Positions 1 through 64,000 of a DNA stretch of 64,000 bases are shown here, in pieces. The notes under the pieces are model-generated. The model was not told where the DNA came from and did no database searches. It was given only the letters and a program-made list of their open reading frames with translations. The stretch is taken from contig CM038915.1 in assembly GCA_021904315.1 (NCBI GenBank), positions 11,966,001 through 12,030,000 of the forward strand, read 5' to 3'. Position 1 is the first letter of the stretch. Each line of letters starts with the position of its first letter. A program made the translations under genes and the position numbers. The DNA comes from Sphagnum magellanicum (Eukaryota > Streptophyta > Sphagnopsida > Sphagnales > Sphagnaceae).

Positions 1-275
1 ACTACTACACTTATATAGGAGAGATCCATTGAATTCTGAACTGAGATCAGGTCTCATGCTTCTTTTTATCTGTAGGTTTTGGTTGTGAACCCGCCTGAAG
101 ATTGACCAACAGTTAGTAACAGCTTCCAAATGTCTCCAATCGGGACTTCTCCAGCTGATGTATATCTAAGAGGATTTGCCAAAATGGGCAATTAAATTTT
201 TTTGGAGCACTTAGATTTGGAATTGAGGGCAAGAACTTGCTTCATAAGGAGGAGATCGGGGTACAACATGAGCAG

Positions 276-740
276 GCTACATGAATGCAAAGAGCAGCAT
301 ATTGGTCCTGGGCTTAAGTGTGCACTCAACTCCAGTGGAGATGAGGGAGAAGCTGGCTGTGCCTGAAGCAGAGTGGCCCCATGCCATTGCTGAGCTTTCA
401 GCTCAGAATCACATAACGAAAGCAGCTGTTCTCAGTACTTGTAATCGCATGGAAATTTATGTTGTCGCTCTTTCTTGGAACAGAGGTGTTCAAGAGGTCA
501 CAGAATGGATGTCAAAGGTATTCCCCTCAGCACCCAATTTGTCCCCTTGGAGCCAAAACTATTTTTTGTGTATGCTTCTGATGTTGAGATCTGATGTCAA
601 GCTCCCTGTTTTTGGTGCTTGTTTTGATTTTCAGACAAGTGGAATTCCTGTGGAAGACCTGCTGAAGCATCTCTTCATACTCCGTGATAATGATGCAACC
701 CAGCATTTGTTCAGAGTGTCTGCTGGTCTTGATTCTCTTG
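276..740 (+). pseudogene. HEMA: Truncated glutamyl-tRNA reductase (HEMA) fragment
   Basis: Glutamyl-tRNA reductase makes glutamate-1-semialdehyde from Glu-tRNA in plastids, the first committed step of tetrapyrrole synthesis. Two blocks match the N-terminal domain. The first, about 276-517, contains [20 protein letters not shown] and the catalytic-cysteine motif [11 protein letters not shown], and ends in EWMSK. The second, 635-740, runs from TSGIPVEDL to VSAGLDSL. Between them, 518-634 has GT and AG ends and joins the blocks in phase 0, so it is a retained intron. It is 117 bp and free of stops, so one frame reads through from 281 to 853. After GLDSL at 740 the expected VLGEGQ continuation is lost abruptly with no splice donor, and the following sequence is not HEMA-like. 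Upstream, an in-frame TGA at 269 and a possible AG acceptor at 274-275 suggest that an earlier exon is missing. The NADPH-binding and dimerisation domains are absent. I call it a DNA-level partial duplication or a gene truncated by rearrangement, not a working gene. Confidence 0.8.
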
Positions 741-1637
741 ATCCAACAAAGGGATTTTTGAGAATTTTTTTACAAAATTCGCCATATCTCGAGAAAAAAA
801 AGTTAGAAGTCGCCAGATTTAGACAGTGTGTTTCATTAGGTCGCCAGAACTAGGCAGGATTCCAAAAAAGATCTACTAGTCCACCAGGACAGTCGCCATT
901 TATTGCTAATCAATGCTGAGGATCCTCGCCAGTACACATCCTCGAGGAATTTGAAAAAAAAAACCCTGATCTGAATCAGTGATTGCAGTAATATAATAAG
1001 CAAATGAATTGCCGTGGCTAGTTTCCATCAAGTGAAGTAGATTTTGCAAGATTCCGAAGGTTCCAGACTAGTCAACTGGTTGCAGGAAAGTTCGCTGCAA
1101 AACAACTTCCTTCAAAGAAACTGTCAAGAAAGGTCTGAAGTTTTAATTGGATTTGAAAGCTGGTGAGCAGAGTGTAGTTTGTCAATGTACTCATTTTGGA
1201 TTGTTGATTGCAGATTTTGGGACATACATAATACCATATTTTGTTGACTACACACAAGGATCCACAAAGCTTTGCAGAAGACTGTGCTAGTTATCCCATG
1301 TTCCTGAACCTTACCACTTGAAAACAAAATCAACTTTCTTCCAAACTTCTCTGCTCTACTTTTTTTCTGCTTTTTTTTTTCCCTCACATTGATGGGTTTG
1401 GTGGTGTAATGGCTCCACAAACAATAATTTGGATGAAGTTCAGGAATTAAAGAGCATCAAACTGAATTTGGACCTTTACCCACGCACAATGCTCTCCAAA
1501 GAGGCCAGTAAAGAAATATAATTTTCTGATTGACCAATCACAATAATTGGCGTATGTGATCGTTTTCATATGATTCTCACTTTACATTGGTCAAGATTCC
1601 ATGTTTAATGGAAGGGAAGAGGAAAAACTTGCACATT
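741..1637. other. Intergenic, no gene seen
   Basis: No continuing HEMA exon and no other recognisable coding segment is visible on either strand. The hexamer TCGCCA recurs several times between about 770 and 930. The short open frames here show no protein family features. Confidence 0.5.
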
Positions 1638-1909
1638 ATTCTGGATGATTTCATGTTTATTACAAGTGAGAATGGGATAACTTGCACACTATTTTTGATG
1701 TGGTAGACCACATTTGGAAACAGCAATGTCAATTCATCAATGAGGAGAGCACGTTATTTTGGATGATTTCATGTTTATTACCAGTGAGAATGGGAAATGT
1801 CAATTCATCAATGAGAAGAGTTGAGTGTGTGTGAAAGAAGTGTATAATTTATTTTTGTCGATGAGAAGAGTTCAGTGTGCGTGAAATAAGTGTGCAATTT
1901 ATTTTTGTC
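1638..1909. repeat. Local direct duplications (about 40 bp and 49 bp)
   Basis: A 40-bp segment at 1638-1677 recurs at 1756-1795 with two mismatches (shared core GGATGATTTCATGTTTATTA). A 49-bp segment at 1811-1859 is repeated directly at 1861-1909 (core ATGAGAAGAGTT, ending AATTTATTTTTGTC), giving an exact 50-bp tandem period. A third short motif, AATGTCAATTCATCAATGAG, occurs near 1726 and again near 1796. This looks like successive slippage or unequal exchange in noncoding DNA. Confidence 0.8.
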
Positions 1910-2194
1910 CCATGTCGAAGCCAACTCCATGAGCTATGGTTGCAAAGGCATCACACATTCCATCATACATCGCATTACACTCATTGATGTGAACACATCA
2001 CATAAGGTGGAAACCCCTGTGGATCAATACATTGTGTACACACATTGAGGAAGGCCAACAACTAAAGGATGGGGGGACCCTAGTCATGTTTGAAATATCA
2101 TGAAAAAAATCACAAAAATAAATAAAACATTGGGAGGATAGATTCTGTGATAAGCCATGTGCCCATGCTAGGGCCAAAAAAGGGAAGAAATGCA

Positions 2195-2765
2195 AGCTTG
2201 GTGAACACCAAGCATCTCCTCAAAGAGTATGCTAAAAAAGGTGTAAAGGTGCAACTGCTTTCAGACGAAATCTTGAAGCTGAGCCACTTGTTGAAAAATT
2301 CAAATATTTGAAAACATGCACATGGTTAGTGGTGGCAAAAAGCCACAAGCCACTTTTAATTGTTGTTGAAAGGTGGGTGTGATTGCTAAAGATTTAAAGA
2401 GAAAATTATGGTTAAGCTATAAGGGCACAGCTCTCTAAATAGACTATTAGAAGGGCCATAACATGAAAGGAGATGAACTTGATGATGAACATCAAGCATC
2501 TCCTTAAAGAGTATGCTAGAAAGGGTGTGATGGTACGACTGTTCTAAAATGTAATCCTAGAATTGAGCCACTTGTTGAGCAAGAAGCTATTCAAATGACA
2601 AAAGACATGCACTAGGTTGTAGTCACGAAAGGTCACAAGCCACTTTCAACTATAGGGAAGGAGGGAGTCATCATCAACCTGAACTAAGGATTCTAATAAG
2701 AGAGAAGGATTTTGGTTGTGCAAAAACCTAGAAGCTATGGGTTAAGCTATAAGAGCTCAGCTCCA
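2195..2765. repeat. Diverged tandem duplication, about 290-330 bp
   Basis: Two diverged copies lie in tandem. The first begins near 2205 and the second near 2485. Both contain CAAGCATCTCC, then AAAGAGTATGCTA, then GAGCCACTTGTTGA, then CACAAGCCACTTT, and end at a GTTAAGCTATAAG motif (about 2411 and 2739). Identity is perhaps 70-75 percent by eye. No intact reading frame runs through either copy, and the origin is unknown. It lies downstream of the RAB6 gene. Confidence 0.7.
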
Positions 2766-3379
2766 CTACCAGTGCTAAAAAAAGTCCAATTCCTCCAAAC
2801 AATATTAGGAGAAAAGTTTAGGTCACAGACCACATGGACACACTGAGTTTATTCCTTCATCATCTCCATTAGGCTTGTGCATGCTAAAAGGGTTACCCCA
2901 CAGAAGTCAAGAAGGGAGCATATCCTGTGGCCAGGCTAAGAAAGGAACTCTGAAGTCACATTATCTTGGCAAAGTTCACTCTTGCCATGTTCAATGCTCA
3001 AACTGGGTGGAATTACCAACCACATACATCAAATATTCCACTTGTAAACACAGCAATGCCCCATACAGTATCAACCAATTTAAATTCCAACAGAACATTC
3101 ACTTTGGATTCTCACAGTCGACAACAATATGGTAACACACATCCAGGTTGCATGCTGAAACCTCAGGCGTGTGCTATTCCTAACAGCTAAGATGTTAGTT
3201 GCATCAAATTTAAGGTGCTAATACACACACCAAGAATGCAAGACAACTTCTGTTATGTAAGGTAATCCCAAAACTGCCACTAACATCTTTCTATACCACA
3301 AGCTGCTCATGTGAGACCTAGACACTCATGACAGAGGGGTGAAAACAACACCTTGGATTCAATAGCCCTCTGAGAGACA

Positions 3380-8305
<4,926 letters not shown>

Positions 8306-8910
8306 GATGCCTAGGTAGCCTTGGGGTCCTAAAATAAAAAATCTAGGTAGTCTATGAATCTTGGGATAAAAAGCCTAGATAACTTAGGGTAAAAAGGTTT
8401 AGGTGACCTGCAATAAAAAGCCTAGATAGTTTAAAGTAAAAAGGTTTAAGTAAATCAAAAAATTGAATAATCTATGATAAAAAACTTACTTAACTTCCAG
8501 TAAACAGCCTAAGTAGCCTAAAATAAAAGGCTTAGGTAAATCAAAAAGTTTAGATAGCCTAGGGTAAAAAGTCTAGATAAACTATGCATCTTAAAATTTA
8601 AAAAATCTAAGTAACCTAAATAAAAAGCCTAAGTAACCTAAAATAAAAAGCTTAAGTAAATAAAAAACTTTAGGTAACCTAGGGTAAAAAATCTAGGTAA
8701 CCTATGCATCTTAAAATAAAAAAACTTAAATAGCTTAGGATAAAAAATCTAAATAACTTAAGAATCTTAAAATTAAAAAACCTAGGTAGCCTAAGTTTAA
8801 AGACCTAGGTAACCTATGAAACTTGAATTAAAAATAACCAACTAGAAATCCTAAAGTAAGAAACCTAGGTAACCTAGGAGTCCAAAACTGAAAAAAAAAC
8901 CTAGGCTTCT
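8306..8910. repeat. Degenerate CCTAGGTAACC / TAAAAAG array
   Basis: About 600 bp of degenerate tandem sequence with monomers of roughly 27-30 bp: a CCTAGGTAACC-like palindromic core followed by an A-rich run such as AATAAAAAG. A higher-order repeat of about 120 bp is visible; the block near 8528 (TTAGGTAAATC, then GCCTAGGGTAAAAAG, then CTATGCATCTTAAAAT) recurs near 8648. It begins where the gene-like composition ends. No coding potential. Confidence 0.8.
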
Positions 8911-10154
8911 CGGTATTAAAATTTGATGCCCATTGCTAAAATGCCCATCCTAAAAATATTATTAATCAAGCATTAATTCAAGGCAATGATTTATGGGTTT
9001 TTTCAAACCCTAATTACTTACAATAGCCCATTCTTTTTGCAATTGTTCTTGTGCTTGAGTATTCAAGGTTTTGAATGTTTTTCTTAGTTTGGTCTTCTAC
9101 AACTAAAATAAACATAACTTGTCATCTCCAGTGCGTGTGGATCTTTTGAATTTGATTGGCCTATTTGTATGAGGGTTAGACTAGAACACACGGAAGTCTC
9201 AACACTTCATGGCAAGCTCTCAGATTGCTCCTACACAAGTTCAAGGAATTACGGTTGGTGTTGAACTTTCACCTTGAGTTTTTATTTGGTTTGTTATTAC
9301 CCAGAAAAAACTAGTTGGCAAATATTGTTTCTTCAGATACCAGGCAAGTGATGACACAGCCATGTCAGTACCAACCCAGTCCTAGGCCCTTCGTGCATAC
9401 TTCGGAATTAAAAAAAAGAAGTGGAAATGTGCAACTAGGAACCTCCAACAATAGCCATGATCTTTACATCATTACATAAACAACACTAAATTATGTCTTT
9501 AATGGTGTACAGAATGCAAATTTTAAACTTCCAATATAAATGTAATATACATTTGTTGAATGTTAACGAGGCAACCTTGGTCCTTTGAGAATGCTCTATG
9601 AGGTTGTATCTCTTTTTAACTGTGTGCATTTGTCGATGATTCTAGAGAGTTCTATTTGAGTCGAGGTGCATTTATGTCCATACAAAATATTTCATTCTTG
9701 AAAACGAGACTTTAAGAATTCAAGTTTAGCGTTATATGAAAGGTACCAAAGTTGTTACATGAATTTTCTACAAGGCTTTTTAGTCCTTGTACCTCATGCA
9801 CAAGTTCTAGAAATGACATGTCCACTTCTTATCAAAGTTTTAAAGACACAGCTCATCATTGGCTAGGTATGTGTTTTTTTTCTTCTCTCACCACTTTTAC
9901 ATGAAATTCAAGTTTTTCTTTCTCGTGTCAAAAATCGTGGACATAATTTACAAGTTAGATTAAATCATGGGCATGTCATATTTCAAGCAACTTTCGTGAC
10001 ATCTAAAGTTGAACTCACAAATTGGTGACTAGAGTTGTAGCAACAGTTCAACACAAATTGTCATTTATTTTTCATTCAAATGAGTTCCATAATCCATGCA
10101 TTAGACTGTTATGACTTTGTTGAGAAGTATTATTTTCAAGAATGGTCTATAGTA
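8911..10154. other. AT-rich intergenic, no gene seen
   Basis: No recognisable coding, RNA or structured repeat feature. Short open frames only. Confidence 0.5.
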
Positions 10155-10896
10155 GGGTGAAAACATGCTAAAGTATACCAAAAAATAATCCTCTCAAGTA
10201 AGAAAACACAAATTTGTGACAAGTAGATTAGAAAGTAGGTGATGCCTTAGGAAATTGTCCTTTTAAATTACATAAAGGTATCAAATGTGATATGTCAAAA
10301 TTTTTGAAGGTCTCAAAAGTTGTATCAACCTTTTCAAAAACCTATTTTCAATCTACTTTGCAAAATTTGCCAATTTGTCTTATTGTGAGAAAGTAGATTG
10401 AAAGTAAGTCCAAAAAAATTAAGTTGGAAATTTCATTCATATGTTGCATTTTGAAAGGGTTTAGGGCATGATTAATGAATCAAACACATGCAATGCACTT
10501 TAATATATATCATATGAAAAAACATGTTTTGGATGTCAAATTTGAATTTATCGAAAACTTATTTTTGAGGGGCTTCACATTGTCATAATCCAAAAATTTG
10601 AATTCCAAAAAATGTGTATCAAGGTGCATAATGGCTCAAACATTACTAACACATCATTTGAATTGTTTGATTTGGAAATGTGTAATATTAGCCAGAATAA
10701 TAAACTTTCAATAAATAAATAAATTAGTGAGAATAATAATATACATTAAGAACTATCATATAAGGTCTATTTAATATGATAAGTACACCCCAAAATTTAT
10801 GGCATGATTAAAGTGTTTAAAATGCAAAAGATTCTAAATCTACTTTTACTTGTTAATAAGGATCACCAATTGGTATACTTTACCATGTTTTCACCC
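10155..10896. mobile_element. GGGTGAAA-family TIR element (copy 1), 742 bp
   Basis: Terminal inverted repeats: the left end begins GGGTGAAAACATGCTAAAGT and the right end, read inward, begins GGGTGAAAACATGGTAAAGT. Both continue TATACCAA, so about 26 of 27 positions match. The flanks are AGTA at 10151-10154 and AGTA at 10897-10900, a perfect 4-bp target-site duplication. No transposase frame is inside, so it is non-autonomous. The near-identical termini suggest this is one of the younger copies. Confidence 0.85.
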
Positions 10897-10900
10897 AGTA

Positions 10901-11900
10901 ATAGTATTGTAAACATAATGTCATGCCAAAGGTGGCAACAGCCCCATTAATGGATGTTAAGGATAACAAATCAAAACAACAACACATTAAAATAAACACA
11001 CAACAAAAATAGTGGCAAATGTAATCAAATGTTACAACTTTGTATTAGATTGTTACATGCACTTGCAAAGTTTTTTGGAGGAATTGCTAAACCTTGAACT
11101 CCATGCCATTACCTTCCAAATGTATTTCACCCCCAATGGTTCAAAATGTTTGCATGATGCAATAGCCTTAGTAGCTATCATAACAAAATTTGCAAAGGTA
11201 AACATCTTGGCTAAGTTATTTTCTCCCTAACTACTATTAAATCATGCCTTAGCTTGTGGAACAACCATTTGGAAGATGCAGATGTTGGACAACCACGATC
11301 ATTTGCTTTGGAAATCCCTTGGAGTTGACCTCATTTAGCATAGAACATGCAATACAAATGAGAAAAATATCATATTTCAACCATCAGAATTCCCCATTAT
11401 GTTTGATAACTCAACCAACAATTGAAATACATGTCTACTCTCATGAGAGTGATAAACAACAATGAACTGATCCAAATTCACACGCCTTTTTATTATGGTG
11501 TGACAATAATATGACAAGAAATAATGTAGATGCAAACATTGAACACAATCTTCCCCTACCTTCCCACTTTGATAGGTTATGCCTCAAAGGGTTCAAAGAC
11601 CATGTGGCAAATCAAAGATATCATAAATGGTTGGTTTTAGAAGCTAACCTTGAACTCTCTACATCTGCAACCTAGGTGGCCCTAAATCTTGGGTGCCAAT
11701 ATTAACAAGGAGATCATTTGCATGAACATCTTCAATATGTGTGGTCCATTTGCCACTTAACTAAAATTCCCCCCTAATCGATACCTTGAACTATGCGCCA
11801 CTTGATTACAAACCCACATGAAATTATGTATGCACACACCAAAAATACATCCATACTTACCCTTATAACCTTTCATATTCATGAAGGTACTATGTTGGGA
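10901..11900. other. AT-rich segment, no gene recognised
   Basis: Two small plus-strand frames (11012-11230 and 11256-11465) have no family features. The part nearest 11900 may be the far side of the integrase-core relic split by the solo LTR, but no clear homology could be followed. Confidence 0.4.
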
Positions 11901-11905
11901 TAAGT

Positions 11906-12726
11906 TGTCGCAACCCTACTTTGAGAGAATGTGAGGATGAAACTCACACTCCCGAAATGGGGACTTGGGAGTCCTCCGGGACTCCCAAAACTTCATAGTT
12001 CAATTGCAGGGGTCAAAACACCTCGCATTAGGGTGTTCTTTATATCATTGGAAAGTTATCAAAGTGCAGATGTCGAAAATGGGCTTGCATGGGCCATTTG
12101 GACATTTTCAGCACAAGTTATGGCAAAAAGAAGGACTAGGAATCAAATTGGAAATCTGACTCCCAACCACTACAAGTCAAGAATCGACCCGACCCTGGTG
12201 CGGGCAGGTAGAGTGCGATACACCATTAGAAAGCTCTCAAGGAAAACTACAAGTTTACTTCAAACCTCATCCCAATCAGAAGTCTGAGCAAAGATTTATG
12301 ACCTCGCAAAGTCTTGGGAGTCCAAACCAGGACAATTTCAAGACTCCTCCTTGGGAGTCCTGAGACAAAAAGCCATTCGAATGTAGGTGCCGCAGAGAGA
12401 CGCAGAGAATACTATATAAGGGAAAGTGGTGGCTTCCCCTGAGTCCGGGCCGAGGTGAGTCTTGTGAATCCAGAATCGCCCGTGGCTTATCCTAGCACTA
12501 AGGGTGCTCCAAAAAGTGAACTAACCAACTTGTTGGTTGGTTTGATGCAGGTTCGAATAAGTAACTAAAGCTTGTCATTCTTCCTAGTCCCATCCCAGAG
12601 CTTCAGCATGCCTATCTACCCCTTTCAGTGCTAAGAGCTGGGAACATGCCCCAAGTTCCTCATAATTCTGTCATTTGAATAACTTAGACTCATCTTGGGT
12701 CTAACTAGGAACTTGGGAGCGCATCA
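11906..12726. mobile_element. Solo LTR (retrotransposon), 821 bp, TSD TAAGT
   Basis: A segment of visibly higher GC begins TGTCGCAACCCTACTTTG, a typical plant LTR start, and ends GGGAGCGCATCA. It is flanked by TAAGT at 11901-11905 and TAAGT at 12727-12731, a perfect 5-bp target-site duplication. A TATA box (TATATAA) lies at 12413-12419, about 500 bp in. No second LTR or gag-pol sequence is present, so this is a solo LTR left by recombination. An alternative frame, TG at 11893 to CA at 12794 with TACTA duplications, also exists, but its ends are less LTR-like. The 118-codon open frame inside (from 11931) is fortuitous. The orientation, judged from the TATA box, is probably plus. Confidence 0.7.
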
Positions 12727-14012
12727 TAAGTGATGCACAGTATCAACCTTGCTCATCGATTTGCCAAACACAATGAAGATTCCAAAGCTTCACATACTAG
12801 TCCATTGCTTATTGTAATATAAGTATATAAACATAACAAAAGAATCCCTGTAGTAAGCATCATTAGGGATGTATAATCCTTGGGCAACCAACTCTTGAAT
12901 CACACCCTTGTAATACTAGACAATTTTATCCCAAATAAGTCTCCACCAATGTTTAATCCTCTGCAATGTTAATCTCAAATCATGTATTATTTCAAGGCAT
13001 GCATGTAACAAAAGGGTGTGTTAAAGGAACCAAGTTTGCATGTTGGACATCTACTTCAATTAAACCACCATCAACTACTTGGATGAAAATTGCTATAACT
13101 ACCCAAAAAATAGAATTCAAAAGCCACAAAATGAGCATCAATTAATATGCACATGAAAAATCTTAATATAGCCATTTAGGATTATGTTAATTATTTCATA
13201 CTTGACTGTGGACTAAAGCACTCACCAAAAAGGTATTTCATGTGTTTAAACATGCCTCCTCCATAAATCCACGAACAAGGGCATGCTTTGATGCAAAATC
13301 TAAATGAACCTATAAAGTTGGGACACCAAATTTTGCCATGGCTACCATAAAAGGTTTTAATACGGTTTCTTGTTTTTCATCACATGCTACTTGTGCATAC
13401 ACAACATAATGAGAAGCACCATCAATACTCACATGAACTTGCAATTCGTACATAGCCAACTTGTTATAAGTTGTCTCCAAGTTGAGAAAATAAAATTCAA
13501 CATTAATGAAGAAATAGGGATTTGAAGACTAACAAAAGAAAAGAAAACAATAAATAAAGTGAAGGTGAAGGAATTGAATTAGAACTCACGATCAATATGC
13601 CATGATGCCATGGATATGGTTACATTATATTGCCATTGCTCCAAAGGTAATGCATGATGTCGCCATTCATAATGGGCACGTAACAACACTTGTAATGCTC
13701 TAGAAATGTTCCACCCAGGAGCCCTGATGTCAAGTCTAGCAAGGGCAACTTTTACATGTCTTCTCCCCCAATTCGCTCTTTGTTCCCTGATTGGAAGATG
13801 GGCCTCAATCTTCTCCACTAACGCTTCAACCATGGGAATGTCAAAAACTTTAAACTTGAAGCCCAATGATTTTTTTTCATTAACCTCTTTAACTATCGAA
13901 AACCAGAGATGTCCAAGGCTTTTGCAATCATTTTGAGTTTAACTCCTTCACGCAACATGTTGTGGACATACTCAACCAAATTCACTATAAGTTGTACATT
14001 CATCTCTACCAT
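12727..14012 (-). pseudogene. Decayed HTH plus integrase-core (DDE) transposase
   Basis: Reading the minus strand from 14012: an HTH-like start (EYVHNMLREGVKLKMIAKAL), then VNEKKSLGFKFKVFD to about 13830, then an arginine-rich linker ending QWQYNV, then WHID (first Asp codon 13591-13593). After a disrupted or intron-containing gap comes LQVHVSIDGASHYVVYAQVA (about 13445-13390). After a frameshift near 13305 comes HLDFASKHALVRGFMEEA (second Asp codon 13298-13300), then VHSQ. A GT-AG interval at 12961-13201 joins this to RIKHWWRLIWDKIV, where family members have RIERLWRD. The catalytic Glu position is Lys (codon 12952-12954). A stop follows, then YYKGVIQELVAQGLYIP. The order and motifs match rve-type integrase-core transposases. 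The 3' end stops at the solo LTR, which probably inserted into it. It is clearly non-functional. Confidence 0.7.
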
Positions 14013-14564
14013 TTCACTTTTTGATTGAAAGAATACCTAATTCACATGTCCATCTAAAACAAAATCAATATTTCAGAAGATGGCTCCAATGCCTCAAATA
14101 TACTACAAAATCTCAAAAGTATGTACAAATGCAAGTTTCCTTCACTAGCAAATTTGGAAAGCAAGCTACAACAAACACAATGAGCACAATTTTTTTAATA
14201 GAGCTTAACAACAATTTCCTGAATCCTACAAAAACTCACCTTCTAAGAAAGATGAACAAATATAAACCATTAATTAAAAGAAGGAAATATCAAAAAGTTC
14301 AACCCTATGACTCAAAAATTCAGATAATCCTACAACTATACTTTGGTTTTCTCATACCATGTTTAGCAAAAAATAACTTTGGGTTGGTCTATTATGAGGC
14401 ATTTTCACATATCTACCTAGTCCAAGCAATGATTGCCTCCTTCATCACCATCTAAAGGTATGTCACTTTTGTCTAACATTCCCTTTCCAAACTTAGAGGA
14501 TTAAAGGTTTTATATACACTACTAGAAACCCAAGTCATGCGCCATGCTACACACTTCCATTCAA
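14013..14564. other. AT-rich segment, no gene recognised
   Basis: An open frame of 144 codons (14021-14455) has low-complexity, Lys/Asn/Thr-rich composition and no motif. It faces away from the integrase relic and is judged non-coding. A CACTACTAGAAAC motif at 14517 resembles a CACTA-transposon end, but no convincing partner was found. Confidence 0.4.
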
Positions 14565-14905
14565 ATCCAATTTAGTGGAACAGAACACATGCCATTCCAC
14601 CATTCATTAGTTCTAGTGAAAGGGAATGTGATAATGCCACTTTCTTGACTACTTAAGTGGAATGGGACTCATGCCATTCCATTGTGTAATGGTTATAGTG
14701 GAAGGGAGTATGACAATGCCATGTTTTTTATTGTGTCAATGGAATGAAATTCATGCCATTCCACCATACATTGATGCAAGTGGAAGGAAACTATGACAAT
14801 GCCACCTTGTTGACTATTGCCTAGGTGGAATTGAAATTGTGCCATTCCACCATACATTGAAACAAGTGGAAGGCAACTGTGGCAATGCCCCCTTCTTGAA
14901 TACCT
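14565..14905. repeat. Tandem repeat, about 82-bp unit, four copies
   Basis: The phrase CATGCCATTCCA recurs at 14588, 14670 and 14752, and in altered form at 14838 (spacings 82, 82 and 86). The unit also contains AGTGGAAGG and GACAATGCCA. The 82-codon minus-strand open frame here is a consequence of the repeat. Confidence 0.85.
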
Positions 14906-15576
14906 AAACAGAAGGTGAATGATGTGTTCACCATTGAACATGCAATTTTTTAAAAGAATTGTAAAAGACTAAACTTATTCATTTTTCTTTTATGTGCACC
15001 ACTAACTTGCAACATGCCAATGGGTGGAACTAAGACACAATTCACCCATCACAAGTGCATGCATGGGCATATGAGTGCAAGGTATAATTTGGAATGTGCA
15101 TTATGTCCAATTTCACTTATTGACCTTGGATAACCATGTGTAGTTTACTTGAAGGTGTGCTTATAATATATACATGAACACATATTCATTAACTCCACAA
15201 GTAAGATTGGTCATTGTGGCTTGTGTCACTTTATTGTTTTTCATTCAAATGTGATCATTAACATAACAAGGTGGTCCATACATTACCCTCACCAAAGTTA
15301 CAATCTACCTTAATCACCAAACATTATGTCACTCATTTCATATTATAACTTGGCCTATGTATCATTAACATTAGTACAAAAGTGGGGTGTAGTTCATTAA
15401 CTTAAATCATTGTGGGACCTTAAAAGTGAAATAAATTCATTGCATTTTAGTGATTTCACCCTAGTTAAAGTTATTTCACTATAATATCACTATGTAAACA
15501 TTGTGTTTCACTATTAGTTCACATAATTCATTATTATAATTTACTTTGGTAAATAAGTTTTATGTTGTTCTTTTAA

Positions 15577-15900
15577 ATGCCTTATGTTACTTTAGGATAT
15601 ACTCTAAGTTATTATAAAATATTATAAAATATTATACCCAAAACTATTATACGATATTTTACCTTAAGGTATCATAGCTATTTTATTATAGGCTTTTTAT
15701 TTTAAATTATTTTAAATTAATTATTCAACTAACCTTAGGCTATACCTTAGGTTATTTTATTTTAAGTTAATATATGTTATTTCAAGTTATACTTTAGATT
15801 GTTCAAGGTCATTCTATTTTATGTTATTATAAGTTATTTTATCCTAAGTATAACAATTTAAAATAACCTAAAATAAAATATAATGACCTAAGGTAAAATT
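15577..15900. repeat. Degenerate TTATTTTAAGTTA low-complexity tract
   Basis: Degenerate repetition of TATTATAAAATAT and TTATTTTAAGTTA phrases leads into the ordered minisatellite that follows. Confidence 0.6.
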
Positions 15901-16450
15901 ACCACCAATAGCCACTAATAAAATAAGTACTAATAGCCATTAATAGCCACCAATAGAATAGTTACCAATAAGCATTAATAACCACCAATAGAATAGTTAC
16001 TAATAAGCATTAATAGCCATCAATAGAATAATTACCAATAAACAGTAATAGCCACCAATAGAATAACTATCAATAAGCATTAATAACCACTAATAAAATA
16101 ACTACCAATAAGCATTAATAGCCACTAATAAAATAACTATCAATAACCACCAATAGAATAGCTACCAATAAGCATTAATAGCCACTAATAAAATAACTAT
16201 CAATAACCACCAATACAATAGTTACCAATAAGCATTTATAGCCACTAATGGAATAACTATCTATAACCACTAATACAGTAACTATTGATAGCCACCAATA
16301 CAATAATTATCAATAGCCACCAATACAATAACCATTAATAACCACCAATAGAATAATCACCAATAACCACCAATATAATAATCACCAATAGCCACCAATA
16401 TCCATCAATATAATATATAACCACTAATATATTAGCCACTAATAATTTAT
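15901..16450. repeat. 35-bp minisatellite with 60-bp higher-order form
   Basis: Unit: ACCAATAAGCATTAATAGCC followed by ACCAATAGAATAGTT. The marker AGCATTAATA (with small variants) lies at 15971, 16006, 16041, 16076 and 16111, an exact 35-bp period, and then at 16171 and 16231. The later array therefore has a 60-bp period made from a 25-bp partial plus a 35-bp unit. After about 16250 it decays into 25-bp CACCAATA units. Confidence 0.9.
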
Positions 16451-17480
16451 GGTAATATAGCCTAAAATATTCAATAATAGCATAAGGTGAAATAACCTTC
16501 AATAGCCAAAAGTAACTAACAATAACCTCACATTACCGAAAATAACCTAAGATGAAATAGCTTAGAATAATCAAAAATAATTTAAAATGAAATAGCCTAC
16601 GATAGCCAAAAATAATTGTTAAAGGGATAAGCTGAATATGTGATTTAGGATGAACAAAACATTTAAAATAGGGATTTATCAAGGAATTTTTTTAGTTTGA
16701 ATTTTGAATTTTTGTTGTTTTGATTCATAATGATGTGACTTGGGATGGTTCAAAAGGGGGGAGAATTTTGGAGAATGGGGAGGAAGAAAATAAAATTAGA
16801 CATGGATTTAATTAGAAAAAAATAGGAGGAGCTAAAGGTACTTGCAATAGAAAACCACATACTATGTTTAGATATAAGATAGATTTTAAGTGTTGTTTTG
16901 GAATTTCTTTCAATAAAACATGAAATCAAATTATAATTTGGATTCATGTTTTCAGTAATACAAAAAAGCATAAACTTTTATAGTGAACTATATGTTCAAT
17001 TTTTGTGTGAACTTTTTGTAATGTTAAATTATGATGAACTGAATTGTAATCTTGTTTCTAGAGTTTTTTTATAATGTATTTTAAAATGTAGATTCTAGTT
17101 ATATGCAATAACCATGAATTTGATGTTGGAATGAATTATAGTGTTAAGTTTGTTGAGACTTAAGACAAAAATAGTGAACATAGGTATGTGAAATGCAAAT
17201 TTATTGTTACAATAGTGTGAAATATTATACAAGAATTTAAATTTTACTTCTACCAATAACTTACAATAGTAAAAAATAACCTAAGGTGAAATAGCCTAAA
17301 ATAGCCAAAAGTAACAAAAAATAACCAAAATTAATTTAGACTAACCAAAAATAACCTAGGGTGAAATAACTAAAAATAACCAAAAATAATTGGGAATAGC
17401 CATAAATAACCATAAATAATGTAGGGTGAAATAACTTAGAACAATGAAAAGTAGCCCTAAAATAGTTGAAAGTAGCCTGA
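16451..17480. repeat. Degenerate AATAACCTAAGGTGAAATAGCC tracts
   Basis: Two blocks (about 16451-16625 and 17262-17480) are built of AATAACCTAAG, GTGAAATAGCC and CAAAAATAA phrases. The roughly 640 bp between them is ordinary AT-rich sequence with no gene (one 73-codon minus frame without features). Confidence 0.6.
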
Positions 17481-17781
17481 CATAGGTAGTATTATTATAT
17501 TAACAAAAATCTTATTCATTCATTAAACTTTTTTTCAAAAAAATGGTCATTGAAATGTTATTGAATAGTGATATTCAAAAAAAAATTATTGAAATGATTT
17601 TACACTTTCAAAAGGAAACAATTGTAATTATGTATAATGAAAAAAAATGTTAAATTAAACTTTAATCATTTCATTTGGACAAAATTTCAATAAGATATGA
17701 ATTTTCAAAAAAAATGTTTTTGTAATGTTTAAAATGAAATATTTGATAAATAGAATGCAATGTAACACATTATCACAACAA

Positions 17782-17965
17782 GTGTGATGGCTTGATGGTA
17801 GGGGTGTTTACCTCCTTCTTAAAGGTCAAGGGATCAAACCTCACAAATGTTATGTTTATGGTCAACAGTGGTAAATTGATTTAATATTCTCCTATGTAGT
17901 TCCCTAAAATAGGTGCCTACTTAAATTGATTACATGGCCTATGTACTTAGGCTAGGTTTTAAATC
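17782..17965 (+). repeat. tRNA-derived SINE-like element (copy 1)
   Basis: The head resembles a tRNA with an internal Pol III promoter: a box-A-like GATGGCTTGATGGTAGGGGT at about 17786, and a box-B-like GGATCAAACC at 17831-17840 (consensus GGTTCGANTCC). The body contains TTCCCTAAAATAGGTGCC, then GGCCTATGTACTTAGGC. Similar body phrases follow the head at 44349. The anticodon arm is not tRNA-like, so this is not a tRNA gene. Confidence 0.5.
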
Positions 17966-18805
17966 TAGCATAAGTAGTGACATGTGTCAATAATTCATAG
18001 GTTAAAAATTCATGAAATTATTAATTACATTAAATATTAAATAATTTAAATTTAATTGATTTCCATGCTGCCTAATTAATTAACTAACAAGTGAAATGAC
18101 TTGGTAAATTTGTATTTCACTAGGTATTAGTGGACCAATTCATTATCCATAACAACTATTCCTTGTTTACTAGGGGGTTGACCAATTTCAACATGGTAAA
18201 AAATGTCCAAATTCATTCAAAATCTAATGAAACCCATAGTGAACTAAGATGCATTTTGGTGTAGTGGAAGTCATGGCCACTTTGACCATCTTGCTTCGTG
18301 AATTAAAACCATGACTTCCCCTAGTCTAAAGGAATAACCATTTGATTTCATTTATGTTTGTTGCCAAGCCACTAACCTTCACCTCCATGTTATCTTATAT
18401 AGCTTAGTCCATAATATAACATTATGACAACTTGTCGGTTTTGGACTACACCTTTAATTTTTATTTATTTATGGGTTGGTTACCTATTGTAGATAATCAA
18501 GATACAAGCTACCAATCAAAAATATTGGCTCCATGACACATCCAAACAAATGGTAATAACACTTCTATCATCCATGTGTTCAAATCACAATATTTTCACT
18601 CAGATAATATCATTCAAAATTATTATTCATGACTTGCTTTTCATCTTACAATCACACCTAACCTATTTCACTCAAGCTTGTGTTGAAGATGTGTGTTTCT
18701 TAAGCAAATGTATAATAACCTTGTTGATCCATTCCACTATATACATTAATACCACCATTACACCAAAAGGTGTCCCTATATGCCAAATGATTTCACTAGA
18801 TTTTG
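17966..18805. other. AT-rich intergenic, no gene seen
   Basis: The 86-codon plus frame at 18550-18810 shows no domain. Nothing else recognised. Confidence 0.4.
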
Positions 18806-18977
18806 AGTGAATTCACTGGTTATAATGAACAAAGACCAGTGAAGAAGTAGTGAATTCAATGGTTGTAGTGAACAGAAACCAGTGAAAAAGTAGTGAATTC
18901 ATTAGTTGTAGTGAACGGAGACCAGTGAAGAAATAGTGAATTCATTGGTCTAATGAATAGGGTCTAATGAATTGCAC
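18806..18977. repeat. 43-bp tandem repeat, four copies
   Basis: AGTGAATTC starts copies at 18806, 18849, 18892 and 18935, an exact 43-bp period. The unit is AGTGAATTCATTGGTTGTAG followed by a TGAACAGAGACCAGTGAAGA-like half. Each unit carries an EcoRI site (GAATTC). The array ends near TTTTGTAATAGTGCA, which resembles a CACTA-type end. Confidence 0.9.
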
Positions 18978-19309
18978 CCACATTTTGTAATAGTGCACTA
19001 AGTTATAACTTTCAAAATGCCATTAAAGTGTGGAGTAAATGCCACCATTGCACATGCCATTACAAGGCCACCCACTTGTCACCCCACATGCTATCACTAA
19101 ATCTCCAATCACATTAAGTTATAGTGATGTCTTATCCTAATGACTTGATCATGAGCTAGTTTGATGTGATGTGCCCTTTACATGCATTATTGGAATAAGG
19201 TGCAATGGTGTTGATTCTTCTTGGCCCCTTTGTTATTTTGCCTTTTGATCCTCCCCCTCCTTTTCCTCATGATCATGATTTGCATATGCTAGCCCCTGTA
19301 AAATACAAC

Positions 19310-19760
19310 ACATGTTCCCCAAAGACTTATGTCCTAATTAGGGCCTATGCAATCATTAAGATTTACGTCATCATAGTTAATGTCATTAAAGTTTATACCA
19401 CTACTAGCTTATGTCTTCAACTCATGTTGCTTAACATCATTCATGACCTATGTCACTAACTAAGACTTCTATCACTGAACCTATTGTGTCGCTAAAATGT
19501 CATATGTCACTTATCACTATGCTATGAAGGCCTATGTCACTAAGGTTGATGTCACTTGGGGTTTGGTGTACTATGTGACTAGAACATATGCCACTAAGGC
19601 CCATGTCATTCAACCTATGTTAGTCAAGTTCATAGTATCATTAAGATTGGTGTCACTTAAATTTGATGCAAATGTCATTAGGGCTTATATATGTGACTAG
19701 GATTTGTGTGTTGGGCCTAATTCATTGAATTTTATGTCATTTAAAACATTGTCCTTATCA
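19310..19760. repeat. Degenerate CTATGTCACTAAGG repeats
   Basis: Phrases such as CCTATGTCACTAAGG, CATATGCCACTAAGGCC and ATGTCATTAGGGCTTA recur at irregular 20-30 bp spacing. Two small plus-strand frames here are by-products of the repetition. Confidence 0.6.
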
Positions 19761-22700
19761 TTGGAAGATTAGGCCCTAATCACCAAGCCCATGTGATAAG
19801 ATGTTATTACTAACACATCAAAGGTTTGCATTCATTACTAAATCATTCTAGTAGGATCACTTGTATGTCACTTAGTGTCAATTAAACATTACTTTCAAGT
19901 CAAAGCACATTATGGGTGAACCAATTTTCACCAAAAAAGGTGATGTATAACTAATATCATAGTACATAGTAAGTTCAAATTTTGATGGCATCATTTGATA
20001 ATCCTATACATAAGCAAAAAGCCCTAGAATGTGCACAACAACATTTTGGAATTCAAATTTCACTTCAAATCAAAATTAATCTTGATCCAATGATTAGATG
20101 AAGAGGATTGAATAAAATCAATGTACACAACATATATAATGTGCAATTTTTTGTTGACCATTAGGGCTCATGTTTGTGGTTCATAAAACATTACTAAACA
20201 AAAGAAATTTGAAAAAATAATGCAATGCCTAACTATAAAATCTTTTTCTCTTTCATTTGGTATTGGTTTTTTCTTTAAGTACATAAATTATTTTGCTTTT
20301 ATTGTTGAAAAAAATGAAAAAAACACATATTTTTAATGAGTCCTCAACCAAAAATTTTAAACTTCCAAATGGCCCTAGATTCAATTGATGTCTATCAAAA
20401 TCATTGACCACAAAAAATCCACCAAAAAATTCCATGCACAACTTTAGTTTTGAAATATGTATGCAATTTTTCATATTTCATGATGAATATTATTTTGTCA
20501 CAAATATATTTTATATGTTGAAGTTCATTAATGTTTGTAGGAGTTTTTTTTTTAATTGATTGTCTTAAGTCTAAATCTAATCCAATATATTTCAAACAAA
20601 CAAAGATAATCCAAGATGTGATGTCTATACTTACACAAAAAAAACCAATTGCAAAAATGCAATATTTGTGATTACAATTTTTGGGGCATAATGTGCTTTT
20701 ACCCTTTCCATAATGCCTAACTAGCACATTAGAGGTTCACATCCACTATACTAAACCTCTTTGGCAAATTGATTCAAGTATGTCACTTGGATGCCATTCA
20801 CTATCATCTAAGAATCAAATAACAACACATGATCAAATGTTTGATTTAATTCAGATCCACTAAATTAAACCATCACTTTAGTAAATCACTTAAGTATGAC
20901 ACTTGGGTGTCATCCAACCATCACCTTCAAGAATGGGTGATAACTTGCACATTATATGTTCACTTTCATTATGTATGTGTGTCATGGATGTGCCACCACC
21001 TATGCTAGTATCATTTATCAAAAAATGTCATTAAAAAAATTCTATTAGCATTACATGAAGCTACCAATACACCAATGGTGGAACCATGTCAAATTCACAC
21101 AATGACATATGCAGAACGTACACTACCTTCACTAAGGTCTCAATCTACTAGTCATCAAAGACAAGCACTCACTTTTGATGTCATTAGATCTCCTACAGTG
21201 TGTCACAAAACCTTGGATCTTGATGCACTAATAACATACAACACACATACATTTGCATTTGGGATGGATGGATTATGTACCTTGTCTTGCATGTCACCAA
21301 GGGTAGTATGATGGATCTTTTGTCCACTTCTTCAATGTGTGCTTCTGATGTTGCATGTAAATATACCATACGAAGTGACAATGACATGAAGAAGTGGCCT
21401 TTGGACTTAGTTTATCATTCATACATGTGTCAAACCAAACAATTTAAATGGCATATTCACTCATATGTCATAGCTAGGATATCACTTTGCTATCATTCCC
21501 ACCTTCAATTGACTTCAATTTCACCCAAAGATAATCACTAGATGTATGTCATTACATTGCACCCATGTTTCAATCACTTGCAAATCCCTTAACTTATCCA
21601 CTAATAGACATGGATTTTGAACCTTTTCAATGTTTTTCACCAACCTAAATTTGATCATTCAACTTAAGGCAATATTACTCACATCACTTAATGTTGAATG
21701 TCACTTTGAACTTGAAAACATAAACCAAGAGCTTTCCATTCAAGTCTAAGGCTTACATTCTACATTGTTCACACCTAATGTCACTCATTCATTGTGTTCA
21801 CATCTTTGTCATGCAAAAATGTTTCAATCATGCCAGTGTTATTCACCCATTCAGCTGTCATTCAATTACCACCTATGTACATCTCAGTAAGGGGTCAGAT
21901 TTGAGTGATTATGTCATTTAAAAATATAGTGTTGCATATCTACATGCACATGAATCTAAGATCTCCCTTAATAAATTATGACACACAACTTTTTTGAGGC
22001 TTCCACCAATATTTTCTTAGGTTCAAATTTATTTACTTTGGATTATTAGAAATTGGGACATCCTAGATGGGATCATTGTTAACAAGCGGTTGGAGAATTA
22101 TGGATGTCACTAGACATGATTTCCTAGGATTTCTCATAAGTTTCATTTCTTTTTTTGCATTTTATCACTTTGAGCATTTATTTAATTTGTGAGAAAATTG
22201 GACATATAATTCTTTTGGGCAAGAACATTCAATTATTTTTGGCTTAATGGGGTGCTCATGTACGCTATGTTCATTAACACAAACTAGGTGATGGCCATAG
22301 TAGAACATTGTTTGAAGCACACCTTTGATTTACATTGTTCAATCCAATTGGTGAAATCATTGAAATGGTCTTAAGGGAAAAAAGATTCCATGGGGGCCAT
22401 AGGGAACAGAAAAGAAACAAGTAGAAGGCAATAGCAGAAGGCTTGAATACAAGGCTAGAATACAAATAACATAATTTAACACTTATTACAAACTAGTGCA
22501 CTAAAATAAATTGTGTGGCCTTAAAAACATTAAGAGAATCCCAATCATAATTATAAGCCCACTGGCATCTCTTTGGTTCTTTATTTAGCCCCAATCTATT
22601 GAGCTCTTACAGGTAAGGACGTCATAGTTTTCCATTTTCCCAATCGTTCCTATTATGTTCCAATCATACTTTTCCCCACCTATTTGCATTTGGGAATCAG

Positions 22701-23280
22701 TCATTTGAAGTATCCCAAGACAAATTGAAACGCATCCATGTAATTTGTTGTTAATTTTTGGGATATACTAAAGCAACACTATAGCATATTCGCTCCACCT
22801 TTCTAGAATTAGGTCCTTCCCTCAATGAACATCACCCTTCTAGTACTTTCATTCCATTATTATCAATAGGTTCACTGTTTCCCTTGAACATCTATGTGCC
22901 TTTCCAATGTCGTACTATGTCCAATGTTGGGATTATTGTCAATATTTTTTAATGCATTGTGTAGGATAATGTTCAGTTTTTTATCTGCCACTAGTACTAT
23001 TCTTGTTGCATTGTCAATTATATCAATGAGATTTTATGTGAAAGGAAAATTACATCTATTCTCCAATTTAGTTCTCCTTTTGCATTCTTCCCCGTGACGT
23101 GGGATAACCTTTTTTGCACTATTGTTTCTATTGTCGCTTCATTTTACTAATAATGTGCTTTTGTCCTTTTGTGTCTCATGGTGAATTTTCTAATTTCAAT
23201 TCCTCATCTATTTTTCAATTTGAATTCTTCATGTAGTCTCATTTTTTATCTTCTTTTTTGTGATACTGTTGTGATAGGCT
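19761..23280. other. AT-rich intergenic, no gene recognised
   Basis: Only short frames without recognisable motifs. Parts may belong to the 5' side of the transposase relic that follows, but nothing can be assigned. Confidence 0.4.
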
Positions 23281-25670
23281 ACTTTCCATGCTATAAGAAG
23301 GCTAGATCTTACCATCTTGGTCTTTGATTCTGGAGTTGTCCAAGTGACTGAGAATATCCTTTATGTAATGTTTGCATTCCGGTGAGGATCTCTACATTTT
23401 TCTAAGGATTTTTGTTACATTGAAGATAACATTGTGTTAAGTTCTATTTATGAAGTTCCTAATGTCAACTTTAAAGGGATGTTTTAGACGGTTACTAATG
23501 GTAGGTATCAAATTGTTGCCGAACATGCGTTCAACAATTTTCAAGATATTTTTTTGACACCAAGCATAACTACATTAGTGGCAAACATTGCTGTGAACAA
23601 TGTCATGATGAAGGAAGAACCCAATTTAGTTTCCCACAACTTGAAGTTTTTTGTCCCTATGGCGAAGTCTTTATTTATCGACCTTTGTGATTCTTCTGAT
23701 GAAGATGGCCCATCCCTTCCTAATGTGTTTGTCTTTCTCTGCATGAATTCATGGCTTGCCAAAAAGTAGCTTTTGCATTTGGATGTGGCTCCTTTCACCA
23801 GTGTTGTCAATTCATTGAAAGCAATGTTTCTGACTCGACACACTTCTTTTGAATTGAAAGTCCCTTGACTACGATGCCATCATAATTGAATTTGTGAATT
23901 GACTTCCCACAAAATTCAATGGTGATATCTTATTTGAAGTTCTTTTTATGCGTCATTTGTTGGGACATTTTGGATAATTGCCAGGTATGGATAGAAAATA
24001 CGATGGTCATGCTTGGTGCAAGTTGTAAACTAGTAACCACAAGAATGTATTTGGATTGGGCTTTAGAATGACAAAATGCCTTGGACATCTGTGTCATCAA
24101 AATGATTATTGTTTTCTGTTTCAACATTCTTCTACACATAATGAAGTTAGTTAGAGTGGCAATTGTTCCCAACTATCGACATCTAGGAAGTGTCTTATGA
24201 AATCCCCAATGTATACCATCGACTATAAGTTCTATGACTCTTTGCCAACTTGTTTGCAAACTTGTAGTTGCAAAATGTATTATGTTGTTCACAAATTTCC
24301 AAAATTTTCAAGAGTTACAATCCACTTGGGCACCCATTCACATCTAATTACAAAAGGGATGTGTAAAGAATCCTTCCATGAGATGAAGAACTTGCTTATA
24401 GATGAGGTTTGCTGCAAACTAACTTTTACATTTTTAACTATTGTTTTGTCTGCAAGTAAGAGTCTTATTTTTCATCACTTGTTCAATGAGGATGGAGAAG
24501 GTCCTATGTAGCTCTTCAAAGGTGAAAAATTAAATCAAATGTTGTTAAAGTTTGCTCCTTTGTGCTTTCTTGGCATATGTAATCTGATTACTTCATTGAA
24601 ACATTGTCTCAATAACCTAAGTTCCCTTGACTATATCCTCAAATTGAAAGCACTATCTCGTTACGACTATATTTAAGATAGATGTTTTCTTGGTCAACAA
24701 GTTGGGTAGAAGGTTTATTTGTTCAAGATGTCCGTTGATGGAGTTATGTTCGAATTTGATTTCATCCAACAAATGCAACTGGGTGACGAACTTCAAAATG
24801 CATGGATGATGTTCGATCACATAAAACATGTTCAAGGATGGACGACCATGGCCTATCATGTTTTCGACCCATTTTATTGCAAGGTCATGACAATTACCAT
24901 CTATGACATGCAATATGAGGACACGGAAGCTCAATGCATCCTATGGAAGAAGTTGAATGCATTTGTTGAGAGGAAAGGATTGGGTACACTTGCTTTCAAA
25001 GGGTTCATGGCAAATAGTGCACAAGCAAATTGGAATGTTATTTGCATTGTTTATGGGACTAGAAATCTTATAGTGAAGATGGTTGATAAAAAGCAAACCT
25101 ACTTTTTCCATCGGACTGAGCCTCTCGATAGACATACCAAGCAGTTGATCATTCTTGAGTTCCATGACCAACACAAAGCCCTTTGTTATGATTAAGCCAC
25201 ATCATTGGAGGAAGCTAACCTTCGATATGCTACCATTTGGTCTTGGTGGTACTCATCTAGAGTTGCAAGCAAGGGCACCATTCATGAGCTCAATAATTGG
25301 CTCGACTTTTAACATTTTTGTGTGTGACAAGGGGAAGGCTTCATGTTGGATGTAAGTTCTACCACACTACTGTGTTCAAATTTTATTTTCCATCTGTCCT
25401 TCTTGGATAATTTCATTCTTTTTATTTGCTTATTGAATTTTTTTTTGGACAAGGAAGTTAATATACCAACTTATAATTTATTTGAAACAATCCATAACAT
25501 TTGGTTGCAACAATTTGGCAAGAGGGGTACTTACTTCTTTGCTACAACGTCCAATGATTACATGTGAACATTCAAGCAATCCTCGTTGTATTATGCTTTC
25601 TGACAAGGAGGTGCATATGGGACCAATCCAGACAAGAATGAATTGCACTTATGTAGTGTAGGGCTAATTA
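23281..25670 (+). pseudogene. Decayed transposase-like ORF with mostly C-to-T-type stops
   Basis: One long plus-strand frame can be followed from about 23868 to 25310 with no frameshift, broken only by stops at 23900, 23975, 24026, 24152, 24509, 24674, 24707, 25193 and 25310. An N-terminal part (about 23300-23860, including FVPMAKSLFIDL and SSDEDGPSLP) is in another frame. Conserved-looking stretches are YDGHAWCKL, TCSCKMYYVVHKFPKFSR, FDHIKHVQGWTTMAYHVFDP, YDMQYEDTEAQCILWKKLN, GFMANSAQANWNV, FHRTEPLDRHTKQ and SLEEANLRYATIWSWWYSS. After a probable intron with a GTAAGT donor near 25358 comes NIPTYNLFETIHNIWLQQFG. I recall this arrangement from transposon-like proteins in plant genomes, where the MANSAQ position is usually MADSAQ. 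The superfamily is not certain. Confidence 0.65.
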
Positions 25671-26164
25671 GTTTGGAGACCTAATCAAAATTGCTGCTGT
25701 AGTTACCAAGTACATTTCAAGCTTTAGTCTTTTGGCTTGAATATCGCACTTGGAAGGTGAGGAAGTGTTTGGATCAGCCAAACACAAGGCAAAGATAACC
25801 ATTCATCCACTATCCATCTTAGAACTAAAATGAGGTGCATACATTATTACATCGTGCCAAAGTCCTAGAAGTAAATTTAGGTTATAGAGTCATTAGATTG
25901 TTGTTAAATGGGATTGTTATGGGTTTTGTTCTGTTGCAAAAATGAAAATATTCTTAGCATTATGTGTGTAGTGCATTGTTCTCTAATTTCTCAAGCATTT
26001 TCCAATTGCATCATTATGTGGACTTTCTACCCTTGACTTATTGTGTGACTTGACTTAACTTACACAAGTTTTCATTGTAAGGTAGCTCCAACAAGTTTCA
26101 CCTTTGTGGATGAAGTTGGACATAAAAATTACGTGAATCTAGTAATCCAAACAATTCATCTATT
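25671..26164. other. AT-rich segment, no gene seen
   Basis: No recognisable feature; possibly the 3' noncoding part of the preceding transposon. Confidence 0.4.
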
Positions 26165-26425
26165 CCAATTATCATCCAAAGTTCATTCATGCTCCATGTT
26201 CATCCAAATATTTCATCTTTCTTGTAACTTTCATCCATGTAAATGTGGTTTTCATCCGTCATAATTGTTTTGGAATTAGTTCCATCCATGCATTTCAACT
26301 TGTCAAATGTTTCATTTAAATTATTTATCAACTTGTAATTATCATCCAAAAAGTTCATTGATGTTCAACTTTCATCCAAACTTTTCATCCATTTTGTGAC
26401 TTTCATCCATGTACATGTGGAAAAA
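26165..26425. repeat. 170-bp tandem duplication rich in TTCATCCAA
   Basis: A block near 26165-26250 (ATTATCATCCAAAG, then ACTTTCATCCATGTAAATGT) recurs about 170 bp later at 26335-26420 (ATTATCATCCAAAA, then ACTTTCATCCATGTACATGT). The internal motif TTCATCCAA repeats many times. Confidence 0.7.
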
Positions 26426-27359
26426 TATTTTTCACGTCATTCGTATGTGGCATAGGGGTATTCTAATAATGTTTTCTCCATGTCATCAAAATATTCCAAA
26501 AATATCCATTCCTACTCACAAGCTCATGCTCACATGCTCGCTTTGTGGCATTGTTGGGCATAAGAGATGCACAAAAAAGCTCAAACGTTAAGGAGAAAAA
26601 AAAAGTGCCAAAGTAGGGACATAGAAGGCAAAGGCATGCAAAGAGATGATTGCAAAGCACAAAAAGAACAATTCAAAAAGGCATGCACACATAAACACAT
26701 ACATAATTTTAAAAAGGAAAGGAAATAACTTGAGGAACATAGAAGAAGAAAAAAAGCGAGGCACAAAAAAGAAAAGTAGGTGTGAGAAGCAAAATGCGCA
26801 ATGTAAGACATGCATGCAATGTAGAATGCGAAGCAACACCAAAAAAAGTTGATAGTGAGAAGGACACAATGTGGTGATGTAGATCCAAGAGACAAAGAAC
26901 CTATTGTTGAATGAGAAGGAAAGATTGCCATTACTAACACATAGAGAGAGAAAATGCAAAACAAGATGACGAAAAAAATCATGAAATGTGTGCAATGTGT
27001 CAAAAGCAAATAGTAGCCTCAAACACCATTGCTATGAATGAGAAGAAGAGATCACTGTCACTGATGAGAACTGAAAAGCTTCATGTCATGTTGAAAGAAG
27101 AAGCTAAACGATTTGCAGGAAAAAAAAGGCAGATGACAAGCAGAGATGATGCGCAAAAAGAAGATGCATAGAGACAAAGAAACAAACATCAGCTCAACAA
27201 ATGAAATCATGAAAGGTGAAATGATGCACAGAAAGCACAAAGCTAGCCTTGTACACTACACTAGATCCACTCTTTAGGTTGGAAAGAAGCAGCTAAAGGA
27301 AAAAAGAAGCCAGAAAGAAATGGCTAAAGAGAGAAAGAAGCGACTTAGGGTAAAAACAT
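26426..27359. repeat. Purine-rich strand-asymmetric tract
   Basis: For roughly 800 bp the plus strand is strongly A/G-rich with recurrent AAGAAGAAGC, GCAAAGCA and GAGACAAAGAA phrases. The long minus-strand open frames (26581-27022) arise from this bias and are Phe/Ser/Leu/Cys-rich low-complexity sequence. On the plus strand at about 26535 the translation CSLCGIVGHKRCTKK resembles a degenerate CCHC zinc knuckle like those at the C terminus of some transposases. A real gene is unlikely. Confidence 0.5.
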
Positions 27360-30300
27360 TGATGGCACTTTACATAGGGGAAGAGTCTAAAACTGGACCC
27401 TTCTCCTATACAGAATGCCTGCTTGACACCCACTGGGTATCATGGGAAATTTTTATAAAAAAATCAGTGCAGGTCTCCATGTTCAGTTAAGCCCTTGGCC
27501 ATGGGCTTTACCAGAATTGAGCCTGGACTCAGCTCTGCCTCACACAGGTCCTTATTCCAGTAAAGCCTGCAGCCTCTAGCTTTACCCTACACATAATCAA
27601 TGGAATGAATGATGACACCATTGAAATGCATCAGAAGGACAGGCACCAAAAGAAGCCAAGCACAATGTATGAATGGAATGAATAGTGTTGGTGAATCCTA
27701 CCTTTGATTAGTTGCTCTTGTTCTTTCTGTGCTGCAAAAGCATCATGCTTTCAGGACCATGGATTTGTGGTTACCAGAGCCAGTCACCAATCAGGAGCTA
27801 GTGCTGATGCAGGTCACCCCAAACCTGCGAGAAGAAGAAGAGGCAACATAATGCATAAGACTGTAAGTAAGCTAGTCCCCGTACCTTTCAAGTGGTCTGA
27901 CATTAGATCCAGGTTTCAACACCACATGGATATATGACAAACATGTTATTTTACAATCTTCCACTTTACATACATGCACAATTGCTGTAGGGATATGTGT
28001 CTAAGTTGTAGTTGCTGCTGAATCTAGTAGAGTTTTGATAGGACTTGCAACCACATTGCAAGAGGATGTGGATTCAGTGTAGGTTCACCAGTCACACCTG
28101 ATGTTGCTGCCATGTTGGGTAGTGTAAAAGATGTATGCCACCACCACATGGTCTGTAGGGTGGGAAACTGTTGCTATCTTTTAGCTTTTGCCCATACAAT
28201 GGCCCAACCTGTTCCCCAGGAATGAATAGTAACATCTGATTTCTGTTCCTCCTCTATCAGCTCCTTCTGTTTTGGTTGTTCCTTAATTACTCTATGTAGC
28301 TCTTGGTGGCAACAATGTTCAAAGCTAGTGGAAATTGGGCACTGACTTGCTCTGCATTAGTCATTCTAATGCCTACACTTTCTTTTGTGCTTTGCTTTAT
28401 GACAGGTTGCTGATGTGTCAAACCACATTCAAAGATTAAACAAATGGATGTGGTCAAAAGTAGGGACAGAATTGAGAGCTAAGTAGAAACCATCATCTGT
28501 AAAAGAGCTCAATGCATGAGTAGAGACTTGACACACCTCAAATTTAGACATAGGCAAGAAATCTACATTTCAAGACAGATGGATTTGTGTATATCAGTTG
28601 AGCTCCCAAGTTTTTCCAGATCCCAACTATCTGCACATTCACTGTCACCAACACCATAATATTACTTCAAGAGTTGAATGTTGTGCACTATCCAAATGAA
28701 GAGATGACAATGACACTGTTTGTCAGACACCCCCAACCTTTGTCAGCAACAAGATTTGCTGAGATTAGGCCTATCAATAATTCTACAGCATTAGTGGACC
28801 TAGTATGCCATCAAAATCCTGCATCTATATCATTACCCTAAATCCTAAACCATTAGTGTGCAACAAAGGAAAGACAGACCTGAGCCATAGTGGACATGGA
28901 ACTTTGAATGAACAAGTGCAGACAAACATCTCCCCCGGCAACTTGTCTAAGGAGTTACTCATGATTTTCAAAGTTGCTCAAACCTGCAGACTGATTCACA
29001 TGAGAGATATTATTCAAAATTGTTATCAGCATTGTTTGTTGGATTGGCAAGAAATAGATGAGCCCCTCAAGAAACCCAAAAAGCCAGCTACCTTTGCACA
29101 TTTTCCAAATCAGCAGTGTGTTTATAAATAAAGTTTTGCATGGTTCTGATGAAAAAGCCAGCAACTGAAACTCAGTGACATATCTCTCAGGCTCTCGGTT
29201 GCCCAAATTCAAACAAGCGGCTTGTTGCATAATGGCTCTGCCGCTTAAATGGCATCCATAAGGATGATAAACAATCAACATACTAAATTGGAAACAGATG
29301 GTGGTTAGTATGGTGAAGCCCAAGTGGATCCTTGAGTTATGCTGGAAATGTTTCTATAGTGGATTCCACAAAACCCTAGAATGTAGGGATACCAAACTTT
29401 TTGCCCAGTGCTGCATGCCTCATAATGTGTCTACCCTGAAGGGCAGAGCCAATGAAAGGAAAGAGGAGAAGGAAGCCAAGAAAAGCTATCTAGTTGATTC
29501 ACAGTCTCCCTCCTCTGCTCAAAATGACCACCAAGGGACAAGAATTCTTTGAGGGCAATGCATTGCAGAAGCTGGATGACATGAGTTTGATCTGTCCTGT
29601 CCTTTTCTGCTAGCTGATTGCAGTGCATGTCCTCTCCAAGATTATGGCCTAATCTCCTCCCCCTTTTTCCGAATGCAAAGGATTCAGTTGAGTTCCAATT
29701 GTCAACTTGGAGGTTCATTCAGTAGTCAGATTCAGGGTTTCACAACAGAGAAGGAATTCTGCATGGACTATGCATCTATGTAGTAGTGATCATCTGGAGT
29801 GCTAGCCAACACATGATTGAGTCTTCCCAACACTGGAAATGCAACAGAGACTCTAGATGCAGATTTTTGTAGAATGTTTTGCCCAGATTTTCAGTGGATT
29901 GTTCTATACATGTCTCTACACATTGTCTGCATTGTATGAAATCAGTGGGTTGTCATGGCAGCTTGTCACTGCTGTTCATGATCAAGAAGGTGATTGGTTT
30001 GACACTTTATGAGCAACTTTCATAAGGGTATGACTGCACTGATTCATGCGTTACCTTCCAAATTGTTGTTGTGGAGATTTTTCTGTGCAATTTCATAGAT
30101 ATGCTGATTACCTGGTTTGGTGATGTTGCATGCACATCCATTATGGAGGACCTGATGCATTGTCTGAGCAGGAATGCTCTGTCAAGGCCCAAATGACTGC
30201 CCTTACCATGGAGGAGAATTGTCTCAAGAATGTGATCCTGACTGCCTCCCTCCCAATTTTCTCTGACACAAGCTGTGGCCACAACAAATTGCAATGCATT

Positions 30301-31270
30301 GAGAAAATCTCTGTCGAAAGAAGCACATGCTTTGATATGAATGCAGCAATGAGCTGTTATTCTCAACCATCTCAACCATCATCCCTGACTTGTTGGAGAA
30401 ACAAAAATTTGTTGGCCATATCCTTTCTGTATACAGTTGCTTGTCAATGGCATGACATGCAAAGTTTGATGGCCACACATTTTGGAAATAATTGTCCTTC
30501 TTTGGAATGATGCATCACAATGAATCACAAGTTGACAGTGGCATATTTGCATAGTTTTGATCCATGTCATTCTCCTTGACAATGAGGGTGACAGAACTTC
30601 TAGTCAAGGATGACAATCTAAATGTCACTCTGGACCCTGCACAAACATCTCCATTTCAGATATCCAAGACAGTATGGAGCATGTTGTGAGCTCATTCTTA
30701 CATCCTCCTGAGGGGAACAATCCATGGTGAATGATATAATGAATGCACAGAATAGATCTTTGACAGATCTGACACTCTGATGAGAAAGTTGAATGAAATA
30801 GTTATTAAGCATTTTGTACATGTTAATTACTCAGTCAAAATTCACCACTAAATGATCTCACCTCCATTCAATTCCCTCTAGTTCTCCGCATTGAAGGAAA
30901 TTACTTGGGTGTGTGAAAGGAGACTTGTTGTTCACTACTACAAATTGTTTTAATAATTAGATTGCTCTTTCACCTTCTGCTTCCAGTCAACTCTGCTGTT
31001 TGCACAGTAATCCATTGTTCCCTTTACTACTAAACTCAAAACTGCGGCACCCTGTGTGTCTTTTTCAAGGTTGTTTTAACTCCTCAATGTGAGGATTTCC
31101 CTCTTGCAAGTTTCTCAAAACTTATCTGATGAAACAAACTTTCTCTTTTCCTCCATTTGTCTAGTGTCAAAAAAAACCCTTTTTGTTCTTTTGACAAAGA
31201 AAACATACATGGTCCTCCTCCTACAACAACAGAAACACTCCTAGCCAGCTTGTGTGTTGCTCAAAGCTGG
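27360..31270. other. Moderate-GC flank of UXE, no gene recognised
   Basis: Base composition shifts back to a gene-like balance at about 27.36 kb, yet no conserved coding exon could be recognised on either strand across 3.9 kb. Many short frames (for example 28805-29131 plus, 28955-29323 minus, 30130-30510 plus) overlap one another and show no motif. The segment nearest 31270 is the 3' UTR side of UXE. It could include an unrecognised gene, a noncoding transcript or an old insertion. Confidence 0.4.
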
Positions 31271-34200
31271 TTAATAACCATTTGGATGAGCTTGGCGCCA
31301 CTTCCATGCAACATTGAGTGTCTCTGTCAAATCAAGGTGTTGTGCAGTCCAGTTGAGCTCACGCTGGATTTTTGAAGAATCACTGTAGACTTCAGCATAA
31401 TCACCAGCCCGCCGCTCCAGATAAGAAACTGTCATATTTACCCCTGTTGCTTTTATGCATGCCTCCACAAACTCCTTGACGGATCTTCCTGAGAACCCAA
31501 GGAAGCCCCTTCCCACCACTCTCAATACCACCATCTTACAAAGGTTCATTGCAACCTCTCTGCCTCTCATCATCTCTCCGCCGGCTTGGCAGAAAGCTGC
31601 TTTGAGGTTATACAAAACACAAAACCTACAACATGGCAGGAAAACAACTGAAAGATGTCAAAGTATAGTGGAATCACCTTTGCCAGTGCCCACATTGTAG
31701 ATGCCAACATTGTTGGGCATTGCATGTTTCAAGGCCTTCACATGCGCATCCACCAAATCTGTAACATGGATGTAGTCCCGTATGCATGTTCCATCCTCTG
31801 TCTTATAGTCCTGCCCATGCACCTGCCCATTCCATTCCTCACCTGAGCTTCATCAACAACCCACACCTTGGAAGGTGCTGATTGTGTTCTAGTCCACTGA
31901 CTAAGGAAGACAATATGCCTCTGAGAGTGTACCTCACAGAAAAGTTCATAACCAGCAGCAATTGCAAACACTACCAAGTTTTAGAACCAGTTTTCTCATA
32001 CCTCTCTGGTTCTGACACATGCTAAGTGGTATGTGATTTCAACCTTATCTACTGCAATACAGAGCATTTGGGCATCACCTCATCTTTGTTAACTGCCAAT
32101 TGCAGAATCTCTATGGGAAAACAAGGATGCTGACCAATATTCTGGCACAAGCTGAAAGTGTGAAGCCAAGTATTAGTTTTAAAATTGCTGTAAGAGCAAT
32201 ACCTTCAGGCCAGGGATCTGACCCATAGCAGCATCAAAGCAGGCACCAGATATACGTCCATGAGCCCGCAGCTCTGGTCGAGGTGCTTCTCCAAGCCTGC
32301 CTTTGGGATCTGATCCAATCACATTAAAATACCTGCAACCACATGCTCAAATTTTCAGGTCACATTTACATCAATTTTTCAGTTCATTTTTACTTTCAGC
32401 CACTTGTGCCAAATTTTCCTGTTGCAGAGCAGCCTATTTTGGAGCCAGCTTTAAAACTTCTCCATTGTTCTCTTTGCGTATACTTAATCAACAAGAAGAT
32501 TTTTTCTTCCTGAGAGTAGATTTCTAAACCCTTTAGCCTTCATTCACTCTCAAATTGTCCAGCAGCTAGTAACCATCACCATGTTCAGAAATAAAAATGC
32601 ATTCAGAATACATCTACTCACTATGAGTCTTGGGTTTCTGCAGAGAAGAGATAAATTAGAGAGGAGCAGACAGAACCTTAAAATCATCACGCTTAGTTCA
32701 GGATTGATCTTAGAATAATCTAAAATGATGTCCTCTGCCATCTTCTTTGCCTTGCCATATGGATTTATTGGTACCTATAGCCCCCCACAAGCATAAATCA
32801 TCAACAGAAAAACTACGAAGTACCCACTTTAACGCTAGATTGAGACACAGAGAGACATCCCAACAGTAAAGATTGATGCATGATGTATATAGAACAGTTA
32901 CCTGGGGAGTTGTTTCTGTAATTGGCATCGTCTCTGGTTCTCCATAAGTGGCACATGTACTTGAATAAATAAGAGTCTTCACATCATATTTGACCATGGC
33001 TTCCAACAAACCCAATGTATTTGACGTAATATTGTGGTAATACCTAGAATTCACAGGAAACACAACAGTTATTGCATTGTCTGCAAATGTATGACTGTAA
33101 CATCATCTCAGTTTCCAGCACCCAAATCTCGTTGAATATTGTGGCTCATATGTACATGATGATCATTATCTGTTCTTCACAGCAAGGCCCAACAAATGGT
33201 GGCCATAAATGCAAATGTGTTGACTTTGAAGTTGCACTCTACTAACAGCATGTGGTTGGCATAGATGGTGAAATTACTAACCGAAGGGGCTCGGCCATGC
33301 TCTCTCCCACATATGCCACTGCTGCAAAATGCATCACCGCATCTATTGCATTTTTGGCAAACACTTCTTGTACCTGCTCTCCTCAAGTCAAGGACTCTTC
33401 CAAGTGTAAGAAACCTAAAGCACACATTATCTCCATGTGACTCTCTCTCTCTCTCTCTTCCAATGACTGTTGTTAGTATGTTAGTAGGAATAAAGCAAAG
33501 ACTTTGTCTGTACATTCTCAGACATACAGGCCACAATACCTTTTGACCCTATTCTCTCCCTCATGTATCTTTGTGGGTGATTGAGGAGGAAATGGAGCAA
33601 AATGAAAATGGATACAGCTTGGCTGTCACCAAGATCCACATAGAGGAACTGCAAGTGGCCAGGCTTTGGAAACAGGGCCCGCAATATATCTACAGCTCCC
33701 ATGTTCCCCCGTGACAAGTTATCCTGCAAACAGTTGAGGTGTTTGGTTCCAGAGCTTTGCAAACAGTAAACATAAGCAAATGACATTACCAGCAAGTACC
33801 TTTCATGATCGTAAACTTTTCAAGTCAGATACAATGAAAACATTGTGGATGCCTATGAAAGAATGGCATGTAAGTAATTACAACTATTGTGACACGGTAG
33901 CCATCTTGGAGTAGACGTAGTGCAGCATGGGATCCAATATAACCAGCTCCTCCTGTCACCATTACATGTGTCACACCATCTTCCTTCCTTGAAAACTGCA
34001 CAGCCCACACAATGAGATGAGATTTTGTGAGCTCCTTCCAGGTTCTTGAATGAAAATTGCTCACAACTAATAACATCCATATTATCTGAGAGAAAGGAAA
34101 TATACAAAGTTCAAACCATTATAAAGGATATCAAAACTACACATGGATGGCACTGAAACAAACTCTAGAAAGCTAAAATTATAAAGTATGACGCTGAGCT

Positions 34201-35054
34201 CCACCCCATTTGAAATCCAATGTGCAGTCTTCTCCATATGAAAACTCAACCAGCAAGTGGCCACTGCTACAATTTACTTCCTCTCTCAGTTTAAACTCTA
34301 ATGTTAAAAAAACTCATGCTGTTTAGGACTGTAGAAACCCTAATCATGCATCACCCCTGATCCAATGTCTTATGCAGTAATTCATCCACAACAACTACAA
34401 AACAACCACATGTGCCTGGACAACCTTCCTGCTGATAAAGTTGTGTGCTGCAGGAACATTCACCCAGTTTGTGCGTCGTCCAAAGAAAGCATTTGTGTCA
34501 AGAGATCCAGTGTCCCAATTTGAGAAATCCAGTGTTGAAGAGGGTGATGTTATGGGTGCCATGTCAAGTGATCCACCTGCTGAGGATTGGCCAAGTATGA
34601 ACATGCACAGCCCTGTGAGTGATGCTGCCACTATCATTTTGATCACAACCTGTGCACGCTGGCGTGACCATCCATGCACCATTCCTGCCCACAAAACCCC
34701 CACACCCCAAATTTTAACAAAATTCTGACTGAACTCTATCAGAGCCTCCTACAAAGACATTGCATATTGTATTCTAAGCCTTGAACAGCCACTTTTTCAT
34801 GCAAAATGTTCCCACTGGATCTTCTCTTTTCTCCCTTCCTTGTACACATAAAGACACAGAGCGTTGCTTCCAGGATAGCAATCTACTGGAAAGATCTGTT
34901 TTGGGTTTGACATAGACTTGCAAAGAAGAGACACAATTGAACATGCAACTGTCTTCAAGGAGGAGAGTCCATAACGTTTTTTTGTACCTGACAAAGTCCA
35001 GGTTCTCCCATTCCTGGCCGGGGCACGCCTGAGCACAACAGGAGATCCTGGCAT
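31271..35054 (-). CDS. UXE: UDP-arabinose 4-epimerase (MUR4/UXE type), complete, ten exons
   Basis: This Golgi enzyme interconverts UDP-xylose and UDP-arabinopyranose for cell-wall arabinan and arabinogalactan synthesis. Minus-strand exons are 34988-35054, 34425-34684, 33882-33995, 33616-33723, 33282-33373, 32902-33043, 32677-32774, 32203-32332, 31678-31822 and 31271-31488. They sum to 1374 nt (457 aa), and all junctions are GT-AG with matching phases. The protein is type II: a short basic N terminus, a membrane anchor at about 35-53 ([19 protein letters not shown]), a luminal stem, then an extended-SDR domain. Visible features are [15 protein letters not shown] (123 on, GxxGxxG at 124-130), DNLSRGN (148 on), [22 protein letters not shown] (240 on), the catalytic YxxxK in [12 protein letters not shown] (Y267, K271), [20 protein letters not shown] and the C-terminal [16 protein letters not shown]. 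Arabidopsis MUR4 is about 419 aa; the extra length is in the N-terminal stem. All catalytic elements are intact, so it is probably functional. UDP-glucose 4-epimerases are shorter and lack the anchor. Confidence 0.95.
33441..33458. repeat. (CT)9 microsatellite in a UXE intron
   Basis: Nine CT units in the intron between UXE coding exons 4 and 5. Confidence 0.9.
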
Positions 35055-36300
35055 CTCAGCAACAACTTTATACCCTATTCTTGCCCAATAGCTTCACAAT
35101 CTCATCACACCCTGCAGATCATTTCTTCTTCTGCCGCAAAAACGTGAGCTCCAAATCAGATTGTTTCTCAAGAAGAAGTCGGCAGCCTAGCTCATGCAAA
35201 CATGGGTCTCCCGCCCCCTAAAACCCCCCCCCCTCACGAATGCAGTTACACCGTTCTTGACAACTCAAAACTCTGGGGGACAAAAAAAACCTTCCCAACA
35301 AAGAAGACGGAAGACCTCTCTCTCTCTATCTCTCTCAAGATTCGATGCAGAATCGTGAAACAAGCTGCCAACGATCCATCACGACAAAAATCCCAACAAC
35401 CCAAAACACTTAACCAAAATGAACATGTTCCTTCTACCCAACTACCCACTCTCACCACTGTATCTCCAAAACCCCCAACTGGAAACAAGAGGAAGAACAA
35501 CAAAAACAACACATGTCTTCAGACAACAGAAAACTGCCAAAATCAAAAGCAAAAACTCCTACAACACAAAACAGCACACCTAATGTTTTTGGGTCGTCCC
35601 AGGCTAGAAACACTTGGTGAAAGCAAACACCCCACAAAAGGAAAAACCTTTTACACTTTGATTCCTAAACAACAACAAACAAACAAGACACAACCCAAAT
35701 CCGAAAAGCTCATAGCAAAGGAAACAACAACGAAACCCGCACCGACAGCAATGGAAGAAGGACTGATGAGTAAGTGTATAGTAGGCCACTAAAAATGCTT
35801 CCTTTTTTTTGTTTCTTGAAAAAAAACGAAGCTTTCCACACCAGCAGCAGCAGCAGCAGCAGATCTCCGCGTTCGAGAAGAACCCCACCAAAACAATCTC
35901 GTTTTTAGGGAATGATTCTTGTGGGGAAGGTAGAGAGAAGAGAAGAGACGATCCACTAGAGGAGGCAGCGACGAAGCAAGCAACAGCCAAAAGGGAGGAA
36001 GAAAAAAAAGCCTTGAATGGAGGGAAAAGAAGTCCTACACACACACACACACACACACATACAACTGGCAAAACCAAAGGTCAAATTTGTGGGCCCCAAG
36101 TTGCTCAAAATTAGAAGCCAAAGTTCAAAGTTGCAAGCAACTGTTAAAATATGGAAATGCATTTTTTTTTGGGTTTGTTTTTTTAATGAAAAACAAGGAA
36201 ATACTTGGCTAGTGTGGCTTACAAGCCTTTGGCTCACCTGCCCAAGTGTGAACTTGTTAGTAAGTTGTTGCCCAACTCATTTCTCATTCCAAAACCAGTT
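35055..36300. other. UXE upstream region with microsatellites
   Basis: This is probably the 5' UTR and promoter side of UXE. It contains (CAG)7 at 35842-35862 and an (AC)n run at about 36037-36059. A 196-codon plus frame (35202-35792) is Lys/Thr/Gln/Asn/Pro-rich low-complexity sequence with no motif and is not called as a gene. No TATA box could be assigned with confidence. Confidence 0.5.
35316..35336 (-). promoter_or_regulatory. (GA)n tract upstream of the UXE start
   Basis: The plus strand reads CTCTCTCTCTATCTCTCTC, so the UXE sense strand has a GAGA tract about 260-280 nt before the ATG. A 5'-UTR or promoter GAGA element is plausible, but no transcription start can be fixed. Confidence 0.3.
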
Positions 36301-38176
36301 TGTGTAATTGAGTTGAATTTTCAGTGACCAAAATTACTCAAAATTTAATATCTCTCACATCTTCTTTTTTTTAAAATTTGGGGACATTTTTGCTCTGTTG
36401 CAAATTTTTTTAAAGGCATATTTTTATTACAATATTCTCTGTTTTTGAAAAAACATTTAATTTCTTGTCTATTCTTGACTGTTTTAAGTAGCCAGACTAT
36501 AAAAAGATTTTTTTAAAGAAGCTCTAATAACAGGTTTGCCATTTATTGCTAAATCCTCTTAAGATGCTCCCTACTAATGCTCTTTTAAAAAATGAAAAAA
36601 AGACATTGCATTTTTAAGTCCAAAAAAAAATCCCCTAAAGCTTTACTCATTGAGAGCTTTCCAGTGTTGTTATCGAACAAGTTTCAGTTTTGATTTTATT
36701 AAATTTTCAAGGACAAAATTGTTCAACATTCAATAACTCTTGCATAGTAAGTCTAAACCGTCTTAAACATTGTGAAACCATCTAGGTGCAACCCTCCTCC
36801 TCATTGAGGGCTTTCCAAAAGTATCAAGAGTGTAACAAAAGAGCCGTTAAGAGTTTGGAAGATCTCAATGTGACAAACAAGCGAAACAAACAAACAAACA
36901 ACCTTCCTTCAATAGACAGATTTAATGAAGTTCCCAAAAACATGAACTCACAATTCACACTAACATCTGGTAACATTCCTCTCACCAGATGAAAATTGCA
37001 TTGCCTAGTTTTCCCAGTTTTTTTCTCATGTGATCTGCCTTTCAGCAATTCAATTGGCACTTTTATGTCCTTTCTTTATGTACTTCTTCCACTTCTATGG
37101 ATTAGTGCTCCTATTCACAATCTACTAGATTTTTGTTGATTGTTTGCATTTGTTTTTTCTTTGGGTTGTGTCTACTTGTGTTGTCATTTGCCTTGTACTT
37201 TTGATGGATGGGTTCCCATCCTTGATTTTTATTTATAAGGTTTTTCTTCTTATTCACAAGCAGCTCATCTCATATGAAGGATGAAACTTTAAGCCTAATG
37301 CATTGGTCAGAAAAATTCAAAATTCTAATGTATTTACAGGTCATGTTATAGAGTGTAAAAATTTGTGAGATGTTTTTAAAAAAATAAAACCCTTATAGGA
37401 GTGAGCGTTCTATTTTTCAAAATGCCTCTCATTTTTTTCCTTTCTTTTTCCCATGATACCTCCTCAATACCATAAAAATTTGAAATTTTTTAATTTTTTT
37501 CTGGCGGGGTATCATGAAAAAAAGAAATTAATTTTTTTGTCACAGCACTTCACCTTGGGTAAAACCCCACTCCTTAGGCATTACCATACACTAAAAAACT
37601 TCCATTAGTGGATCTAGGTTCCAGAACTTTGCACCCATATGCATATTATTCTTCAAAACATCCTCTATTGTCTTTCTTTTTTTGCAATGAAGTTTTACAT
37701 TTGTGCCAAAGAAAAAAAAAACACATCCTCATCCATCATATCCACACATAATACTTCAGATATCACTCACAAATGAGGGTCGTGTTTGAACCAAAACTTT
37801 ATTTCCAATCGGACACCAATGTGTAGATGAATGGTTTGGACATAAATTTTGTTATTTCTCAAATTGTGGGGATATCAAAATATGAAAGCAGAAAATTGCA
37901 AAAGCATCTTTTCATATTGTAGGCAATTGTGGTTTTTTGGAAAAAATTTATAAAATTTTCGTTTCATGAAAAAAAAATCCCAGAAAAAGGTGAATTTCTG
38001 ACAAAATATATATTTTTCAAAATATTTTCCCCAAATGAAATAATTCATCACCAAAAAAAAGAAAATGATTGGCTTTCAACCATGTCCGGAGAGGGAGTTC
38101 CAATTATACTCAGCTGTCAGTGATGATCTCACATCTTCATTCTTCATTTGGTGAGCGAGCTTGATGTCGTGCAATG
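36301..38176. other. AT-rich intergenic with homopolymer runs
   Basis: No gene recognised. Long A and T runs are frequent. An imperfect hairpin lies inside, at about 37440-37530, listed separately. Confidence 0.5.
37440..37530. repeat. Imperfect inverted repeat around CATGATACC
   Basis: Left arm CTTTCTTTTTCCCATGATAC near 37440-37463 pairs with the right arm GGTATCATGAAAAAAAGAAA near 37507-37527. A GC-containing CCTCC/GGCGGGG step follows the core, and about 45 bp of AT-rich spacer separates the arms. It may be a small fold-back element. Confidence 0.55.
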
Positions 38177-38266
38177 CCCTCAGGTCAGGGCGTTCCCAAA
38201 ATAATGGGCACTCAACCTCCAACCTTGGGGACCCATATTTTTTGGAACGCCCCAGCCCTGGGGCGG
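38177..38266. repeat. GC-rich hairpin, about 30-bp arms
   Basis: The left arm GGTCAGGGCGTTCCCAAAAT (38183 on, ending AATGGG) pairs with a right arm GGAACGCCCCAGCC (38244 on), preceded by CCCATATTTTTT. The arms extend outward through CCCTCAGG on the left and CCCTGGGG on the right. About 25 of 30 positions pair by eye, with a loop of roughly 20 bp. It is unusually GC-rich for its AT-rich surroundings. Confidence 0.65.
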
Positions 38267-38351
38267 GATGATGCTAAACAAGCCTACTCATAACACAATG
38301 GTTGTGCCTCTCTTGCAAGTTCAAACAGGCAGGCAGGACTTGGCAATAGGT

Positions 38352-38440
38352 GAAATAAGAAATGTTGCATTAAGATAGCGGAAAATATACATTGTGAATA
38401 AGAAATGTTCCATTAAGATAACTTAAAACATACATTGTGA
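38352..38440. repeat. 42-bp tandem duplication
   Basis: AATAAGAAATGTTGCATTAA near 38355 is repeated as AATAAGAAATGTTCCATTAA near 38397. Each is followed by an ATACATTGTG end. Confidence 0.85.
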
Positions 38441-41400
38441 ATAAGAAAAATGGTACGATCCTTTTACAGGCAGAGAGTATCAGTGGCTCTTCTCTTCAGA
38501 GAGTTCATGTTGTCACTATTTTGCATCGGGCAGTTGTGGCAACAGACGAGTCCTCTTCTAGGCTAGGCTTGGTGTCCTTCCAGTGTTTTTTTTCTGCTAT
38601 CTTCTTGCACAATTAGCTTCATGCTACTGGTGGCGATGGGTTTAGGCCCTAGGTTTTGTGTTTTCCCCTCCCCCCCTCCCCCTCACCATTGTGTGTTCTG
38701 CAGTTTTGAATGTTGGCTTTTGTTTGGACTTCAATCCTTTGTTTTTTCTTCTCTTGTTTCCTTGCCAGGTGTTTTTCCTTTATTTGTTTATCTTTTCAAT
38801 GTTCCATTGCAATGGTGGAATTATACATTGTGAGCTTTGCTCAAGAAGTGTGGGACCAAATGAAAACAACCTGGGATCCTGAATCCCCAGTCTCTCCATT
38901 ACAAGCAGCAGACATTCGGAGTTTGGCTCAGAAGAAGAAAGTGTGTGTACCATGAATGTACCCTAAACCCCATCTGAACTCCACTTTTTAAAAATCACAG
39001 CCCCCTATGAGAACGTGGGACATGGTCCGGGGAAGGAGAGGGAGGTTGCAGACATGGTTCTTAAAAATCATTTCTAAGAACGAGTTTGATCGGACCGTTT
39101 TGTTTTTAGAAATTATAATAAAATTCCCTTCCTTAGGATTTGATGCCCATATAATCCAAGTAAAGAAAAGGGTAAATTGTTTAGTTCAAATAAGCTCTAA
39201 TTTCTTAGTAAAGGTAAGGGGTGTAATTTTTTAAAATATTATTATGGACACATAAATAATTAAAGAAATATGGGAAACTTGGAACCATATGCAAATGTGC
39301 ATGTGCAGAAGATCGTAATGCAACACAAACATGACATTTCCAACTTTATAAAATTACTACCAAACTCCAAATGTCAATATGTGCACAAGAAACCACAAAA
39401 TGTCCATATGTGCATACATCACACCTTTACCCAAGCCAAAAAAACTAGAAAACTCTTTTATTTTTCTCCTAAAAACCATGCCCGAACAATGTTTTTTTTC
39501 TGACGGTGAAATTTCACCATTTTCCAACAAAGAAATTGGGGAAAAAAAATTATAGTGTAAAGACAATTAATTTTCCTAACTTTTTACATTAAAAATGGAA
39601 AAAAAAAACATTTTACCCCGCCCTTGTTTTTTTAAACATCAACACAAATACTTTCCTTTTGCATAATTATACAATATAGGTATCCATTAATGTTTCTTTT
39701 TATGGTGAAATTTTCACATTGTGATAAAATTGAAAAAATGTCATGGCCTATGTGTTTCAACCCTTTAAATTTCATAAGGTTGTCATAAACGGTTGTTCCA
39801 AATGGGCAAAGGTTGCCATCCAATGAGTTGGTCTAGATTTTTCATCACTTGAATTGAGGGTCACAATTCAGATTTCACTAAAACCCCAATCCTACCATCA
39901 AGGAGTTGTTCCATACACACATGTGGAGCTTTCATTTGCCATCCCATAACTAGCATTGCAATTCTTTCGTTGTCACTTCTCATTCCTTAATTAAGTGCAT
40001 AATCCTCACTTCAAATGCATTAAAACATTTTATATCTTTGAAGGTTTAACCTTTAATCGATGTTTGATGAAAGCAATCTCAAGTGGGGGGAGGGACGTCC
40101 AACCACATAACCACTTGAAAGTCACATAATTGTTGAAAATTTAAAATTTCAGCTAAATAGAGTTATGAAGGACTTCAAGTTGAGAAATGGGAAATTCCCA
40201 CCATTGAAGGTAATTTTACTAGGTGCAAGTGATTTTCAATTTTTTTTTTAATTATTTATTTATTTATTTATTTTGGGAAGAATTTGACCAATCCACCATT
40301 CTTTGTTGATGGTAAAAATTTCAAGGTAAATAGATGCCATCCATATGAGGCTGATGAAAAGAAAAACTTTATTTTGACTTGAGATGAGGGAGAGACACAT
40401 GGACAAAGATGCATATCCAATGGACATGTACACAATCAAAGAAAGGCAAACTTGTGATCAGTTTTAGGCACCTTGGTTGTTCATTCGACCTTTAACTCTT
40501 TTGTTCTAATCTTGAGCACTCCAACCCCCAAATTGAAAACACCGGACTTGTCTAGCATAAGCATATAGCAAAACTTCTTTTCTTCAAAGCTTTTTTTTCA
40601 TGTTGGTGAGCTTTTTCTCTCATTAGGAAGTTCAAAAATTCTTAGAACAAAGGTTGAAAAACACAAGGACTAACAAAGTCCATCGTGACATTCAAGGGTT
40701 AGAAGGTTAAGATTATTGAACATCACAAATTTATATTGAAGGAATTTGTTGCCAGAGGAAACTTTCAAGTTTCTTGGGTTGTGACCCTCTTGGTTTCATT
40801 CAAATTTACTAATAACTATGGTGTGCTTGCCACCATTGGGGTGAATCAATAATGAAACATTGCAGTGATGTTGAATGTTTTTATTGTATAATGCTTGTTG
40901 CCCAACATCATTGGAACTTTGGTAAAATTGCAAATGACGACCTACATAAGATCTAAAAGTACCAGTAGAAGGTCAAAATAAATTGTTAATTTATAAATTA
41001 AATGGCCTTTGAAAACATAATGGCTACATGAATTTATGTGTGCTCAACTTGGTGTGGCAATTGGAGATCTTTACCTCCTTTCTAGCAATCAACATGAAGA
41101 ATTAAATGTTTTTTGGGTGTTGTAGGAAGGATATTGTGATTGAGATATTTATGCATGAGGAGAATTTCTTTTTAGACATAGGTACATACAATTTTTCACT
41201 ATTTTTTACCTTTTACAACAAGATAGGCTAATTATAAATTATGAATCACAATTCAAGTCATATGAATTTTTGAAACTTTAGAACATTCCAAACAAATGCT
41301 AGAATGATGATGGCAATGGTTCAATTATGGCTAGATGTACGCTCATGCAAATGTGTTGAAAACCATTAAGATTGTTGTGCAACCTATCAATAATTTCACA

Positions 41401-42490
41401 TTTTCATCTGACAAGGTCACTACCATACATAATCAATCATGCATTAATGCAAATGCTTATGTGATGCAAAACTCAAAGCATGTACCCATTTTGCTTAACT
41501 TACAAAAAGTGGCAAAAAAAAGGTTGTCTAGCATCAAACAATTTGATCAAGTTGAGTAGTCAATTTCTATCAATGTAGGATGGATTCTTTGAACATGACA
41601 TACCCACCAAGATGTTGTGTGTTGGTGCAAATAAAGTTTTCGTGTTTTGAAAGGCATCAAAACTAGAGTTGTTGAAATAAAGGAGGAATGTGTTCTATAT
41701 ATTATTGGTGTGCATTGTATCGCTCGTCATACTAATCTAGTTGGCCATAATCATGTTTGGGGTACCCCTCAAGATTGCAAATTAAGGATAGGTTGTAATC
41801 CTAAAAACATATAAAATGTTTTTTTGAATTATGTGACACATACAATTTAATCCAAATGAACTTGCCAACACTCAATGTTCCATGATTATTTTTGTAGCTA
41901 ACACTAGTTTACATAAATAGATGTTTCATATGTGCAAGTTACAAAATATTAAATTATTTTCATTTAGTATAGTCATTTTTCTTTTAACTAGAAAATATTT
42001 GGAATTTTCATTTTCCAAACACTTTTTAATTAATGACTTTTAAAATGTAGATGTTTTACTTTTCATCTACATTTTATGCCCTATGTTTGAAATATCAAAG
42101 TCCTTTTAAATATTCCTAAGGGAAGGAAACTTTTATAAGCATGTTTGTTTGAGTTGTGAAGCTTGCAAAAGTTAACTTGTAGAGCATGTAGGTGGATAAT
42201 GGATTAACTTGACACATTGCCTTCATGTATTAGTTTATAATACCAAAATTGGCAATCATTCACACATTGTTTTTATTAGATTTCAATATTTAAACCAAAT
42301 GTGACTCATAATATGATAGACATTTGAATATTTTTTAATCAAACATCAAAATATAATCAAATGTATAACTTTGCTTTTAATGATAATCATAGATTTTGAA
42401 TCATTTTAATTATTCAAAACATTTAGAAATTAAGATCAAACACAAAAACTAAAATTCAAAAAAATTAAAAGGATTTTTGAATGGTTCAAA
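38441..42490. other. AT-rich intergenic, no gene recognised
   Basis: Several short plus-strand frames at 38621-39234 are T- or K-rich and lack motifs. An (ATTT)n run lies at about 40248-40272. No coding, RNA or transposon ends could be assigned in the 39.3-42.4 kb part. Confidence 0.45.
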
Positions 42491-42719
42491 CACATTATGC
42501 CAAAACATGGTTTTTATGATTAAAACAACTTTTGATTATTGCCCAATTATAGTTATGTAATCATATTTAAACTTGAATTTCTATCATTTTTTATTACAAT
42601 CATTATTACGATTTCATGACTATAAATATGATTATAAATAATTATATGATTATAAGTACAATCACATAACTAGTAGTCATGTTCAGCATAATCGACATTA
42701 TTTGACTAACTATGAAAAA

Positions 42720-44320
42720 TAAAATAAATATGAACATGTGCTTAAGTTTATTCTAAATTGGCTTATGTTTAGCCTAGGTTTAATTTTGGTTCAACTTATT
42801 TTTATTTTTAAATTGAATTAAATTGAATTAAAAAAATTTAGGTTCTAGCCTATATTTAGTCTAAATATCTTAATTAATTTAAATATCCTTGATTAGTTTA
42901 AATAGACCTCGTTTAATTTAACTTAGTTCATTTTAGCAATTTTAGCTGAATTTAACATAATTTACCCTATGTTTAGCCTAAATAAAATATTTTTATTGAA
43001 TCTATCTTAATTTAACCTATTTTAGTTTAGTTTGATTGATTTTCATCTAAATAACTTAATTTAACCCTAATTTTGTCTAAATAACATAATCCAACCAAGT
43101 TTAGCCAAAGTAGCATAATTTAACCAATTTAGCCTACTTTAACCTAAGTAAGCAAATTTTGCAATGTCTTGTTAGGTTTTGTTAAGTTTTATAAAGTTTT
43201 ATTTACTTTTGCCAAAATTTGCTCATTTTAGCCCAAGTAACTTAATATAGCTTAATTTTGTTAATTATAACTTATTTTAACATATTATAATCTACTAAAT
43301 AACTTAAATTTGTCAAATTTAACTAAGTTTAAAATATATAACTTATTATACCCAAGTGTAACCAAATTTTATGTAAATAACATAATTTAGTTTAGTTCAA
43401 CCAAGTTTAATCAAGTTCAACGAAATTACATCAAGTTTAATTTAAATAACACACTTGAATGAAGTGAAGTTAAATTTAACCAATTTTAACCTAATTTAAC
43501 CTAGTTTAACTTAAATATCCTACTTTAGCCAAATTTATTCAAATTTAGTCAAATTTAGTCAAAACATGCTTGTATGCATGGCCTCATACATGACGGTTAG
43601 TTATGGGCATGCCACTCATGACTTTTAAGGTTAATGTATGTTCTTAGGTTACTGTATGCTATTAGGTGTTTTAAGGTTATGGCTTGTTTAGGGTTTCAAC
43701 TTGTTGGCGACTATATAAAAGGTCAAGCTCTTCCTTTCTCTTGTTAATTTTTCTAGAATTTCCTTTTCAAGGAGAGTTTCTTTCATAGTTAAACTAGATT
43801 TTTCGATGCTCACGGTGGCTATTGCATGGCCATCGTTTACATAAATTACGTTTTCTTTCCTTCTTTGCAATTTAATTCTAAAAAAACTCCAAGTTCATCC
43901 AAGTTCAACCTAAATAACATAATTTAATCAAGTTTAGCCAAGTTTAACCTAAATATAATATTTTGATATTAAAATTTAACCAAGTTTAATTTAAATAATA
44001 TATTTTTAATCAAAATTTGCCAAATTTAACATAAATAATTTAATTTAATCAAATTTAATCAAGTTTAGCCAAATTAAACCTAAATGACATACTTTAATCA
44101 AAATCAAGAAAGTTTAACCTAAATAACTTAACTTAGTTTATTTTTGTTTAATTTAGTGTGGCCTATGTTAAACCTAAATAGTTTAATTGAACGTAAATAA
44201 CCTTAAACTATGTTAGCTAGGTCTACCTAGGGAAACTTATGTCCACCCAAAATAGCCTATGGAGGCATAGGTTAGCCTAAATTAACCTAGGCTAAAAAAA
44301 ATTATTTTTTATATGTTTAT
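42720..44320. repeat. Degenerate TTTAACCTAAATAAC array, left arm
   Basis: About 1.6 kb of short degenerate units such as CCAAGTTTAACC and TTTAGCCTAAATAAC. A more ordinary 300-bp segment at about 43570-43870 interrupts it. This is the left arm of the palindrome. Confidence 0.8.
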
Positions 44321-44348
44321 GATAAAAATGTTCATTACAAATAAAATG

Positions 44349-44500
44349 TGATGGTGTGATGGTTAAGGGCTTGAGTCCTTGAAGTGACGATGAGGGGTTC
44401 AAGACCTTTTAGTCTCATCCTACATATTATTTAACTTCCTGGAAATAGGTGGTTAATTTAAACTAGGTCACCTAGCCTACACCACTTGGGCGCATCCCAA
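44349..44500 (+). repeat. tRNA-derived SINE-like element (copy 2)
   Basis: A box-A-like GATGGTGTGATGGTTAAGGG starts near 44350, and a box-B-like GGTTCAAGACC lies at 44396-44406 (9 of 11 to GGTTCGANTCC). The body has TTCCTGGAAATAGGTGG then TAGGTCACCTAGCC, echoing copy 1. It mirrors copy 3 in the palindrome. Confidence 0.55.
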
Positions 44501-45829
44501 GTACCTTTATTCGACTAAAAGTTGACTACCACATTGTATCATACAATTGGACAAGAAAAGATAATTTCTTTATTATAGAACACATGTCAACTCATAAGTG
44601 GTTGATAAAACTTTGAATACATCCTAGGTTGCAATGTGGCAACAAAACATTAATAAAAAAAACTATACTTATATTTTAAAATTAAATCTTGGCCATTGGA
44701 GATGTCTTCTCTAATTATGGTAAATATTATTACATTCATTGATAACATAGTCACAAATGGCATTTATGATTATGCCATTTTTGTGAGTAGTGGTAAATAT
44801 GACATGAACGTATGGACTATTAAGTCATGTAGGCATGGCCAATCATATATGTGTTTTAGGCTTACAATGCTAGTCGCTTATGTACTCATATTTATTATGT
44901 TTTGACATAATGACATGTGGACCTTCTTATGAAGAATATTAAAGTTTACATAAATTTGAAAACATTTGGTGAAAGTTTGAGTAAAAAATAACATGTTTAA
45001 TTTTATAACGTTGTTTAAAACATCATTCAACAAGTTTTTTTCATATATAAAAAGATTTTCCCAACACAATGCAATCAATCCAAATTCATAGGATTCTAAT
45101 TTCATAAATAAATAAACACAATTCTTGAAAATAGATAATTGATTCATTAAATACGATGGTTTTTCAAATAAGTGGAAATATAAATTTTCATTGCATCCTT
45201 TTTTATTGTGAGGATAAGAAAAGAAAAAATGCAACATGGAATGTGATTTTTTCATTTTAATGAACTTTTGTAAATGTTTCAAAAGATTAACCCAACAATT
45301 AATCTAATGAACATGGTCTCCAAAAATGATTTGGCTCAATTTGTGTAGCATGTGAATGACTAATGAAAATTAACAACCAAAAGGGTGATTGAAAAGTGAG
45401 AAAAGTGAACTTTTCAAAAAAAAATCATGAATGCAACAAGGGTGAGTTATCATTAATAGTAGTTAATTACAAATGAAAAAGTCATTTTCCCTAGCCATTT
45501 GGCCATCCTAAAGACTCATTTGTGCCACCCATGGTCTTAACAACCACAATGTCAAAACGTGACATTTATGATTATAAAAATCTAATCATATGTGCCATCT
45601 ATGACTAGAAATGACTACATGATTGCTAGTTCATAAGATCATGTCGTAAATGCCACTAGTCACATTAGTCGCAACCACATTAACAACCACAATTCACCAT
45701 GACTATAGTTGCAAAAAACATAATCTTGGATCCAATGAGACACATGATAACTTCACAAAATGTCGCATGTCAATTTTTTTTTAAACCAATTTTTTTTTCT
45801 TTTCAATCAAATATTGACATGTGCTAGCC

Positions 45830-46062
45830 TCTTAACTTAGGGGACCCAACTTACAGAGCCTAGCCTAAAAACCCTACCTTAAGCAACTTAGCCTAGGTGC
45901 TAAAAAAACTTCATAGGCTTAGCAAGCCAACCAAAACATTTAAGCAAGCCACCAGGTATCTAAACATCTAAGTGTTTAGGTGTTTAGGTTTACAAGTGGG
46001 AGGACTTGAACTCCCCACCATGATTTTGGGTAACAAATCCTTAACCATTGCACCATCGAAGT
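45830..46062 (-). repeat. tRNA-derived SINE-like element (copy 3)
   Basis: Reverse strand: box-A-like GATGGTGCAATGGTTAAGGA ending near 46039, and box B GAGTTCAAGTCC at 46002-46013. The anticodon-like region is not canonical. It is followed by CCTAGGCTAAG-type sequence. It lies in the right palindrome arm, opposite copy 2. Confidence 0.55.
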
Positions 46063-46079
46063 TGACCTAAGTGAATTTA

Positions 46080-47900
46080 GGCTACCTAGTAGCCTAGGCT
46101 TGGCTAACATAGGTTAATTTAAATTAATTTAGGCATTCATAATTTAATGTAAACCTATTTACCATAAATTAACGTATACTTAAACTAGGCTAAAGTAGTC
46201 TAAACTTGGCAAAATTTGATAAAACTAATATTAATTAAATTAAAATAGACAATTTAAAATAAATTTAACTAAATTTGGCAAAAATTAGGCTAAACTATAA
46301 CACGTAGGCAAAACTTAACAAAACATGGCTAAAACTTAGATAAATTCAGCTAAACTAAGGTATTGAAGCAAAATTTGCAAAATTTAGTTAAACATGGTTA
46401 TTTAGTTTAAACATGGAAAAATTTGGTTAAACATGACTATTTAGGTTAAACTTGGCAAAACTTGGTTATTTAGGTTAAACTTGGTTAGACTTGGAAAAAT
46501 TTGGCAAAACTTGGCTATTAATGTTAAATTTGGTTGGACTTGGAAAAATTTGGCTAAACATGGCTATTTAGGTTAAACTTGGCTACACTTGGCAAAACTT
46601 GGTTATTTAGGTTAAATTTGGTTAGACTTGGCTAAATTTAACACAACTTAACTAAACATGGTTAATTAGGTTAAACTTGGCAAATTTTGGCTAAACATTA
46701 CTATTTAGGTTAAACTTGGTTACACTTGGCAAAACTTGGTTAAACTATTAATGTTAAATTTGGTTAAACTTGGCAAAATTTGGCTATTTAGGTTAAATTT
46801 AACTAAACTTGGCAAAACTTGGTAAAACTTGGTTATTTATGTTAATATTGGATAGATTTGACTAAACTTGGCAAAATTTAGTTAAACATGGTTATTTTGG
46901 TTAAACTTGGCAAATTTTGGCTATTTAAGTTAAACATGGTCACAATTGGAAAAACTTAAATAAATTAGGCTAAACTAGGGTATTGAAAATAAACTTGACA
47001 AAATTTTTGATAATTAAGTTAAACCAGGGTATTGAAGCAAAACTTGGTAAAAATTGGTTTAAATTGGTTAAACATGGCTATTTAGGTTAAACTTGGTTAG
47101 ATTTGGTTAGATTTGGCAAAACCTAACTAGTTAAGTTAAATTTTACTACATTTGGCAAAATTTAGATGAATTTGACTAAACTAGGGTATCGAAGCAAAAT
47201 TTGGTTAAACATGATTATTTAAGTTACATTTTACTAAATTTGGTTAAACTTGGCCAAACTTGGATAAATTAAGTTAAACTAAGGTATTAAAGCAAAATTT
47301 GACAAAACTTGGTTTTAAAAAGCTACTTAGGTTAAATTGAACTAGACTTGGCAAAACTTGGATAAATTAGTTTAAGTAGGGTATTATGGCTAAAAATGCC
47401 TAAGCATGGCTAAACATGGCTATTTAGGTTATATTTGGTTATATTTAGAAAAATTTAAATAAATTAAGTTAAATTAGTGCATTCAAGTTAAACTTGGTTA
47501 AACATGGATAAATTTGGATAAGTTAGGCTAAACTAAGGTATTGAGGCAAAACTTGGCTAAATTTGGTTGAACATGGCTAAACGTGGCTACTTAATTTTAA
47601 ATCGGTTAGACTTAACAAAACTTTGAAAATTTTGGGAAAATTAATATATTGAAGTTATTTTTGTCTAAACATGATTATTTAAAAAATAAAACTTGGTTAA
47701 ACTTGGCAAAATTTGAATAAGTTAGGTTAAAATAGGGTATTGATGTTAAACTTAGCTAAACTTAGTTAAACATGGCTATTTAGGTTAAACTTAAATAGAC
47801 TTGGCAAAACATGGTTAAACTTAGGTTAATTTTGGTTAAATTTGCTTCAACTTGGTTGATTTGATTTTTTGAAAAATTAACTAAAATTGGCTAAACCAAA
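46080..47900. repeat. Degenerate TTAGGTTAAACTTGG array, right arm
   Basis: About 1.8 kb of units such as GGTTAAACTTGGCTAAAC, GGCAAAACTTGG and GGCTATTTAGG, in the opposite orientation to the array at 42720-44320. No regular long period is evident; monomers are about 8-15 bp. Confidence 0.8.
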
Positions 47901-48448
47901 CTAAAATTAAGATAATTAAATTATAATAAATTAGTTTAAATTATATTATATTATGTTAAATTAGGTTACATTAGGATAAATTAGACAAAATTATGTTATT
48001 TACGTTAAATTAAATTATTTGAACATTTGTTAGTTTATTTGAAACTAAATTGAATTTGGTTATATTATTTCAAATTCAAATATTGTTTCAATATGAATAC
48101 AATATTTGTATAATCATATTCTTAGTCATAATTATTTTTAGTCTTAATTAGTCATATGTATAGTCATGTAATCATAATTTAAACCATAATCATCAAAATG
48201 CTAATGACTAAAGGCCACATATGATTACATGACTATGTTTAAATATTAGTCACAAGATGTTCTAGTCATAAAAACCACATTTTGGTGTTGTGAATTCAAT
48301 GGTGCAATATTAAAACTCCACCTTTATTGATTGAAGTTTTACAAGTGATCAAACTTGGATTGTATGATAATGAAAAACAATTGTTACAATGCAATGAAGC
48401 CTCCTTTCGATTACAAAGGTCGACCTTATATTTGAAAGTTATGAATTA

Positions 48449-48722
48449 AGGTGCAAATTTTTTAAGGTGTACCAAAATCTTGTCACAACATCACCCTTTT
48501 TTTGTATTTTTAACCTAATCCATTTTTACAATGTAAAGACACATTTATCGATGATTATGATGGAATCTAGAATTGTAATAGTTTATAATATAGTCCTTTT
48601 GAAAATTTTGACAACTTTTGATTTATTACTTTTATGGGGATCAAAATATAGGGTAAAAAAGGACTATAGTAAAGAATAGGCCCTTTTCATCCTATGTGGT
48701 ACACCTTAAATGATTTTCACCC
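48449..48722. mobile_element. GGGTGAAA-family TIR element (copy 2), 274 bp
   Basis: Left end AGGTGCAAATTTTTTAAGGT then GTACCA. Right end, inward, GGGTGAAAATCATTTAAGGT then GTACCA. It is the same element as copy 3 (54518-54788) in the opposite orientation, sharing the interior throughout. The flanks ATTA and TTTA agree at three of four positions. The 70-codon frame inside is incidental. Confidence 0.8.
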
Positions 48723-50236
48723 TTTAACATCAAGTTAAATCATTAAATCAATATCCAATGATGTTTAATTTTATCAAATCAAAATTAATGAACCACTTGA
48801 CAATTTGTTATTAACTGGAATTTTGTTCAAAATTTTTACACGTTGATAATTTTTGAAATGTATTCTACACTATCATTTAGTAGAACAAAATTCATGAAAT
48901 ATTAAATTTTTTTAATAACAAATGTTGGAATCTTTTGATGAAGTAACATTAATCCCCACTTTGACATTGTGATGTTTAGATTGTGATTATGAAGCTAACA
49001 ACCTCAAGTAGTATGGAACTAACAAATCAAATATTAAATTTCAATATAAAGGTACAATAATGTGGGTGTAATGCACATGTTTGCCTTCCATTCTAATTGG
49101 GGAAAATTGACAAATGGATTGTGATTCAACCCCCTTAATTAGCAAACCAAGTGACACATTATGAACAAACCATTTTACAACCACATGAATTTGAATCTTT
49201 TGTGCAAGTTCAAGATCATGTTTGCAAGATTATGGCAAAACAAATTAGGTAATGCCATCAATTCCATGTTCACAAATTAGTAAAATTGATGTATATATAT
49301 CTTGTTGTTATCCTTTTCAATTAGCTTAACACCTATTATTCAAGTCAAAATCAACAAATTTAAACGATGAATTTTTTTTGGAAACATATTCATTGAAAAT
49401 AAACATATTTTCTTGCCTATACATAATCTTCTTTACAAGAAAGAAGTAAGACAACATGGTAAAAGAATAAGGCAAATTTGTATATTTGAAAAGGATAGCT
49501 CAAAAACAAGAATGAGCCACAGCCATGTGTTCATAAATGTATGTTTACTATGAATTCACTAGGTTTCAACAATGCATCAAACTTTGGAATATGAGTGGTT
49601 TTCACATCTTATATTAACAATTGTTGTGTCATATATGCTAACATCAAATAAGTATCTATTTTGCATGATTTGGTTACATTTATAAAAAGTTAAACAAGGG
49701 ATTTAATGTGAAGCAAATATTTCTCACACTAGAAGGAATCTTGTCCTTTGCAACCAAGAAAACAATGATGAGAACTCCTTAATGACTCTATGAATGACTA
49801 TATTCGTATAATATAATTTTTAATTTTACATGGAAAAATAAATAGTCATTTAAATGAAATGTTTTTGTCCCTAATGGATGATAATATTACATATGGTAAT
49901 AATGAAATCATTAGTTCACAAAAAATTTCATGCATGAGACATTCATGACAAAGGAAAAAATGATGCAAACTTCTAGTTGTCATTTATATGATCTTAAAAT
50001 GACTATTGTTTAAAATGACTTTAACAATGATGACCTAGTTTTTCAATGTAATTATCAAATGATTATATTTTGAACAACATGATAATTGATGTATGACTAA
50101 AGAACGATTATTGCAATGACATGGATAATATTGACATTGTAGTTTCAAGTGATTGTGAAATGATTAAAATATGAAAAACTAACTGAAAATTGATTACAAA
50201 AATGACTAATGTATAATGACATGGGTAATGTTGACC
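48723..50236. other. AT-rich intergenic, no gene seen
   Basis: No recognisable coding or structured feature on either strand. Confidence 0.5.
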
Positions 50237-50345
50237 ACCTAGCTAATACCTATTTACCTACCCACCCACTCACCCTTCCACCTACCTATATTTACCTACC
50301 CACTCACTTACTTCACTTACCTACCTACCTCTTACTTACCATCCT
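50237..50345. repeat. Degenerate (TACC)n microsatellite
   Basis: Runs such as CCTATTTACCTACCCACCCA and CACTTACCTACCTACC. A small inverted repeat (GCATACTACCTAC with GTAGGTTTGC) follows at its end. Confidence 0.8.
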
Positions 50346-50433
50346 ACAATTTGCATACTACCTACTTTGTAGGTTTGCAATGATATAAAATAAACATGTG
50401 AAATAAAAAACTTGACAAAAATTGGACATCTTT

Positions 50434-50680
50434 TGATGGTTTAGTCCATTGGTAAAAACTTGGTTTATCATTATGGAGCTAAGGGGTTCAATTTTTAATA
50501 CTTACAACCTATGTGCATTCCTAAAAAGCTAGGGTAGGTAGGTTAAACTAAAACAATTAATTAAATAGGTTATATTAGGTTAGATTGGCTACATTAAGCT
50601 ACACCTACTTGCCTATTTGCCTTTTTCAACTTGCCTAAACCTATTACCTACCTATCTACTAGAAATTATTTTTATAATAA
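50434..50680 (+). repeat. tRNA-derived SINE-like element (copy 4)
   Basis: A box-A-like GATGGTTTAGTCCATTGGTA starts near 50435, and a weak box-B-like GGTTCAATTTT lies at 50485-50495. Downstream, the GCTAGGGTAGGTAGGTT tail resembles the TAGG-type sequence after the other three copies. It is the most degenerate copy. Confidence 0.4.
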
Positions 50681-51823
50681 TCCAGGAAAATGATTTTAAT
50701 CTAGGTATAAATTTGACTAATCAAATGGTCCATTAATTGTAAGTCATATTATAATCATTCATTACTATGACACCGTAACAATATATATGATTTTTCTTCT
50801 ATGATGTTTTATATAACTTGACAATTGTCTTTAATTATGAATATCGGATGAAAAGTGTCACTTCAACCATTCAATGACTTCTTGTCCCAAACAACTCATC
50901 TGACATTACTAAGGGCCCTTTAATCATATAGTGTTTAATATGACTACAAACTCAATCATAAATGAAGTCACATATTTAAGAATTTGTTTTATAATCAATG
51001 GTTCAATGATGGACAATATGAACATGAAATAACAATTTGTTTAATTATTAATGAAAAAATAGATTAATTATGAAACTCAAAACTAACAAATGTTAATCAA
51101 ATGTACTCAATGTTAATATTGCATTGGATCATCTACAAAGTTATTTGTACATAAACTTAACAAATGGAGCTTATGTGAGACAAATATTTCCCCAATATTT
51201 TAACGATTGGTGTGAAACAAATAATTTTTTGATTCATTTTAGTGGATTGATTATGAAACTTATAAATAACCAATGTTAATAGAATTGTTGTTACATTGAA
51301 TTATTTAAAGTATCAATGCATTTTGTTATGGGGGTTCATTTTTTTTTGTATTAGAAAGCTACACGATTAAAAATGTAAAGTCTCGTATATTGATTATTGG
51401 GTTAAAATATAATTCAATTAGTTTTATAATATGATTGGGTTTGTTTTTAAATTCCAAATATAATTAATATAGGTATGAGAAAAATAAAACATAAGATATA
51501 ACATATATATAATAAAATTATAATTGGTATTAATTATTACTTTAAGTTCAATTAATAGGATGAGAAGGTGTAATTTATACTATTTAGGTTCATACTATAA
51601 GAGATAACATTAATGAAATTTTACCTAGTCAAAACAAGGAGTTAATTTATGAAAACATGGATGTAACAACTTGGTGGTACATTTATTTGTTTACTTTGAT
51701 TTTGGAACTTAAAACATCATTTTTTCTTCGTATATTTCTTCCCATGGAAAAAATTAAAATATTCATTGTTTATAAGGACTTTGTAGGTGCTAGATATGGT
51801 ATTCATCATTTGAAATGTAATTT
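50681..51823. other. AT-rich intergenic, no gene seen
   Basis: No recognisable feature. Confidence 0.5.
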
Positions 51824-52609
51824 GGGTCAAAACCTATAACTAGGAGCCAAAAGGATTACTTTGGAAAAGGACTACAAGTCTTTTTTCCCAAAAATAACTT
51901 TTACATGCAAATGAATTTTTGAATGAATTTTTTTGTAATTTGTTCTAAAAAATATTAAAATTTTCGCCAATTCATCACATTTTTGGTTAGTAATTGTTGA
52001 ATAAATATGATTTTTAAAAATTGTGTTGATTCCTTACAAATTCAATGTTTCATCTTGAAAAATGATCAAATTTTAAATCATCATCAAAAATTTAAAATTC
52101 ACATTATTTAATTTTATTATACTCTAAGCTATAACTTTTCTTAATACATCATGTACATTATAATTCATTTATATGTGGTAAAGGACTCTTAAAACTTTGA
52201 AATTTTGAAACAATTTTGAAACATTCTTTGGATTTTTAAAGTTTTATAATTTCACATTTAAAAAATCATGAGCGTTTTTTGAGTGTGGCTAATATGTTCG
52301 TATCATCTATATTTTTTTCAATTAATTTTTTAATATTATATGAGTCCTTTTGATAGTCCTTTGCAAATTTAATTCCATTTGACATAATAGGTGTACATTT
52401 TCAAACATCCTAAATTAAAACCAAAATTTAAAATTGGATGAAACGAATTTTTATTTTCTAAGTTCCTTGACATTCATATGAGGGAAAAAGGACTAACTTG
52501 CCATGATTACTATGATTTTATATAGTAATAAAATAAATATATATTTAATTTTGATTGATTATGTTTAATATCCAACACCTTTTTGGCTCCTAGCTATGTG
52601 TTTTGACCC
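51824..52609. mobile_element. GGGTCAAA-variant TIR element (copy 7), 786 bp
   Basis: Left end GGGTCAAAACCTATAACTAG then GAGCCAAAA. Right end, inward, GGGTCAAAACACATAGCTAG then GAGCCAAAA. The flanks are ATTT at 51820-51823 and ATTT at 52610-52613, a perfect 4-bp duplication. The interior (for example TTGAAAAATGATCA, TTTAAATCAT) is shared with copy 8 at 56558-57309. Confidence 0.85.
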
Positions 52610-54517
52610 ATTTGGTAATTTGAAATGTTTATTGATGTGTTTCTAAAATTAAATTTGAACATTTCATGCATGATTCTTTTGTAATCATGCATAATTGCCT
52701 TAATATTTTTTTCATTGCTTCTCACGCCTTCTATTAAATATATGGTGCCAAAATTCAATGCAATAATAAATAAGTTATATATAATTTAGTTTAAGGTGGT
52801 TGAAGTATGTGAACATTAAAAAAATTAAGTAGTAATTGGGTGGGAAAATTCACATAATACCCTTCAAACAATACCCTCAAGTTGACATATGTAGTGGGAA
52901 GAATTAATACATAGTGACCCCCTAGGTATTTTTTTCACATAAATGATCGCAATTTCACATTAATGTTTTGCTTATATAACCATGTGCTTTCCACAAATTT
53001 TATTGTTGCACTCTACATTTCACTTCGAAAAAATCCCTTAAATTGTTGTTCACATAAACACAAAAAACACATGGAACCAAAATTCTGTAATGATGAACTT
53101 TATTTGCCAACTTATGCTTCAAGGGATGGTTTGCGCCTCCTTCAACCAAGTGGAGCTAGAGGCAACCATCCAAGAAATAATCTAGATTTCTTAAAATTGA
53201 TATGCACAATGCATTAGTGTTAGTTTGATATCAACTTTCAAACATACCAACTTGGTCTTAGAATTAGGTAATTTATTTCAATTTTACATATTAGTATAAT
53301 ATTGGTATTGAGTTGAAAATTGATTTTAGATATGTGGTGAATATATATTTAGTTTAGGAATTGGTATAAATTTGACACTTGAGGCTACTATTCTTTCATG
53401 TCATGTCCCTTTATAGGTTGGTAGTTGTTACAATGTTAATATTATTTACAAATCACAAAAAAAGTTGTGATGGTTTCTTGTGGCCTAGATGGATGCATTT
53501 GTTTTAAGGTCAAACCTTGGGATATTAAAAAGAGTATCACCAAAATGCAAAGATTGGCCTTGAGACATCAATTCCTACACCTTTGGACTTGAAGTCCTAT
53601 GACATTTGTAAAAGTTCTAGGACCTCAAGGCTTGAAGGCCTAGGACATGATGACTTGAAAGCTTAGGATTTAAGGTATATACAAGCCTAAAACATTAAAG
53701 CTCAAGGGTATAAAACATGAAGGATTAAGGGTTTAAGGTGTGAAGGTAGTGCAAGGGCTTACATTATGAGAAAATTGTGTCCACAACGACCACACCAATT
53801 TACAAGTGTATGTCCATATCAACTACATTACAACTAGGTTGCAACATTGGAAAATGATTAATTGCACATGTGTTTTAAAGAAATTTCAAGGGTATGGAAT
53901 ATTTTGAACATATTTTGGTCAACTATACAATTTTGGTGATCAATGTGTGTTGACTTTTTGTTTTAGTTGTTTTATAGTTGTAATATGCAACTTAGGCACC
54001 CAAATGCAATTATGTAGATTGCAAAGTCCTTATACAAACACAGATAATGTGGGAAATGCCAATAATTGGCATGGACGTTATTGTGCCATATGCATGGTCA
54101 TTGTGTTAACCCCATGTGCAACCACCTTGCAACTTTAATGGTACTGCATTGTAATTAAATATGAATTTTAATTCATAGTTAACCGGTTTTGACTCATACC
54201 ACCAAATATCATGGCTACAATCTTTGATTCCAACATGACTAAATGCCAACTATAATACATCAATGTTTCATCAACTAACCACCTACATAATAGTTTGGTG
54301 GTACATTGGAATTTAGACATGAATGTAAATTGTCAATGTACAACTCAAGTACATAGTCTAAAATGCCCTTAGTTTACCTTAATGTCTTCTATTCCTCTTT
54401 GAATTGCTTCATCCATAAGAGTTGATTCCTTTGCTAATAATTCCTTAACCCATACAAGATTTAGGTTTTAGGGTTTGTGTGGCATTGTTAAAGAATTAAT
54501 TAGCCTTGGTGCATCAT
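52610..54517. other. AT-rich intergenic with weak AGGACTTGAAGGCCTA repeats
   Basis: No gene recognised. Between about 53540 and 53760 the phrases GACTTGAAGTCCTA, GGCTTGAAGGCCTAGGAC and GACTTGAAAGCTTAGGA recur as a degenerate short repeat. Frames at 52963-53217 and 53947-54138 lack motifs. Confidence 0.45.
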
Positions 54518-54788
54518 GGGTGAAAATTGTTTAAGGTGTACCACATAGGACAAAAATGGCCTAGTCCTTATTATAGTCCTTTTTTACCCTATAACTTGAT
54601 CCCCATAAAAAATAATGAGTCAAAAGTTATCAAAAAATTTAGAAGGATTATACTTTAGACCATTACAATTCTAGATTCTATATAATCATTCATAAATGTG
54701 TTTTTACATGATAAAAAAAAACTAGGTAAAAAAGACAAAAAATGGTGACATTGTGACAAGATTTTGGTACATAAAACAATTTGGACCC
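54518..54788. mobile_element. GGGTGAAA-family TIR element (copy 3), 271 bp
   Basis: Left end GGGTGAAAATTGTTTAAGGT then GTACCA. Right end, inward, GGGTCCAAATTGTTTTATGT then ACCA. The flanks are TCAT at 54514-54517 and TCAT at 54789-54792, a perfect 4-bp duplication. The interior is the reverse complement of copy 2. Confidence 0.85.
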
Positions 54789-56557
54789 TCATCATCTATA
54801 CAAACATTGCAACTTGATGTGGTCTTTGCAATGACCCCATGTGCAACTATTTTACAATTGTAACAAAACTATGTTGTAATTAAAAAATAATTAGTTTGTG
54901 ATTAGGTTATGATTTTTCAATTCAATTTCAAGGCAATTATAGATTGAACATCCTCCAAAGCATTCATCCATTTCTATTTGCTTTGAAACCCTTTGTAACT
55001 TTGAGAATGTTGATCCAATTACAAATGGATGAATCCTAATGTGCAATGGAGTTTGAAATTTGTACCATTACAAGTTTATAAGCTTCCATGAAAGAAGCTT
55101 CCATGAAAAGTTTATATGAGAAGCTTCCATGAGAAGCTTTTATAAGAAGCTTTCATTAAAAGTTCCCATATATTGCATCGAATTCTTTTTGAAGTTATTT
55201 TTTTCTTTTCAATGCAGTAGATGTTGAAATCATAATGGAATAACACACTCATGTACTATGATTCTTTGGATCCTAGTTTTGTTTTACCTCTTAGTTTGCT
55301 TCTATTTCATCATGGAAAAAAATTAACAACCCTCAAAACATTAGAGTTTTAAATGAGAAGGAATGTTGTTGCCAATTCCAAAAATACAATATATGTGGTG
55401 TCCGTTGTTGAAAAACAAGTAAAAGCCTAAAGGATGATCAAAACATTTGTCACTAACCACAACTATTAGCAAATTGTTGTACTATAAAAAATTATTTATA
55501 TGAAAGATCATTACTTTGTAAATTTTTTTAGGTTTTGCTATTATTGTTTATTTTTTCTTTTTTTTGTTATATGTGGGATGCTTGGTAAATTGGTATGCAT
55601 CCTTCTCATGGTTAGTTTTTCTAATGGAGTTTATTAGGAAATGATTAAAATATAACTTGGTGTTGAACTTGTGTGGATAGAGGAGAAGTGATGGTCACCT
55701 TAATTGGTAGACATGGCCTTCAATGACGTTTGACTTGATTGTGGTGAGTAACCTCCTTACTTGTCACTTATTTTCATTTAATTGTCACATGTTAAGTTTC
55801 ATTGTTTTGCACGAAAGGTATGTAAGTTGGATAGTGGGGAAACTAGTTGACTTTTAGTTGAATTGTAATTGTATACAAATACAAACATTGCAAATTATGA
55901 GGTGCATAATGTGATGAAGCTATAACCATGGCATGCAATTCATGTTGGCACTCATTTGTGATGTGCTAATTAAATATTACTTACACTAGTACATGTTTGA
56001 ATTGAGTCCTTGTTAATTAACACAAGTGAACAATTCCATGCTTATGTTAGTTATAATTTCTAGTTGCATTTGCTCATGGTAATGAAACTTTAGAAAAAGG
56101 ATGGGCAAATAGGTGGGTGCAGGCTCCATGTGGAATAGAATGGGGGCATTGGAAACTAGGTGATGACACCTTTGGGCACTAATATGATAGTTTGGTGTAC
56201 ATCATTGCTGATGATATTAATTATAAAATAGTTACCATGTAATTTGTGTTACTTGCAACATGGGATCATTTGCTTACAACATAGTTGCAAGAATGTTTCA
56301 CAACCATTTTTATTAGTTGCAAATTAGCACTCCATCCCTTGGTTGTAAACCAACACCATGTAATGAATTCCAACAATTACAATTGGAAAATGTGTTAAAT
56401 GTAATCAATTGCACCTTAATATTAAGCATATTGAATTGAAAATTATAATATGATGACATTGTTACCCCTTATAATCAGAAAATCAAATTTATATATTATT
56501 TAATTGAATAACACCACTAGAAAAGAACTCATGTAGTGGTAAGCTAGTGGCATTATT
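54789..56557. other. AT-rich intergenic, no gene seen
   Basis: The only structure noted is the short AGAAGCTTCCATGA repeat at about 55075-55165, listed separately. Confidence 0.5.
55075..55165. repeat. Short AGAAGCTTCCATGAA tandem repeat
   Basis: Five to six degenerate copies of AAGCTTCCATGAAAG or AAGCTTTTATAAG at about 14-20 bp spacing; most carry a HindIII site. Confidence 0.8.
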
Positions 56558-57309
56558 GGGTGAAATCATAATCAAATGAGCCAATGGTGACAAAGGATTC
56601 AACCACAAATGGGCATTTTTTGAACATTTTAATTTTTTCATAAAAAAGATTTATTGAAAGATTTTTTTGAAAACATGTTCTTAAAAATATTTACAATTTC
56701 CCCAATAAATTACATTACTTGTGTTAACCTTTTTTTGAATAAATATGAAATTTCTAAAAATTTACAAATTCTACTAGATTTCATGTTTCATTTTGAAAAA
56801 TGATCATAATTTCAAATCATGCTAAAATATGATAACTATTTTAAGCTTTAGTTGTATCATAAGCCACAACTTTATTCATATGTCACACACATTATCACCC
56901 ATTTACATCTAACAAATGACTCTTGAAATTTGAACATTTATTACACTTTAAATTTATAAAAAATTCAAGTACCACAAATTTATAATTATAATTTTTTTTC
57001 ATGTGGATGGTAGGTTATCATCATTTCAAAAGAAATTCATCAAAATTTATTTATTAAAAGAATCTTTAACCTAGTGTTTTGTAAAACTGATTTTGGGGTG
57101 CTAAAGTTCAAAAGTCTTTTACTAAAACTAAAACTCAATTTAGTAAATTACACGATTTAAAAAAATTCTTCAACATTCATATAAATCATTCAAAAAAAAT
57201 TCCTTGATCAATATGACATTAAAATGGCATTACAAAAATATGTTTGAAAAATTGATAATTTTTCAATTGTCCGACATGGTTTTTGGCTTGATTGATTATG
57301 CTTGCACTC
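56558..57309. mobile_element. GGGTGAAA-family TIR element (copy 8), 752 bp
   Basis: Left end GGGTGAAATCATAATCAAAT then GAGCCAA. Right end, inward, GAGTGCAAGCATAATCAATC then AAGCCAA. The flanks are TATT at 56554-56557 and TATT at 57310-57313, a perfect 4-bp duplication. It shares interior sequence with copy 7. Confidence 0.8.
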
Positions 57310-57428
57310 TATTACCAATTTTTGCACAATGATATTTCAAATCTTTTATAAGTGCATAATAAAAACATGATTGTCACAACATAGTCCCACATGTGAGGCC
57401 TTCCAAGGTCACAAAACAATGCTTACAC

Positions 57429-58078
57429 GGGTGAAAGCACATTAGGGTGGAACAAAAATGGCACATCGTGACAATCCAATTTTAGTCCATTATGAAATAA
57501 AATACACTAGGAAAGTATGACAAAAACAGGTAAAAACAAGATATTTTGAATCAAATGGGCCATATGGCAAGGTGTTATAAGATATTTTTCCATAAGGATT
57601 TAAGCATCTTTAGTTTATTTTATGATAATCTTATACTTGAAATATGAGCATCTAAATCATTATTTTCAATAAACGAAGGACTTCCTTCATAAGCTTCATA
57701 CTTGATATACATCTCAAAATTTAATCATCAAATCTTTTCAAATTGTTTTATTTAATATCAATTTGCCACAATATTATATTACCATTGAGTCATTTATTCA
57801 TAAATGACATTATATCAAGGTGTATTGAGTCCATTTAATTGATCTTTGATTAGACATGTGTTTTTGTACTACTTTAAAAGTCCATAACAAATTGAATGCC
57901 AAAAGATTTGACCATGAAATTTTAACATAATATTTTGATGTATGAGTTCATTCTTGACATGAGTCGCATTTCATAATTTGCACATATCAATTGGAATAAA
58001 CTACTATTGAAAATTTAAAAACTATGAAAAATGGACTTTTGGACATCCAAAATGTAACACCTTAGTGTATTTTCACCC
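57429..58078. mobile_element. GGGTGAAA-family TIR element (copy 4), 650 bp
   Basis: Left end GGGTGAAAGCACATTAGGGT. Right end, inward, GGGTGAAAATACACTAAGGT. The flanks are ACAC at 57425-57428 and ACAC at 58079-58082, a perfect 4-bp duplication. No coding capacity. Confidence 0.85.
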
Positions 58079-59513
58079 ACACCATTATTAGTAATTGCAC
58101 CATAGTATTCAAATCAATTATCATATGATTATTTTCAATCCAATAACCAAACTTTTAGTTGCAAGATAATATCTAATTATGAAAATGTAGTTATGGAAAA
58201 TTACTTTAAAAAAGATGTTAGTTATTAATGAAATGCCTCTTTGTCACCAAAATCCTACATTAGTTGTAAGGTAGTTCCATTTTAGTTGAATTATTTTAAT
58301 ATGTGTTGGATGAATGAAAATCAATGAACTTACCATGTGCCACAATGTTTGTTTTCCTACTTAACATCACCAGTAGAAATTGGCCAAAATGTAACCATTA
58401 TATTTGCGACTACATGCAACTATTAATTATTTGTAACTATTTCTTGTGTTGGTCATATTTACAACTACAATGCAACTAGTTTGTAACTATTTTGGTGTTC
58501 ATCTTTCCATGTGAACAACATTTAGTTTAATTTTCATCCAAGAAGAACAATTTATGTCCCATTAGTTGCAAATGTGACCAATTCAGTTGTAACCTTATGA
58601 ATATACAAAGGTGTATTTTGCGATTTCTAAGGAATATAGTTGGGTGCATTAGGATTTATAAATGTATATTTTGAATTTATATGAACAACCATATTAGATG
58701 TACATTCAAGTAGTATTATTAGCGTAAATAGCCTTGATATTATGGTTACATTAAATAGTGTATATTTTGAATATATTACAACTTTACGTAAGATGTTTGC
58801 TAACTATATTATGCCCATATTAAAAGTTCATCCAAACCATCTTATTATATTTCTTAAAATTATTACAAATGACATTTATTCTTATTTGTATTAATATTAA
58901 TTGCATGTAATAAAAAAATTAATACATTAATATGTTATTATTAAATTATTTTCAAATGATTAATTAATTTATTAAGAATTAATCTTTATTTATTGAGAAA
59001 TTAATTAATGATATATAATTTTTACTTTCAGTTTTATTATTTTACTATTTTATAGTAATTATTGCATTAGTTAGAATGGAAATCTGAAATTATTTTTGAA
59101 GGAGAAAATATAATTATTAAAAATATAAAATATTTATTATAATAGTTCATAAATAGCTTTACGGAGTGAAATAATAATATGAATAATAAAATTAAAATAG
59201 TTAATTTTGGCTACCAACTTCCTACAATAATAATAAAATTAATGTTATTGCTACTATTAAATATTTTCATTTACATTTATTACTAACTATATAAATGAAA
59301 ATAATAATGGGAATAATTTAATAAAATAATTAGCCTAGGATGGGTTTAAATTATATTGTTAGATATAAAAAATTATTATTTAATATTTATAATTAATAGT
59401 TAATAATGATTAAAGAATGAATATTTGAATTATTATATTAATTTATTTGGTTTAAAAATATTTTCCTAGTTATTATTAATTAGCTAATTAGTTATCACTT
59501 ACCTACTTAATTA

Positions 59514-59667
59514 TATATTTTTCAAGATGAGAATGAAAGACAAAACATATGGGATAAAATTTTTAGTTACAAGTCGTCTGCGACTAAACATTTTTAGTCA
59601 CAAACAACTTGTAACTAAAATTTTTATCCCATATGTTTTGGCTTTCATTTTCATTTTGAAAAGTATA
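59514..59667. repeat. Near-perfect 154-bp fold-back hairpin (copy 1)
   Basis: The arms are about 70 bp. The left arm begins TATATTTTTCAAGATGAG and contains AAAACATATGGGATAAAA; the right arm, read inward, begins TATACTTTTCAAAATGAA and contains the same AAAACATATGGGATAAAA. The centre is TAAACATTTTTAG. It lies inside the CACTA element. Confidence 0.85.
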
Positions 59668-59783
59668 TAAACAAGATGTTTTGTCTCACATTTTCATATT
59701 TAAAAAGATGGGCATATGGGATGATTCAATAAAAATGACTTAACCCAAAATAAAATATAAATATTCATGTATTTACATCTAAC

Positions 59784-59945
59784 TACTTACTTCCCTAACT
59801 TACCTACATACTTTTTTACTTACCTACCTACATAAGTAGGTATTTGGCATGGGTAGGTAAATAGGTCATATTTAAATACATGTTTAGCTTAGATAGGTAA
59901 GTAGGTATATAAGTAAGTAGGTACTTAGTTTAACCTACATACCTA
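59784..59945. repeat. Inverted (TACC)n / (GGTA)n arrays
   Basis: CTTACCTACATACTT and TTACTTACCTACCTAC on the left face GTAGGTAAATAGG and GATAGGTAAGTAGG on the right, giving a loose palindrome of tetranucleotide repeats beside the hairpin. Confidence 0.6.
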
Positions 59946-60623
59946 AATATTGATTTAAATTTAATTTGGAAAAATTAACAATTAATATGCCACGTGGCAA
60001 ATTTATATTGCACCACGTGTCACAATCCAAACCATCCAAACATAAAAATTAAACGGTTTAAATTATTTCAAAATAATAATAAAATATTTGTAATTATTAA
60101 TATTTGGGACATGTGGCAACACATAACTTGTTCCCATTGTTCACAAAAAAAAGTTGCATCTTAGTTGTAAGTGACAATACATATATGACCAGTCAAAGGA
60201 TGAAGGTGTATTTCATTGACTTTTTTTTTCATAAAAAATTTCTTGCCATTTGCGACTAGTGTCAATGTGACTTGTCCAACATGACTATTGAGATTTTAGT
60301 TGTAAATGTCGCTTGCAACTAAAAATTAGTCGCATGGACCAGTTGCAAAATGGCCATTTTCTACTAGTGCATGTGGCAATGAGTTGTCCACTTTAATTTC
60401 TAGTTGCAAAGCAGTTGCACTAAATTGTACATATTTTTGCCATCCTATATGTTGAGTTGCACCATTGCAACTAATGCAACTTGTCTGATGCAATTAACGT
60501 TGTATGTTTATGATGAATTGCAAGTGGCCATTGTAATTAGAAAATGTGGTTGCAAGCCAAATTATAAAACCTCCATTTTTTTCATACTATTAGAAAATGA
60601 TGGTTTGAAAGCTTCAGACATTA

Positions 60624-61277
60624 GGGTGAAAACATAGTCAAAGAAGTCAAGGGTGCCAAGGTAAAAGTCATTTTCCAAGTATGCACATGACATGTGTCAA
60701 TTTTTGTTTTGGTTTATAATTTAAAATTTTGTATAAATTTGGATATCCAGTTTAACATTACATGTTAGATATAAATATGTTTTGATTACAAATTTAATTT
60801 ATATAATATATATCATGCATTCATGCCCTTTATCAAATAAATATGAATAACTTTTTTTAAGGGCACATTGTCAAATTCCATAATTTTCAAGGACAAAAAC
60901 ACATTTGAACCAAATATGCTAAAATCAATTATAAAAACAATTTTCATTTGTTCAAGTCCTTTTGCCCTTCTAATCATCAATGTTAAAATATTTTCCAATT
61001 TTTAGAAAGAATGGTACACATTTGGTAAAAAAAAGAAGATGTTTGAAAAAAAAAAGGATTGTCCACTTTGAGGTTTGAGTACTTTGAACATGTAAAAACA
61101 TTTTTGATTTGTGTCAAGCTTTGAGCATGTAAACTTTGCAATTAATGGAAAATATTGAAATTTATTTTATGGTAATCCGAATTATTATACTTCCCTTATG
61201 ATCTTTTAGACATACAAAAATGTAGTTTTAAGGAGTGTCCACTCGCTTAGGTGGTTCCTTTAACTATGTTTTTACCC
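60624..61277. mobile_element. GGGTGAAA-family TIR element (copy 5), 654 bp
   Basis: Left end GGGTGAAAACATAGTCAAAG. Right end, inward, GGGTAAAAACATAGTTAAAG. The flanks ATTA and ATAA agree at three of four positions. The ends resemble those of copy 1. Confidence 0.75.
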
Positions 61278-62040
61278 ATAAAGGCTTAGGGACAATTTAA
61301 ACCATGTTGAAAACATTTCCCCATGTTCGTTTGTTTGTTGAGCTTGAGTTGTTAGACCCTAGGCCACAAAAGTTTTATTCCAAGACAAAACAAAGGTTAT
61401 GGCTTTTAAGGATTTTGGTGTAAGGTTGAAATATTTTGGAACATTTTGACTTAGGCTAAGAATATTTTTGGGCATTTTCCCTTAATGTTAAATTTTTTAT
61501 TGAGTAAGATTGTTGGATTTAACCATTTTTTATATTTTTTAAAAGTAAGGAGATGGTTTCACCCATTTGTGATTTTTTTCTTTCCTTTATGTTGAAATCT
61601 TTGCATGAAGATTTGAAATTTTTCTATTACTAGTGAGGAACACTATTATAAAAAAATCACTTTATCACTTCAATTTGAGACTAAAAACTAATTGTAAATG
61701 ATTGGCATAATTGAAAATTTCATAAGTTGCATAAATGAAATGATACCCAACATGTAATCACAAATATGATTTAAACATGACATTAACAAATGACCTAGAT
61801 GGATGAAATATACATTCACACATATATTTCATCCTTTGATCATATAATTATTTGTAACTATCTACCACTATTTAAAACTTCAATATCACTGACTACACAT
61901 TGTCACATGTAAGGGCATATGTAAATTTAAATTATGAAAATTAAATAACCTTTTTTATATCTAATTTATCCAATTGGATGATTTAGGATTGTTTCACATG
62001 GACCAATCACATTTTTCAAAATTTCACATTAAATTTCAAA
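61278..62040. other. AT-rich intergenic with two possible CACTA-type ends
   Basis: No gene seen. TTTTTCTATTACTAGTG at about 61622-61638 and CACTATTATAAAAAAATC at about 61650 look like CACTA-type ends facing away from each other. Neither partner could be found in the window. Confidence 0.35.
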
Positions 62041-62204
62041 AAAATAATTTAACAATTTAAGTAAGTAGGTAGGTAAATAGATAGGTAAATATGTTGGTAA
62101 GTCAATTTATAAAAATAGGTTTAGCCTTTTTTATTGATTCATCCCAAATAACATTTTATTTTTCATGTTTTTTCTGTGTTTTCAACATTTCAAATACACC
62201 TTTT

Positions 62205-62355
62205 TATATAGTTTACAAGATTGAAATGAAGGACAAAAAATATGGGACAAATCTTATAATCATAATCTAATTACAAACTAATTTACAACTAAATTGCAGC
62301 AATTTTTTTTTGTCCCATATCTTTTGTCCTTTTTTTTAATGTTATAAACTATATA
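62205..62355. repeat. 151-bp fold-back hairpin (copy 2)
   Basis: Left arm TATATAGTTTACAAGATTGA with AAGGACAAAAAATATGGGAC. Right arm, inward, TATATAGTTTATAACATTAA with AAGGACAAAAGATATGGGAC. Same size and same ACAAAA-ATATGGGA core as the hairpin at 59514-59667. GGTA-type repeats lie to the left (about 62055-62100) and CTACC-type repeats to the right (about 62400-62470). Confidence 0.75.
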
Positions 62356-62479
62356 ACTAGATGTGCACAAGGAATTTTTTAATCCTTAATTAAAAAAGTT
62401 ACTACCTACCAACTAATACCTAGCCTAGCCTATTACATATTAACCTAACTTAATACCTATTAATTAACCTAATTTACTA

Positions 62480-62830
62480 ACTAAAGTAGTTTACGTCACA
62501 TTTAAGTTAAACTTTGGTTAAATCACAACTTGGTTAAACTTTACCAAAATGAAAACTTAATTAAACATTGGCAAATTTATTTTTAATTAAACCTTGATTT
62601 AAACTTGAATGTTTTTTTGTTTTGAAACTAGAGAAATTGGCTAAACCTTGGTGAAACTAGAATTTAGTAAACCTTTGGCTAAACCTTGGTTAAATTAAAA
62701 CTTGGATAAAGTTTAGTTAAATTAGGATTCGGCTAAACATTGGCTAAACAAAAACTTGGTTACATATTGGTTAAATTTTGACTAATATTTGACACATTTA
62801 ATTTAACCATGATTATAACTTTAATACAAG
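62480..62830. repeat. Degenerate GGTTAAACTTTGG array
   Basis: Units such as TTGGTTAAACCTTGG and TTGGCTAAACATTGGC, in the same orientation as the right arm of the palindrome at 46-48 kb. Confidence 0.7.
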
Positions 62831-62976
62831 TTTAATATACATGGAATTTTTTTAATACAATGGTAAAACCCTAATAAAATTTTGATCCCTAATAAAATTT
62901 TGATACTAAACCTTAAAAGTACCTTAAACCCTATTCATAATATAACTTTAATACACCCTATAAATGTACACTTAAT

Positions 62977-63772
62977 GGGTGAAAACACATGGGGAGGGGG
63001 GGGGGCAACTTGGGTAGTTTCACGACATGTGTGTAAAATATACACTGCAAAATGTCTTGCATTTAATTTTGGGTTTCAAATTCGATGTTTGGGATTTACA
63101 TTTTGATTTTCATAAAGTTAATGATATCTCATATTATTTGAAATAAAGTAATTTAGAAGATTAAATTCAAGGGATAATGGGTATATTTATGGTATATGTA
63201 GTATAATATAACATGCTTTTGTTTTTAGATTGCATTAATTTTTGGTTTGAATTAGTCAACCAAAAATTGTTTGAAATGAAATTAAAAAAATGGCTAACCT
63301 CACATATCTTGTCATATTCCATTTGAAAATGATTTTCGTCAAAATTTTAAGTTACCACATATTATGTATTAGCCATGAAAAACAACAATTTGTGATATCA
63401 CATGGCTCCTAAACTTATTCCAATCACATGGAACCACAAGGTTTAATAGATGCTACAAATTTCATGAAATTAAAAAATCATTTCAATCATTTCTTGAATG
63501 TATATGCATTTTTTACTACATTCTGATGTATATTATTTTGGTTCAAATATTCTAACATCACATCATATGAAAATGAAAAAGAAAAAGAAAAAGTGTATAG
63601 TTTATTTGGCATTTTTTTTCTTTAGGTTTTGACCTACCATAATATGCAAAAACATTGTGATTTTTTTCATTATAATGACATGATTGAAGTTCAAACTTGG
63701 GACCCCTAAAATGAAATGTAATGTGAAAACAATCTTGCGCCCCCCCACCCCCCCATTAGTGTGCTTTCACCC
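62977..63772. mobile_element. GGGTGAAA-family TIR element (copy 6), 796 bp
   Basis: Left end GGGTGAAAACACATGGGGAG followed by a G run. Right end, inward, GGGTGAAAGCACACTAATGG followed by G runs. The flanks are TAAT at 62973-62976 and TAAT at 63773-63776, a perfect 4-bp duplication. The G tract near one end and C tract near the other are part of the inverted repeat. Confidence 0.85.
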
Positions 63773-64000
63773 TAATATACAATTAACATATTACTAATAC
63801 AACTATGTTAAATTATTTATAACTAACTTTTAGTTTGTAATGCACCTAATGGGATTTATATTACCCTATCCTTGGATGACAATACACATAAGAGTCATTC
63901 ACATGGAAGGATGAATCTCTTAATAGGAGTAATGTAGTCATAAGATAATTGTAGAAATTTCAAAAGTAATTAGTAGTTGCAAAATAGTCACAAATGACAC

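Follow-up and report, generated by a model that had tools for sequence, protein, structure and literature searches.

A recent plant-wide survey of MITEs uses TIR and TSD to assign them, mostly to five superfamilies plus Micron (PMC12550479). The TSD lengths of mariner, CACTA and hAT elements, along with the 7-12 bp of Mutator, appear in another account (PMC10741241), which also describes the Sola superfamily as having 4-bp TSDs, variable ends and a presence in the moss Physcomitrella; AT-rich 4-bp TSDs are further reported for the Sola2 elements of amoebae in a third source (PMC3627910). A sequence-only reading of the window (the whole 64,000-nt stretch of Sphagnum magellanicum DNA analysed here) had called a 4-bp TSD unusual, which is apt for plants, although PMC10741241 includes Sola (4 bp) and Ginger (4-6 bp) among the superfamilies of plants.

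The window contains at least nine short elements (271-808 bp) that carry no recognisable gene and belong to several large families. All eight elements with GGGTSAAA-type ends that the sequence-only reading had listed are present, namely E1 (10155..10896; 742 bp, TSD AGTA), E2 (48449..48722, minus strand; 274 bp, flanks ATTA/TTTA, 3 of 4 bases matching), E3 (51824..52609; 786 bp, TSD ATTT), E4 (54518..54788, plus strand; 271 bp, TSD TCAT), E5 (56558..57309; 752 bp, TSD TATT), E6 (57429..58078; 650 bp, TSD ACAC), E7 (60624..61277; 654 bp, flanks ATTA/ATAA, 3 of 4) and E8 (62977..63772; 796 bp, TSD TAAT), where those given without a strand have none assigned. As claimed, six of the eight show perfect 4-bp TSDs and the other two match at three of four bases (4, 3, 4, 4, 4, 4, 3 and 4 in order). 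The list had overlooked a ninth element (19897..20704, minus strand; 808 bp, TSD TTTC), found via a 74% match to a MITE in locus L069, one terminus of which reads GGGTAAAAGCACATTATG and the opposite one a decayed AAGTCAAAGC. The elements have GGGT..ACCC termini and a common terminal inverted repeat, GGGTSAAAACAT..., that spans about 26 bp and ends near CCA; the two ends of E1 are identical at 25 of their first 26 bp. Judged by frame length, the eight listed elements appear to lack coding capacity, the longest stop-to-stop frame in each being 44-76 aa; by the same measure, the ninth element has a frame of 100 aa.

Seven exact GGGTSAAA pairs 60-3000 bp apart are present in the window, and four of these are flanked by a 4-bp TSD, compared with about 0.04 expected. 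Random displacement of the flanks (n = 20,000) yielded no perfect 4-mer in 18,551 trials, one in 1,408, two in 40 and three in 1, against the observed six of eight. One-mismatch octamers are common, the window having 83 and 78 of them, which might suggest chance inverted octamers in AT-rich DNA; this explanation is refuted, and its probability is negligible, given the homologous genome copies with identical boundaries and the register test described below.

Six families were searched in the genome, with 40 places scored per family out of 178-1755 first-look candidates. For E1, there were 244 candidates, with 39 further places among those scored; for E3, 1755 first-look candidates, the 39 scored places other than E3 matching at 84-88%; for E4 and E5, 893 and 1578 candidates, respectively, with 40 scored in each case; for E8, 800 candidates, the 40 scored showing 71-83% identity apart from E8 itself. 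For E6, 40 of 178 candidates were scored; besides E6 itself, 27 are near-full-length copies (87-91%) and 12 are partial or more diverged. In the two families counted by hand, boundaries are sharp: of 39 E3 matches, 31 have their start and 29 their end no more than 3 bp from the TIR, and the near-full copies of E6 give 26 of 27 starts and 24 of 27 ends. Copies diverge from the majority sequence by 4-12% in the E4 family and by 5-9% in the E1 family.

Testing the duplication length on genome copies removes the selection bias of the earlier reader. The mean flank match at register 4 was 0.84 in the E4 family (29 copies; 0.26-0.38 at registers 1-3 and 5-12), 0.82 in the E1 family (29 copies; 0.24-0.38 elsewhere) and 0.86 in the E5 family (14 copies; 0.21-0.39 elsewhere), that is, over the 72 pooled copies, 0.82-0.86 at register 4 and 0.21-0.39 at the others. 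Copies with a shared left flank were dropped (7 of E1, 1 of E5), and truncated ones were retained and scored as misses. This left 64 insertions, 32 of them with perfect TSDs and 56 matching at 3 or 4 of 4 bases. In these three families, the proposed 4-bp length and the GGGTSAAA-type boundaries both hold, with no other register raised; the TIR elements and their 4-bp duplication are confirmed as real.

The same registers bear on whether these might be atypical members of PIF/Harbinger, Mutator, hAT or mariner with a misread duplication length. Some Harbinger and Mutator elements do have GGG-type ends; however, PIF/Harbinger duplicates 3 bp (TWA), and register 3 stands at 0.33 in each of the three families, with perfect 3-bp matches in 0/29, 1/29 and 0/14 copies. 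For hAT (8-bp TSD), register 8 gave 0.30, 0.31 and 0.30 and no perfect match; for Mutator (9-10-bp TSD), registers 7-12 gave 0.24-0.38 over the three families; and for Tc1/mariner, which duplicates TA, register 2 gave 0.36-0.39 and the TSDs are varied. Perfect 7- to 12-mers number zero in the E1 and E5 families, those of E4 having been counted up to 8 only. CACTA elements, with CACTA/CACTG ends and a 3-bp TSD, fit neither in their ends nor at register 3. The common plant superfamilies, which the sequence-only reading had set apart by duplication length, are ruled out for the E1, E4/E2 and E5 families, where registers 2, 3, 8, 9 and 10 show no excess: the combination of duplication length and ends eliminates Harbinger, hAT, Mutator, mariner and CACTA. 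A misread length is refuted for these three and is highly improbable overall, E3, E6, E7, E8 and the ninth element having been tested on the window copy alone.

In BLASTN comparisons within the window (E 1e-3), E2 and E4 form one family (83% over the full length, inverted), E3 and E5 have 320 bp in common at 71%, E8 aligns with the ninth element over 54 bp, and E1, E6 and E7 match only themselves. These pairings replace the proposed subfamilies 2+3, 7+8, 1+5 and 4+6, and what had been described as a family has a common terminal sequence but comprises several distinct families. The Repbase superfamily rule asks for equal TSD length and for ends that differ at no more than 1 of the aligned positions 1-11. 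Among the eight listed elements, the ends of E1, E3, E4/E2, E6, E7 and E8 link within this limit; the E5 terminus lies 2 mismatches from its nearest, yet E5 shares the 320 bp with E3.

With a probability of roughly 0.9, we conclude that the elements are MITEs, short non-autonomous DNA transposons that would be mobilised in trans, by cut-and-paste, through a transposase making 4-bp staggered cuts. They are short, contain no recognised transposase gene, are bounded by TIRs and a fixed-length TSD, and occur in many dispersed copies, which are homogeneous in the six families searched. A transposase encoded elsewhere would bind the common terminal repeat and excise the element; on insertion it would cut AT-rich targets with a 4-bp stagger, and repair of the gaps would leave the 4-bp duplication. 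Both the cut-and-paste mode and mobilisation in trans are inferred, and no autonomous partner was found in the regions examined.

The sequence-only reading had named orthologous empty sites as support; paralogous ones were found, but in all three cases the flanks agree at just 3 of 4 bases. An E4 copy in L036 (GTGATGAA-element-TAAAGTAAG) corresponds to an empty site in L090 (GTGATGAAGTAAATG), with 80-83% homology on either side of the insertion; an E5 copy is nested in an E5 relative (L076); and a MITE in L069 is missing from the corresponding position in both the window and L071. Against the MITE interpretation, moreover, stand the fact that just 32 of the 64 TSDs are perfect among diverged copies, the 100-aa frame of the ninth element, and the Copia family that carries E1, in which no empty copy was seen: E1 is present in 5 of the 5 listed copies crossing the site, a sixth listed match (C17) beginning beyond it.

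No transposase gene was found between GGGTSAAA ends in the five transposase-like regions examined (L069-L072, L090), nor do two abundant transposase-like repeats have such ends in the few copies examined. A 26-bp weight matrix of the element ends, run over 290,311 bases of collected loci, detected, beyond the known families, end pairs 601, 645, 656, 984 and 1264 bp apart and 42 unpaired ends. Among the 80 entries listed for ORFs of at least 60 aa across the loci, only a Copia-type repeat and a repeat with a 161-aa open frame recur besides the MITEs; of 16 selected ORFs compared with Pfam, two from one repeat family matched RVT_2, one matched Integrase_H2C2 and one DUF2921_N, while the remaining 12 had no match. 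The 161-aa frame (window 24710-25195; 150 scored of 600 candidates, mostly interrupted copies) has no relative in Pfam, NCBIfam or viral contigs. As a candidate partner, this repeat was rejected: no convincing GGGTSAAA pair surrounds the gene in L069-L072 (L069/L070 and L071/L072 being near-identical pairs), and no TIR/TSD pair fits its 3' homology boundary near window 26539-26556.

The source of the transposase can be suggested only tentatively. The elements may be non-autonomous members of Sola, a superfamily with a moss record whose DDD transposase duplicates 4 bp at the target; we put this at less than even odds. The 4-bp TSD of the three tested families is consistent with it, as are matches to DUF7869 in the genome (150 scored of 259 candidates), whose proteins we take to be Sola-like DDD transposases. 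A profile search with PF07592 (ISAzo13-type transposase), which may also be tied to Sola, gave 0 matches. Against Sola, the 9.4-kb DUF7869 element in L090, the one examined with wide flanks, lacks a GGGTSAAA pair flanking the gene, the lone reported end pair being weak and off the gene (673-1815), and its 3' boundary, common to L058 and L020, is ..AAATATGTGTT, not GGGT; MITEs lie within this element as guests. It is perhaps a little short of an even bet that the elements, with their GGGTSAAA ends and 4-bp TSDs, represent a DNA transposon superfamily that is undescribed or has gone unrecognised in plants. None of the known superfamilies was shown to fit ends and TSD together, but the lack of a match may reflect the libraries used as much as biology. 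As a tentative choice, a Sola-type enzyme appears the likeliest single known candidate, an unrecognised superfamily being about equally likely. The more specific proposal, that these are the debris of an undescribed 4-bp-cutting superfamily, very successful in peat mosses, with a transposase outside the Pfam families, is speculative and rather unlikely.

Judging by titles among the matches listed, no literature on GGGTGAAA with transposition evidently concerns such TIRs, and none was found that pairs DUF7869 with transposition. The main text of the Sphagnum genome paper contains none of the words transposable, DNA transposon, MITE, TIR or Sola (PMC9946827). Since the survey cited above sorts MITEs mainly into five superfamilies plus Micron, elements with 4-bp TSDs would probably be misfiled or dropped. 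With 178-1755 first-look candidates in each of six families, the elements are of consequence for annotating moss genomes, and because they have defined ends they offer a handle for tracing the partner transposase.

Among known systems, Chapaev, of the CACTA/Chapaev (CMC) group, resembles the window elements in its 4-bp TSD but has ends that start CAC, whereas theirs start GGGT. CACTA ends likewise start CAC, according to PMC10741241. Ginger, also treated there, is alike in its 4-6-bp TSDs and occurrence in plants, but was rejected on its TG..CA ends (PMC10741241). Sola (Sola1/Sola2) is likened by TSD and description, with 4-bp TSDs, some AT-rich, and a moss record (PMC10741241, PMC3627910), no Sola transposase being tied to GGGTSAAA ends here. 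The plant MITEs (Tourist, Stowaway, Mutator-like and hAT-like) are likewise short, TIR-bounded, present in high copy number and without a recognised gene, but their TSDs are 2, 3, 8 or 9-10 bp long, whereas those of the window elements are 4 bp.

The presence of eight short elements with inverted termini was borne out in the window (bases 11,966,001-12,030,000 of contig 9, in a genome of 438,994,042 bp and 31 contigs), where exons match glutamyl-tRNA reductase, a Ras-type GTPase and an NAD-dependent epimerase, pointing to a plant in our reading. All eight, namely E1 (10155-10896), E2 (48449-48722), E3 (51824-52609), E4 (54518-54788), E5 (56558-57309), E6 (57429-58078), E7 (60624-61277) and E8 (62977-63772), carry GGGTGAAA/GGGTCAAA or derived forms at their ends. 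As the sequence-only reading had claimed, perfect 4-bp direct repeats flank six of them, and the remaining two agree at 3 of 4 bases; with randomly displaced flanks, 18,551 of 20,000 trials gave no perfect match and none gave more than three. A ninth element (19897-20704), detected because a MITE in the genome locus L069 resembles it at 74%, is flanked by a perfect TTTC duplication, and one of its ends is decayed. Judged by length alone, the longest stop-to-stop frames are 58, 76, 53, 44, 56, 45, 62 and 65 aa in E1 to E8, respectively, and 100 aa (minus strand) in the ninth element; the majority sequence of the E1 family reaches 54 aa. By structure, the elements are MITEs. Two foldback elements in the window, 59511-59670 (89% palindromic) and 62196-62364 (72% palindromic), have GACAAAA..ATATGGGA segments in common in their arms and perhaps represent a separate MITE family. 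Large degenerate tandem arrays lie at 15907-16617 and 46321-47896, with units AATAGCCACC.. and AAACTTGGCTATTTAGGTT.., respectively.

Genome searches yielded first-look candidates for the E3 (1755), E5 (1578), E4 (893), E8 (800), E1 (244) and E6 (178) families, of which the best 40 per family were scored; the families may overlap, so these numbers are only indicative. The exact GGGTGAAA is in modest excess, with 16,105 occurrences on one strand and 16,013 on the other, where its reversed control has 14,588 and 14,477, respectively. Although the queries included 20 bp of flank, the matches mostly end at the TIR: by our count among the matches listed, 31 of the 39 for E3 begin and 29 end no more than 3 bp from it, as do 26 and 24, respectively, of the 27 near-full-length E6 copies. 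One E6 copy (C6:20500988-20502541) is interrupted at query positions 420-422 by approximately 0.9 kb, probably a nested insertion. The subfamilies originally proposed, including pairings of E2 with E3 and of E4 with E6, do not hold: E2 and E4 form a single family (83%), and E3 and E5 have 320 bp in common at 71%. Under the Repbase end rule (positions 1-11, at most one mismatch; PMC4455052), E1, E3, E4, E6, E7 and E8 are linked and E5 falls short by one.

Comparison of left and right flanks in registers 1 to 12 extended the 4-bp duplication to genome copies of three families. The mean match in register 4 was 0.84 for E4 (0.26-0.38 elsewhere; 29 of the 39 copies listed besides E4), 0.82 for E1 (0.24-0.38; 29 of 39) and 0.86 for E5 (0.21-0.39; 14 of 39), which excludes duplications of 2, 3, 8 or 9-10 bp in these families. 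Several E1 loci have common flanks because the surrounding repeat was itself duplicated; with seven E1 loci and one E5 locus with shared flanks removed, and truncated copies counted as misses, the duplication is perfect in 32 of 64 insertions, and 3 or 4 of the 4 bases agree in 56. The perfect duplications (38, including the six of the window) are varied in sequence and AT-rich.

Filled sites were compared with paralogous empty ones. A gene-like repeat is interrupted by an E4 copy in locus L036 and uninterrupted in L090, where the two homologous stretches adjoin (3795-5327 and 5326-6816 on the reverse strand of L090). The filled junction reads GTGATGAA, element, TAAAGTAAGTGAT and its empty counterpart GTGATGAAGTAAATGAT; a single TGAA in L090 corresponds to TGAA/TAAA bordering the 274-bp insert. 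Neither the window nor L071 contains the L069 MITE (flanks tcta/tcct) at the corresponding position, and at L076 an E5 copy (flanks ttat/ttgt) is nested within a 68-71% E5 relative. In L058, E1 sits in the 3' part of a repeat common with L090, and the junction is blurred by small length differences. E1 is also carried by a Copia-type retrotransposon (RVT_2), where it is present in all five listed copies crossing the site; with no empty copy among these, the case is neutral. This family has multiplied with the MITE inside (L043, L044, L045, L052 and L063, with shared flanks), and RVT_2 lies just downstream of E1.

As possible autonomous partners, we examined two abundant repeats that we took to be transposase-like: one with a 161-aa frame (24710-25195) and one encoding DUF7869 (PF25273; best 150 of 259 genome candidates scored). 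The pieces tested from the two gave no Pfam match, nor did the protein of the 24710-25195 frame match Pfam or NCBIfam. GGGTSAAA, the terminal motif of the MITEs, is absent from the ends of the copies seen of both repeats; for DUF7869 this is weak evidence, since a single copy had wide flanks. The first repeat (23277-26539, frame on the plus strand; best 150 of 600 candidates scored) is decayed and contains TTCATCCA-type repeats in its 3' part. The DUF7869 element, present at L036, L090, L058 and L020, has the 3' boundary ..AAATATGTGTT and is a host of E4 and E1 insertions.

Ordinary non-autonomous cut-and-paste transposition is a well-supported mechanism for these elements; their duplication length is uncommon among plants. 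A survey covering the MITEs of 207 plant genomes works mainly with five superfamilies and Micron (PMC12550479). The plant TIR superfamilies named in a review include Ginger (4-6 bp, TG..CA ends) and Sola (4 bp, moss) (PMC10741241). The elements described here share the 4-bp duplication length of Sola and may belong to that superfamily.
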